From Acanthochlamys bracteata (Eukaryota > Streptophyta > Magnoliopsida > Pandanales > Velloziaceae), in the NCBI GenBank assembly GCA_019914995.1, contig CM034144.1, forward strand, positions 6,479,489 to 6,543,488: a stretch of 64,000 bases of DNA, in the 5' to 3' direction. The notes beneath the pieces are model-generated. The model ran no database searches. It saw only the letters and a list, made by a program, of their open reading frames with translations, and was not told the origin of the DNA. Position 1 is the first letter of the stretch. Every line of letters starts with the position of its first letter. Of the stretch, positions 1 to 64,000 are shown one piece after another. The translations under genes were made by a program, and so were the position numbers.

Positions 1-679
1 ATTATGATGACGACACTCTCAGATGACCTACTTCTTGTATTAACGTTTGAGAAATGTGAATTTTTTCAGACAATCAGTTTGAAGTTTTGATTCCTAGTTA
101 ATATGGCTGCTCCTGAATCCTTGTCACTTGGGTATGCTGTGCTTCCACACCTTCTAGGCAACCTTGAGCTTCTTAAAAATTAATTTTATCTGCTGCAATT
201 ACATTAGATCATGTAATATTTCAGTTCTTAATGCAGCACATCATTTCTCACAACTCTATCTCCTTCGTGATGTTGTGGCATGTCCTATTCATAATTTATT
301 CTTCAAACATGACTTCTTAAGTTTTCTTTCTGTACGAGTTTGAAAGGGGAAGATGTGGCAGTGGTCTTTCCAGCTGTCTCTATACTAGTTTTGGAGGATT
401 GTTTCCAACACCCTAACGTCAACATCTGGTTCTGATTTAGGTTTTTGTCATTGGTACCTGTGATAGTTCTTGTCGTTATTACCATGTTTATATTTTAACG
501 TTTAACCTCCATGTAAAATTTTGGGATGTTGGTCAATAGCTTGACTTCTGCTTATACTTTGAAAGGGAATTGGCAAGAAACCACTATTAGATTTCTAGTG
601 TACGGACATATCTTCTTGACTAGCAGATAACATCAATTTACCAAAATCATTGAATCTGCCTTTTTCCTTTTCGATTTAG
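1..679 (+). other. Upstream intron of the Rho GDI gene
   Basis: No coding exon is visible here. Because the exon at 680 opens in the middle of a Glu codon, the stretch is best read as the intron that precedes it, with its T-rich acceptor at about 661-679. The 5' exons of the gene lie before the window. Confidence 0.55.
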
Positions 680-1804
680 AAAACTTGGAGCCAGAAGTAA
701 AAATCATTAGCCTTTCAATTCTCTCTCCTGGTAGACCCGATATTGTCCTCCCAATTCCTGCTGTCCCAAAAATCAAAGGCCTATGGTTCACACTCAAAGA
801 AGGTAGCAGTTATAAACTAAAGTTCACATTCTCGGTCAGCAACAATATTGTCTCTGGTTTGAAGTACACCAACACAGTGTGGAAAACTGGTATGAAGGGT
901 GAGTACTCTAAACTATACTCGCAGTCTTCACGTGTTGAATGGTTATTGCATATTGTAACCTGTACATGTGTACTGAAGTAATGCTTTTGGTTAAATTTTT
1001 GAATTTCAGTTGATAGAACAAAGGAAATGCTGGGAACTTTCAGCCCTCAGGCTGAGCCTTATACATATGAGATACCAGAAGACACGACGCCTTCTGGTCT
1101 TTTCGCAAGAGGATCATATTCCGCAAGATCAAAGGTATGTAACTATTGTACAGATTGCTTGATGGATGAAGGTTGGTTTCTTCTTCCAATTTACCTATGG
1201 TTTCAATCTTCCGAGATTCACATTATTAATTAGGTTTTGGATATGTTTTAACTTCTCTGCCTGAAGGGTATCTTGTTGAATAAAAGATGTCACAGTAACT
1301 TTTGGTCAAACGCTGATCAGCTCTTTGGCTGTACAGTCCTCTCAGTTTTAAGAAACTCTTAAATTTAGTCTGAAAGGTTCTTATAAGAACTCACAAGTAG
1401 CTTTGGAGATCTTCATGCAATAAAGTCGAACTCATAATGAAAAGATAGGATCGTATTCACAATTTCGTCTTATATCTGATGGAAGCTGGGCTTTCGTTTG
1501 GTTGGCTTGACAAATCTGCGTCTCTTAATAGTCCCACATAAGCTGAGTGCTTAAATAGATATATGCTTATATGTGAACGATTTACTGTTTGAGCATACCA
1601 CATCAATTCCTTTTTATGAGTTACTTTATAATGATGTGTATCATTACCTGCAGATTAATTAAACCAAACATGATTAAGTTTGATTCTTGCTAATGAGTTA
1701 TTTGTCATTATAATATTTCTCAGTTTGTTGATGATGATGGCAAGTGCTACCTGGAGATCAACTACACTTTCGACATCCGCAAAGAATGGCCATCAAACAG
1801 CTGA
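680..1804 (+). CDS. Rho GDP-dissociation inhibitor, C-terminal part (5' end outside window)
   Basis: Rho GDIs hold ROP/Rho GTPases in the cytosol in the GDP form by masking their prenyl group. Three exons are visible: 680-898, 1010-1134 and 1724-1804 (stop TGA 1802-1804). They join in frame with GT-AG borders. The protein reads (E)NLEPEVKIISLSILSPGRPDI, then WFTLKEGSSYKLKF, NNIVSGLKYTNTVWKTGMK, VDRTKEMLGTFSPQ, TTPSGLFARGSYSARSK and CYLEINYTFDIRKEW. This is the immunoglobulin-like domain that binds the prenyl tail, with the conserved EEttPSG-FARGSYsArsKF signature and the usual C-terminal IRKEW. Compared with plant GDIs, roughly the first 90-100 residues (the acidic N-terminal arm) are missing because the gene starts before the window. 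No lesion is seen in what is present. Confidence 0.93.
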
Positions 1805-3000
1805 GCCAATCTTCCAAAAAATTGCTTCAGATGAAAAAAAAAAACAAAAAAGATGTAGCAATTTATTAGTGTGCCTTGTATAAGTAATAAGATATATATA
1901 TAACTTGGAGAAGATATTCTTTTTCCTTAATGTTCTTGTTTTAAATTTTAATTTAAGCAGGTTAAAAACATATTCATTTATTTATCCCTCTGCTTTATTT
2001 GTGCAATAATGTACATGGATTATTTATTTAAGTGAAACAGTTTATACAATCTGGTGGGTATTCAGTTTAAAAGCTATTATTTTTTCTTGTAATCATTCGA
2101 TTGATATATATTTTAGACCTTTATTTTACTGAAAATAACATTGCTTAGAACAAGGTGAAATAATTTAATGTTAGATAATAATTTACAGATTACAAGAAAA
2201 AAAACTTTATTCTTCCTGCAAATATTCTGAAATTTATTACGAAGGAGAAAAAATTAAACAATTTTCCCTGATTTGTGGGAGAGTGATAAATCCCTGCACG
2301 TCGCACGCAAATCTCGAGTCATGTGGGTCCCAACATAACACAAAATAAAAATTTACAGCTTTTTTTTGCAAAATAATCAACTGAATATATATTTGGCAAG
2401 AACGACTCCTACTAATTTTTATTAACAATTATTTGATAGAACTATTAAGAATCAGATTGTAAAATCAGAATAAATCTAGAATCTCGGTCGTCATGGTTTA
2501 CCATTCATGTCTCTAGAGGCGTTCTTCAAATAAATTTTTAATTTTTACTTTCAATTTTTAATATATTTTTTATAATATTTAAAAATTTATCTAAATTTTA
2601 AAAAATATAAAAATAATTTACATAATAAATTTTTTTATTAATTTTTAATATTTTTTTTAAAAAATTTTATTTTTAAAAATAAAAATAATTTCTATTTTAA
2701 AAAATTATAACAAAAACATCTATAAACTCTCGAATCACTACGAATTATGTGTTCATTTCTTCAAAAGCTAAAAGTAGCATATAAATTTAAAGGATGTACT
2801 CTGCAAAACATAAATATAGTAGTCTGCTTATGCTAAATCTCTACATTCTTTGTTCTTCTTGTGTTTCTTCGCCTTTCGGCAAATAAAAACATACAAATTC
2901 ATTCAATCTTAAAGCGGTCCCTTTCTCAATCCCCAAATTCTTTTTCCTCTCAAAATCCTTCCACAAAATTGAATTAAAATTCTTCGAACATTTCAATTTA
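1805..3000. other. Intergenic: Rho GDI 3' UTR, AT-rich repeat, fimbrin promoter
   Basis: About the first 150 bases after the stop should be the Rho GDI 3' UTR. An AT-rich repeat copy lies at about 2515-2745 and is listed separately. The rest up to 3,000 should hold the fimbrin promoter; no convincing TATA box was chosen. No other gene was found. Confidence 0.5.
2515..2745. repeat. AT-rich MITE-like repeat, family 1
   Basis: Begins GGCGTTCTTCAAATAAATT and ends with ACATCTATAAACTC. The interior is made of T/A runs of the TTTTTAATATATTTTTTATAA type shared with the other family-1 copies in this window. Confidence 0.45.
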
Positions 3001-3019
3001 TAATAAGTTAATAATTAAT

Positions 3020-3408
3020 TTTCCATTCACTCAAAGCGTGTTCAAGCGATAAACAAGGAAGAAAACAAGCTGAAAACAAAGAAGAAGTCTCTCATCTCTT
3101 GCATGAATCTTCAATCCTGACAGGTATTTCCGTTCTTCTTCTGAATTTCTCTTTTTTTAGACTATTTTTAAGATTTTAATAGTTTTGCAAATATTTGTTC
3201 GTTTCCTTTGGGACACAAATGAAGTATTTCTCCAATTTGAATCTATAAGAAATTTTCGACTTGCTGAGATCATTATGTGATTTTTTATCTGAACTAGGAC
3301 TTGGACCCAGGGATCTCAACTGGGTAATCGTCAAAATCTAGTTTTTCCTCCATCCTTGGATTGGATTGTATAAGAAGGTTGAAGATTGAAGATAAACTTG
3401 AGTGAAAA
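3020..3408 (+). promoter_or_regulatory. Fimbrin 5' leader with a probable leader intron and a 5-codon upstream ORF
   Basis: A strong donor (CCTGACAG followed by GTATTTCC, cut after 3122) and an acceptor (TTGGACCCAG, ending 3310) would remove a leader intron of about 190 bases before the fimbrin ATG at 3409. Just before the donor a tiny reading frame ATGAATCTTCAATCCTGA lies at 3103-3120. The splice sites are read from sequence only and the transcription start is not known. Confidence 0.4.
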
Positions 3409-6400
3409 ATGTCGGGCTTTGTCGGAGTGATTGTTTCAGATCCCTTGTTGCAGAGTCAATTCACACAGGTCGAACTTAGAAGTCTTAAGGCCAAGGTAAG
3501 CATCGTATCTCATAACTCTTGGGGATAATTTTTTCTTTTTGTTATATGAATTTGTTGTAAAATGTTGTATTGAGAGATTTCACATTGTTTGATTGAAAAT
3601 GGTTGGTCAGTACATCATTAAACAAAGAGAGAAAGGCCGTGTGACTGTTGCAGATTTGCCATCAATGATGGGCAAGCTCAAAGGCCTAGGTGGTGTTCTT
3701 ACTGAAGAAGAAATCACATCGGTGTTAAATGAGACTTATCCTGATATGACACAAGAAATAGAATTTGAAGCATTCTTGAAGGTAGTGATGCTTTGATTTA
3801 TAGTAGTGATAGTATTGTTGTAGTAGAAGCGATGGTTGACTTGGTTGTCTATGGAGCAGGAGTATCTTAATTTGCAACAAAGTGTTACAGCAAAACAGGG
3901 CAGCAGCAAGCACTCTTCATCTTTCCTGAAGGCAACGACAACTACACTTCTCCACCACATAAATGAATCAGAGAAATCATCTTATGTTGTCCATATTAAT
4001 AGCTATCTTAGAGATGATCCTTTTTTGAAGCAATTCTTGCCAATGGATCCAGCCAGTAATGATCTCTTCAACCTTGTGAGGGATGGTGTTCTTCTTTGGT
4101 AAGTGGTTGAGGTCATCATCTATGTTTTTTTTTAACATAATAGCTTGTGATTAATTAGGTTCACTGTCATGCCTTTAGGGAACATAGATTGCAGGCATTG
4201 CTGAACCCAGTTCTGGTGTATTTCTTATAACCGGACCTTGTAAACATGATTCATCTTCAGAAACTTTCAAGCTAATTGCCCATCGTTAGTCCCCTATTTA
4301 TGCAGCTTAGTGATCTGAATTTTTGAAGTGTTTTATTATATAACTTTTGGTTGAAGTTACTGGTGTGTATGCATATTGTCATGAAAATGTGATCTCATTG
4401 CTAGTTATGCTAAGGAGCAGTTTGATGTCATTATAGTCATTGCTATAGCTATTAATCTATAATCTAAACTTTCGTCTTTCCAAGTGCTAAATACTAATAA
4501 TGTTGGCGACTTAGTCATTGCTTCTGATATTCGCTTTTCTGTTATTCTTATAGTAAATTGATCAATGTTGCTGTTCCTGGGACGATAGACGAAAGGGCAA
4601 TAAACACAAAGCGAGTACTCAATCCATGGGAAAGAAATGAAAATCACACTCTTTGTCTTAATTCAGCTAAAGCTATTGGATGCACAGTTGTTAATATTGG
4701 AACACAGGACTTGATTGAGGGCAGGGTGAGTGTTGAAATTATTGGTTTTATATGTAGAAGCTATAAACAATTTTATGTTTTTCTTGTTCTTTTTCTTCTT
4801 TTTTTTTTTTGGATAAAGAACAGATCTCTGCAAGAACATATCTTCTTTTCTTAATGGTCTTTATTTTGTATTTGTGAATGATTCGGTAGGTACAGATTTT
4901 AACGACAATAAAAAATGAGTAAATCCATGCAGCCCGTAATCAGTCAGGTTGATCTTGTTCTGCAATTGTTGATGAATATAGTCACCTCCTGAATGATCTA
5001 AAACACAAAAACATTGTCTATTTCCTATTTTCACAATAATGATTTTACATATTCCTTTAGCTTGTGAGGATTTTCTGTTGATTTTAGCAGGACTAAGATG
5101 TTTTTCCCCTTCATGCAGCCCCATCTTGTTCTTGGATTGATATCTCAGATTATTAAGGTATGTATACCATATGGCGTGCTTTGGTTATTGTTTGAATAAA
5201 TGAATTGCTACTTGCATATATGGTGTTCATCTATTGTATTGATTATAACATGTCTGAGGTTATCGTTTGCCTTGTTGTTCCTGTATTCAGATACAACTTT
5301 TAGCTGATCTTAACCTTAAGAAGACACCTCAGTTGGTGGAGTTGGTCGATGACAACAGGGTCAGACACAGATGTTCTCATATCCCCTTTCTTTCATGATC
5401 TGCTGCAAATCAAGTTGCTCTGACTTAGTGCTATATGTTCGATTTAACTTATGCAGGATTTGGAGGAGCTCATGAGCTTACCACCAGAAAAGATGCTTCT
5501 AAAATGGATGAACTTTCATCTCAAGAAAGCAGGGTACAAGAAACCTGTTACAAACTTTTCTTCTGATGTGAAGGTGACCAGCAACTAGTTCGACTTTTTT
5601 AATTTCGCTGCCTGGAATTAGTACTGAATATGTGGGACGCATTTTACGTACTCTCCATCAGAGACGGTTCTTTCCTGCTTTTGATGATGTTTGGTCAACT
5701 TTGGCTTGTCATAAGTAAATGCCATGGAAAATTTTGTGCTTTCTTCTATTATACGAGTGGTCCAATATTTAAGATGCTTCCAATGTGTCTGGGATTTATA
5801 TTTGAAATTTCTGTTTTGCTGCTTTTAATTTTACCTGTAAATATGATTATTACTTTATGTACAGTTCATTATTGTTCAGTGGTATCTGTTTACCTTTTGG
5901 AGCTATTGATTGCAGGATGGAGAGGCTTATGCTTACCTTCTTAACGCTCTTGCGCCAGAACACAGCACCGTTTCCACATTAGAAATGAAGGATCCTAGTA
6001 AGAGGGCACAAATGGTGCTTGAACAAGCTGAAAAATTAGATTGCAAAAGATATATTTCACCAGAGGACATAGTTGAAGGTTCTCCAAATTTGAATCTTGC
6101 ATTTGTTGCTCAAATATTTCAACATAGGTCAGAAGTCACCGGTTTGTTAATTTCTTGAATGAGATGCATTGTTCTCTTAGCATCATACTCATTTTATGAT
6201 AGCCATATTCTATGTTTTACATTACTCTGTTAATCCCTTTGCAGAAATGGCCTCTCTGTAGATAGCAAAAAGATCTCCTTGGCACAGAAGGCAACTGATG
6301 ATGTTCAAGTATCTAGAGAAGAGAGAGCTTTCCGTATGTGGATAAATAGTCTTGGAATTGTAACATATGTCAATAATTTGTTTGAGGATGTCAGAAATGG

Positions 6401-8915
6401 GTAAGCATTAATGTGATACCTTGAATTTCCTGTCATTATTTTGTCTCAAAGAACTAGACATTGCAGGTGGGTTCTCTTGGAAGTTCTGGACAAAGTTTCT
6501 CCTGGATCTGTTAATTGGAAGCATGCATCAAAGCCTCCAATTAAGATGCCTTTTCGTAAAGTTGAAAACTGCAACCAAGTTGTGAGAATAGGAAAGGAAT
6601 TGAAGTTCTCACTTGTAAACATTGCTGGGAATGACATTGTTCAAGGAAACAAAAAGCTCATACTAGGTAAGTTTGACGCTGGAACTTTGCTCTATCATCT
6701 GATTGCATGATATATTTTCATTACTTCTAATTGCTCATTGCTATTCATCTGAGATTGACTTGAAAGACCAAGTTCTATATGTGCATACTTGTCTTTGCGA
6801 ATGATCATTTGAAAAAAGTATATGCTACTTAGCCTGCTTTTGTTTGTAGGATTCTACTTAAATGTAGGAGGCTATCTTATAAAAGGCTAGTTTGGACATG
6901 AAGATTTCAGGAATTGCATGGTCATGTGTGACGTTCAAACTGTAAACATGTTGTCGCTTTTACAACAATGTCATTTTTTCACTCTGTTTATAAGCAACCA
7001 AAGTAACACGAGTATAACCTTCCTGCGGGGTATTTCTTTCTAGAATATGATAAGGAAGCTTGCATATAATCAGGAAATTAGTGTCTCTTGTTTCTCTTAA
7101 GAGTTGGAGAATCCAAAGATCCTGACTACGTGTGACCTGAATGAGGGGTCCAGTTGGAGCAACTTTGAGTTAAATGGGTTTAGGTGCGTTAACTTCGTGT
7201 AAAGATCACAGCTTTGGGTTAAATTTAAACTCATTATGAATGGGCTTCTTACTACATTATTGGAACTGGTTAAGTTTGTGTTAATCTTAAAAGTGTGGGG
7301 CGATGGGGTAATGTTTCTCTTGATCAACTTTGAAAGTGGTTTTGTTCCGGTACTGAGTTCCTTCCTGGTTCTTTCAGCTTATTTATGGCAGCTAATGAGA
7401 TTCAACATGCTTCAACTCTTGAAGAACTTGAGATACCATTCTCAAGGAAAGGAGATTACAGACACAGATATATTAAATTGGGCAAATGCTAAAGTGAAGA
7501 GCTCTGGTAGATCTTCTCGAATGGAGAGTTTTAAGGTCTCTTTGCTTCTGTCATTTCCTATGGGAACTCAAAATGTTTGATGGCCTGACTTATCTTATCT
7601 TAAACTCCAGGATAAGAACCTGTCAAATGGAAAATTCTTTCTCGAGCTTCTTAGCGCTGTTAAACCAAGAGCTGTCAGCTGGAAGCTTGTCACAAATGGA
7701 GAAAATGGTATGTTGTAATTCAGAAGTTGCTAAAGCTTGTTAACTATAAATATTGACGAAAATTTGCATGAAGTTGTCGGGAAAGTAAGCTTGATATAAA
7801 TTCTGAAGTTGCACTTCATCATATTTAATTCTTTTGTAATACACCTCTAATTCTGCAAATCTATGCAGATGAAGAGAAAAAGTTGAATGCCACTTACATT
7901 ATCAGTGTAGCCAGAAAGATGGGTTGTTCCATTTTCTTGTTGCCGGAGGACATCATGGAGGTAAAGTTACATCCCAGATACTGGCCTTTTTCAAATTCGC
8001 ATGCAGATTGTATAAGCATATCTAAAGTGGATGGTGGTTTTTTGCATCTGTGATAGTGCAAATTAGCTGCATGCCTCGCATATGGAGAGTATGTATATTA
8101 TGTCATGGACATATGTTTAGGTGCTTAGTAGATTGTAACCTTCGTAACCTTGGGATGTAGTACTTTATTGATTGACACTAAATGAAGAGAGTCTCTACCA
8201 TTCTAGCACTGGAGATGCTTTATTCTAACTTATCTCGAATCCAGTCTACTTTTACTCATAGCTTGGTTACGACATGTCTCTGTGCATGGTATGTTTCTAT
8301 AACCAGATGACCTGGGTATTAGTTCCCTCGTTGCATAGCAACTGTCTTTATCTTTAATGACTCCTGGAATATTATCCAGTTATGAGCTTCACCTCTCTCT
8401 TTTTTGCATTTTTTATCTGGCAGGTAAATCAGAAGATGATACTCACTCTCACAGCAAGTATTATGTATTGGAGCCTTCAGCAATCTGTTGGGAACCCTGC
8501 TGTACCTTCAGTCTCAGAATCCTCTGAAGTCTCGACAGGCACGTCAGACACTTTGGTTGATGACGCTACTTCAGAGAAATCTCCTTCTGTAAGAGGAGAA
8601 ACTGTGACACAAAGTGTAGCTGACAGAGCTCCTACACTCTCTGAAGAAGCTATTAGCAAAAATATAGCAGAAGTAGCTTTGGTTGAAGAAGCTGCAAGCA
8701 AAAGTGTTACTGAACAACCTCCTTACCTAATTGAACAAGCTGTGAGCCAAAATGTAGTAGGAGAAGTTCCTCTACCCCATGATGAAAGCATGAGTGAAAG
8801 TATCATATCAGAAAGCATCTCCAATGTGACCATAAATGATGATGCAAAGACAGAAACTGAAAATGGTGTTGCTGAAAATGGTAATGCCTCTGGCGGAGAA
8901 TTATCTAAAGAGTAG
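3409..8915 (+). CDS. FIM: Fimbrin (actin-bundling protein), complete
   Basis: Fimbrins cross-link actin filaments into tight bundles in the cytosol through two actin-binding domains, each made of two calponin-homology (CH) domains. Fourteen coding exons: 3409-3495, 3611-3781, 3860-4098, 4554-4725, 5119-5157, 5291-5359, 5457-5573, 5916-6127, 6245-6400, 6467-6666, 7378-7535, 7611-7707, 7869-7960, 8424-8915. They sum to 2,301 bases (766 residues), all with GT-AG borders and matching phases. The start [20 protein letters not shown] is the family N-terminus. A degenerate EF-hand-like part covers about 30-86, CH1 about 120-240 ([20 protein letters not shown]), CH2 about 265-375 ([16 protein letters not shown]), CH3 about 390-500 ([20 protein letters not shown]), CH4 about 515-620 ([28 protein letters not shown]). 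The tail after CH4 (about 140 residues, Ser/Glu/Val-rich, with imperfect repeats) makes it longer than the 650-690 residues usual for plant fimbrins. Confidence 0.95.
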
Positions 8916-9380
8916 CAGCAATTCTATATTGCCTCTAGTTTAGCAGTTAGCTCATAGTCGCATACAGAGGGAAAAAATGGTTATTCTGCAGATTACTTAT
9001 AGTGTTTATATACAGATCAAGTTGTCAGATATTTACCTTACAAGTGCAATGCGAAAAGATGGAAATAAGGTGAAGTATAGGTTTCATTGATTCTTTGATA
9101 GGTCTATAGTTACAGTAATAAAGAAATTCTCTCCTGTTATAATGAGTTATTACATGCAAAGGAAAAGATTGCGAGTTTTTCAGGCGGTTGTTGGTGGGTT
9201 TTAGTATACAATTTCTTGAATGGTCTTGGAGTCATAGTCAATAATCAAATACACAACATCTGTGAAAACAGTTTATGTAGAACGTTTTGCTGTAAAAATT
9301 TATGGAGTGTTATTTATACAGATTTTGTTGTCTACTGAAGATATCAGTCTTGTTTTTTGTGTTATTCAGTGTGTATATGT
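8916..9380. other. Fimbrin 3' UTR and spacer
   Basis: Follows the fimbrin stop codon directly. No second reading frame with coding character was seen. The polyadenylation site cannot be fixed from the sequence. Confidence 0.4.
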
Positions 9381-9690
9381 TAAGGGTGTGTTTCAAATTT
9401 TCGTAACTAAGTTTTGTAAAAGTGAAAAGTAAAAGGTAGAGTTTTTTGAAAAATGAAGTGGAAGTGGAGTTCAATATTTGTGTTTCAATAAGTTTTAGAA
9501 GTGTGTTGAAAATTAAAAGATAAAGTTGTATTAGGAAAGTGTGCAAATAAAAAAATTGAAATTAGAGTTTCGCATATGGAAGTGGAGTTCTGAGTTCTTT
9601 GTTTTTTATATAATTGAAACATATGAACCGTTCGAAACTCAAAATCTGGCGGAAAAAAGTGAAAATACGAGCGTTTGAAACACGCCCTAA
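9381..9690. mobile_element. Harbinger/Tourist-type MITE
   Basis: Terminal inverted repeats GGGTGTGTTTCAAA (9384-9397) and TTTGAAACACGCCC (9674-9687) face each other, and both ends are flanked by TAA (9381-9383 and 9688-9690), the 3-base target duplication typical of PIF/Harbinger elements. The 304-base element carries no gene. It is a plain non-autonomous DNA transposon. Confidence 0.75.
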
Positions 9691-9884
9691 GCACAAGTAT
9701 TATGTAACATTCATTCCATGTATAAAAATGGATCTGAGTATGTAGGTTCATGTATTTGAGATATAAATTTACCAACACATCCTGATCGGTTAAATAGATT
9801 TTTTTTCATATATATATATATATATGAAAAGGAATAAAAATATTTTAGTTTTTGTAGATATTTCAGTATACTCTACAGCCGTTT

Positions 9885-10140
9885 GTGACCGTATAGATTT
9901 TTAAATCTAATCTCTATTATTAAATATTAAAAATTATGAGTAAGTAATATGTTGACAAAATTTTATCTCAATCGGATTATAAATCGATTTTTATCCAATC
10001 ATTTGATCATTATAACACAAATAATAAAAATTATATATATATATATATATATTTAGTGGTTTTGATCATTGGATATAAGTTGATTTGTAATTGGTTTGAA
10101 ACAAAATTTGTCAGCGTATAACCGTTTCATAAGACTAGAG
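9885..10140. repeat. Fold-back (inverted-repeat) element with an (AT)n loop
   Basis: The left arm (about 9948-10015: GTTGACAAAATTTTATCTCA, then ATCGGATTATAAATCGATTT, then TTTATCCAATCATTTGATCA) is imperfectly complementary to the right arm (about 10060-10125: TTTGATCATTGGATATAAGT, TGATTTGTAATTGGTTTGAA, ACAAAATTTGTCAGCG). The loop at about 10035-10055 is an AT microsatellite. A similar left arm recurs at about 59,975-60,060. Confidence 0.6.
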
Positions 10141-10694
10141 TGGTCCTAATATATATGTATTGAGTAATCTTCTTCGTCATACACTCACAGGCATAACGAG
10201 TAACGACGCATTTTAAATAAAAATAAATTTAATAACAATAATAATTACTATATAAAGTACAATTTAAAATATAATTTTAATAAATATAAATTTTAGTGTG
10301 AAATTAGTAATAAAATTTAAAATGACTATTAAAGTACGTAAAATATTGTGAATTAAAATCTGTGAATTAAAATCTGAAAGAAAGTTTGGAGATATTGAAA
10401 CACATACTTAAATTGTTTTAAATTTTAAAATTTTGAGTTATCATATTTGTAAGTATAGGTTTACGTGATTATACTATTATATTTGTAAACCCCAGTGGGT
10501 TTTAGCTGGGTCCAACAAAGCGACTAAATTTTGCGCCTGGTAAAACCGTAAGTAACAGCAATATCAGTGTCCTTTTGTAACTCTATTACGTTATCTTCTT
10601 CTTTCAGCACTGGACCAACTGAACCGGAGAAAAATGTCATCCCGGTTCAGCACTGGACCGACCCGAACGACATGGGAACTCCATCCTGAGCTCG
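10141..10694. other. Spacer without a gene
   Basis: AT-rich DNA. A short GC-richer stretch at about 10,600-10,690 contains a direct repeat of GCACTGGACC and nearby CCGGTTCAG/CTGAACCGG pieces. No reading frame, RNA gene or clear transposon end was recognised. Confidence 0.4.
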
Positions 10695-10925
10695 ATTTAG
10701 AAAGCAGTTTTTAAAAAGTAATTTTTTAATTTTTTAATTTATATTTTTTAATATATTTTTATTAAGTACTTCAAATATTTATTTAAAATTTACAAATTAT
10801 TAAAAATTCTAGATAATAAAATTATTTTATTATTTAAGTTTATTAATAAAAAATAGAGTTTATTTAAAAAATAAAAATATTTTTATTTAAAAAAATCTCT
10901 ATTTTAAAAAATACTTCTAAACGCT
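10695..10925. repeat. AT-rich MITE-like repeat, family 1, abutting the BTB pseudogene
   Basis: Right end is AAATACTTCTAAACGCTTCT, the form seen at other family-1 right ends. Sequence recognisable as the ankyrin/BTB gene begins at its right border, so this copy marks the 5' truncation point of that gene. Confidence 0.5.
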
Positions 10926-13900
10926 TCTGTACCGTTGTATTACGCTTGTTATGCGGGGCATGCGGAAGATGCCCAGATGTTGCTTGAAGCTGGTGTGATT
11001 TGTGCTGAACGAACCTTCGAGGTGACAGGTTTTTGTCTCTTATTTTTTAGGTGAATTTTTAGTTTTGGATAGGGTTTTGTGTGAAAAGGTTGCAATCATG
11101 TTGGTTTATTGGCTCTGAAATGTTGTGTCATCTTGATGCTTGAGTGTGGTTCTGAAATGTTGTAAACTTGTAATGTGTGTTCTGTGAAAAAGTTGCATTT
11201 TTTATTTATTTATTCTGAAGATGTTGCAATATTGGGAAAAGTGATAGTTTTTTCGGTGGGTGAAATTGTGGAAGAAGTTATTGATTTCGAACTTTTCTGC
11301 TAGTGTAATAGGTGATGGTTTTGGATACTGAAAAACAAAACCATATTGTCTGTTGTTGCTGTTGCGGTTGATTCGAGAAGGTTAATTAACTGTAATGCTA
11401 CAGACCTCCAGTGTTGCGGAGAAGACTTGGTTCTGATAAAATATTCCATGTATCTCTTTGTTGATTTTACTAGAGTAGCTCTGTCTCCAATGTGGGATAA
11501 GTGTTTCTATGAATCAGAGTGAGGATATTGGGGGCTTGACTGTCTGGATAAGATTTGCATTTTGATCTGTTGTTGATAGTATTGCAAAAGGTCAGAGATT
11601 CAGGCGCTAAGATTTTGGAATAAATTTTACTCTGTCACCTGACATAAATAAAATTCGTCAGGTGTCACAATGCGGCCTTGAGTTTGAGGGTGAGGAAGTT
11701 GCTGAGTAGGTATAAGGCGAGGCCACCCCCATTGGCACCACCGGCAGCAGCACTCAGGGTAGGATACATTTTTTGGTTGTGCTGCTAACCGGAAAGCTTT
11801 CCTGGTACTTTAATGGCTTGTGCAGGTGAAGTATTCAATGGCCCTGAAATTTCTCGAGTGTTTCTTTTAAGGAAACTTTTGGTACCAAGTGAATAATGGT
11901 TAATGATTCTACTGAGATCCTATGCATTTTGTTCATTGTTCAAACTTATAAGCAGCTGGTCTCTTGTTTGAGACATTTTCTATGTTATATTTTGCAAGAT
12001 GTAAAAGAATACCTGGATTGAATAAGGAAAATGACCCCTTGTTGGTAGTGATTTTGCATACATGAAAACATGTTGGCATATATTAAAACTAGTATTGTAG
12101 CTATAATGGAATACCTTGGAATGACCTTAGTTTCCCTGAGGCTTTCATTTCTCTAATGTAGGTGGAATTATGGGATTACCCACTTTTTGCAAGACTAGGC
12201 CACCCCAATTTATGAAATTATCACATCGCTCTTGGTGTACACACATACTGGCACTTTATGCTTGACCACTGTGTTATGTTACTGATCATATTGGAAATGC
12301 CTGCGTTTTGAGGCGGTTACAGACAGCCAGGATTTTAAAAAATATTGACTTGGTCTATTAGTTTAATAGTGGATCCATGCCTGAATATGAAACAAATTAT
12401 GTTCGCTTGCATCATGTGCATGCTGTTAATCTATAAAAAATTAACTGTACTTTCTATACACAGAGATATTGTTGATTGTGCTTTTACATGCAAGAAAATT
12501 GTTGTTGCCAGATGATATTCAACTAGTAGAGCTTGATACCAAAAGCAAACTACACACAAAGTGTAACTCTGAAATGACGCTGATGGTCGAGTTTGGAGTA
12601 CAAAAGGAATGCTCTGGAAATATGGCTTTTAAAACAGTTATTATTGATAATTGTTATTATTGGTAATTTGCTAATAAGTTGGTAAAAGTTAATATTTCAC
12701 GTTACCTTGGAATGGATAATATGGTTGCTGTAGCATAGATACTTGACTTGTTTCTAGAATCTGGATAGTTGATAGGCTGAATTTCAGATTGCAGGATTTA
12801 TTTATATATTATCATGTCGAAATTAGAATGTCCTTTGTTTTCTATTTTCCGGAGAATTAATTAATGGCTAATTTTCTTCAACAGGCCAATATATGTCCAA
12901 TGAGGAAGTTGAATGCTACTTCACTTCCTCCAGATATAAATTTTTATATTGATGGAAGACCTATTGAAGCTCACTGAGTTATTTTAAGTGCTCGATTTCC
13001 CTTTTTCAAGAGGAAGTTTGAAACTGATTGGAAGGAGAGAAAGGAAGTGAGAATCTCAAGCCAAAAGTTATCTCATACTAAGCATTGTATGGCCTAATAC
13101 ATTTCTTTTACTCTGATAGACTCGAGGTTGCAGTGATGACTTGGAGGATCTCGCACGCACCTTTAAGGCCTGCAAATGTGAGGAGCTGCAGGATATCATA
13201 GAAAAGGAATTGATACATCAAAGATATGCACAGCATAAGGCATTGAGGGCGATTGATAATTCCCAAAAAAAAATTTATCTTAGCTCGTCTCTGCCTGAGC
13301 AAGACAGGCTTCCTTCTGCAATGCATCGAATCTTGCAAAACTCCCTTGCAAAATCCATCACCGAACATGCAAATGATTCTGCTGATGATGAGGAGGATAC
13401 ATGCATGGTGCATTTGAGGCAACCACGTGACAAAAGAATTTTCTGTTGTCACCAAGTCATTTTAGCATCAAGATCAGAATATTTGAAGGCAATACTGTCC
13501 CGTACGACGGGTTTCCGTGGAGAAGGTTATGAATGCCCTCAACATACGCTTGCTCTTCTTGAGGTACATGACTTGAGTACAGAAGCATTTGAGAAACTGT
13601 TGGAATACATGTAAACTTTTGTGTATATATAGCTATAGCTTATTTCACACTAATCTTGGCTCTGAGAAATGTGGTTTGCTTTTAGGTAACAGATGGTTTG
13701 AAAGATGTGGACTCAGATCAGGTACACATGGAAAAACTTGCATTAACATAAATGTCACGTGTCTAGGATACCTGACTGCTATATTTGATTAATGTGTTAG
13801 GCTGAAGAGAGTCAAGATATTTGCCATTTCCTCTGAAATGTCTTGCTGCTGATGTATTATTACCGCACCTAGAGATGGCCCCACCAGCAGACGTTTGGCA

Positions 13901-14553
13901 TTGGCTTCTATTAGAAGATATGTACTGCTTCCTCCACCTCAGACTTCTTTCTTCTTTGTTGCATTTTCGTTGTGAGGTATTGTTTAATTATTATAGGAAA
14001 CATCTCGAGTAATTGACTGAACTATATTACTATAGAAAGCAAAGTTTCTGAGGTATAAGTCAATTCTTCTAGTCAATGACATGTGATGAATGACATTTGA
14101 TGGAATATTATTTGGCATCTGCGAATCAATGAGATTGGAGGTACTTAAAGATTTTAGAATCAAATGATGTTCGTGCATTTCCTTACGTTTGACTCGTTTC
14201 ATCTGACCATCACACAGGTTTGGCATCTTGAAGATAAGAGAATATTGTTAGATTTCATGACATGTAATTTTGAGTCATTTGCTATACTCCAGATTCCGAG
14301 CAATGCTGTTAACTCTCCCGCCACCTTCTGGTCAGGATTCATTGCGCACAACACAACTGAGTGCTCCAGGAGCAGAGGGTAACAAAGACCAGGTCAACAT
14401 TCTTGATGACTTGCGTGAGAAGGGCTTGAGGTTGAAGCTGCAGAGCTTGAAAAGAGAGATGAGAGTGCTGCTTTATTTGACAAGCGGCTTGATATGCTCA
14501 TGCTTGTTGTGGAACAGGAAAAGAAAGACGCAGAATGCGATATCCAAGGATGA
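10926..14553 (+). pseudogene. Decayed ankyrin-repeat/BTB-POZ gene (At2g04740-like)
   Basis: The intact family has N-terminal ankyrin repeats and two BTB/POZ domains and probably serves as a CUL3 adaptor. Recognisable exons: 10926-11028 ([20 protein letters not shown]), 11662-11758 ([20 protein letters not shown]), 12895-13610 ([69 protein letters not shown]), 13686-13721 (TDGLKDVDSDQ), 13801 to about 13920 ([20 protein letters not shown]) and 14218-14553 ([11 protein letters not shown], then [20 protein letters not shown]; stop 14551-14553). Lesions: the 5' end is lost; one base is missing near 11,022 (FEGDRCH expected); an Arg codon has become TGA at 12975-12977; frameshifts lie near 13,078, 13,134 and 13,688; a small deletion lies near 13,818; further frame changes lie near 14,285 and 14,430. 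Splice sites are mostly kept, so it died after being a normal spliced gene. Transcription cannot be judged. Confidence 0.9.
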
Positions 14554-14876
14554 TAAAATCTGTGTGAAATGTTTGCCGCCGGTTGGAAGCATCGAACTCT
14601 ATGACCCTGTCCAATGCCTTTTAACTGGAAAAGTTTTGAGAGTACAGAAAAAGAAAATTGCTCTAGTTTCATTATTATGTATGTTCTTTTAGCCTGCATA
14701 TTGACGAAGTCAAAGTTTTGTAAAGAAAATTTTTCAGCGAGAACTTTTGTACATTGTTAAAAAGAAATAATATAATTTTATGTTGCTTAAAGTACTAAAT
14801 TTCTTATATCTTATATTTAGCAGAATTATTGCTCTCCCATTTTTGTGATATTATATTTTTGGTATGTTTTAGGGAT

Positions 14877-15103
14877 TGTTTTGTTCAGCTTATAAAAAAC
14901 TAATTTATTAATTTTTAATTTTATATTTTGTAATATATATTTTATAAATATTTTATTTGAAAATTTAAAAAATATAATAAAAAATTTTACGTAATAAAAT
15001 TTTATATTATATATATATATATATAATAAATATAATTTATTTTTAAAAAAATAAAAATATTTTTAATTCTAAAAAAATTTTATTTCAAAGACGCTTGCAA
15101 ATT
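14877..15103. repeat. AT-rich MITE-like repeat, family 1
   Basis: Left end GTTTTGTTCAGCTTATAAAA and right end TTTCAAAGACGCTTGC. Between them are the A/T runs of the family and a TATATATATATA tract near 15,010. Confidence 0.55.
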
Positions 15104-15203
15104 CCGTTAATGCATACACATAAATTAAACTTTTTGTGCTCAAATTAAATAGTCTACTAAATTAACCAAATTAGATACTCCACTAATAATCAAATAATAG
15201 TAC

Positions 15204-15452
15204 GCGTTTGGAAGTCCCTATAAAATAAAACTTCTATGAAATAAAAAATATTTTTATCTTTTTATAAAAATAAACTCTATTTTTTATTTTTAAAAAATAA
15301 TAAAAATATGCAATAAAAAAATCTCACTCCGTAGAATTTTTCTACACTTTCTAAATTTTTAAATAAATTATTTATATATCTATAAAATATATATTAAAAA
15401 ATATAAAATAAAAAAAATTAATAAATAATTTTTTATAAGCTGCGCCAAACGC
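15204..15452. repeat. AT-rich MITE-like repeat, family 1, with clear terminal inverted repeats
   Basis: The ends GCGTTTGGAAGTCCCTATAA (15204) and TTATAAGCTGCGCCAAACGC (ending 15452) are inverted copies with the consensus GCGTTTGG...CTTATAA. This is the best preserved copy for defining the family ends. Length is about 249 bases and it carries no gene. Confidence 0.7.
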
Positions 15453-15663
15453 ACTTTATAACACCAATATAAAGTGTTGTACTTCCCATTTCTTGGGTGC
15501 TTATTTTGCAAATTCTTACTTCCTTATTTGGGTCCTAAGTGCAACTTGTGATAATATCTCGTAGCTATTCACAAAAACTTTACTCTTCGCTTTTCTCAAG
15601 TTTCGATTTGTTGTTTCTTTCTAGGGTTTTTGTACTAGAAACAATCTAATCGAATTCTCAGAG

Positions 15664-18600
15664 ATGGAATCGCCACCGCCGGAGAACGGCAGCGGAAGTG
15701 TTCTCCCGTTAGCACCATACAGCAGCGACGATGAAGAAGAATTGCTCCGAAAACAACAGCTACAACAGAAACCGAAACTGAACCAGAACGGCTACACACA
15801 CGAGGTAGAAGAAGAAGAAGAAGAGGAGGAGCTAAGGCCGCCGCAGCCAAAGAGACAGCGGCAGGTGGAGATACGGAGAGACTGTCCCTATCTCGACACT
15901 GTTAATCGACATGTGAGTTCTTTTTTTTTTTTGGTTGGTTGGTTGGTTTCTTTTTTGGGAGTTATTGAGGAGGCGTTTGATTTATTTTTTGGGGGTTATA
16001 GATTTGTTATTTTGTAGCTTATGTGAAAGAGTGTTTAGTTTTTTTCCGAGGAAATTTTTGTAAGTGGAAGTAGTCTGTGGAGTGGAGTGAAATTGATTCT
16101 AGTGAAGTTATGAGTAATGTATAATATACCACTAAAAGAAAGCTTAGGGATCAATTTTGGAATTCGGTAGTGTTTAAGTGTTCTTGGTTTAGGAGTTCTG
16201 TTGGAATAAGATGTGAATGGATGGTTCATAAGGTTGCTTGTGCTCGTCTTGAGCTACAGTTTAAGTAGATTGTGCACAGTTTTTGAGCTTTAGTGCTTTT
16301 AATTCTTGAAGATGGTCTTACGAAACGTGAAGTCAGTCCTGATCTTATGTTGTTTGCTGTCATTGAGGCGTTATAAGCGAATGGAATCATAATGCACAAG
16401 TTCAAATTCACAACTCCTACTTCCTTTGTTTGAGGACCCATCTACGCTTTAGGATCTTCTGCTTTGTTCTGTATGCTTATTACCCAGTATCCTAATGAAT
16501 GGTACAGTTAGAAATTTCTTCTACACAAGTAGTTGTAAATTTGTTGCTGATGTGTCTGGTAGTATCCTAAGAAAGGAGCTTATAAAGCCTTTTCATTTTC
16601 CTATAACAGGTTCTGGATTTTGATTTCGAGAAGTTTTGCTCTATTTCTCTATCAAATTTGAATGTATATGCATGTCTCGTCTGTGGGAAGTATTATCAAG
16701 GGAGAGGCCTGAATTCTCATGCATATACACATAGCTTGGAAGCAGGGCATCATGTGTTTATCAATCTGGAGACGGAAAGAGTTTATTGCCTTCCTGATGG
16801 ATATGAAATCAATGATCCATCCTTAGATGACATCCGCCATGTTTTAAACCCCAGGTTAGTTTTTATTTTCTCATAGGATAGGAGCTTCTGAACTTTGCTT
16901 CTGCTCCTTATAATGCAGTACTTCTTTGACAATTGTTTTTCTAAAGTGTTTCCTGTTATTTATTGATGAAAAGCAGTGTCCAATGGGTTCCAACTATTTT
17001 TCAGTTTTTGAAATTAAAAGATTGATGTAAGTCATGCTATGACTGAATTTTCAGAGCCATATATGATCCAGCAAAAAGCTGAGGCATATATGGTGGAGTA
17101 AAAAGCTTTCACAAGTCAATGTGATGATACCTTGATTGATTGCATGAAAATTTTCTACTAGCAGAGTTGTAGTTATCATTGCAGTCAAGTGACTGTCTCC
17201 TTTCAATTTTTCCTTCTCCTTTTTGAGGTCTTGTACTTGTTTATTGCTTAATCCATTGTCTGACCTACTTTCTTGAATTTGTAAACTATGATGGCTGTTT
17301 GTATGTGTGATATAACATGATGGATTCCAGTACTCCTAAGGAGTGACTTGTTTCTTCATCTAATATAAAAATCTGTTCATCTGGATTTTGTATCGTAAGA
17401 GAAGCTGTGACAGTATGCTGGTATAAGTAGGAACTAGAAAGATAACCGGCAATAGCTTGTAAAAATTAATGGCTTGCACTGTTGTACAATGAAGGTCTAG
17501 AATATCCAAGTTGAGGACAGCTACTGTGGTATAGCTTACTTTGGAATTGTTGAAGTTCAAGATTGTCTTCCAATAAAAGTAAATTGGACTAAGGCAACTT
17601 AGGATCCTAACTTATGTTATCAATGAGTGCACATTTCTGAAGAGACAAAGACTACTGGCTGGTGTCAACATTATGTGTGCATTTGCAAGTATGCAAACAT
17701 GGTTCATGAACTAAGAGTTGATAGTATTATGTCCCTTTCATGTATGCATGGAATAACGTATTACGCACATTCTTTTAGTAAACATAAAGTAAACAAATAG
17801 CTATGAGGAAATTACCTGCCTCAATGTGATTATTGCAACTTTTTTTTTTCAACCTGATCTAAGTTTGTTCTCACCCTGCATTCTCAGATTTACTAAGGAT
17901 CAGGTATTGCACCTTGATGAGAGCAGGCAATGGTCAAGGGCACTTGATGGCTCAAACTATCTTCCTGGAATAGTGAGTTAGTTTAGCTGTGCTTTAATTG
18001 TTGTTGCTGTCAGAACCATGATGATCCATGGAAACAATGGATCTGATGCATTACCAACTTACTTGCTAGAACGCTTCACCAAAAAACCACCAAAAAATTT
18101 TCAATAGAAATTGCCATACCAAGTTTCTGGTTTAGCTTTAACAAGTATTCTTATGGAGACGTGTTCTTACCTTTCATTCAGGTCGGTCTTAACAACATCC
18201 AGGAGACGGATTTTGTTAATGTAACAATTCAATCTTTGATGAGAGTGACACCTTTGAGAAACTTCTTTCTTCTCCCTGAAAATTATGAAAATAGCAAATC
18301 TCCGCTTGTTCATCGATTTGGAGAACTTACACGAAAGATTTGGCATGCACGGAACTTCAAAGGACAGGTTTGCTTCATCTCTTTTATTATTGATGTTTGC
18401 GATGGTCTAGGTTTAACCTTCATTGGTTTGTTTACTCAGACATTTTAATTTGCAGGTTAGTCCCCATGAATTTTTACAAGCAGTTATGAAAGCTAGTAAC
18501 AAGAGATTCCAAATAGGAGTCCAATCAGATCCAGTCGAATTTATGTCTTGGCTACTTAACACCCTTCATCAAGAGCTTAGACATCCCAAGAGAAAGAACA

Positions 18601-19898
18601 AAAGCATCATTCATGACTGCTTTCAGGTTAAACTTTTGCCTGAGCTCGTTTGTCCATGATTGGAACTTTTGATTTGAATACTGCCAGGTGCATTACATTT
18701 TGCTCTGGGCAATGGCAGGGGAAACTGGAAGTTGTCAAAGAAATTCAAAGGAAGCAGCTGACTGAGAAGAAAGATGGCAGTGAGGATCACAACAATGGCA
18801 GTTCTGCTACGGATGGTGGAATTCTACATGATAACGCGGTTAGGGAAACATCTAGAGTTCCTTTCCTGATGCTTGGCCTTGACTTGCCTCCTCCACCTCT
18901 GTTTAAAGATGCAATGGAGAAAAATATTATTCCACAGGTATTTTTATTTTGGATGAAATTTGAGCTTTATTTTGCCTTGGATTCTTATATAGTGGTAGTT
19001 TATGTTTTGATATAAATAGCATAAGGATTGTAATGTTGAAAGTATTGACGTTGATAGATGTGCGTTGTAATGATTCCCTATGGTAATGATTCCCTAATTC
19101 TCAGACTTGCTTTTAAGGTTTCTCTGAGGTATAATCTTTACATTGAAAGATGATTTTTCTGTATAGGCATTCAGAAACCATATTAGGAATATTTGAAAAA
19201 CTTGGCTTTGTTTTGGGAAAAATGCATTGCCTACTCTTTTGTAGAAATTAATAGGATTTTTATGGTTATATCTTTAGGTGCCTCTCTTTAACATATTAAA
19301 GAAGTTCGATGGGCAGTCTGTCACAGAAGTCGTTCGTCCATGCATTGCAAGGATGAGATATCGGGTCATCAAGCTTCCAAAGTATCTTATTCTTCACATG
19401 CGCAGATTTACAAAGAATAACTTCTTTGTAGAAAAGAATCCGACACTTGGTACTTTTACAATTCTAGAAAATGATTCCATTATGTTGTAGTTGAAATTGC
19501 ATGTGGTTGATTTTTTTTCTCCTTTTTTGATATGTTCACACTTTCTATACCAGTCAACTTCCCAGTCAAGAATCTTGAATTGAAAGATTATATTCCACTG
19601 CCCACACCAAAGGAGAATGAAAAACAGCGGTCTAAGTATGATCTCATAGCCAATATAGTGCATGATGGCAAGCCAGGAGAGGGATCTTATAGGGTTTTTG
19701 TGCAGCGTAAATCAGAAGAATTATGGTATACCAATTTCTGCAAGCTTTACGACCCCGATTCTTTTTGGTCAAGATAAGAACCCAACATTGGCTTCACTTT
19801 GCAGGTATGAAGTTCAGGATCTCCATGTTATGGAGACCCTTCCTCAAATGGTTGCACTTTCAGAGGCCCACATGCAAATTTATGAACAGCAGGAGTGA
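15664..19898 (+). CDS. USP39: USP39-like U4/U6.U5 tri-snRNP-associated protein 2
   Basis: Relative of human USP39 and yeast Sad1, which are needed for spliceosome activation and stay with the tri-snRNP in the nucleus. Nine exons: 15664-15912, 16610-16854, 17888-17972, 18182-18367, 18456-18626, 18719-18937, 19278-19449, 19554-19725, 19805-19898; 1,593 bases, 530 residues. The N-terminus is acidic with a Glu run (near residue 50) and a basic PKRQRQVEIRRDCPYLDTVN start to the folded part. A zinc-finger UBP domain follows (about 84-190; Cys93, Cys105, Cys108 in CLVCGKYYQG). The USP fold begins VGLNNIQETDFVNVTIQSLM, where the catalytic Cys of active enzymes is Asp203. The His box reads GSYRVFVQRKSEELWYEVQD and lacks the catalytic His. 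The protein is therefore not expected to cleave ubiquitin, as in the rest of the family. The last intron is only 79 bases. Confidence 0.95.
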
Positions 19899-21040
19899 TA
19901 GAGATCCATGGAGCAGTCATTTGGTGGTGGCACTTGGTTATTGTCTCATGAAAAGAGAGGTAGTAAGAAGAGTTTTCGCATAGCTTCAGCTGTGAATTTT
20001 GTTGAATCACTTTTGGGGTTAGTCAAGCTCTATAGCCAGCTTGTGGAATCACTTCGATCGAGCGCTCTGGCTAATGTATTAATAAGCTAATTTATTATGG
20101 AATTTTCCTTACCCGCTTATAGAAAAATAACAATATCAGCATCTGTACAATTCAAAATTTTAATGAGCTTCCAGTTGTTCTGTTTACAGAATGTTACATG
20201 GAACTGTGTTGCCTACAAAACATCAGCGTCGATGTTCTGTTGGTACCATTGCTGAGTTACCTATCTATGGCTCTACTGATTTTTCTTTTTCTTTTTTGTC
20301 TTTGTTCTTCAACTCGAGTAGTGCGTGTTTCAAAATGTCTGGATCTTCAGTTTTTATGTTAGAATAGAGTTTTATATAATTTATATATTTTACATGTAAA
20401 TTAAATTCAGAATTATACTTCAAAATTACTATTTCAAAAGATAAACATTATTTTCAATTTATTTCAAATAAATATAATCGTGAAACAAAAATTAATTTTA
20501 TTTTTAACTTTTTTAAAAAAAATATTTAGCTGTTTAATTTTTGTTTTTGTAAATTTTACTTAAACGTGTGTTTGAAACAGATTCTTTGTGTGAAGCACTT
20601 GAATTATGAAACAGCATTACAATCATGAGTCATCGAACAGTACCGGTCGCATCTATCAAACCCATTTTTCGGGAATACTGTTCTCCTGTTCTTTGTCGTA
20701 CAAGCAGCCTATCTGCCTAATCAAGCCTATTTGCAACATTTACAGGTTGCAAATAAAAAAATAAAAGACAAATTTTTATAATTAATTACAAATAAATTTT
20801 AATTTTGATAGTTTAATTATCTTTAAGAATAAATTAAAAATTAAAAAATAGAATTATGTGAAAAAAGTATAAATAAAAAATTAAAATTAAATTCGAACGT
20901 AAAATTAAAAATTTTTAATTTTTTATATAAATAAAATATATAAAATTTCAAAACTCTAATTTTAATAAAAAAAAATTGGTACAGTCCTTTTAGTAAACCG
21001 GGAGCTTCTAGGATTTGAACCTCCTAGCTCTTGGAACGCT
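19899..21040. other. USP39 3' UTR and spacer; tRNA-like box near 21,015
   Basis: The first 200-300 bases are the likely 3' UTR. About 20,326-20,580 is AT-rich and bounded by GTGCGTGTTTCAAAATG and GTGTGTTTGAAACAG, a possible worn MITE. Read on the - strand, 21,000-21,050 has GGTTCAAATCC, which resembles the internal B box of tRNA genes, but no complete tRNA can be folded around it. Confidence 0.35.
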
Positions 21041-21047
21041 TGGCTGA

Positions 21048-21285
21048 CACTCCGTTTTAAATTACTTATAAAAAAAAATAATTTTTTAATTTTTATTTTC
21101 ATATATATATATATATATATATTTTATAAATATATATAATTAATTTAAAATTTAAAAAATATAATAAGATTTTATATAATAAGATTTTTTATTATATATA
21201 TTTTAAAATAAAAAAATAAACTTATTTCTAAAAAACAAAAAATATTTTTTATTAAAACAAATTTTATTTTATAATCGCTTTCAAT
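21048..21285. repeat. AT-rich MITE-like repeat, family 1
   Basis: Left end CCGTTTTAAATTACTTATAA, right end TTATAATCGCTTTCAATGAG. Contains an (AT)n tract near 21,100-21,121. Confidence 0.5.
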
Positions 21286-21494
21286 GAGTCAATAGAGTTA
21301 TGCACTGTTTTTGTTCGGCGTTTCGTTCTCGGAATCCGGTTACTGTATACAAAAACCAAGCGGAAATTAATTTGATTCAGATGAAGGCAGGCAAAGGGCA
21401 GAGTCACCAGAAGACAATACAGTAGAAAAGTGTGAGTTGTGAACAATTAGACCACACTTTTATAACTTAATTGAATTGAATTGGTTCCTAAAAA

Positions 21495-21715
21495 CTTCGC
21501 ACCAAACGCTAGTTTTTAATTTTGATTACATATTATATAATATATATTTTATAAAATTTAGTAAATTTATTAAAAAATTTTAAAAGTTTTATATAATAAA
21601 ATTATTTTAATTATATATATTATTAGTATTATTATTTCAAATAAAAAATAAAAAAATTATTTTTCAAAAATATTTTTTATTTTAAAATTTTTGTATTTTA
21701 TAAGTAATCTCATAC
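21495..21715. repeat. AT-rich MITE-like repeat, family 1
   Basis: Left end ACCAAACGCTAGTTTTTAAT and right end TTTATAAGTAATCTCATACG enclose the usual A/T-run interior. Confidence 0.5.
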
Positions 21716-22682
21716 GCCAACTAATTCATTCATGCCCATACCCACTGTTCATTCTTCACTCCCATGAATGATGCAAGCAGGAATTGTTTTTTCTCATTGC
21801 ACTACAAATGTTGTTGATTTGTTTTTCTAAGTAACTCAAAAATAAAGTTTTATATATTTTCTTTATTTTTTATTAATCTTTTATATTTTTTGTATCTGAA
21901 AAATAAATAAATCATAAATTATGATTACGTGGAGTGAAACGCTCTTAATTATAAAAAATATTTTTTTCAGTTGAGCTAGTGAAACTAGTAGTATAAATGT
22001 TATATTACGGCTTATATTTTAACTATATAAAAATGAGTTTTAATAAAATAAATTTTATTAAAATAAAATTAGATAAACAGTACTAATTAAAAAATATAAG
22101 ATAAAATTAGAATTAAAATTTGATATAAAAGTAATAATAAAACTCATAGTAATAATTAAAATACATATAAATTCTTTTTGTTTTTCTTCTGTATTGGCAG
22201 TTTTGTAGTTTTTGAAAGAACTAGGGTGGGTTTTTTTGTTGTAAAAGTCAAAGGAAGGTTTAAAAACTCTCTTTGTTTTTATCTCCCTCGAGCGCAATGC
22301 AAGGCGCGCATAATTTTGAAATGCGAAGGAAAAAAACAACCCCCCAACAAAACAACACAAACTACCATAAAATCTTTTAGAAATTTTGCTCAAACTTAAT
22401 TAACAAGATCATATTTTTAATCTTTTAAAATTTTATTTTATTTTTTTCAGATTTTAAATTATATCACTGTATATATTTTAAAAAGTTTACGTATTTTAAT
22501 TATTATTTGAAATTATATTTTTATCGAATGTTAGTTTTTTATCGAATTTCAGTTTTAAAAAACTTATTTTTAAAATTTAATTTTAAATAATTAAATTATA
22601 ATTATAATTTATAGAAAAAGAAATTTGCAAACAACCATATAGTTGATATTTGAATAGTATATATAATTTGTAACACTAAGTC
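21716..22682. other. AT-rich spacer without a gene
   Basis: Low-complexity A/T sequence with a short unique part at about 22,200-22,390 that contains several C- and A-rich runs. Open frames here have no coding character and no known family was recognised. Confidence 0.4.
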
Positions 22683-22938
22683 GGTGTTTGGCACTGCTTA
22701 TCGAAAATAATTTTTTAATATATTTTTATTTTATATTTTTTAATATATATTTTATAAATATTTAAAAAAATTTATTTAAAAATTTAAATATTGTAAAAAA
22801 ATTTTACAAATTAAAATTCTTTTATTACATATTTTTATTATTTTTTTTAAAATAAAAAAAATAAAACTTATTTTTTTAAAAAAATAAAAATATTTTTTAT
22901 TTAAAAATTTTTTTATTTCATAAGTACTATGAAACGCT
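22683..22938. repeat. AT-rich MITE-like repeat, family 1
   Basis: Left end CGGTGTTTGGCACTGCTTAT and right end ATAAGTACTATGAAACGCT are inverted copies of each other with a few mismatches. Confidence 0.65.
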
Positions 22939-23394
22939 CTCCTATTTTTTAAGCACTAGGATGCCATTTCTCGAGGAACCTAAATGCGACCAAAAAGTCA
23001 AGATCAATAACTTCAAAAACTTATTTCTTATGTCTTTGTTTATTTTATCTGTTTTTTAATTTTTAATTTTTAAAAAATATTTTAGAATAGTTTAAAAGTT
23101 TCTTTAAAAATTTAAAATATAAATAAATTATAAGTTACAAATTATAATATAATTTTTATATTCATAAAAATTGTATTTTTATTAAATTATGTTTTTGTTT
23201 TAAAACGATTCCTTAGACCTGTGATAATTAATTATTTAAGAGCTTCAATTATATTTATTTATTTATTATTTTACAATAAAAACATGGATATTTTAAAGAA
23301 CCTTCGACACATATTTCAGATAATTTCTTATATTTATTATTTTTACAAATTGCGACTTCAACACATTGACATCACAGTTCGCAATAGAAGCTTT

Positions 23395-23610
23395 GGGCGT
23401 TTGGTTCAACATTTTTTAAAACTTTTTTTTAAAATACTTTAATATATATTTTATAAATATTTAAAAATTTTATTTAAAATATTAGAAATGTAAAAAATTT
23501 TACATAATAAAATTTTTATTATTAAAAATAAAAAAAATAAAACTTATTTTTTAAAAAATAAAAATATCTTCTATTTTAAAAAAATTTTATTTTATAAATA
23601 ATTTCAAACG
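23395..23610. repeat. AT-rich MITE-like repeat, family 1
   Basis: Left end GGGCGTTTGGTTCAACATTT, right end ATAAATAATTTCAAACG. The interior matches the other copies closely (TAAATATTTAAAAATTTTAT). Confidence 0.6.
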
Positions 23611-24253
23611 AACTAATAATCACATAATAATAAATTTTATTTGGTCTCGTTGACTGACTGCTACGAGGAATAATCACCTAATAAGTTTAAGAATTCTTAA
23701 AATATCATATAATCTCAACTAACAAAGATAATATAATCAGTTTTAAGGATCTTATCAAATCAGAATAATAATAATTTTGTTAAGTTGTTTAGGTATCGTT
23801 TGGCAGTGTTTTCTCAAAGCTTTTTTATTTTAATCCTTTATTTCATATTTTAAAATTTACATAATATTAAAATTATATATTATAATTTCCAGTAAATTTA
23901 GAATTTATAATTAATTTTTATATTTTAGTTACTCCAAACTCATAATTCATTTTTAATTTATTTTAATACAGTAACTCTCATATAGAGAATTTTTTAATAA
24001 ATAAGGACAAAAGCAGCAATGTAATTATAATTCATTAAAATTTAATATATGTTAAGGAGAGGGGAAAAAAAAAGAAAAACAAATTTCAAGTTACAAAGAA
24101 AAAATAAGTAGTATTACAAAATTTTCTTTTTCCTTCAATTTCAAGGCAAACAATTAACTACATACGATCTTTTCTCTCATTATAATCTATCTCTAAAAAA
24201 AAAAATTCAAAGAAAATCAGCAGTACATAAAAAGAGAAATGAAACTAAAATAG
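23611..24253. other. Spacer without a gene
   Basis: AT-rich. A GTATCGTTTGGCAGTG motif at about 23,791 looks like a single family-1 end whose partner was not found. From about 24,050 the sequence is A-rich and may be the 3' UTR of the small - strand gene at 24,254-24,455. Confidence 0.4.
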
Positions 24254-24455
24254 TTAGCTAGAAATGCCTGGCTTTCCCATGTACGCCACAAGAAACAACT
24301 TGAAGATTTCTTCACGGCAAAAACATTCAACTCCGGTGAAGAACATCGCCGGAATCTTCTGTATAAATAACACAATCTGATAACATCAACATGAGCTAAC
24401 CATTCTCCATGATCACTGCTTCAGAAGAAAACCACCACACTGCTAATACCTTCAT
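24254..24455 (-). CDS. Possible tiny two-exon peptide gene, family not recognised
   Basis: On the - strand a 30-codon frame (start 24344-24346, stop 24254-24256) reads MFFTGVECFCREEIFKLFLV then AYMGKPGISS. It is preceded by an in-frame KIPA and a clean acceptor (TTTATACAG, exon start 24358). A donor GTATTAG lies 91 bases upstream, directly after ATGAAG (ATG 24453-24455), so splicing would give a 36-residue protein beginning MKKIPAMFFTG. The surrounding 300 bases are less AT-rich than the spacer. The hydrophobic middle and two Cys are visible, but there is no typical signal peptide. I do not recognise the family. It may instead be part of a non-coding transcript. Confidence 0.3.
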
Positions 24456-26645
24456 TGTTGTTGTGAACAACAATGGAGACTCTTGAAGAAGGGAAGCAGG
24501 GAGGAAGAGAGGACAATGGAGAATGAAGAAGGTCCTTATGGGTACTTAGTTTATGTATCTAAATTATATACAATATATAGAATTATTATTATTTTTTAAT
24601 CTTTGTTGTCGTTGTTATGTTTTGAACTGAAGCTAGGTAGCTAGTGTTTAGTAATACTTAATTCCATTATTAGTATTTATAGTAAAAGAACAATAAGGTT
24701 AGAGTGGTTTTCTTTTTGAATATTTGAAAGATGTAGTTAACTAGTTAAGATAATAAAATTTATAAATATTAAAATTCGAATATAGTTTATTTATATTTAA
24801 AATAATTTTAGAATTGAATTTTTAGACAGTAATAAGCGTGGTCAAAAGACATCTAATAAAACATGTTTAAAATAGTTTAAAAGTATCATTTTTTGAAAAA
24901 CATTTTAGGACTCCAAATTAAATTAGGTTAGAGTTAGTAGTGTGTAGTACTAATTAGATCTGAGTGAAAGATGGATAAATTTAGTGAGCTAGGATCAGAT
25001 TAATAGCATAGGAACTTGGATGATGCTTAAGTGAAAAACGGTCTTAGCTAATTTAAAGGTGAGCCAATAACGTGCTTTAGATTGGACCAAATAAATACTG
25101 ATTTAATGAGCTTAATAGCACACGTGTCTTAATAGTGTCACATTGGCTTGGTGTTGAAATAAATATGTGTTTATAAGTGGTGCGAGATATTAACTCTTAA
25201 AAATTTGATCAATTTTTTTAGTGTGAGGAATCTGATCCTACACATAATTTTTAAAAAAAATTTATACATACACTTATTTAACATATAATTTATATTAAAA
25301 AATAATACTTTATATAATATTTTTGAAATCTAAAACAAAAGTTAATAATTGAACTAAGACGGGATTACAAACGCAATCTCAATTAAGAGATGGTTTGACC
25401 TAATTACCGTTTTACTTAACATTTTAATATGCCCATTTTTTAAGTATTACCCTTTAAATATTACACAAACGCAAAAATAATTATTTTTTTCAAACAAATA
25501 ACTGCAGGGATATAATGGTAAATTTAGTTGGTGAGACCCGCACGTACGATTTGTGTGGGGCTTCGGTATCCAGCAACAGACCGACAGCCTCAGTCGTGTC
25601 CAAGCGGGTTTGAAAGACTTCCTGGATCCCACAAAACCCCGTAGGAAGTTAAATTTGAATTAAACTTAAATTAATTGTCTTTTTATTTTAATGTAATCTA
25701 AATTCGAAAGCAATTAATTACTCTTCTAAATTAACTAAATTATGTCTCTAACGCATTTAATTTTATAAGTATATAATTATTTCGATGGAGTTAGCAGTGT
25801 TAATTCTTTTTATTTTTAAGAATCCTGTATATTTAATTTATTAAAATAAATTCTGGACATATTTGTACATTATTGAAGTCTGACTTAAAAGTTCCATCAA
25901 ATCAAATCAAACTAGTGTATAAATTTAACTTCGTTTTAAAAGTATATATGATCGCTGATTGAGATACAGAGAAATTAATAATCGTGAGTTGAATATTTTT
26001 TTGTTTGTTTTTCTTGTGAGATTTGCATGATTAGACCCATAACACCTTTTAGTTTTTGAATGTACCCACTAGAATGTTTGTTAGCAAAGTTGGTGGTTGT
26101 AATAAAACTTTTGATTTGCTGGGCCCAATTTGGACTTGGGCCCATTATGTCGAAATTTTTATCCCACAATAGCAGGAACTTATGGGCTTCTTTTAGAGTA
26201 TTGAATATTAAGTTGTTATGAAATAGCAATTAAATGGGCTTTTATATGGGCTGTGCTTCATGTAAAATCATGACCTTAATGAAAATAATTAGTTAATTAA
26301 ATTAATGTTTTTAGTTTCTTAATATAGTGGTTATAATTCCTTTTATGTTTCATTTAAAAAAAAATTATAATTGAAACTTGGCTATGTGCCATGGATAACA
26401 ATTTGCAAAAATTAGGATAATTAATATTTATTAACTAATTTCTTTTAATTTTTTTGTGTCAATGTGTGTGCATGGTTATTGTCATAGTTAATGAAATGAA
26501 AAAAAAATATAATAAAATTATTTGTTGCCTCCACGTTGTAAAATAGTTTATTACTCTTGTATTTGACCAATTACCCTTGTTTGACTGAATCTCACATGAA
26601 TTGAAGTCTATTTCTTTTCATGATAAATTAGTTTTAATAAATATT
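24456..26645. other. Long spacer without a recognised gene
   Basis: Mostly AT-rich unique DNA. A GC-richer island of about 140 bases at 25,505-25,645 stands out but has no convincing reading frame, RNA fold or transposon end. A 20-base stretch with two copies of GGGCCCA-like sequence lies near 26,120-26,145. No gene was found. Confidence 0.4.
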
Positions 26646-26649
26646 ATTA

Positions 26650-26890
26650 GTTTTGAGGCTTTTTTGACGACGTCTATTCAGAAAAATTTTTATTTCTTAT
26701 TTTTTAATAAACTTTTTATAATATTTTATAAATTTTATTTTAAAATATAAAAAATATAAAAAAATTTAGTGCAGTAATATTACTTAATTTTATTATTTTT
26801 TAATCAAAATTATAGAACTTTTTTACTAAAATTAGATACAAATATTTTTATTTTAAAAGAATTTATTTTGTAAACAATTTCAAACACTCT
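26650..26890. repeat. AT-rich MITE-like repeat, family 1
   Basis: The interior carries TTTTTAATAAACTTTTTATA and the right side TTTATTTTGTAAACAATTTC followed by AAACACTC. The left end is worn. Confidence 0.4.
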
Positions 26891-28109
26891 TTCATAATAA
26901 TTTTCATGACTTCCATTCATTCATAATTATTTATTACCAAGGGTGTGGGGCACATTATTTCGTCGATTACCGAAAGTGCCCTTCAATTTAAAATAATTAC
27001 TTCACTATATAAATATGAAGTGATTTTAAAATTAAAAATAATTTTTTGTGAAGTGATTTATATAAAGTAAATGATTAAAAGATGTAATTAAAGTTATCCA
27101 AAATATTTGTTGACAAAATATTAATTTCTATGTGAAAAGAAAAACATCCAAATAGAATCACTAGAAATAGATAAAAACAATACACAAAATTCAAATTTAT
27201 GGATAGATTTTAAATTGTGTCTCTTTTTTCTAACATGGCATGGATGAGGGAGTTGATATTCAATGCAGACCCTAATCCAAAAAATAATTAGTTTTTATTT
27301 TATTCTATTTTATTTTATTTTTTCTAATCAATTCCAAACTATCATCACCTCCACCACCTTCTAAATTCTAATCACACAAAACCTATTAATTATACAAAAT
27401 GATTAAAAGAAGGAAAATAGAACATTCCAAGAAATCCTTTTATCTTAATTTTCGTTTTCCATTTTCCATGTTTTTGACTTTTCATTTTTGAATTTTTTTC
27501 ATTGAAGTATAAATAAAGAAATATTCGGAGAAGAGGTTTTTTATTTAAAAAAAAATTGTTCTTGAATCTTATCAAATCCTTGTTTATCTAATCGCAATGT
27601 TCCGATTCCAAACAAAAACAAGAAAACAAAAAGAAAACTGGGAGCTTTCTCTTTTGTTTGTCTTAAGCATTATGTTTTCAATTCTCGGTTTCAATTCTTC
27701 AAAACATTAATGAATTGATCTTCTTGACCATTTCTTCTTCACCTAACCATCTATCGTTAAACCCCCACAAAATTTCAACTTTTTCCTCAAAATTTCCCCA
27801 AAAAAGTTTCCATTTTGCGCACTAATGAATGCCATTGTTGACAAAACCAATTCTTTTCGAATCAAAATCCAATTTTCGATCTACCATCACCCCCAAAATG
27901 TGGTCTTTTTCTCTTTGTAATCATATCAGGCCATCCACATCCTTCTTTCATCATACATTCACAAAAAGCACCGTTCTTGATCATTGCTTCTCTTCAAAGA
28001 TTTGATCTTTCCTCAAATTGGTACACAAATTCGTTTTTCTCTTTTTTATAAAAAAATATTTTTTTTTGGAGAAATCCTGCAGCCATTTTCAAGAAATCAA
28101 GTCAAGAAG
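26891..28109. other. Promoter and leader region of the TBC gene
   Basis: No gene was found. From about 27,600 to 28,109 the sequence turns pyrimidine-rich (C/T tracts and TTCTTCTT runs), as plant promoters and leaders often do. The frame is open upstream of 28,110 but the extra residues are not like the family, so the ATG at 28,110 was chosen as start. Confidence 0.45.
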
Positions 28110-31100
28110 ATGTTTGGAACGCAAGCACAGAGAGTTCTTAGTCATGGATTCAACTCCCCAAGGCCATATTGGAAAAGGAACACAAATTCAAGCAATGCCC
28201 CTACCACAAACACCAGTACAACATCAAGGAAGACAAGCAGCAACACAGCATTACTCGTGGTGAAATTTCAGGACCTATATGGATTCACAGTAGATGGCAA
28301 CATTGATGATGTGAATGTTTTGAATGAGGTACGGGAAAGGGTGAGGCAACAAGCAAGGGTTTGGTGGGAAATGGAGGCAAGCAAGGGTGCCAATTGGTAC
28401 CTGCAGCAGCAGCTATCGCTCAACGGTGAAGGGATCACTGCTGTTCCCACATTGCGGTTCACGGCGATCGCCAACACGATCGCAAACACTATGATGTTGA
28501 AGAAGCTGATTAGGAAAGGTGTTCCACCATTATTGCGCCCGAAGGTGTGGCTTGCTGTGTCCGGTGCGGCAAAGAAACGGTCGACAGTGCCTGAGAGCTA
28601 TTATGATGATTTGATCAGAGCTACAGAGGGAAAGGTCACTCCTGCGACAAGGCAGATTGATCATGTGAGCTTCTCTTGACTCTATCATATAGTTTAAGTA
28701 GTTTGATGGTCTATGAATTGCTAGTTTATTAGCATTGATATTATGGTTGGTAAAGTGGGCCTGTGATTTGCCTGTATTGCCTTGAATGTTTGTCTATCTA
28801 ATGTTTTCGAGTGCAAACAGTTGCTAGATACCATAACACTAATCTTCTTCAAGGAAGGTAGATAGGTAGTAGTTACATATCAATGATTGGCCACGTCATT
28901 CCTAATCAAGGATGTAATCTTCTTTTATATTCCTCAGATCTTGATTCCTATTCCTAGTGAGCATATTGTGTTGAATGAGGCATCAAACAGAAAGTAATTG
29001 TGTTTTATTGTCCGTTGACTCTTCACTATATGTGAGGATGCATCAAGAACATTCTCACTGATAGATTTCTGAAGAGATAAGTGTGGTTGGAAGTTGCAGA
29101 TGATTTCTACTTATAGTCAACTTGTATAGGTATGACCATTTGAGGAAAGCAATGTCTGTAAGAAGCTGTATTTTGACATGCTCGTAGGTTCTTCAGTAAG
29201 GAATTAAGAGTGAAGCCATCCTACATGGATGGTATCTTTGGTGCCTAATTCGCACTTATACTCTTAGAAGATCTTATGATAAGTAGTTTGTATGTTTATC
29301 GGCAGACGGAAAGCTAGTTTCATGTGGTTTCTACTCTGGTAAGCTACATCACCATAATATGAAAGCCCCATCGACCATGAATGTATGTTATTTTTTTCTC
29401 TTGTCATCTTGTGGTGCCATACACAGACGTTCAGCCAGGCAACGCAATGCACCTTCACTTGTATATCTCTTCAATGGTAGAGATGCCTCCTATATAATAT
29501 ATGGTCATATAGTTTTGTTCTTGATATAATAGGATCTCCCGCGAACCTTTCCAAGTCATCCTTGGCTTGATACTCCTGAAGGACAAGCATCACTTCGGCG
29601 TGTCCTTGTTGGATATTCTTTCCGAGACTCAGAAGTTGGTTATTGCCAGGTAACTCTTCTGTTCTTATTGCTCGTTTATCGTACCCATTTTTTTAAATTT
29701 CTAAAGGATTCATTCCCTTGCCTAATGTTGCAGGGTTTAAATTATGTAGCTGCCTTGTTGTTGCTAGTTATGAAAACAGAGGAAGATGCATTCTGGATGC
29801 TTGCTGTTCTTTTGGAAAATGTATTGGTGAATAACTGCTATACCGATAACCTTTCAGGTTGTCATGTTGAGCAGAGGGTCTTCAAAGATTTGCTTGCCAA
29901 AAAATGTCCAAGGTAGACTTTTGTTCTTCTGCCTTCATATTGCAGTTTACAAATTAGTTAGCTTCTCGTGGCTATGTTGAAGTGCCATTTCTTTTCTTCT
30001 CATTGATTGTTTAAAATGAACAGGATTGCTGCTCGCTTAGAAGCAATGGACTTTGATGTCTCCCTTGTAGCGACCGAGTGGTTTCTCTGCTTGTTCTCTA
30101 AGAGCTTGCCCTCAGAGGTTAGATGGATCTGCATGATTTGTAATTTCTTGTAGTAGAGGGATTGTGCCAAATCCATATTACATAGTAGCAATAGCTTCTT
30201 GTTGGCATTGTTTTCGTAGTAGTAAATTATACTGGCATTTTCACGCAAAAGCTCCACATGATTGGTGCTGCAGTATGTTGAACATTTTTGGTCGGACGCG
30301 AAAATTGCTAGTGATGAGGTGGTACTTGTCAAATATAAGTAACAAAAGAACAATGGAGCAAGAGAATATGTTCATTTCTTCTTCATACTTCTTCCTTTAA
30401 AATTATTTACATCATTTTTGCCATTACCTTCCTCATTTTTAATGCATGTGTTCCTGACATCCTGTACATGGTGTTATACTGCACTCAAATAAGGACAATC
30501 TATCCAATTGTTTTTGAATCAATCACTTGGAAAATCACAATCCACCCTCAAAGGAAGTTACTAATACTAATATTAGCAACAATTCATGACGATTCTGTGA
30601 TGCATAACAAATGTTTTTGTTATTTTCTTTTATTGCAGACAACCTTGCGTGTTTGGGATATCCTTTTCAATGAGGGGGCAAAGGTTTTGTTTCATGTAGC
30701 TCTTGCAATTTTCAAGGTACAGTCATTTGTACTTCAACTTCACCTTAATCTTACTGTACATCACATATTCTTTAACTCTTTAGCAAATAATTGTCCATTA
30801 TCAGTTTGAGGCAAATAGAGCTAGCTCAATTTCACTTGTTTCTTGTATGAGAAAGAATATGGAGGTTTTTTATTTATTCTTGCTTGCTTCTGGGTTGAAT
30901 TTAAAGATTTTATTGTAGATGAAAGAAGAGGAGTTATTGAGGGCTCACCAGATCGGAGATGTTTTGGATATCCTACAGACCACGACCCACCATCTTTTTG
31001 ACCCGGATGAATTACTCAAGGCAAGTAAAAACCAAATCTTCTTACTTTCAAGAAGCAGGAATCTTCATTCCAACTTCCAACTACCCAAGTACAGTAAGTG

Positions 31101-31267
31101 ATCTTAAATATTTCTTGAAGCAGGTAGCTTTTGACAAAATTGGGGCAATGAACGCAAACACAATATCAAAGCAACGGAAGAAGCAGGAACCAGCAGTGAT
31201 GGCTGAGCTCGACCAGAGACTACGTAGACTCAACTCTCTAAAGATGGATGAGAAACAACCTGTGTAA
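28110..31267 (+). CDS. TBC-domain Rab GTPase-activating protein
   Basis: TBC proteins speed GTP hydrolysis by Rab GTPases in membrane traffic. Seven exons: 28110-28664, 29533-29649, 29734-29912, 30024-30117, 30639-30716, 30919-31020, 31124-31267; 1,269 bases, 422 residues. The N-terminal 50 residues are Ser/Thr/Asn-rich. The segment [12 protein letters not shown] is followed by a Glu/Arg-rich helix and the TBC domain from about residue 133 ([20 protein letters not shown]). Both catalytic fingers are present: Arg189 in [13 protein letters not shown] and Gln224 in [15 protein letters not shown], so it should be active by the dual-finger mechanism. Later blocks [14 protein letters not shown] and [20 protein letters not shown] complete the domain. 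The C-terminal tail is basic and helical ([28 protein letters not shown]). Intron 6 (31,021-31,123) begins with GC rather than GT. No lesion was seen. The target Rab is unknown. Confidence 0.93.
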
Positions 31268-33002
31268 TAACAGCCAAGTCAGACAAAATTCAATCATAAC
31301 GATAGTTTGTCGTAGCGATAGGTTATACCCTTTCGAACCATGCGTTCGTCGAAATCCATCCTTACAAAATTGAAATATTGTGTTTTCGTTTCTTCTTCTT
31401 ATTACCTTCCTCTCCTCTTTTGTAAATGTGAAAGCTGGAAGTACATGTAGATGTTAAAAACTTGTATGTTATACAACCCGCTGGCTACACAATTCTACTT
31501 GTACAATTTTGTTCAGGATGTTGTTGAACAACATTCTATTTCTATCAGAAGATTGTAATTTGGTTTTGGATAGAAGGCAATGGTGTACAAGTATTTGATG
31601 GGCGGTGTTGATGAAGGCTTGTATTGAAATGTGAATATATATTACATATACGAAAAATTAACTGAAATTCAGGATTATGAAGTCATTAAATACCAACATT
31701 TTGCTTAAAAAATTCTTTACCCTACAAAAAGAATAAAAACGTTCTGTTTGTGAAAAAAAAATGACAACGAAGAAATTTTCACTCTATTTTCAACTATTCA
31801 ATTCTTCTTTTATGCTCTTTAATGAATATAAATATTTTTATTTATCGCTAAAATTTATAACCAAAGTTCTAATTCTACTACAATTTTATTAAAATTAAAA
31901 TTTCAACTAAATTTGGACACTTAATACTAATTTTTTAGCATATAAGATAGAATCTTTTTCTACAAAAATCTATTTATATATGAAATTCCTAACTATATAA
32001 ATAAATATTAATTTTTTACTAATACTTAAATATTTCTAATAAAATTCAAATTTATAATTTTTGTAGATAAAATACAGGTATTAAATAGCTTGGGGCACGT
32101 AGCGTAACAATATCAACTCAGATATATACGTAAGAAAAGAGAAACCCACTAACCTAAAAAAATTTTATAAATCAATAACAAAGATAATATGGTTCTAAAT
32201 ATCAGTTACTTCAACTTTTTAAATATGAGCTTTGTTGTAATTTGCCATTTTTTGTTCTCACTTTCTTTGAATCCTTTATTTATCTTTACTATGTTTTGCA
32301 GGGGAACAGCCTCGGTACATAAACCATGAAATTATTCTAATAAATTTTAAATTAAAAACCAAAATCATTTTACGTTCTTATTTAAACCAAAAGTTACTTA
32401 AATAAAAAAAATATAAATGTAGCTTGATTATCCATGAAAGTGTACAAAACTTCAGCGAGATAAAGATGATAGTGAAAGTATCGTACAAATTAGATGGTGT
32501 TTTTTTAGAGTTTAAATGCATTTAGGGCTTGTTTTAGTTTCTCTGAACTCATTTTTTTTGTCAGATTTTAAATTTAAATTTATTTTTTATATTTCAATTT
32601 ATTTGATCTCGCCTTTAATTTATTTCTTATAGAGATCACTTTCATCAAACTCAATTTCACGGATCATATTATTGACAAACTAAAGTACTTCCTTCATTTT
32701 ATGAAGTTTTATATATTTGAAGTAAGTTTATGTAACTAAAGTTATCTAGTGTTTTTTTTTCAATAATTCTTAATTTGAAATGTATAACGATTAATTTTTA
32801 GGGATTTGGGAGTTGAATACTCGATGTCCTGCAGTATTGAAGATGGACTCCATCTTACGTTCTCATTGTATTGTTTTGATATAACTGTAATTTGTTTTAA
32901 ATATTGCATTATAATATAATATAGTAATATAATGCAGAGTGTGATGCATAGTATTGTGTTTTGAGAAATTGGTTTGCAATTGTTATCATAGACTACATAG
33001 TG
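31268..33002. other. TBC 3' UTR and start of a duplicated spacer
   Basis: Blocks at about 32,200-32,345 and 32,850-33,000 recur at 41,250-41,350 and 41,440-41,580, the left ends of the segmental repeat unit around the small peptide genes. The rest is AT-rich spacer without a gene. Confidence 0.5.
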
Positions 33003-33250
33003 GCGTTTTAAGAGTGCTTATAAAATAAAGTTTTTTTAAAATAAAAAATATTTTTATTTTTTTAAAAAATAAATTTTATTTTTTTTACTTCTAAAAAAAA
33101 ATATACAATAAAAAGATCTTATTTTATAAAATTTTTCTATATTTTTTAAATTTTTAAATAATTTTTTATATATTTATAAAATATGTATTAGAAAACATAA
33201 AATAAAAAAAAAAATGAAAAACAACGTTTGATAAGCTCAACCAAATGCGC
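33003..33250. repeat. AT-rich MITE-like repeat, family 1, with a matching empty site
   Basis: Left end GCGTTTTAAGAGTGCTTATA, right end TTGATAAGCTCAACCAAATG followed by CGC. The duplicated DNA at 41,440-41,700 runs past the same place without this insertion, so the element landed after the duplication. Confidence 0.7.
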
Positions 33251-33781
33251 TCTTTTGTCTTCTTTGGGCAAGCCCCAAAAAACCCATACGTGAAGGTCCA
33301 CAAATCATGCTCATCTTTGGAGGTTCTTTTTTAGGGTATACATTTCTAATAAAGAGTGAGTTATAAAAAATAAATTATCACTAAATATTATGTTCGAAGT
33401 GAGTTTATTTTTTATTTTATTTTATAGAAAAAAAGAGTTAGGAGTAGCTTCTTATATATTTTTTGTATAACTAGCAGTGATGAGAGAATATGATTGTTTA
33501 GTTGAAGTAAGTGAGTTATTCGGGTCAAAACGAACCAATAGCACGGCAAACATACCGCAATATGTCCAAATTTCACACTAACAATATCTTTTATCTTATT
33601 AATCATACAAACCTATATATAGAACATATATAAGCACAAATTTATTTATATGACAAAGATACATATATCTTTCGTGTATATATATATATATAATTAACTT
33701 TGCTCTTGCAAACATTATTCATCTATATCATATAGTAATAAGTAGGTCTGAAGCACTTGGGTACAAGTTTACTTCTAGGGA

Positions 33782-34116
33782 CTAGTGCTTGCAGCACCCA
33801 CGGCAGTGGCCGTGGTACCAGTTGCAGCAGTACCTAGGCTTGTAGCAATGGTAGTATTTGTAAGAATTGCCATGGCGGTCGGTCATCGTCCCTATATATA
33901 CACACATATATTATACACATGAAGGTTAAACTAAACCGAGAGGAGATAGCTAGGACGCCAATTATCTCTGAGAAAAAAAAAACGTAAAGAAAACTCACCG
34001 ACACTCTGGACGGTTTCTTCCGATGCCTGTGCGACATGGATGGAAGCAAGGACACCGACGATGAGGAGGATGCTGAGCAGTATAAGAGCCTTGCTCTTGT
34101 TGTAGGATTTTGCCAT
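33782..34116 (-). CDS. Small secreted six-cysteine peptide, copy A
   Basis: Two exons on the - strand: 33999-34116 and 33782-33891, with a phase-1 intron of 107 bases; 75 residues. Residues 1-31 form a signal peptide (MAKSYNKSKALILLSILLIV, then GVLASIHVAQA), so the product should enter the secretory pathway. The mature part begins SEETVQSVG and ends with the cysteine module CYKPRYCCNWYHGHCRGCCK, spacing C-x5-CC-x6-C-x2-CC, then His and stop. Tyr, His, Asn and Trp lie between the cysteines. The start was chosen at 34,116 because the signal peptide follows at once; the frame is open further upstream. No named family is certain. The arrangement resembles plant glycine-rich proteins with a Cys-rich tail but lacks the Gly region. 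Exon 1 is nearly identical to that of copy D. Confidence 0.8.
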
Positions 34117-34179
34117 TTCTTTTTTGCTTGCAGTAGTAATGTATACTTGAAGTCTTGAAGAAGTGCAAACTTCGGGCAC

Positions 34180-34189
34180 CTATTTATAG
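34180..34189 (-). promoter_or_regulatory. TATA box of peptide gene A
   Basis: CTATAAATAG on the - strand, 64 bases before the start codon. The same decamer precedes copies C and D and two of the glycine-rich genes. Confidence 0.65.
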
Positions 34190-35505
34190 GGCAAAATGGA
34201 GTGTTTGCAACTTGGGAGTTATCTATATAGATTTTAATAAGATGAATGTTTGCTCTTACGTATTTGAATAAACCAATTAACTTTTTAATATATATAGAGA
34301 GTTTACTTGTTCAAAGATTTTAATTTGTTCTGACTCTTTCTTATTGTTCGAGTTTCGATCAAGAGACAAATTCATGGTTTGGAAGTTCTTAGATAGCATA
34401 CATTTTACATTAAACAATTTTTTTTTTTTGTTTTTAAAAGGAAAATTTTATTCTATTTGTTATTAAAGTAGGTAAACTGAATATTCATGAATATATCATC
34501 AAATGAAAGAGCCAAACTTATTATTTTGTGTAATATAATTTTGATAAATTATTTTAAATTTCTCAACTTGGTTATGTTTGTATGTAACTTTTAATTAATA
34601 TAGGAAATGGACCAAGTAATACAGCTTGATCGAATCAAATGACATATATATGAAGTCGCATATATTTCATGCGCAAGTTTCTTGCAGTAGCACACAAGCA
34701 TTAAGCTTCCAACACAAAATAGACTGGGTCGGAGTTGTTCTTTTTTTTTAATTTTATGACGTATAATTTATATATATTTTTTAAAATTTTAAAAATATTT
34801 TATATTATAAAAAATTTTGATATGAAATTAAATGAAATTTTTTGCTGAACAAACCGTACATTAGAGAGTAGGCCATGTTTTATTGAGTTTAAATTTTAGA
34901 ACTTTTTTTCAAAAAGCTGTGTTTCAACATATTTTTTTTAGATTTTTTCTTAAAAAAATAGCTCTTTTCAAAAATATATTTGAATAAAAAAAGCTGAGGA
35001 AATATATGTTTGGTTAAAATTGCACAAACACATATTAATAACACAAACTTGATGCAAACACATGTATTCTTTTTTCTTTTTTAGGAACATAAATCTATAC
35101 ATATCCTATGAGTTAGATTCTTGGTCTTTATATAAATGCAGTTTAACTTAGAAAACTCCTGAAGCAATTAGCTTGTAGCAACTTATTGTAATACTCAATA
35201 GTTTTGAAATAATACTCATTAAATTTATTGTACTAATTGTTTTTTAGATTTGTTTCTTTTTTGTATTTAAATGATTTTGTTTTTCCTTTTTATATACGTA
35301 CATACTCGTTCATTCTTCTCTTTATTTTTTTTATTTTTTTGTGTGGACAAAATCATAAAACCACGTGTCACTCACTTTACTCAAGATTATAAAATTTATT
35401 TATTAAAATAAAATAAAAATATTTTTTATTATAGAAAAATTTATTTTATAAACACTTTAAAACAGCCCTATATTGCAGTTGTCCATGAGCAAATTAAGCA
35501 GTGTT
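34190..35505. other. Spacer between copies A and B
   Basis: Contains worn pieces of the AT-rich family at about 34,738-34,865 and 35,390-35,465. The block 35,215-35,385 recurs almost unchanged at 36,990-37,145 and belongs to the duplicated unit downstream of the peptide genes. No gene was seen. Confidence 0.5.
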
Positions 35506-35826
35506 CTAACAGTGATTAGGGCATTTTTTGTAGCAGCAGTTGAAGCAGTATCCTTTGGACCATTTGCACTCATATATAGTACTTGGCAATCAAGCCACGG
35601 CGATTGGTTGTCGTCCCTATCGAAATCATCCATATCTATTTACTTTGTAAAATACATATATATATATGGCTATAAAACTACTTGTTCAAAAACTCTAGCG
35701 AACGATTTGGCATTGCGTTTTTAAAATTTTTCATCTCATTTCAGCTATTCGTTTTCTAATTTAATTTCTTAAGATTGCGGGACTTTGGCAACTATTAATA
35801 TAGGCTAAAATGAAAGCACCGATTTC
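35506..35826 (-). pseudogene. Broken six-cysteine peptide gene, copy B
   Basis: Only the second exon (35506-35616) and a promoter remnant (about 35,770-35,826) are left. The exon starts at the same acceptor as copy C and shares most of its bases, including CCGTGGCTTGA and the end TGCTACAAAAAATGCCC. An internal deletion has removed the first cysteine block and brings an early TGA into the frame. What would follow reads CKWSKGYCFNCCYKKCPNHC in another frame. The signal-peptide exon is gone, and the TATA decamer is altered (CTATTAATATAG on the + strand near 35,793). This is a host gene fragment that no longer encodes the peptide. Confidence 0.75.
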
Positions 35827-35829
35827 AAA

Positions 35830-36010
35830 AAATACTATAAAAGTTTTCTAAAAAAATTATTAAAAAAGATAAAAAACATTTCAACCTGTTAAAAAATTCT
35901 TTAAAAATTATTATAAATTTTTTTATACTTTCTAAATTTTTATTAAAAAATTATTAAAATATTATAGAAGATCTATTGAAAAATATAAAATAAAAAAATT
36001 GGAATGAAAA
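35830..36010. repeat. AT-rich MITE-like repeat, worn copy
   Basis: A/T-run interior (TTAAAAAATTCTTTAAAAAT, AAATATAAAATAAAAAAATT) without clear ends. It resembles family 1 but the borders are uncertain. Confidence 0.3.
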
Positions 36011-37631
36011 GAAAAAGATAAGGAAGGTAGGCTTACTTTTTCTATAGCTAATTAGTTTTACAAATAATTCTAAATTCGTCACATAATATCAAAATAAATT
36101 GAGACGAATCGGCTCAGAATTTGACTAAAGTCAACTTCATTATCCACTTTATTTAGAACATTCATGGTCTATTTTATTTCAGAGATTTCATAGTCTATTT
36201 CATTTCGAAAGAAATAATTTGATTCATTTCAAAATAAATAGCCCACTTATTTAATTAATAAGAAAAACCGTTTTGTTAGAGATCAAATGTTAAAATAATT
36301 TAGTTCAATATTAATTATCAATAGTTTTGAAATAATACTCATTAAATTAAGACTTATTTTTGCTATTTTCAATTAATTTAGGAAAGAACTGTAGTTTCTT
36401 CGCACAAACAAAAACCAAATTTATCAAGCAAAAGTTTTGTTGAAAAAGAAAAATTATTAGAAAGGATAATGAAACAATTACACAAAAATGATGCACGATA
36501 GCGCCTTGAAGATGTCTTCAATTACCATGTATTGAATTACAACTTGGAAATACAATTACAACGCTGCGTGTCTGATGACTAATCGAACTTGCAACAAAGA
36601 AGAAAAGATAAATAGAGTAATTACGTAGTGTTCTTCTATTTTTATTTTTATTTAAAATTTCTTTTGTGTGTATGCGCGCGTGTGAGAGTGACGTAATTGT
36701 AATTAAATTGAATGATCCAATAATTAACATACTATAATTTATGCATTGGCCCAAAGATCGGCCCGGCCCTTTTTCTTTCTCTTCCTTAGGTTGCAACTTG
36801 CTAAGTGTACCTCCAGGGAAGAGGACTTGGGGGAGCCTAGGAGGAGTTCATGGGTGCTTTTAAAATAAAAAAATATGTTTTTATTTTTATTAAAAAATAA
36901 GTTATATTTTTATTTAAAAATATAATAAAATAATTAAAAAATTACTTTTTGAAAAATTTTGACAAAAGCACTTGAAGAAAATAACTTAAATTTATTGTAC
37001 TATTTGTTTTATAGATTTGTGTATTTAAATGATTTTGTTTTTCCGTTTTATATACGTACATACTCGTTCATTCTTTTCTTTATTTTTTTAGACTTTTTTG
37101 TGTGGATAAAATCATAAAACAACGTTTCACTCACTTTACTTTAATTGGGAGAACTTTTCTTCTATTTTTATTTTACAAAAATAATTTTTATTTTTTAATA
37201 AATTTTTTATTATATTCTGTAAATTTTATTTGAAAATTTTAAAAATATAAAAATTTTACATCATAAATTTTATTTATATTATTTTTTAATAAAAAATAAT
37301 ATTTATTTTATAAGTATTTTTAAACGGTACTTTTTTGTGATAATTTTCTTGCTTCAAACGGTATGAATTGAATGTTTTGTTGAACTAAAGTGAAAAAAGT
37401 CGCACGTATACATACACAAATTTCACACCAACATCTTCTTCAATATTATAACTCATACATATAAATTACATGTCTCTTGGATTACACAAGCTCATGCAGG
37501 AGTTTATTCAACATTTCTATATACTTTGTAATACAAACGTACGCATATTGCTAGAATAACATTACGAGATATATATATATATATTGCGGTAGTGCATGAG
37601 CTTTTCTAGTGCCAAATTAAGCAGTGTTCTT
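36011..37631. other. Spacer between copies B and C
   Basis: The blocks 36,525-36,780 (with TGTCTGATGACTAATCGAAC and GGCCCAAAGATCGGCCCGGC) and 36,990-37,145 are members of the repeated unit; the first recurs at 39,835-40,080, and part of it at 43,430-43,520. Partial family-1 repeats lie at about 36,845-36,960 and 37,150-37,330. No gene. Confidence 0.5.
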
Positions 37632-38017
37632 CTACCAGTGATTTGGGCATTTTTTGTAGCAGCACTTGTAGCAGTATCCCTTGTTCCAGTTGCAGCAATA
37701 GTTAGGAAATTTGCACTGATAGTAATTGGCAGTCAAGCCACGGTGATCGGTTGTCGTCCCTATCAAAATCATCCATATATATTTATCAAATAAAATACGT
37801 TATATATATATATATCTATATTTATATTATTTGTTTTAAAAATTATATGTTATAAAATTTATATATAATCTGATCATAAAAAAAAATTTGATATATGTTG
37901 CAGTAGAAACTTACCAGCAGCGTCTTCATCCGTCGCATGCGCAACATGGAATGAAGCAAGGACAGCAACAATGAAGAGGACACTGAAGAAGATGAGAGCC
38001 TTATTGCAGGATGCCAT
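37632..38017 (-). CDS. Small secreted cysteine-rich peptide, copy C
   Basis: Two exons on the - strand, 37915-38017 and 37632-37759, phase-1 intron of 155 bases, 76 residues. The signal peptide is MASCNKALIFFSVLFIVAVL then ASFHVAHA. The mature chain starts TDEDAAG and carries CKFPNYCCNWNKGYCYKCC, again C-x5-CC-x6-C-x2-CC, followed by a short extension YKKCPNHW with a seventh Cys. It differs clearly from copies A and D in the signal peptide and the longer C-terminus but keeps intron place and phase. The broken copy B is its closest relative in the window. It should be secreted; its role is not known. Confidence 0.78.
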
Positions 38018-38090
38018 TGTTTTGTTCTCACTAATTTTAAGTACTTTGAAGAGGAGAAGAGCTTGTTATGAAGAATTTAAGATTGCGCGA

Positions 38091-38100
38091 CTATTTATAG
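38091..38100 (-). promoter_or_regulatory. TATA box of peptide gene C
   Basis: CTATAAATAG on the - strand, 74 bases before the start codon. The flank GGCTAAAATGAAACGCACCG is partly kept at the broken copy B. Confidence 0.6.
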
Positions 38101-38304
38101 GCTAAAATGAAACGCACCGAGTTGTAGTTGTGGTTAATTTTTTAAAAATGAAAGTAAACTCTTGAATTTTTTTTATTCAACAATAATACTAATTAATCTT
38201 GATCACGGTAAAAAAATAAATAAATAAATATGAGAGAGAATTTAATTACTTGTTCAAAGATTTGATTTTGTCTTCGTATTTATCTCTTCCGTACAGCAGC
38301 TGAG

Positions 38305-38520
38305 CGTTTCATCTGAGCTTTTTTTTTATTATTTATTCTATATATTTTAATATATATTAAATAAATTTTTAGAAAATTTATTTAAATTTAAAAAGTATAA
38401 AAAGTTTACGTAATGAAATTTTTATTATATATTTTTAAAAATAAAAATATAAAATCATTTATAAAAAAATATTTTTTATTTTAATAATATTTTATATTAT
38501 AAGTATTTATGAAGCTTTTA
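38305..38520. repeat. AT-rich MITE-like repeat, family 1
   Basis: Left end GAGCGTTTCATCTGAGCTTT; the right side is TTATATTATAAGTATTTATG. The interior is typical. Confidence 0.5.
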
Positions 38521-38749
38521 AGTACAGGCATTTTGTTTAAAAAAATTACCCGCCTTCGTAAACAGAAAAAATATGAGACTGTTTTGAAATATTTTCTGAA
38601 AGAGTTTTTTTCAATATAAGTATTTTTAAAATTTAAAAAATAAGCTTTCTAAATTTAAATTTATAATAGTATTGAAGTAGTCTATTGAGACAAAGCTCAT
38701 GCATTCAATATTTACCTCTTCTGATTAATTTATCCTTAAAAAAATAAGA

Positions 38750-38942
38750 TAATATTTAAGAGTATAATTTTTTTTAAAAACAAAAAATATTTTTATTTTT
38801 TAAAAATAAGCTCTTTTTTATCAAATAATAATAATAATAAAATATACAAAGTTTTTTATATTTTGAAATTTTCAAGTAAATATATAAAATAAAATTCTAT
38901 AATAAAAGATAACTAATAAGCATTACTAAAACACGTCTAAAT
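38750..38942. repeat. AT-rich MITE-like repeat, family 1, worn
   Basis: Left side AAGAGTATAATTTTTTTTAA and right side CTAATAAGCATTACTAAAAC flank a family-type interior with an (AAT)n tract. Confidence 0.4.
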
Positions 38943-39207
38943 CCGAAACATATCATCTACTTTATACGTTTAAATGCCGAGTCGAGCTTTATAAAGTTTG
39001 TTTAATCATTTAACAATACATGATTTTATTTTTCTTTTTGGTTTTTATAATTTTTCAACTTGTGCATTGCGTATTAAGATAATAAAACCAAGTAACACCT
39101 CGGTCAAGTCAAATAATTTGGTATAAATGTAGATATCAAAGGGACTTTAAAAAAAAAAAAAAAATGGAGTACTCATTCAACACACGTACGTCATGTTAGG
39201 AATATGC

Positions 39208-39468
39208 GAGCGTTTTAAGAATACTTATAAAATAAATTTTTTAAAATAAAAACTATTTTTTATTTTTTTAAAAAATAATTTTACTTTTTTATTTTTAAAA
39301 ATATAATAAAAATATGTAATTAAAAATTTATATAATAAAAAAACCTTATTGGATAAATTTTTTTTACACTTTTTAATTTTTAAAATTTTTTAAATACTTA
39401 TAAAATATATATATTAAAACATATAAAATTAAAAATTAAAAAAATTTGGAAACTACAATGTCAAACGC
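39208..39468. repeat. AT-rich MITE-like repeat, family 1
   Basis: Left end GAGCGTTTTAAGAATACTTA, right end CTACAATGTCAAACGC. A near-complete copy of about 261 bases. Confidence 0.6.
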
Positions 39469-39533
39469 CCACTATGTCAACCATAATAAAATCGAGAGTA
39501 GTAATGTAGGTACGTAGCTATGTTGCGAATTTG

Positions 39534-39745
39534 GGTGCGTTCTTTTGCACCAAAAAATCACTTCTTTTTTATTAAGAAATCACTTTTAATTCACTTTTTA
39601 TTACAAAAAGAACATAAAAAATCACTTCCAACACATTTTTCAATACAAAAATAACACATCACTTCCAATAATACTATTTTTAAGAACTCACTTCTAAGAA
39701 CTCACTTCCAAAGAACTCACTTTCAACGCCAAAAGAACACACCCT
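39534..39745. mobile_element. hAT-like MITE
   Basis: Terminal inverted repeats GGGTGCGTTCTTTTGCACC (left) and AACGCCAAAAGAACACACCC (right). The interior is a set of short ATCACTTCCAA / GAACTCACTTC repeats in both directions. No gene. A target duplication could not be set with confidence, so the superfamily is a guess from the ends. Confidence 0.6.
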
Positions 39746-40635
39746 TTGTCAATCTTTTATAATAATTTCTAAAAACCAAAATTATCTAGCAATTTTTAAT
39801 TTCAAAGAAAAACTACTAGAAAAAGTAATTATCTTGTACTAAACTACAAGTTATTACGATTACAATGCTGTGTGTCTGATGGCTAACTCGAACAGGCAAC
39901 CACGAAGTTTTCAATTTTTATAATATCTTTTTTATAATATAACTAAACTATATATTATATAACTAATTATATTATAGTTTAGAAAATTAAATTGAATAAT
40001 CTAACAATTAACATATCATAAACTGCAAATGTGCCCAAAATCGGCCCGGCCCATGTCATCTCGCTGGCCTGCCCATTTTGTTCTCTTTCTTTTTGTGGTA
40101 GCAGAGCTTGCGGCAACAATCATATCGTATAATTTTTATTATTTTTTAGATTAAAAATTCAGTTTTTTTTAAAAAATTAAATATTTTTCAGTTTAAGTAC
40201 TCTCAAAACGTTTTTCAAAATTTTTAATAAAAATTCCGGCTAGCTAGCTTGTAAAGTAAAAGAACGGAGTAATTTCATAATCTGCAGTTAATCTTTTAAG
40301 TAGTTACTTATATGCTTCAATATAACAACAAAACTTTGCTTGTTCTAGCTACATATATATTACTTTTTCTTCTTTGTAAAATTTATAGCTTCATATATGT
40401 AAGGTATATAGGTAACAAAGAACACAGGCTGTAATACAACATAAAAAAAAAGCATGCATAAATATTATTATTATTATTATTAACAAAAAATATATTTTAT
40501 TTTTAAAATAAAATAAAATATTTTTTATTCTAAAAATCGATTCATAAAGCGTTCCGTCTCTAGCCATGTTGCAGACGTTACATTCAAACTTTATTTAAAC
40601 AATATATATATATATATATCTATATATATATATGT
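39746..40635. other. Spacer upstream of the C unit
   Basis: The block 39,835-40,080 repeats 36,525-36,780 (TGTCTGATGGCTAACTCGAA; AAAATCGGCCCGGCCCATG). Worn AT-rich repeats lie at 40,130-40,225 and 40,475-40,560 and (AT)n tracts near 40,600-40,632. No gene. Confidence 0.45.
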
Positions 40636-40866
40636 TATATTTGGGAAAATTTTTTTTTTAACTTTTTATTTTATATTTCTTAATAAAGTTTCTGAAATAT
40701 TTATAAAATTATTTGAAAATTTTAATAGTACAAAAAAATTATACATCATAAAATTTTTTAATTAATTATTTTATTATTTTTTTGAAGTATAAAAAGTAAA
40801 ATTTATTTTTTAAAATTTAAAATATTTTTTTTGAATTTTTTTTTCAATAAGCACTACCAAATATCT
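40636..40866. repeat. AT-rich MITE-like repeat, family 1
   Basis: The left side is ATATTTGGGAAAATTTTTTT and the right end AATAAGCACTACCAAATATC. An (AT)n tract follows directly. Confidence 0.5.
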
Positions 40867-42465
40867 CATATATATATATATATATATATATTCTATTTAA
40901 ACTTTATAGTAACAACTAACAAAGCTTCTTTATCTATTTCTTTAGTTATTGCAAAATATGAACTAAATTTTGAATGGATCATCTATTTTATACACTTCTA
41001 AATTCACGAGCCAAACTTTATGAAACGTCTTTTTGTAATTTAATTAATTCTACATTATTTGGGTCTTCGTTTTTATTATTTGTAGTTTCAAACTTAGTTA
41101 AGATATGTTTATATTGTTTATAATATTGTGCATTAAGAAAAAAACCAAGTAGCACCTTGATCAAGTCAAATATTTAGGAAAATAATGTAGATTATAAGAT
41201 AACATCAACATAATTTTTTTAAAGAAAATCAATATCAAATATAATATGGTTTCTAAATATCAATTATATATGAGCTTCGTTGTAATTTGCCATTTTTTGT
41301 TTTGCAGGGGAACGCTCGCTCGGTACCTAAAATCAGAAAAATTATTCTAATACATTTTTTAATTAGAATCAAAATCATGTATGTCTTATATAAATTATCA
41401 TACCAAACTTCAACAATATATACATCATTGTGAAAGTTTGTTTTTCATTGTATTGTTTTTCATTGACTGTAGTTGTTTTAAATATTGTATTATTATAATC
41501 CAATATAGTAATCTAACGTAAGAGATTGATGCACAGTATTATCTGTTTTGAGAAAAAATTGGTTTGAAATTGTTGTCAATGTTGTTCATGGACTCCATGC
41601 AAAGAGGCTGTTTGGGGCAATGTCCCAGACAAACCATGAAGATTCACAAATCATGCTTTTCCCATCTTTGGAGAGTGTTTTTTTAGGGTTTGTTGTTTTA
41701 ATAAAAAAATAAGTTAATGAAACATGAATTACTATTGTGCTGTTACAATAGAGTTTATTCTTATATTTTTTTGTTAAAAAAAATGAATTAAAAGTAACTA
41801 CTTTTATTTTTTTGTTTAGCTGAAAATGAGCGAATATAAACTTTTAGTAAAAAAAAAAAATGAATTATATTGGTGAAAAGTGTAGAGGTCATCGTACTAA
41901 AAAGATTGATCAGTTTATTAGGAATTAGTATCTTCCATTTATAATCATGTATCTATTTCAACATTTAACTAATGTGAAATTATTAAGAGACGTTAGCCGT
42001 TAAGCCGACAAAGTTAGTCCTATTAGTCCAATTTAAAACGAATTGTTGGCACACTTTCAAATTATGTTTTTTATTTGAGCACTATTTGAAATCTCTACGT
42101 TACTAATCTGACTCTAGTCTACGAAGCTAGTCCGTTTTTTATTCGGACCCATCAAATCTTATATACTACAAATTCGGATCTAATCTAATTTGAAGGTTTA
42201 ACAAAAAGAATAAAAACCATAACAACAATATCCAAATTCACACCAAGGGCATCTCTTATCTTATTATTGATACAAACATATATATATTAAGCACACGTTA
42301 CATTTTATATATGACAAACACACATGGAGACCCTTATGCATACGTCTCTCGTACACATATAAACACTTATAATTAACTGAGCTCATGCACACTTTATTCC
42401 ACTATATTATATACTAATATTTAATGCAAGAAGCATTTGGATGCGAGTGCCCTTCAAGGTAAGGA
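40867..42465. other. Spacer downstream of copy D (duplicated unit)
   Basis: The blocks 41,250-41,350 and 41,440-41,700 match 32,200-32,345 and 32,850-33,320. The 3' flank of copy D at 42,230-42,300 matches 33,560-33,640 (copy A) and 37,415-37,470 (copy C). No gene was seen. Confidence 0.5.
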
Positions 42466-42804
42466 CTAGTAGCGGCAGCACTTGAAGCAGTAGCCGTTGT
42501 ACCATTTGCAGCAGTAGTAAGGCTTGTAGCAATGGTAGTGTTTGTGAGGCTTGCCATGGTGGTCGGCAGTTGTTCCTACATATTATGAAATCACAGACAT
42601 GAAAAGTTAACGGAAAAAAATTTAAACCGATGGAAGAGAGCCTATTCTCATATCATCACTGGAGAAGAAAAGAGAAGTAATGAAATGAAACTCACCGACG
42701 GTTTCTTCCGATGCCTGTGCGACATGGATGGAAGCAAGGACACCGACGATGAGGAGGATGCTGAGCAGTATAAGAGCCTTGCTGTTGTTGTAGGATTTTG
42801 CCAT
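42466..42804 (-). CDS. Small secreted six-cysteine peptide, copy D
   Basis: Two exons on the - strand, 42696-42804 and 42466-42575, phase-1 intron of 120 bases, 72 residues. Signal peptide MAKSYNNSKALILLSILLIV then GVLASIHVAQA. The mature part SEETVG is followed by a His-rich stretch (DHHGKPHKHYH) and CYKPYYCCKWYNGYCFKCCR, spacing C-x5-CC-x6-C-x2-CC. Over the aligned part, exon 1 differs from copy A by a single base, plus a 9-base length difference, while exon 2 differs at about 25 of 110 bases, nearly all changing the amino acid; the cysteine codons are all unchanged. The His-rich segment might bind metal, which is only a guess. Confidence 0.8.
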
Positions 42805-42900
42805 TTTTTTGTTTCTTGATCAGTAGAGGATATGTACTTTTATAGTGAATTAGCTAGCTAGAGCTTGTTGTTGTGAAGAAAGATTTGCCAACTTTGGTCA

Positions 42901-42910
42901 CTATTTATAG
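42901..42910 (-). promoter_or_regulatory. TATA box of peptide gene D
   Basis: CTATAAATAG on the - strand, 97 bases before the start codon. Confidence 0.6.
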
Positions 42911-44093
42911 GCCAAAAGTAAGAGGTTCAAGTTCTATTAGCAAGTTGGCTCTATCTTAGCGAGTGTTTGAGAATGATAGTTAAATAAAATTTTTCTGAAA
43001 TAAAAAACAAACTGTGCTGTACTTTGTTGACTTGCTCATGCTTTTACGTACTGTGCTGTACCATTTCGTAGATTGACGAAAACAAAATTAAACAAAACAA
43101 ATAAAGTTTACTTACGGTTTATCTGATGCATTTAACAGAAGTCAATACGTATACGTTATGTTTGAGATAAGCAAATCATAAATTCATAAAATAAAAACTG
43201 GAGTAGTTAGCTTACGTTAGCGTTATGTTTGACTGTCTCAATCATGTATTAATAATAGTTAAAGACCATATTAATTTGTCTAGCAAAATTCTTTTCTCAG
43301 AGGAAAATATATCAGAAATAATAATGAAACAATTACCCTGATATTAATGACGCAGAAATAATTGCACCATCTTGAATATGTCTTCCCCTTTATTTTAGTT
43401 ATTTGTCTTTGCGTGTAAAAATCAAGTAATTCTAATTAAATTAATTGATTCTAAGAATCAACAAACTTTAATTTGTGAATGGGCCCAAATGTCTTCCCAG
43501 CCCATGTCACTGGCGCAGGGGCCCAGTCTGACATATAAGTTATTTGAACTATTCTTAATTTTGTTTAATTAAGTGCTAATAGTGGTAAATGTCCGTCTTA
43601 CGTTTGAATTACAATAAGCTTTAAATTTAGCTACTCCCTATATTTTAATTATTATTTTATTTTTAACTTTTAATTTATATCAAACTTGACTTCTAATATG
43701 ATATAATTTTAAATTTTACTTTATCGTATTTTAATTATAACTTCAAAGTTTACTTTCGCTAAATTTTATTTTTTATCAAATTTTATTTTCACAAAACTTA
43801 TATCAAAGAAAATTTAATTTCATATAATTAAAACACGCTCCAATATAAAAAAGTCAATTAATTTAGTATGTTAAAGCTTTTAAACTAAAAATTATTATTA
43901 AATATTAAAAAAACCTTGAAGCTAGCATTTATTGTTTACGAACATATATACACCTGCATATGAGCATAAAGAGAGAAGAAACACTCTTCTTCATCTCTAA
44001 GAACCCATATAACTTCTTTTATTCAAAGTAAAGTAGCTCTTTAAACTTTAGTAACAACTAATTAACAGAGCATGCATCTACATTTTAGAGAGT
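42911..44093. other. Spacer upstream of copy D
   Basis: Contains the unit block 43,430-43,520 (GGGCCCAAATGTCTTCCCAG, related to 36,720-36,780 and 39,990-40,070). No gene. The last 150 bases should be the 3' UTR of the next glycine-rich gene. Confidence 0.45.
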
Positions 44094-44612
44094 TCAGTTC
44101 TGGGGCTTGTTCTGGAACCCAACCTCAGGGACTTCATCAGGTGAAGAGCAGCACCTGCACCCTTTGCCATAGTACCCTTTTCCGCAACACCCATGGCGAC
44201 ACCAGCCTCCACCTCCGCCGTGTCCACCTTGACCTCCGCCCCCTCCGTGTCCACCACCACCACCTCCACTGTGACCTCCACCACCACCGTATCCACCGCC
44301 TCCTCCTCCTCCGCCGTAGCTTGCAGGCTTCTCTGCAGCACCTTCCTTCGGGTTCTTGTTTTCTAAAAGCCAAATATATATAGGCAAATAAGTTACTAAA
44401 TATAGACAAAAGAATGTTTCAGGGAAAGAAACCGAAAGCGGTAAAAGCTAAAGCTAAAAAGCAGTACCAGTTAGGGGTTTGGTCTCCTGGGACTGGTCAC
44501 TGCTAGGCATAACCTTGCCGGCGGCGACATCGTGAGCATTACTGAACTCGAAGGAGATGACAATAGCAGCAATGAGCGCAAGCAGAACTACAACCTTAGA
44601 TGAGGAACCCAT
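44094..44612 (-). CDS. Secreted glycine-rich protein with a six-cysteine tail (GRP1)
   Basis: Two exons on the - strand, 44468-44612 and 44094-44362, phase-1 intron of 105 bases, 137 residues. Signal peptide MGSSSKVVVLLALIAAIVIS then FEFSNA. A polar linker (DVAAGKVMPSSDQSQE; ENKNPKEGAAEKP) precedes a run of GGGGY, GGGGH and GGGGQ units and a C-terminal tail CRHGCCGKGYYGKGCRCCSS followed by PDEVPEVGFQNKPQN. This is the layout of plant class II glycine-rich proteins with a Cys-rich end; AtGRP3 of that class is known to bind a wall-associated kinase. Cell wall or apoplast is the expected place. The frame is open upstream, but the signal peptide fixes the start at 44,612. The tail spacing C-x3-CC-x8-C-x1-CC is close to that of the neighbouring small peptides. 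Confidence 0.88.
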
Positions 44613-45652
44613 TGTTATCTCTCTTTTCATGCAGTGCCTGTGAAGATCAAGAAGTTCGATCCAATTTATAAAGGATTCAAGAAAACAAACTGACAATGGG
44701 TTCAATTTATGGAACTTGTAATGTAGCACTTTTACGTGGCTATTTTGCCTTGAATTTATGTTGTACTCATCTGCATAGGTCTACTACATGAGGTAATCTG
44801 AATTTTGTACTCGTTGCATTTTAGTATTATTAACCCTTGCTCGGCGAAGTAGCCACGTCCTAACCACTGCTCTGCATGTCTATCTGTTTTAGTACTCTTT
44901 TGCTATTCAGATTTCTTATTTTATATATTTAATAAATTTTTATAATAGTTTAAAAAATTTTTATATTTAAAAATATAATTTATTATTATTATTATTATTA
45001 TTATTTTTTTTTAAGATCAAAAAATAAAATTCTCTATTAAAAAATCTTTAAAATATTTTGAATTTTAGAAAAACTCAATTTTAAAATTACTCCATAATCT
45101 TATTTAATTTTTATTAAAAAGTAAATTTTAAATAGATTTCTAAATATTTTTACAAAACTATTTTGAGTAATTCATTTAAAAATTGTTAGTTTGGTTTATA
45201 TGCTTCGGAGCATATGGGAGTGTCACTGAATATTCGAATCCCTGTGAAACTGAGTGCGTGTTTACATTGATATCAAACTTATTTTTTAAAAATAAGTTTA
45301 TAAATAATGGATTTAGAATTGAAAGTAAATTAATTAAAAATACTTCTTTGTTTTTATTTTATATTAAATAAGTTTGAAAATAAAATATTTTAATTTTAAT
45401 ATTTAGATTTTAAAAAATAATTTGTTTATTTTAAATTTTTTGTAGAAAATATCACGGATGCAAACACTATATACGTACGTATTTGTAGAAAAACATATAC
45501 AGCACAATAATATAACGAAGCACTACATATACATTTGAGGGTACGTAGAGGAACAACTAGAGTCCCCTCCTCTTTTGCATTTACATGCATGCAAACCTTT
45601 ATTCACTAGCTACTAGCAGGCCTCTTTCTTTAAGCTTTTCCATGGTGTACTT
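44613..45652. other. Spacer between GRP1 and GRP2
   Basis: AT-rich repeat pieces lie at about 44,890-45,065 (with a (TTA)n tract at 44,980-45,006) and 45,258-45,450. A unique stretch at 45,195-45,250 contains ATTCGAATCCC, which resembles a tRNA B box but has no full tRNA around it. No gene. Confidence 0.4.
44665..44670 (-). promoter_or_regulatory. TATA box of GRP1
   Basis: TATAAA on the - strand, 53 bases before the start codon. It is not the full CTATAAATAG decamer of the neighbours. Confidence 0.45.
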
Positions 45653-46763
45653 CTAGGGTTTGAGCTCAGCTTCAGGCTCAGAGACCTTCTTCTGATCAGT
45701 AGAGGAATATCCACCATGGTGGCCTCCTCCGCCACCGTATCCTCCTTGGTGGCCACCTCCGTAGCCACCGCCTCCGTATCCTCCTTGGTGGCCACCTCCA
45801 CCGTAGCCACCGCCTCCGTATCCTCCTTGGTGGCCACCTCCGTAGCCACCCCCTCCGTATCCTCCTTGGTGGCCACCGCCTCCGTATCCACCATGGTAAC
45901 CTCCGTATCCACCGCCCCCGTAATATGTAGGGTTATTGACATCTTCCTCTGCACCACCTCCATATCCACCATGGTGGCCTCCGCCGCCTCCATATCCACC
46001 TTTGTGGCCACCATACCCTCCTCCGTATCCGTTAGGGTTATTGATATCTTCCTTTGCACCACCGCCATATCCACCGTGGTGGCCGCCTCCACCGTAGCCA
46101 CCGCCTCCGTATCCTCCTTGGTGGCCACCTCCACCGTAGCCACCGCCTCCGTATCCACCATGGTAACCTCCGTATCCACCGCCACCGTAATATGTAGGGT
46201 TATTGACGTCTTCCTCTGCACCACCTCCATGGTGGCCTCCACCGCGATTGTATCCTCCTCTGCCCGTAGGGTTATATAAATCTTCCTCTGCACCACCTCC
46301 ATGGTGGCCTCCACCGCGATTGTATCCTCCTCGGCCCGTAGGGTTAATTAAATCTTCCTCTGCAGCACCTCCATATCCACCATGGTGGCCTCCTCCGCCG
46401 CCATATCCGCCGTGGTGGCCGCCTCCACCGCCACCGCCTCCATGGTGGCCTCCTCCGCCGTAGCCCATAGGGTTAGCTTCATCCTTTGCGTTTTTCTCCT
46501 CTGCAAGCAAAGCAAAGACGTTTTTATTGCTATTACAAAATAATCAAATCATATTTACCACGCACGTTAAGAAACTCTCTTGTCAATTAATGTATGTATA
46601 ATATCAGGATATATATATATATACCATTAACGAGTTTGGACTCAGCAACATTATTTGTCTGCTCGGCAAGATCGCGAGCATCGATCACCTCCGAGGAGAT
46701 GATCAGAACTGCGAGCAGAGCAGCGAGAAGAAGAGATTGGGTTTTTGTAGTGAAACACGCCAT
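45653..46763 (-). CDS. Large secreted glycine-rich protein without cysteine tail (GRP2)
   Basis: Two exons on the - strand, 46625-46763 and 45653-46500, phase-1 intron of 124 bases, 328 residues. Signal peptide MACFTTKTQSLLLAALLAVL then IISSEVIDA. The mature chain starts RDLAEQTNN and is then almost wholly Gly/Tyr/His: units such as GGGGYGGGHQGGY and GGGGHHGGY are broken five times by an acidic spacer of the form A-(E/K)-E-D-x-x-N-P (EEDLINPTGR, EEDLYNPTGR, EEDVNNPTYY, KEDINNPNGY, EEDVNNPTYY). It ends SSTDQKKVSEPEAELKP. The only cysteine is in the signal peptide. It is likely a structural wall protein. Internal DNA repeats suggest unequal crossing-over, so length may vary between alleles. Confidence 0.88.
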
Positions 46764-46805
46764 TGTGAGTTGGCTTGTGAAGAATTATTAAACACCATAT
46801 TGATC

Positions 46806-46815
46806 CTATTTATAG
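46806..46815 (-). promoter_or_regulatory. TATA box of GRP2
   Basis: CTATAAATAG on the - strand, 43 bases before the start codon, identical to the box of peptide genes A, C and D. Confidence 0.6.
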
Positions 46816-46924
46816 AAGTTGGGAAATGAAGATATAACATAGTGGGTGCAAAAGCAAATCAACACCTAATCTTGACTATCGATAGTGTTACACTTATAGT
46901 AATATTACATATGTTCTACTGGCT

Positions 46925-47140
46925 TCTAAAGAAATGTTTGAACATTACTTATATATATTTGTTATTTTTTATTTTATACTTTTTAATAAATTTATAATAT
47001 TTTACAAAAATATTTAAAAATTTAAAAAATAATGCATCATGAGATTTATTATTATTTTTTTTAAAGAAAAAAATACAACTTATTTTTAAAGATTAAAAAT
47101 ATATTTTATTTTAGATTATTTTTTAAAGCACATTTCATTA
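46925..47140. repeat. AT-rich MITE-like repeat, family 1
   Basis: Interior TTATTTTTTATTTTATACTT and TTTATAATATTTTACAAAAA; the right side is ATTTTTTAAAGCACATTTCA. The left end is unclear. Confidence 0.45.
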
Positions 47141-47871
47141 GACTTAAATTCTATATTTATTAAGATCTAGTTAAATTATATAAAAAAAGAGTTTTATAAA
47201 TATAAATTTGTAAAATTAAATAGCGATAAAGAAAATTTAGTAAAAAATAAAATTTAATAAAATCAGAGTTTGAAATACTATGAAACGCGTAAAATAAAAT
47301 TTGAAGTTAATTTTGATAAAAATAAAATTTAACGTAAAATTAAAAATATAACTCGAAATAATAATTAAAATATATAAAATAATAAAATTTAAAATTTAAA
47401 GAGAAAAATAAAATTTTTATAATTAAATCGTCACCTAAGTGGACCATGACGTACGTCAAATATCTTCCTTTTGTTGGGATCTTTTGACAATGCCTAGACT
47501 TTAGTCCTCGCGAAAGAACAGATACATCTGTGCGTTAAAGTTTTAATTATTTTAAGTCTGATTAATAAGATTGAAGTTTTAGTTTAAACTTTATAAAGTT
47601 AATGAGATATTTGTCATGAAATAATTAATAAATTTGTGAAGAGAGATCTTAAGAGATCTACATTATGCTTATCATGTCCTTGACTAGATAATCCACAGAG
47701 AAGAAAAATCTTAATCTTTCCGTAACTTTTGATGTTTCGAAAAACGTGTCCTATAATTATGAAGCAACCTTGACTTTTTAGTTTATTTTCTTTATTTAAT
47801 TTTGCTTTAACTTTTTGTTTTCCGCATTGTTCATAACTAAACATATTTGAAACATAAAGCCATAATTAAGG

Positions 47872-48075
47872 AGATATTTAGAAGTGATTATTAATTTTTT
47901 TTTTAAAAAATATTTTGGGAATTTTTAAAAAATAAGTTATATTTTTTATTTAAAAAATAAATAATAAAATTTTATTACTTAAAATTTTTTTATATTTTAA
48001 ATTTAAAATTTTTTTATAAAATATATTAAAAACTTTATTAAAAATATAATATAAAAAGTTAGAGTGAAAATAAAA
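47872..48075. repeat. AT-rich MITE-like repeat, family 1
   Basis: The left side is ATTTAGAAGTGATTATTAAT; the interior runs TTTTATTTAAAAAATAAATA to ATATTAAAAACTTTATTAAA. Confidence 0.45.
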
Positions 48076-48104
48076 TGATAAGTTTTTCCGAATATTCACT
48101 GAAT

Positions 48105-48345
48105 AAGCTTTTGGCAAAAAGCTTTCTATAAAAATTACTTTTTATTTTTTAATTTATATTTTTAGTACATTTTTTATTAATTTTTTAAAAAATTTATTTA
48201 AAAAAATAGAAAATATAAAAAAATTTACGTAATATATTTTTTTATTATTTATTTTTTTAATCAAAATAATATAACTTATTTTAAAAAAAAACAAAAATAT
48301 TTTTTTTTCAAAAAACTTTTATTTCAAAATCACTTCTAAATCGTT
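48105..48345. repeat. AT-rich MITE-like repeat, family 1
   Basis: Left end GCTTTTGGCAAAAAGCTTTC, right end TTTCAAAATCACTTCTAAAT. Directly follows another copy. Confidence 0.5.
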
Positions 48346-49298
48346 TGCAAGTACATAAATACCCTTCTTTCAAGGTTTTAGTGGAAGTACATAATTAATT
48401 GATCTTAATGGATCTTCTTTGATAATGTTGGATTAAGAATATGCTAGGATCTCTTGTATCCAAACAGTTGTTAGTAAACCCTTTGCTTCTAGTCTCCATC
48501 AATCAACAATGAATAAAAGCCATCAACCATCACGCGACATATATTAGAGTGCGTTCTTTTCACGAGATGACATTTACAAGTGTTTAAATTAATCGTTTAT
48601 CAAAAAAATTTTATATAATTTTTTAAACTTTGTTTAATTATATACATATAAAACAAATTATACAAATAAAAATTTTATAATGTATATATTTTCAATTTTT
48701 TTAAAGTATAATATTGTAAAACAATATTGAAAAAATTAACATAAAAGTTTGATATATAGTGATAAGATTTGCCAAAGAGAGTGACTTTAAAACAATTACT
48801 TCTTAAAGTAATTTTTTTAAAGATAAATTTCTTTAAAGATATAATAAATTATCTATAATAAAAATAAATCACAAATAAATATCTCTTTAGGAGTTTTTTT
48901 TGTAAAAAATTGAGTCATCTAAAGTGAGTTTTAAGTAAATTACTTAAAATTTATTAAAAATTGTATGGAATTTTGTTTATTTCTAAAAGTTAAACGTTAA
49001 CTTTTTATTTTAAATTAAAATTTTAAACTAAAAATGGGTTGAAAATTTGAAGTTAAAATGTTGTATTTATATTAATTTAAAATGAAGTAAAACTTTTTAC
49101 ATGTGAGTTCAAATTATAAGTAAACACGGTCTTGTTTCATAATATGCATGCATTCATTGTTCATGAAACCAACCAATTAATAATTTAATACATACAAACT
49201 TTAATGACATACAAAACATATACTATATTTACTACAATCATAATTAACAAGCATGCAAAGTTCATACGTATAAAATCCAAGTTGAACTCAGACACAAA

Positions 49299-49885
49299 CT
49301 AGTGGTGCACTTCCGGTCGGTACATCGGCTCCGGTATATCATTTGCTCCCCAACAGCACCGACAACCACCGTAATATCCCCGGCGGCAACATCCATACCT
49401 GCAATAGCCAGGATTACCTCCATACCCACCACCGGGGTAACCTCCATATCCACCACCGGGGTAACCACCGTAGCCGCCACCGGGGTAACCTCCATAACCA
49501 CCGTAACCACCACCGGGGTAACCGCCGTAGCCTCCACCATAGTAGCCGTCGTACTTTTCATTCTTCAGGTTATCAGGCTTGCTGTCGACCTTCTTCTCTT
49601 TTTCAGCATCTACATGGAGTTCATATTAATTATTAATGCTCCAAAAATATTTGAAAACTTGAACCATATGATATCCTATATATTTCAGAACTTAATTAAT
49701 TTGTCAATTACATGGAATTTAATGTTAGTTAAAATTTAAAAATTAATCTTATAAAAGAGTAAGAGGATAGAACACTAACGAATTTCTTTTGAGAGCTCCT
49801 TAGCAGAGACATTATTATTCATGGATGTAAGAAAAACTGCAGCGAAAATAACGAAGAACACAAGCAATATAGATTTAGAATCCAT
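49299..49885 (-). CDS. Secreted glycine-rich protein with PGGGYGGY repeats and a six-cysteine tail (GRP3)
   Basis: Two exons on the - strand, 49780-49885 and 49299-49609, phase-1 intron of 170 bases, 138 residues. Signal peptide MDSKSILLVFFVIFAAVFLT then SMNNNVSA. A lysine-rich linker (AEKEKKVDSKPDNLKNEKYD) leads into repeats of GGYPGGGY, then NPGY and the tail CRYGCCRRGYYGGCRCCWG, ending ANDIPEPMYRPEVHH. Tail spacing is C-x3-CC-x7-C-x1-CC, nearly the same as in GRP1; the ends of both also share an acidic-Pro motif (DEVPE / NDIPE). It is expected in the cell wall and may be held by tyrosine or cysteine cross-links. The start is fixed by the signal peptide. Confidence 0.88.
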
Positions 49886-49935
49886 TTTTTTTAGATTTTT
49901 TATTTTATGTGAAGGATATGAAAGCTTCAACGAAG

Positions 49936-49944
49936 TATTTATAG
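49936..49944 (-). promoter_or_regulatory. TATA box of GRP3
   Basis: CTATAAATA on the - strand, 51 bases before the start codon. Confidence 0.55.
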
Positions 49945-51020
49945 AAGTTTTCTGTCTTGAATGAAATCAAGCTTAAATTTTTTTTAGGTAGCAGTTGAGA
50001 GATTTCAGTAGCGTGTAGATTGAAGTTAAAATGATTCTTTGAATTTCGAAGAAAATATTAATCTTATCCATACAGCTAGGCAGAAGATCTTTTAAAAAAA
50101 GTTTTTCATAGTATTTAAAATTTTTTTAAAAAATAAGCTTTAATTTTTATTTCAAAAAATAAAAACATAATAGATCTATAATTTTTTTGTATTTCTAAAT
50201 TTTTTAAAAAATTTTGTAAAATATTTTAACAAACTTATTAGAAAAATTAAAATAAAATGTTGAAATTAAAAGGAGAAGATAATGAGCTCTTAGGCGTTCT
50301 AAATTATCTTAAACTTTAACGTGTAAAGAGTGAAGACAAGACATTCTTCAAAAAATTGATTAGAAATTATTAATAACTAATGCTATTTTGCTTTCCAATT
50401 TCTTCAGGTCCATCTAATTAATGTATCTATCTAAATACTTTAATTAAGTTATTAATATACATGATCAGTTATTTTTTCTTTATGTATTATTTATTTGTAT
50501 TGAATTATATTATTTTATTATTCTGGATGAAACAATTAGTAAGATAATAAGTTTATAGCATGTTATAATAATTCTTCGTGCCTAGTTATCACTTAGCAAT
50601 CAATGTCCATAAGCACTGCGCGCGTTGAATTATTTGTAATTCGTTTTAAGTACCTTATAAATAATTTATAATTTGTTTTTTTAATCTGGTAAGATATTGA
50701 ATAGTACAACCAATTTGTCTGATATATTTTGGTCTGAAATAACATTATTTTTACGAAATTATAATTAAATAACAAGAAAAAAAATAGAGATTTCACTATT
50801 CATAACCATTATATATATAAGTGCAATTTTTTATTCATGAAATAAAGATGGATATTCTTCAACTAATACAACACGTTGGATGCATGTACGTATAAGTATG
50901 AGCAAGAGAAATACGTAATACGTACGTGTGTCTCTTCTCAACACACTCATGTTACACCCTTTTATTCAATCACACTGCTATACTACTTCAATTAATACAT
51001 ATATAACAACGTAACTTTAT
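49945..51020. other. Spacer between GRP3 and GRP4
   Basis: A family-1 repeat lies at about 50,085-50,295. The rest is AT-rich; 50,930-51,020 should be the 3' UTR of GRP4. No gene. Confidence 0.4.
50085..50295. repeat. AT-rich MITE-like repeat, family 1
   Basis: Interior TTTAATTTTTATTTCAAAAA and GTATTTCTAAATTTTTTAAA; right end GAGCTCTTAGGCGTTCTAAA. Confidence 0.5.
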
Positions 51021-51530
51021 TCATTCCCTGCCACCGTGCCCGCCTCCGCCATGGTGGCCTCCGCCGTGGCCGCCTCCGCCATGGTGGCCTCCGCCGTGGT
51101 GGCCTCCACCATGGTAGCCTCCGCCGTGGTAGCCTCCACCATGGTAGCCTCCGCCACCATAGCCTCCGCCACCGTATCCACCGTGTCTCTGTTCAGCTGC
51201 TACTCCAGCATTGTTGTTCTCGTGCTTAGCCTCTGCATATATAAAGTACAATATTTAGGGTTTCAGAAATATTCAGAAACTAACTTCGCAGAAAAAGCAA
51301 AAGCTAAACGTTATAACATAAAAAAGAAATATATGTATAACCGAAGTTGAATCTCATGAATAAGGTTTGAAGAAAGCTCGCTGTAGTTATAGTAATGAAA
51401 TAAAACTGAGCACGCTGCTACTCATGAGAGAGTGTTTTAATGGAAGCTTACGAGTTTCCTCAGCAGCCACAACAAGCAGTGCAGCCAAGAGCAAAGCAAG
51501 CACAAGCAAAGACTTAGAAGAAGAAGCCAT
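51021..51530 (-). CDS. Secreted glycine/histidine-rich protein without cysteine (GRP4)
   Basis: Two exons on the - strand, 51452-51530 and 51021-51232, phase-1 intron of 219 bases, 96 residues. Signal peptide MASSSKSLLVLALLLAALLV followed by VAAEET. A short polar linker (EAKHENNNAGVAAEQRH) precedes GGYHGGG and GGHHGGG units that run to the end (GGGGHGGRE). There is no cysteine and no tail. The exon 1 start MASSSKSLLVL is the type seen in known plant GRP genes (AtGRP3-like: MASKALVLLGLF). It should go to the cell wall. The DNA repeat makes length variation likely. Confidence 0.87.
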
Positions 51531-51586
51531 TAAAATTTCTCACTTGCAAAAACTGTTTGAGTGAGTTTGCAATATGCAATGCTATA

Positions 51587-51596
51587 CTATTTATAG
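51587..51596 (-). promoter_or_regulatory. TATA box of GRP4
   Basis: CTATAAATAG on the - strand, 57 bases before the start codon. Confidence 0.6.
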
Positions 51597-51699
51597 ATGA
51601 GAGAGACGGATGTTGGTTAAAATATATGGAGTGGGTTATGAATGCAGCTGGGAGATAGAGGACTAATTAAGTACTACGTCACCAATTAATTATTTAGAA

Positions 51700-51880
51700 A
51701 TATTTGAAATTATTTATAAAATAAAATTTTTTAAAATAAAAAATATTTTTATTTTATTTTAAAAATAAAATTTATATTTTATTAAATAAAAATAAATTTT
51801 CTTATGTAAAATTTTTAAATAAAATTTATTTTAAATATGAAATAAAATAAATTACTACATAAGCGTAGTCAAACACAGAG
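51700..51880. repeat. AT-rich MITE-like repeat, family 1
   Basis: Left side AAATATTTGAAATTATTTAT, right side CATAAGCGTAGTCAAACAC. Lies end to end with the next copy. Confidence 0.45.
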
Positions 51881-52070
51881 TGTTTCATGCACTATTTTTT
51901 ATTTCATAAAAGTTTTCAAAATTTTTAAGAAATTTTTATAATATTAAAATGTTTATAAAATTTTCAAAATTACGTATCAATTGCATTATTATTATTATTA
52001 GATAAAATATATTTAACAAATTTTAAAATAAATTTTATTTTAAATATTCTCAAACACACCCTGAGTGATA
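51881..52070. repeat. AT-rich MITE-like repeat, family 1
   Basis: Left end GAGTGTTTCATGCACTATTT, right end TTTAAATATTCTCAAACACA followed by CCC. Confidence 0.5.
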
Positions 52071-52516
52071 CTTTCAAATTTGCCAATGTGGAAACTCACT
52101 AGAAGAAGCTGCAGATATATATAAAAAGATGGAAGGTATGAATTGATTTCTTCTTGCCTGCAACAAGAAAATTCACAAATGTTTGAAATATATAAAATAA
52201 AATCTCTCGTTAGCAGAAATTAAATTTGTATTTGCTTCGGATGTAGTGTAGCTTTCACTGAAGAAATTTCTTCATATTAAATTAAGTAATTAATTTTGTG
52301 AAATTAAAAATTTTGGTAAGTTGAACTATCGCTGAAAATTGAATTGGATTAAGTTCAAATTCGTGTATAAGAAGGTTAACTCAAAGATGTTTACTGAATT
52401 ATTAAAAATTGAAGAAACTTCCTTGTTTTTCAATAATTGTAGTAAATGTATATTAAAGAACTTATATCTGTAGTTGTTCTTCAAACAAAACTAACCAAAT
52501 AAATTATTTTAATTGT

Positions 52517-52745
52517 TTGGCTTAGCTTATCAAACAAATAATTTTTTAATTTTTAATATATATTTTATAAGTATTTAAAAAATTTATTTAAAAATTTAAA
52601 AATTATAAAAAAATTTCTATATAATGAAATTTTTTTATTATATATCTTTATTATTTTTTAAAAATAAAAATTAGAGAGTTATTTTTAAAAAAAATAAAAA
52701 TATTTTTTATTTTAAAAAAATTATTTATGTACTTCGAAATGGGTA
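52517..52745. repeat. AT-rich MITE-like repeat, family 1
   Basis: Left end GTTTGGCTTAGCTTATCAAA, right end TTATTTATGTACTTCGAAAT. A near-complete copy. Confidence 0.6.
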
Positions 52746-53264
52746 CTGAAATATATAATGATTGAAATGCCGAAAGTTGTTTATGAGTAAATTGTTATTG
52801 AAAACTATTTTGTAATTAGTAGGTATTTGAAAATATCTTATAAATGAATTAATGTATGAAAATAATTTATGGACGTGTTGTTTTAAAGAACAAACTTATA
52901 AATTAAGCTAATATGTAAAAATAGCTTATAGTTAATTTCAGTATTTTTCAAATTGATTTCGGCTTCGATTTGAAACGTCAATAATTTGCTTTATGCTCAA
53001 TTTTTCCCTCCCTAATTCAATTTATCCGCAAAAGCAATCCCTATCATAATTTGAATTTACGATAATTGGATCTACTTGCATAAACAAAAACATAGAAGAA
53101 AATCCAACTATAGTAATTGATTTTACGGCGTTTCATTTACATTAAAACAAACATATTCTACCAGAACTTCTCTAATATTCTATGCTAGCTCGATCTCAAC
53201 TTAGTAAATGATAGAAAACTACCACCCAAAATTTTGTTGAGTTCAAAGCAGCTGCAAAAGTATG
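52746..53264. other. Spacer and FLU 3' UTR
   Basis: No gene. The final 200-250 bases before 53,265 are the likely 3' UTR of the FLU gene, which is read on the - strand. Confidence 0.45.
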
Positions 53265-56200
53265 TTAGTCAGTTTCTAGTCTTGCAATGTATTTATCATA
53301 GAACTTCGCAGCTCGCTCAAAGTCTCCAAGCTCAGTGTAGCAGTCAGCTATGGCTCCGTAGGCTTCTGTGCTCCCAGAATCATCTCCTATCCGCTTGCAT
53401 ATTTCTAAGATCATCAAGTAGTATCGTATTGCTTCCTTGTATTTGCCTTGCCTTCGCAGCGATCCCCCTGTTACATAAAAGATATTAGGGGCTCCTATTA
53501 TATATGAAAGCTACACTGCTCCAGTAAGACTTGTTCGTGATGACATATCAATTTATTTAAGAAGCCAAAAAGATTCATTTATCTGGAGCATCGATTGTTC
53601 TTTAAAATTTTCCGGTACCCCATTCCAAAAGTCAGTATATTTGGGTCCAAAAGAACTTTCACATGCTTATGAATTTGATTTTGAAGATTGGCATTGAATT
53701 ATATCAATCCTTTCAATAGATCGGAGTTCTTGTCTAAAAGTGCTATCATGCTTGTTCTACTGATGTCAGTAGCATCTCAAATGTGGGTGCAGACAGGTTT
53801 TCATCTAAGGTAGCAGCATTCAATGAATCGTGAAACCCAGATATCAATATACAGTTCAACTTTAATGTGAATTAGTATACCTTGCACATTTTCTCTCAGA
53901 AAAACGAAGCATAGTTTGGTGCTACAAAAACCAGTGATAAAATGTATTTTATCTGAAGTAGAAGCCACTAAAACCAAAATAATTGGATAGATTTCCTTCT
54001 TCTAATATGATGCCACATTATAGCAGAAGGATGATTTACTTATAGCAGAAGCAAATCGCATGATGATAGGTTTCACAGGTATATTGATCATTTATTAATA
54101 AAGCATTTGGGAAAAAAGTCTCAGTAGGCTGTCGAATAGAAGATCAGTACTGGCATATTTTTCAGGGAAATATTTGTCAGCATGTTTACAGAGAGAAGCT
54201 ACATGCTACCATAATTTGTTCTTATTTTGTTAACACAAGAGGCTAGGCAAAAGCTTCTGTACATATCGAAGCATAAGCAGCTTTCTTAAACCATACATCT
54301 CTAACGCCAGTCTTATGTTGTAATGATTGATATGAAATAAAGTCAACCCCATGCATGCTAGTTGCTTTCAACTTAGAATTGTTGCTTGTTTAAAGACCAA
54401 AAAAAAAAAAAAAAAGAACAGAAAAAGAAAGTGCAATTATTTTGAGAAAAGAGAATCAAACCTAAGCCTCGGGCAGCCTTTTTCTCCTCAACTGGATCTC
54501 CCAAAGTTTTAGCAAGCTCGAGAGCTGACTTAAATTCCTCAAATGCTTTTGTTGGTTCTTCATTTCTAAGAAAATTTTTACCACTTCGCAAAATTGATAC
54601 AAGGTCCTGCTTTCTTGGATCAACAATAACTTCAGATTCAGATATCCTACCAACTGGCGCATAGCTCAAACTGGGGGCATAAGATTCTTTTACTGCTTGT
54701 CTTCTCAAAGCAGCATTTATTTGGCGTAATTGAGCATTCAGTTTCTCTAACTCGCTTTTTCTTTGACGGGCAAGTAACCCTGTAAAGATAACTTAGTACG
54801 CTCATAAACAAGTACTAACAAAAGGTCCAAAGGAAGAATTATGGAGTTCTTTAACATGCTAAAATCATGGTTTTATTACAAAAGCCCATAAAAGAGACAG
54901 CAAATATGTGGTGTGGGAATCTTGGGAATGATGCCAAAAGAAATTTAAATTGTTACAGTTAAAAGATAAAATGAGAAACACAAGACGAATGATTAGTCAT
55001 TGTTTTGGTCCTTCATGTGCTAGTTACTTTTGTCAGGAAATGCATACATTTGTCTGTTTAAAAGGATAGAACAGTATCAAAATTGCAAATAGAGAAGTTC
55101 AATTATCATATTCAGATCAGACAACCCGGTATGAGCCAAGATGCATCATTTAGTAGTCAGAAATTTGCAAAACCTGTTTGTGTCCGGGAGGAATATAACG
55201 ATGCAAATATAGCAAGAAGCATCACCACACAATACAAGACCAGGGCAAGACCAAGCAATAACACATATACTTTGCTAGCAACGACTCTGTATACTTATTG
55301 AACTCCACATACACGAAGTTCTAAAAGTAAGTTCAAAATATTATTAAACCATGAAGGTTTTAGTGCTACTATATGAAACTAAATTGACGAAATTTACCTC
55401 CGACAGCTGCTCCTATAAGAGCTATACCAAAAAGTAGAGGCATTTCTGACAAAGAGCTACGGGCCTCGCATGTTTCTGCAAGAACTTTAGTAGGCACAAT
55501 GAACAGCAATACATTCGTGAGCGTACATGCTCTTAGGAACTTGAATGAGACTGCTCTCTGAAAAGAATTTCAAGCAAAAAAAAAGTATAATTAAAATCAT
55601 GGAGCAGATGATATTGAAGATAAGAAGTCACATGCAAAGGTAATAGCAACAAACTTTAAGACTGACAAAATAAAATATCATGAAACCCAAACTCAAAATT
55701 AAAGCAGCTAACATGTTTGACGAATCTAAAAACACCCATGAAAGAAGTGAAATTTATGATTATCTGAAATAGTTGATAAGTTAAAATTAAGAAGGACTAA
55801 ATGAGTAGCAACCTTAATAAGTTGAATCTCGACAGCATGACATAATATTATTGAGTTAAAGGTTGTTCCCCAAAACATAATTCACTTGATATGCAACTTG
55901 CAAAGCTAATCTAGACACTTGAACATTGAAGGTTTTTTATCAGAGGGGCTGAAACGTAAGCAGGTAACAATTGCAAGAAACATATCCTATTATTTCGATA
56001 CAAGGCAAATCAAGATAAAAGCATCAAAAGGCAATGACCAAAATAAGACTGCAGTCAGTTTCATTTACACAAACTTTGTGGAGAATAGACTAAAACAAAT
56101 CGATACAATATCATAAGATGACCCTCTTTGGATAGAAATCTTGAACTACATAAAGAAGACCGTTATTATCTTTTTCTAGGCATCGAATGGATTCTTCATC

Positions 56201-57602
56201 TTCTCAAGGGTCTTAGAAAAGAATACGAAGAAATAGATCAAGTATGCCAACCCTAAGACAAAAAACTCGATTGACTCTAGCATCTCTCATAACTAGCGGC
56301 ATGAAAGTATGTACAACATAGGCCCTGGGTTCTGTATTCAGATAAGTGATAATGATACAGCTGGTAGTTGAATTATAGAATTTCACAATTCAAGCAAACT
56401 AAATGAAGTACAGAGAAAAAAAGAATTGAGCCCATTCCCTAGCACAAGATAATGACTCTAACAAGGGCGTTAGCCCTTTAAATGTCTACATGAAAACATG
56501 TCTTTAATAAAAAAATTCAAAAAGGGGTTGCCTCCAATAATGCATATTGAGAATGCAGAGACACAAACCTTGCAGTAAAAGTAGTAATGTGTGATGGCAT
56601 AGCAAAGCCATTTCAGCATTTCTTCTAATGTTTGAGTTATTCCCAAATCCTCAGTCTGAATGGTCGAAGCAAAACATGTCAAATCGCTCCTTGAATAATC
56701 TTGACTTGGATAATCTTGATTTTTATCATACGCAAGGCTCTCATTAAGAACATCAATAACCTTTTCGTGCTTCACATGGCAGAAAACAGGTCTTCTAGAT
56801 TCTGTAATTTCCTTATATCAGTAGATGATTATCTTATTCCAAATTATGGTTTTATCAAAATGCTTTCAATAAAGATGACCCAAAAACAAAACAAAAGTAA
56901 ATTTGCATACATAATAAATTCAACATTTGTGTTCAAAGTCTAGCAATATCTATAAAAAAGACACTAAAAATCAAAATAGAGTGGTGTGAAATAGTGACAA
57001 CAATAAATTCAGAAAATTTTTACTTAAAACCAATTTGCTCCGAATTCATTCTCAGAGTTATGAGCACGTGGATGAACGAGCCAGCGAGCTGCGAGTGAAG
57101 TGCAAGAGTCGTAAGGCGAGAAATCTTGCGTAAACCAGATAGAAAACAAATACAAGTAAACCCTCAACTAAAAGTGCATCAAATTTGAAACTAGAAATGA
57201 ATAACTGCTAGAAATTTCTGATTAACAAGTAAGAAAGTTGGCTTAAGAAACCTAAACTGAACAACTTAAGAACTAATGAAGAGCTTAACTAAAAGGAAGT
57301 AAACAAAATCACAAGAAAAAGCTTGCATCTTTCTCAAATTAACTTCTACAGATTACACAAAGAAGAACATCAGCTCAAAATCAGCTTAAATAATCTAAAT
57401 TTCAACTATAATCGACACGAGAAAACTTGATTCATGTATAAAATTGTACAGAAGAAAAGGATAAAAGAAAGGGAATAATTTAGGGACCTGGATAATTGAA
57501 GCCAGCGGACACAAACTTTGCAGGAAAAGATTGAAACTTTGGAATAATTTCGCCGGAGAAGTTCTTCGGAAGCTGGTGAGAGCAACGGATGAGAGCAGCC
57601 AT
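53265..57602 (-). CDS. FLU: FLU, chloroplast TPR protein that represses tetrapyrrole synthesis
   Basis: FLU sits on plastid membranes and blocks glutamyl-tRNA reductase, stopping 5-aminolevulinate synthesis in the dark. Five exons on the - strand: 57488-57602, 56569-56801, 55398-55557, 54462-54779, 53265-53467; 1,029 bases, 342 residues, phases all agree. The start MAALIRC is the same as remembered for Arabidopsis FLU. The first 100 or more residues are a transit peptide and a poorly kept region. A membrane segment follows at about 155-173 (MPLLFGIALIGAAVGGLLA), then a coiled coil (ARQRKSELEKLNAQLRQINA), the block ESYAPSLSYAPVG, and TPR repeats at about 215-340 (EPTKAFEEFKSALELAKTLG, KYKEAIRYYLMILEICKR, EAYGAIADCYTELGDFERAA), ending YIARLETD. 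The second exon's 3' part (EEMLKWLCYAITHYYFYCK) is unlike the Arabidopsis protein as I recall it; an earlier donor there cannot be excluded. Confidence 0.9.
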
Positions 57603-58113
57603 TTAAGAGATTCTCTTAACGAATGAAAAGCAAATAAAGGAAAAAAGAAATTTTATGTGTACTTAATTTAGAGATAAATGGGCTGGACTTAAATGTCAAG
57701 CTCCATTATCTATCTTTGGGCTTTTCGAATTTTAGTAAATAGGCCTAATTTGAGCAAATTGAGTTTTTGAAAAAAATTTCTTTGAATAATAATTTTCTCG
57801 AAAATGGTCATAAAATAAAATTATTACTGAAAAAATTAGAAGTCATAAAAGAGTGGCTACCTGCAAAACTATTGCTTTTGGTTTTGACGTGTTTCACATG
57901 TAATAATTAAGACAAACTTTCTTTGGTCAATAATTAAGACAACCTTTTTTTGGTCAATGTAATTACAATTTTGTTATATATACCACATTTTAAACATTTT
58001 AATTTTGTTTGATGCACGTTTAGAAACGGGGTATATATAAATACATATTGAGCAAGAGCAAATTAAAACTACAAAGCGGAGCAAGAAGAACGAACATAAC
58101 TAGAAAAGAAAGA
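57603..58113. promoter_or_regulatory. Divergent promoter region between FLU and the SABATH gene
   Basis: About 510 bases separate two divergent starts. On the FLU side GGGCTGGACTTAAATG and GGGCTTTTCG near 57,680-57,725 resemble plant GGGCY elements. On the SABATH side a TATA box TATATATAAATA lies at 58,032-58,043, 71 bases before that ATG. The middle (57,770-58,010) is AT-rich. Confidence 0.5.
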
Positions 58114-59521
58114 ATGAAAGTAGAAGAAACTCTTCATATGGTTGCTGGTAATGGCGCAACCAGTTATGCTTCAAACTCTAGAAACCAGGTAATTGCTTCT
58201 CTTATATAGTTATTAATCTAACGAATGCTTCCGAAACTTTTGCTTACCATCATTGATTCTCTTCAATTTAACAGGAAAAGATTATACTCTACGCACGACC
58301 CATAGTAGAGAAAGCTATTGCAAGCATATACTCGTGTCTGCTTCCTGATGAAACACTAGTTGCTGCAGACCTTGGTTGCTCTTCTGGGCCAAATTCATTT
58401 CTCGCAATGTCCCAGATCATCACTGCTGCGACGAAACTTGTCAATCAAAGTCATCGATCACTAGAACTCCGGTGTTATCTCAACGATCTTCCCGGGAATG
58501 ATTTCAACGACGTATTCAGAAGATCACCGGTTCAGTATGATAATATCGATCATCGCATGCAGAACTCCGTTCCTTACTATGTCTATGGAGCTCCAGGTTC
58601 TTTTCATGGAAGGCTGTTTCCGAGAAAAAGCGTTCATTTCTTTCGTTCGTCTTCTTGTCTCCATTGGCTCTCTCAGGTAATGCCTAATTGACATTTAACT
58701 TTTAAGACCGACATTTAATCAAACATCATTTATCAATGATTCTTGAATGATATTTATAAAATTTGAGCTTATTTTTTTCGTTGCAGGTGCCTCCGGGGCT
58801 TAAGACTTGTGGATCTTTGAACAAGAACAATATATACATAACAGAATCAAGTCCCCCAATCGTACACAAGTTATATTTACAGCAGTTCGCAAAAGATTTC
58901 AGTTCGTTTCTTAGGTCGCGTTCTGAAGAAATCACACAAGGTGGGCAAATGGTGTTATCATTTCTAGCAAGGACATGCATAGATCCTTCAAGCTGTGATG
59001 AGTCCAGTCTTTGGGCATTGCTTGCAGATGCTCTCAACTCAATGGTAAAAGAGGTACTAAAATTTACATATACAATCATTTGAAGCATGATTTCAAATTC
59101 TTTTTTTTCTTTTTAATGTCTAATTGAAGTGTTTTCAATGAAGCAGGGAATAGTAAAGAAGGAAAGAATGGATTCATTCCATCTTCCATTTTACACACCT
59201 TCAGTGGAGGAAGTGAAGTTGATAATCGAAAACGAAGGATCATTTGATGTTCTTGAAGAAGAATTTTTAAACCTAAATTGGGATCAATTTAATGATTCTA
59301 AAGAAGATGTTTTTGCAGCGGATAATCATTTTTTCATGAGCGGACGAAACATTGCAAACGGCACAAGGTCAATTTCAGAACCTATTCTTAGTGTTCATTT
59401 CGGAAAGGCGAAAATGAATGAGTTGTTTCTAAGGTACACCATGAAAATGGCAAGACATCTTGCGACGAACAAGAAGCCAAAGTTTCATAATTTTATCATA
59501 TCCTTGAAGGCAAAGTGGTAG
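58114..59521 (+). CDS. SABATH-family carboxyl methyltransferase
   Basis: SABATH enzymes move a methyl group from S-adenosylmethionine to the carboxyl of small acids (salicylate, benzoate, jasmonate, indole-acetate, gibberellin) or to N atoms of purines. Four exons, the usual number: 58114-58188, 58275-58676, 58787-59053, 59147-59521; 1,119 bases, 372 residues. The start MKVEETLHMVAGNGATSYAS is the family N-terminus, with the SAM/substrate-binding Ser-Tyr. The SAM motif DLGCSSGPNS is at 57-66 and a second SAM-binding acidic stretch is LNDLPGNDFN. The substrate-pocket motif is SSSCLHWLSQVP (Trp156). The C-terminal half (FYTPSVEEVKLIIENEGSF; LRYTMKMARHL) is complete. Pocket residues are nearest to the jasmonate/salicylate-type pattern by eye, but the substrate cannot be set from this. 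No lesion was seen. Confidence 0.93.
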
Positions 59522-60057
59522 CTTACCATCTTTGTATATGTATATTGCAGCTATGTGTGGTTGATGTACCTTTGATAAGAATCGGCTAAAATAAAATAAT
59601 AAAAATATTTTTTATCTTAAAAAAATTTTATTTTATAAACATTTTTAAACGTTTAATATTCCAAAAGAAGTGTACATTGAGAGGAACACGAGCGTGTACC
59701 TAATATAAAAGAATCATCCTTATGACTCAATCGATTCTTGAAGTAAAAGCGAACTACTTTCTAAGTTGGTCGCTGATGTATGAATAATGGCGACCAAGTA
59801 TCAGTTCGGTGGTGGATATGCGGGATTACTTTTTTTTGTCGTTAATAGTTTGTTAGTAGCACAAATTTTAATTTGTATTGGTTTTAAAAAGTGACTAAAT
59901 AAATAAATAAATAAATATATATATAGGGGCATCTCATTTTTATGGGTATTTTAGGAGGCATCATTTCAATCTAAAATTTCAAATTTAATCTCTACCGTTG
60001 AATATAAAAAATTATTAGTAAAAAAATATATTGACAAAATTTTAACTCAATCGAAAT

Positions 60058-60106
<49 letters not shown>

Positions 60107-61716
60107 GATGAGTGGTAATAGTGTGAAGGGAGAAAAAAGAAAATCTCTTGCTACTGGTTTTTATTATATATTTGTTTACTTTTAGGAAGATGATCAAAAA
60201 ATAATTTTATAAAAAGTAAAATTTTTGAAAAATTAGATAGTCGAAAGTGAGATTGTAAAAATAAATATAAAAATAAATGTAGATAATTACTTGAAAATAA
60301 TTTTTGATAAAAAAAGTCACTTTTAAAATCACTACACTGATAATAAGTAAAGACTATAAAGAACTTATTGAAGAAAAATAACTGAAATCTTAACTAAACA
60401 ACATAAGCTGCTTTGAGGGTATAAAAGGAACTCATTATAAGTTTCACGCATGGTTTTTGACTAAGGTATAATCAAACATAATAAAGACTAATGAAGAGTA
60501 GTTGTTCAATTACATGTACTTTTTGCATTGTAGTTAGATTCGGTCCGGACCAATCAGGTTCAACTGATATTCGGATCAAGTCACTGAATCACGAGTTTCA
60601 ATTTGAATGAAAAATGTTTGACGACGAGTTTGCGTACAATCACGTGGCGGAGGCAAACAATCAACTCAATAAAGTAAGAAAATAGCAATAACATGTTGAG
60701 GGAAGAATTTTTAGCCACTTGGCGTCACCAGATTGCCGACGAAACAATCGAACAAAATCCTAATTTTTACTTGGCGAGGCAAAGATCGTCGGAATTGCGA
60801 TGGCGACAACCGAAAAGAAAGAAGATGACTGCCTAAAGGGCTACGAAGAGATGATCGTCTGGTGATAGAGGATGTTAAATATTATAAAATCATTATATAA
60901 ATAATAATTGTATATTTATATTGAAATATTAATAGTTAAAAAAGATGAATCATTTTTTAGAAAATGAAAAGTCAAAAAATCTAAACAATTAATAGAAAAA
61001 ATGGAAGAATAATTGTTTGAAAATTCAAAAATTTATTAGACATATTATATATATAGATAAGAGCATTCATTTGGAATTTAGCACACCACTCATAATATCA
61101 AATATAAGAGATAAAAATAAAACATTCTAATGAGAATTTCATTTAAAATGTAACGTAAGAATTCTGTAATTGCTTTAAGTGCATTTTATATTTTTGCTGC
61201 GTCTATCAATAACTGAACGCATTCGATATTTCTAACAGAGAGAGGCTGATCGTGCACCGGGGAGGAGGACCGCGAGAGTTAGGTGGCTGTCAGTAGTTGT
61301 AGATGGGGAGAAGAAGAAGAAAAAAATAACAAAGACAAAATGAGAAGTAACATAAAGCATTTTTGGGCTTAACTTGAGCTTGTACATAAGCAACTTAGGA
61401 TGTTACTGAATCGATGCTCCTTATCATAGCCATTAATCAATTTTCGATCGGATGCCGAATCACAACATCGCCTTCGATCTAGCAGTCTCATTTGTCGATT
61501 CCATCTGCTGAGCTATCATCTTCTCTGGCAGCGACCTCGCAGCGGCTAGGGCTTCTTCTGCTTGTGTGCAGTGTCACTGCTTGGATCTGACTGTCACTCT
61601 CACTGCGGCGATATCAACTGTCATATTGTTCTCTGTGGTGCTCTACTCAAACTCCGATAAATTTGACCTAGTCGGACAATCTGATGAACCCCCGAATAAA
61701 CCGGTGACCTAGCAGT
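59522..61716. other. SABATH 3' UTR and spacer
   Basis: A family-1 right-end piece lies at 59,590-59,655, an (AAAT)n tract at about 59,893-59,918 and a fold-back arm at about 59,975-60,060, followed by an (AT)n tract. A GC-richer part at 60,720-60,860 contains ATGGCGACAACCGAAAAG but only a 17-codon frame. The stretch 61,200-61,710 is also GC-richer with no frame I can name. No gene. Confidence 0.4.
60061..60104. repeat. (AT)n microsatellite
   Basis: About 44 bases of uninterrupted AT repeats, the longest simple repeat in the window. It takes the loop position next to a fold-back arm like the one at 9,948-10,015. Confidence 0.9.
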
Positions 61717-64000
61717 CACTAGTAGATATTTATCCTATACCGTCTGAATTTTTCAGTCGGTAATCGAACATATTCAGCCGGTAAAGGGTATCACCGACTA
61801 GCAAAAATTCGGTCGGCATTCGGTCGGAAAACACTCGTCGGCAATACATTTACCGACTAACATATAAATTCAGTCGATAAATTACTGTGCGTTGCCGACT
61901 GACTTCTTTTAGTCGACAATTAAATAAATTACCGACTAACATATTAGTGGATAAATTCAGATTACCGATTAAAATTTCAGTGGCTAAATTGAATTTATAG
62001 ACTGATGTTTCAGTTGGTAATTTAAATTTACCGACTGAAATTTCAGTAGGTAAAGTAAAATTAGAGATTGAATATTTTAGTGGATAAATTCAAATTACCG
62101 ATTGAAGCTTTTGGTGGCTAAATTTTTAATTACCGATTAAAATTTATTATATTCAACATTATGCAATAATATTACAAAATGTTTATTAAAATAATAAATA
62201 ATAATAATATATATATATATATTTATCAAAATTACATATCATTCATTAAAAAATTTGTTAATAGTATATATACATATCAATGTCAATTTTTATCAAAGTT
62301 TACAACGATGGATCTATTAAAACTGTCGTCATACATATGTAGCCACCATAGATTATCGATTTGTTTAAATGAACTAGTGAGTTCAATGAGTAGCAACCTT
62401 TACTTTTGAGCTTCTTAATTGTTGATGTCCTCAAGTTGTCGTTCCTGAAACCTCCCTGAAACAATTGCAGGTTTTAAATAAGAACATGAAACTGAGGAAG
62501 TATCACTGAAATTGCAAATGCCTATATTAGAGATTAGATAAAGAGATCTACTTGATGTCTGGAAGCTCCAGTTACTTATTGAAGTGCAAACAAAAGTCAA
62601 TATAGTTAGGTAGATTCACTAAGACATTCAATCAAACAACTAGTGGGCGAGTTCCAAAAATATCAAAGCCATGAACTGCTGAATTTCAAATATGCACACA
62701 AATCTCATTAATCAGCATACTGCTAAAATACATATATATCACATCATCCACTTCGTAAGCTGAACAACAACATACACCACTACTACTACCTATAGGATGC
62801 ATAAAAATAGGAAGACTAGATCAATGCTAACAACATAAAACCGACGATCTCACCGTATTAATAAATCAACAAGCATGCTGCATCAGATGAGGAACAAAAT
62901 TAGGCAATAAAAAAAAGGAAAAGAAAAAAAAAGAAGCTCTATTAGCTATAAAACCAAACTTCAATCAATCAACCAAATTAACAGAAATTAGAAAATCACT
63001 TACCGGTTTGTAAAGTCGTCCGTCTTCTCCCCTCCCGGCAGCACTAGCACCAACAAAATCAACAACTTTTAGTCTCACCGGCGCCTTTCAAAACTCTTTT
63101 TTTTCATTTTCCATAAACCCATTCTAACTTCATCAATGAACTCTAAGTCGAACAACCAATCTGAATTTCTTCTCCCTCCTTCTCTCCGCCCACCGCGGCC
63201 TCTCCCCTCATTCTTCACCGCTAGAAATTACTCCACATTTAATAGTCACAAAACTAAAAGTTTTGAACTTGAGTGAGCCCTTCAAACACGAAACCAAACT
63301 CCAGAATACAGAAAAGAAGAAGATAATGAGAATTGTGACTATTACTTGGAACCAAATCTTGAGGTAGAAAGCGGTACAATCATGGCCGGGGGTTATAGCG
63401 GCCACGGCTATGAAAGTGAGAAAGAGGGATGATTACGATGTCATCGACAGCTAGCGCTAGAGGGTGGTACGACAACTGAGTGACTAACCGGAGCAGATTC
63501 GGAAGAAGAGAACGGTTCTCGAAGGACCGCCGAGGGAGAATAGGTGAAGAGTTGAGCAGCTGGTAGGTGGATAATGAAGGCTGTCGAGGAAGAAGAAGGA
63601 CTTGTAGCCGCGACTGCAGAGAGACGGCAGAAAACTGCAGGGATGCAACTGCCGGCTGGCGACGGTGACATTCAAAACCTTAAATGTGGAACGAAATCAA
63701 TTTGTGGCGCCTTAAGATCTAATAATTCAACTTTGCGACTGAAGACAAATATCAATCGACAATTTATGTTAACAAATTACCGACGGCGTATAGGCCAATC
63801 TACAACAGTCGGTATTTTTATTATTGCCAACTATATTTTTTGAGTCGGTATCTTTAAGTTACCGACTGAACGCAACTCAATCGATAATTTATGTGAATAA
63901 TCCGCTGAATTTAATGTTTAGTTGATAATTTATTATTAAAATTAGTTCGGTTGGTAAATTTACCGACTAACTTTGATTTCAGTCGGTAAATTTACCGACT
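61717..64000. mobile_element. CACTA (En/Spm-type) DNA transposon, right end outside the window
   Basis: The left end is CACTAGTAGATATTTATCC at 61,717, preceded by AGT as a possible half of the 3-base target duplication. The subterminal region (61,740-62,150) holds many direct and inverted copies of TTACCGACTGAAATTTCAGT and CGGTAA. The same motif returns at 63,770-64,000 (GTCGGTAAATTTACCGACT), so the right terminus should lie just past the window. The interior (62,160-63,700) has no transposase frame. It has a GC-rich stretch at 63,000-63,680 and unique sequence not typical of a transposase, so this is a non-autonomous copy, perhaps with captured DNA. Plain DNA transposon. Confidence 0.8.
62160..63700. 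other. Interior of the CACTA element, not transposase
   Basis: From 62,400 to 62,980 the sequence looks like spliced or intronic plant DNA. From 63,000 to 63,680 it is GC-rich, with short frames on both strands (for example a Ser/Pro/Ala-rich frame on the - strand, 63,441-63,671). Nothing matches a known family. It may be a captured host gene fragment or the element's own promoter and leader. Confidence 0.35.

Follow-up and report, generated by a model that had tools for sequence, protein, structure and literature searches.

Class II glycine-rich proteins (GRPs) are defined by a signal peptide, Gly-rich repeats and a C-terminal Cys-rich domain (PMC5852109, PMC4777284). The Cys part binds a receptor in two reported cases, and its role in the producing plant is only partly known: the AtGRP3 tail is described as required for WAK1 binding, with the wall as the main location of GRP-3 (PMC4777284, PMC4783359), and in dodder CrGRP a 21-residue six-Cys C-terminal peptide (Crip21) alone is reported to bind and activate CuRe1 (PMC7576778, PMC8096328). 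A resemblance of AtGRP3 to nodulin-24 has been noted (PMC4783359). Homologs of At2g05520 (AtGRP3) are reported among loci numbered At2g05380 to At2g05530 (PMC6161759); Arabidopsis also seems to have such a GRP cluster. Class I and II genes of Chinese cabbage are described with one or two exons (PMC7396569). The HyPRP/HyGRP proteins are presented as tandem families that combine a repeat block with a Cys domain and in which the block was lost or replaced repeatedly and independently (PMC2216038, PMC4174136), a published precedent for modular change of these two parts. The definition of a class II GRP demands both parts, and the passages of class II work cited here mention neither Cys-only nor two-module forms.

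In the window (a 64,000-nucleotide stretch of the Acanthochlamys bracteata genome), we found a minus-strand row of seven gene models, made from the sequence, whose mature exons are bare Cys (C1, C2 and C3), Gly plus Cys (G4 and G6) or Gly alone (G5 and G7; Table 1). All seven predicted models have one GT..AG intron of 105–219 bases in phase 1, directly behind the signal-peptide stretch, at splice sites picked by hand for reading frame and for similarity between the genes; automatic length-based ranking put other joins on top, or none at all for G6. In 7/7 genes the N-terminus is hydrophobic and, judged by eye, typical of a signal peptide, and a TATA-like box lies 50–106 bases upstream of the ATG. 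The models thus confirm the plan given in the initial annotation: a signal-peptide exon, a phase-1 intron and a mature exon in seven minus-strand genes, with three kinds of mature exon in one row and a TATA box in each. The six Cys that it gave for the Cys-only genes are present in C1 and C3, but not in C2, which has seven in its mature exon and eight overall; the Cys modules otherwise follow a six-Cys C-CC-C-CC pattern. Over the whole protein, Gly content is 25–43% in G4–G7 and 4–7% in C1, C2 and C3. Two of the seven, G4 and G6, qualify in full as class II GRPs of the AtGRP3/CrGRP type, with the same plan of putative signal peptide, Gly repeats and C-terminal Cys-rich domain; G5 and G7 have no such domain, and in C1–C3 the Cys module comes with no Gly repeats. 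Phase-1 introns close to the signal-peptide end are common in small secreted proteins, so the shared intron alone is weak evidence for one ancestor, and we rejected the intron and TATA box together as strong evidence of kinship because both are widespread.

Table 1. Genes, relic and flanking genes of the cluster (window positions; models predicted from sequence).
Feature	Position	Strand	Details
Flanking gene, one cluster edge	27981..31264	+	collinear with C20 459.1-455.8k
C1, Cys-only, 75 aa	33782..34116	-	exon 1 34116-33999, phase-1 intron 33998-33892, exon 2 33891-33782
Broken relic of a C2-like Cys gene	about 35457..35655	-	86% to C2 over 80 nt; Cys stretch 35574-35524
C2, Cys-only, 76 aa	37632..38017	-	exon 1 38017-37915, intron 37914-37760, exon 2 37759-37632
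C3, Cys-only, 72 aa	42466..42804	-	exon 1 42804-42696, intron 42695-42576, exon 2 42575-42466
G4, Gly block + six-Cys tail, 137 aa	44094..44612	-	exon 1 44612-44468, intron 44467-44363, exon 2 44362-44094
G5, Gly-only, 328 aa	45653..46763	-	exon 1 46763-46625, intron 46624-46501, exon 2 46500-45653
G6, Gly block + six-Cys tail, 138 aa	49299..49885	-	exon 1 49885-49780, intron 49779-49610, exon 2 49609-49299
G7, Gly/His-only, 96 aa	51021..51530	-	exon 1 51530-51452, intron 51451-51233, exon 2 51232-51021
Flanking genes, other cluster edge	53265..60000		collinear with C20 404-416k

The window and its flanks are collinear, in inverted orientation, with C20:403-479k, where the cluster lies between the same flanking genes, and the presence of this duplicate makes the history of the window cluster readable. 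Pooled flank Ks between the two is 0.37 over 688 codons. We take the flanking gene at one edge to be TBC/RabGAP-like, and those at the other edge are presumably TPR-like and SABATH-methyltransferase-like. Cys-only genes adjoin the same flank in both duplicates. Four genes predicted on C20 represent a fourth kind, with a pair of Cys modules of which module 1 resembles the Cys-only genes and module 2 the GRP tail, including that of G4. C20 also carries relics (444.4-444.9k, 447.0-447.4k and 432.9-433.1k) and a fragment at 423.08k; the reading frame of D437 is shifted at its end, and DD433 is joined to a Gly+Cys relic. When we searched the genome with five family queries, 40/42 matches were in the two clusters (the queries' own loci counted in), and a pattern search found no sense-strand Cys module in the remaining two or in PF07172 matches outside the window. 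The close relatives elsewhere that would be expected if Cys-only and GRP genes belonged to unrelated families, the scenario against which the initial annotation had set its reading, thus did not appear within this genome. Weak matches on C4, C10, C12 and C16 were rejected as family members; seven such loci were read, and the sole Cys-pattern match among them, L025, lies antisense to a class I-like GRP frame.

Among the Gly genes, exon 1 of G4 groups with the Gly-only G5 group (z 5.1; support 80/79 in a tree flagged by the tool for long branches, G4 included), and exon 1 of G6 resembles the G7 group (z 4.5). Because of these links, and because the co-orthologs of Gly-only G7 are Gly+Cys genes, a single family of all four Gly genes is well supported. 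G7 matches both co-orthologs, D417 and D427 on C20, in exon 1 and at the beginning of exon 2, and in its 3' region short stretches match them in order. The G7 stop falls in a GAATGAATAAA box; D427 has this box in its 3' UTR, and so has D417, minus one base. The Cys tail, which D417 and D427 share with G6 and with D421 (collinear with G6 on C20), is absent in G7. Since both co-orthologs keep the module, G7 would have lost it by deletion. The C-terminal tail of G5 aligns with that of D430 on C20 and also, briefly, with the stretch behind the Cys module of G4, although this last likeness is a short stretch in an alignment without a shuffle test. In D430 the GGGGYCRHGC of the G4 tail is retained (E 3.5e-5), followed by the G5-like tail; because half of the module is kept there, we infer a Cys-module loss in the G5 line. 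These comparisons show, with the direction given by parsimony, that Gly-only genes arose from Gly+Cys genes at least twice when the Cys module was deleted, in G7 and in the G5/D430 line. The initial annotation had proposed that genes switched class when the Gly block was lost or grew; instead, these Cys-module losses are the class changes that can be read.

Within the Cys-only group, the homologs of C1 are C3, D454 and D452, and C2 resembles D454 on C20 (Ks 0.65, Ka 0.22). C1 and C3 are 95.7% identical in exon 1, 77% in exon 2 and 72% in the 3' region, but only 53% in the intron and 44–47% in the 5' flanks, a contrast that points to a conversion-like patch over exon 1. In the exon-1 tree the Cys-only genes form their own clade (support 96/100), G6, G7 and the Cys-only genes sit in one unresolved fork, and the deepest fork has support of only 35/47; the Cys-only and two-module groups are weakly linked (z 2.5). 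Because of the C1/C3 patch this tree is a weak test, and we rejected judging kinship from exon 1 alone.

When the Cys modules were compared, module 2 resembled the GRP tails at a mean z of 7.3, module 1 resembled module 2 at z 4.2, and the Cys-only genes resembled module 1 at z 3.6; profile matches were short, at 14 and 9 columns, for Cys-only against module 1 (P 2.8e-5) and for module 1 against tails and module 2 together (P 2.3e-4). With Cys positions fixed, Cys-only against module 1 gave z 2.15 (median p 0.033), Cys-only against module 2 gave 0.73 and module 1 against the tails gave 1.5. Direct comparison of Cys-only modules with GRP tails was not convincing (mean z 1.15, median p 0.135), nor was the profile comparison with tails plus module 2 (P 0.026, probability 1.9%). 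Module 1 of DD445, CCNYYHGRCKSYCC, matches C1, CCNWYHGHCRGCC, and a CCS.PD step is common to module 1 of the two-module genes, module 2 and the G4 tail. Thus, the Cys-only genes probably carry a module of the GRP-tail type, linked through module 1, and probably belong to the same family by way of this bridge; without the bridge, the claim joining them to the family fails. The single ancestor proposed for all seven genes is therefore upheld for the Gly genes, and for the Cys-only genes it is supported through the two-module C20 genes alone.

We scanned eight of these proteins (G4–G7, C2, C3, D417 and DD445) against Pfam. PF07172 scored over its cut-off of 30 bits for G6 (45.4), D417 (40.5), G5 (38.1) and G7 (30.5), and under it for G4 (16.5), C3 (15.4) and C2 (13.1). 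DD445 had no GRP match in Pfam; its best match was Myticin-prepro (E 0.021, below its cut-off). PF24153 (MEG), presumably linked to ESF1-type Cys-rich peptides, was listed for C3 alone among the eight. MEG/ESF1-type proteins are also short secreted Cys-rich peptides, but the C3 match (19.5 bits, E 0.0012 over residues 1–69) is below the curated cut-off of 27, and we rejected membership; a genome search with PF24153 gave a single match, on C10, also under the cut-off (24.4 bits). We found no match to C3 among PDB sequences and nothing useful in NCBIfam, a prokaryote library, for three proteins. When 12 modules were compared with the published ligand Crip29 with Cys fixed, z was 3.8 for the D417 tail, 2.8 for DD423 module 1 and 2.2 for DD445 module 1; no clear likeness was seen for G4 (1.5), G6 (1.2) or module 2 (0.8 and 0.9), and the five Cys-only modules did not outscore shuffles with Cys fixed (z –0.1 to 1.3). 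The locus resembles CrGRP/Crip21 in having class II GRPs with a six-Cys tail, and for the D417 tail the likeness to Crip29 exceeds what Cys spacing gives. The eight-Cys HyPRP/HyGRP motif is absent from these modules, which have six Cys, or seven in the case of the mature C2 exon. In HyPRP/HyGRP the eight-Cys motif is conserved and the N-terminal block is lost; here, the losses shown are of the Cys module.

Taken together, these data make it likely that this is a locus of two-part secreted proteins, copied in tandem and as a whole, in which parts were removed, halved, doubled or lengthened. A single locus of secreted class II GRP genes (AtGRP3/CrGRP type) would have multiplied in tandem and been duplicated together with its surroundings. 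Behind the signal peptide, its genes would have carried two separable parts, a wall-holding Gly block and a small Cys module of receptor-binding type, and deletions and exchange among neighbours would have removed, halved, doubled or lengthened either part. We think it unlikely that the cluster instead joins two neighbouring unrelated families, class II GRPs and Cys-rich peptides, which by chance have the same widespread plan of signal peptide and phase-1 intron, with the two-module genes a product of accidental fusion or CC-C-CC convergence. The direct Cys-only to GRP-tail comparison is not significant, the Cys-only genes are an exon-1 clade of their own, and C3 finds its best Pfam match, a weak one, in Meg and not in a GRP; however, module 1 of the two-module genes both matches the Cys-only genes (DD445 against C1) and has the CCS.PD of the G4 tail and module 2, and every class occurs in the same duplicated locus, which holds nearly all genome matches.

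It is quite improbable that the Cys-only and Gly-only genes are decaying copies on the way to pseudogenes. Relics are frequent (one in the window and several on C20), the end of D437 is frame-shifted, and Ka/Ks is 0.84 for C3/D452 and 1.76 for C1/C3, although the C1/C3 value is disturbed by conversion. Against decay, the frames are open, with GT..AG splice sites and TATA-like boxes in all seven window genes, Ka/Ks is 0.34 for C2/D454, 0.45 for C2/C3 and 0.50 for C3/D454, and the Cys-only genes have been kept beside the same flank in both duplicates. We give very little credence to the reverse order, in which Gly-only genes are older and the Gly+Cys genes acquired their tail through neighbour exchange. 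Exchange or joining of neighbours is seen in C1/C3 exon 1 and in DD433 with its Gly+Cys relic, but D430 has half of the Cys motif and then its tail, and G7 lacks a tail that its two co-orthologs share with G6 and D421. Tail gain is disfavoured because it requires independent insertions of the same module together with the same flanking tail.

If the two-part reading of the locus is correct, Gly+Cys proteins would be wall-tethered ligands, Cys-only proteins free ligands, two-module proteins bivalent, and Gly-only proteins the wall part alone. Since published work reports that the module alone can act as a receptor ligand, the Cys-only genes may encode untethered ligands. In CrGRP the free peptide is derived from a whole GRP; here, C1–C3 encode the bare module. 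A tentative extension, which we hold possible rather than probable, is a ligand-tether kit: one ancestral wall-bound ligand would have given rise to free, two-headed and wall-bound ligands and an empty tether, with a wall-sensing receptor pathway tuned as gene parts are gained and lost, and not by proteolytic release. Among listed titles and abstract openings, few of them from subscription papers, we saw no description of class II GRP relatives with a bare or a doubled Cys module next to Gly-only genes, which is weak evidence of absence. A locus with the Cys part separated, doubled and removed offers natural variants for testing the signalling part against the anchoring part. It also calls for caution in sorting secreted GRPs by class, because class II genes here seem to have turned Gly-only through single deletions; in Arabidopsis, some neighbours of AtGRP3 presumably lack the Cys tail.

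In the predicted exon structure of D430, the Gly block is seen to have been lengthened by duplication of intron+exon units; this growth is inside a Gly gene. The soybean nodulin-24 gene was assembled through tandem copying of one exon unit, and D430 seemingly arose in the same way.

In the window, we found seven genes between 33782 and 51530 (C1, C2, C3, G4, G5, G6 and G7), all on the minus strand as the initial annotation had placed them; these are predicted models read from the sequence, with splice sites picked by hand, and automatic length ranking favoured other joins. All seven models have the one phase-1 intron claimed directly past the signal-peptide stretch (GT..AG, 105–219 bases), and the common TATA box is present as TATA-like boxes 50–106 bases upstream of the ATG. 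The division into three classes held for C1, C2 and C3 (Cys-only), G4 and G6 (Gly plus six-Cys tail) and G5 and G7 (Gly-only); six Cys did not hold for C2, whose mature exon has seven in the gene model. Positions 20001–24000 of the window are very AT-rich (GC 17–24%).

The window, which lies in contig C19, and its flanks are collinear in inverted order with C20:403–479k, and contig C20 carries its own cluster of the family between the same flanking genes, with a common gene order (Cys-only end, G5-like middle, G6/G7-like end). Six flanking stretches pooled (688 codons) gave Ks 0.37 and Ka 0.10 between C19 and C20, with Ks of 0.235 to 0.715 for individual stretches. The genes beside the cluster at 58000–60000 and in the flank to about 67000, which we take to be SABATH-methyltransferase-like, are multiplied on both contigs, and two such stretches (Ks 0.95 and 0.93) were therefore excluded from the pool. 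We would call the two regions duplicates of each other. Genes whose mature exon encodes a pair of Cys modules (DD423, DD433, DD439 and DD445) are present on C20 and none were found on C19. DD433 is without the usual end of its sister genes, and its frame runs on into a Gly+Cys relic in antisense orientation, which gives it a new C-terminus (C20:433000–433630; 3000–3630 of L030, a local handle for a C20 stretch); the two seem to be convergent family members joined 3' to 3' by deletion.

Family genes of the C20 cluster, in order from the TBC-like gene that flanks one cluster edge, and relics on both contigs
Feature	Position	Strand	Form
D454, D452	C20, first from TBC-like side		Cys-only
Two-module relic	C20, after D454/D452, before DD445
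DD445	C20, after two-module relic	opposite	two-module
Cys relic	C20 444.4–444.9k, between DD445 and DD439
DD439	C20, before D437	opposite	two-module
D437	C20:437515–438219 (L030)		Gly-only, shifted frame at C-terminal end
DD433	C20, between D437 and Gly+Cys relic	opposite	two-module
Gly+Cys relic	C20 432.9–433.1k, between DD433 and D430
D430	C20:430425–432015 (L030), between Gly+Cys relic and D427
D427, DD423, D421, D417	C20, in this order, far end from TBC-like side	opposite (DD423)
Small relic of GRP tail	C20 423.08k
Broken C2-like copy	window, about 35457–35655

When we searched the 195.5-Mb plant genome with five family proteins (E up to 10 in the first search and up to 1 in the rest), 40 of 42 matches, counted exon by exon and including the queries' own loci, fell within the two clusters (11/11, 6/8, 11/11, 8/8 and 4/4 by search); such searches score best candidates only and could miss a distant relative. 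The two matches outside, on C10 and C16, were weak (E 0.001 and 0.002). All four matches to the Pfam GRP family PF07172 stayed below its cut-off, one of them lying in the window and three outside it, and a pattern search found a sense-strand Cys module at 0 of seven stray loci.

Cys modules were compared in pairs, and the scores are given as mean z, first relative to full shuffles and then relative to shuffles with Cys positions kept (second value). Module 2 of the DD genes resembles the GRP tails (7.3; 5.0) and module 1 (4.2; 2.7). Cys-only modules gave 3.6 and 2.15 with module 1, and 2.7 and 0.73 with module 2. Module 1 against the tails gave 2.7 and 1.5, and Cys-only against the tails 1.15 (median p 0.135) and 0.36. 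The profile comparisons point the same way: P is 2.8e-5 for Cys-only against module 1, 2.3e-4 for module 1 against tails plus module 2, and 0.026 for Cys-only against tails plus module 2. It is thus through the DD genes that the Cys-only genes are linked to the GRPs, a kinship that is probable but short of proof.

A tree of 18 exon-1 peptides (17 distinct) recovered the Cys-only (96/100), DD (98/95) and G5 (92/93) groups and the G6 pair (87/85); its deepest fork was without support (35/47), the G7 group fell apart, and G6, G7 and the Cys-only genes sat in one unresolved fork. By shuffle, exon 1 of G6 and G7 are alike (z 4.5). C1 and C3 are 95.7% identical in exon 1 (34116–33999 and 42804–42696), as compared to 53% in the intron, 44–47% in the 5' flank, 77% in exon 2 and 72% in the 3' region. 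This looks like gene conversion confined to exon 1, so exon-1 trees, the check proposed in the initial annotation, can mislead in this cluster. The C1/C3 Ka/Ks of 1.76 is disturbed by conversion; four other Cys-only pairs gave 0.34 (C2/D454), 0.45 (C2/C3), 0.50 (C3/D454) and 0.84 (C3/D452), with 0.26 for D417/D427 and 0.42–0.60 for three DD pairs. These nine values, which come from short proteins, may point to constraint on most pairs.

Gly-only G7 has two Gly+Cys co-orthologs on C20, D417 and D427, which match it at 75–83% from exon 1 into the beginning of exon 2; short collinear matches follow in the 3' region (best E 3e-6 for D417, 8e-4 for D427). G7 is without the entire Cys tail, and its stop codon lies inside a GAATGAATAAA box that belongs to the 3' UTR of D427 and, one base shorter, to that of D417. 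D417, D427, G6 and D421 have similar tails, so that loss of the Cys module in G7 would be the simpler reading. G4 (Gly+Cys) and the G5 group have a common exon 1 (block-shuffle z 5.1; tree support 80/79, with a long-branch warning for G4). The second exon of D430 ends in GGGGYCRHGC, as the G4 tail does (E 3.5e-5), followed by a TSKDQQKVSE.. tail resembling that of G5, where the Cys module is absent; over a short stretch, this tail of D430 and G5 may also be like the end of G4. The D430 and G5 ends fit a deletion inside the Cys module.

D430, in a predicted model with hand-chosen splice sites, has six exons and five phase-1 introns. Taking intron and exon together, units 4 and 5 share 97.2% identity (61–88% for the nine other pairs), and on this model the Gly block of D430 has grown as intron+exon units were duplicated in tandem. 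The D437 frame runs through the stretch that corresponds to an intron end in D430, and G5 has modules similar to D430 units within one exon, which we infer to be fused exons.

G4 and G6 have the usual predicted layout of class II GRPs, a class that combines a signal peptide and Gly repeats with a Cys domain at the C-terminus (PMC5852109). For HyPRPs, the idea that tandem Cys families lose modules is already in the literature (PMC2216038). Among the titles and abstract openings listed, none described relatives of class II GRPs of the Cys-only or two-module form in one cluster with Gly-only ones. According to published reports, AtGRP3 is mainly in the wall and requires its Cys domain to bind WAK1 (PMC4777284, PMC4783359), and the dodder wall protein CrGRP binds and activates the receptor CuRe1, for which its 21-residue Cys peptide alone suffices (PMC7576778, PMC8096328). 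By analogy with these reports, the Gly block would anchor and the Cys module would signal; Gly+Cys proteins may then be tethered ligands, Cys-only proteins free ligands, DD products two-headed ligands and Gly-only proteins tethers. Likeness to the published ligand Crip29 beyond Cys spacing was not clear for G4 (z 1.5), G6 (1.2), module 2 (0.8, 0.9) or the Cys-only modules (–0.1 to 1.3), whereas module 1 is somewhat like it (2.2 and 2.8) and the D417 tail is like it (3.8).
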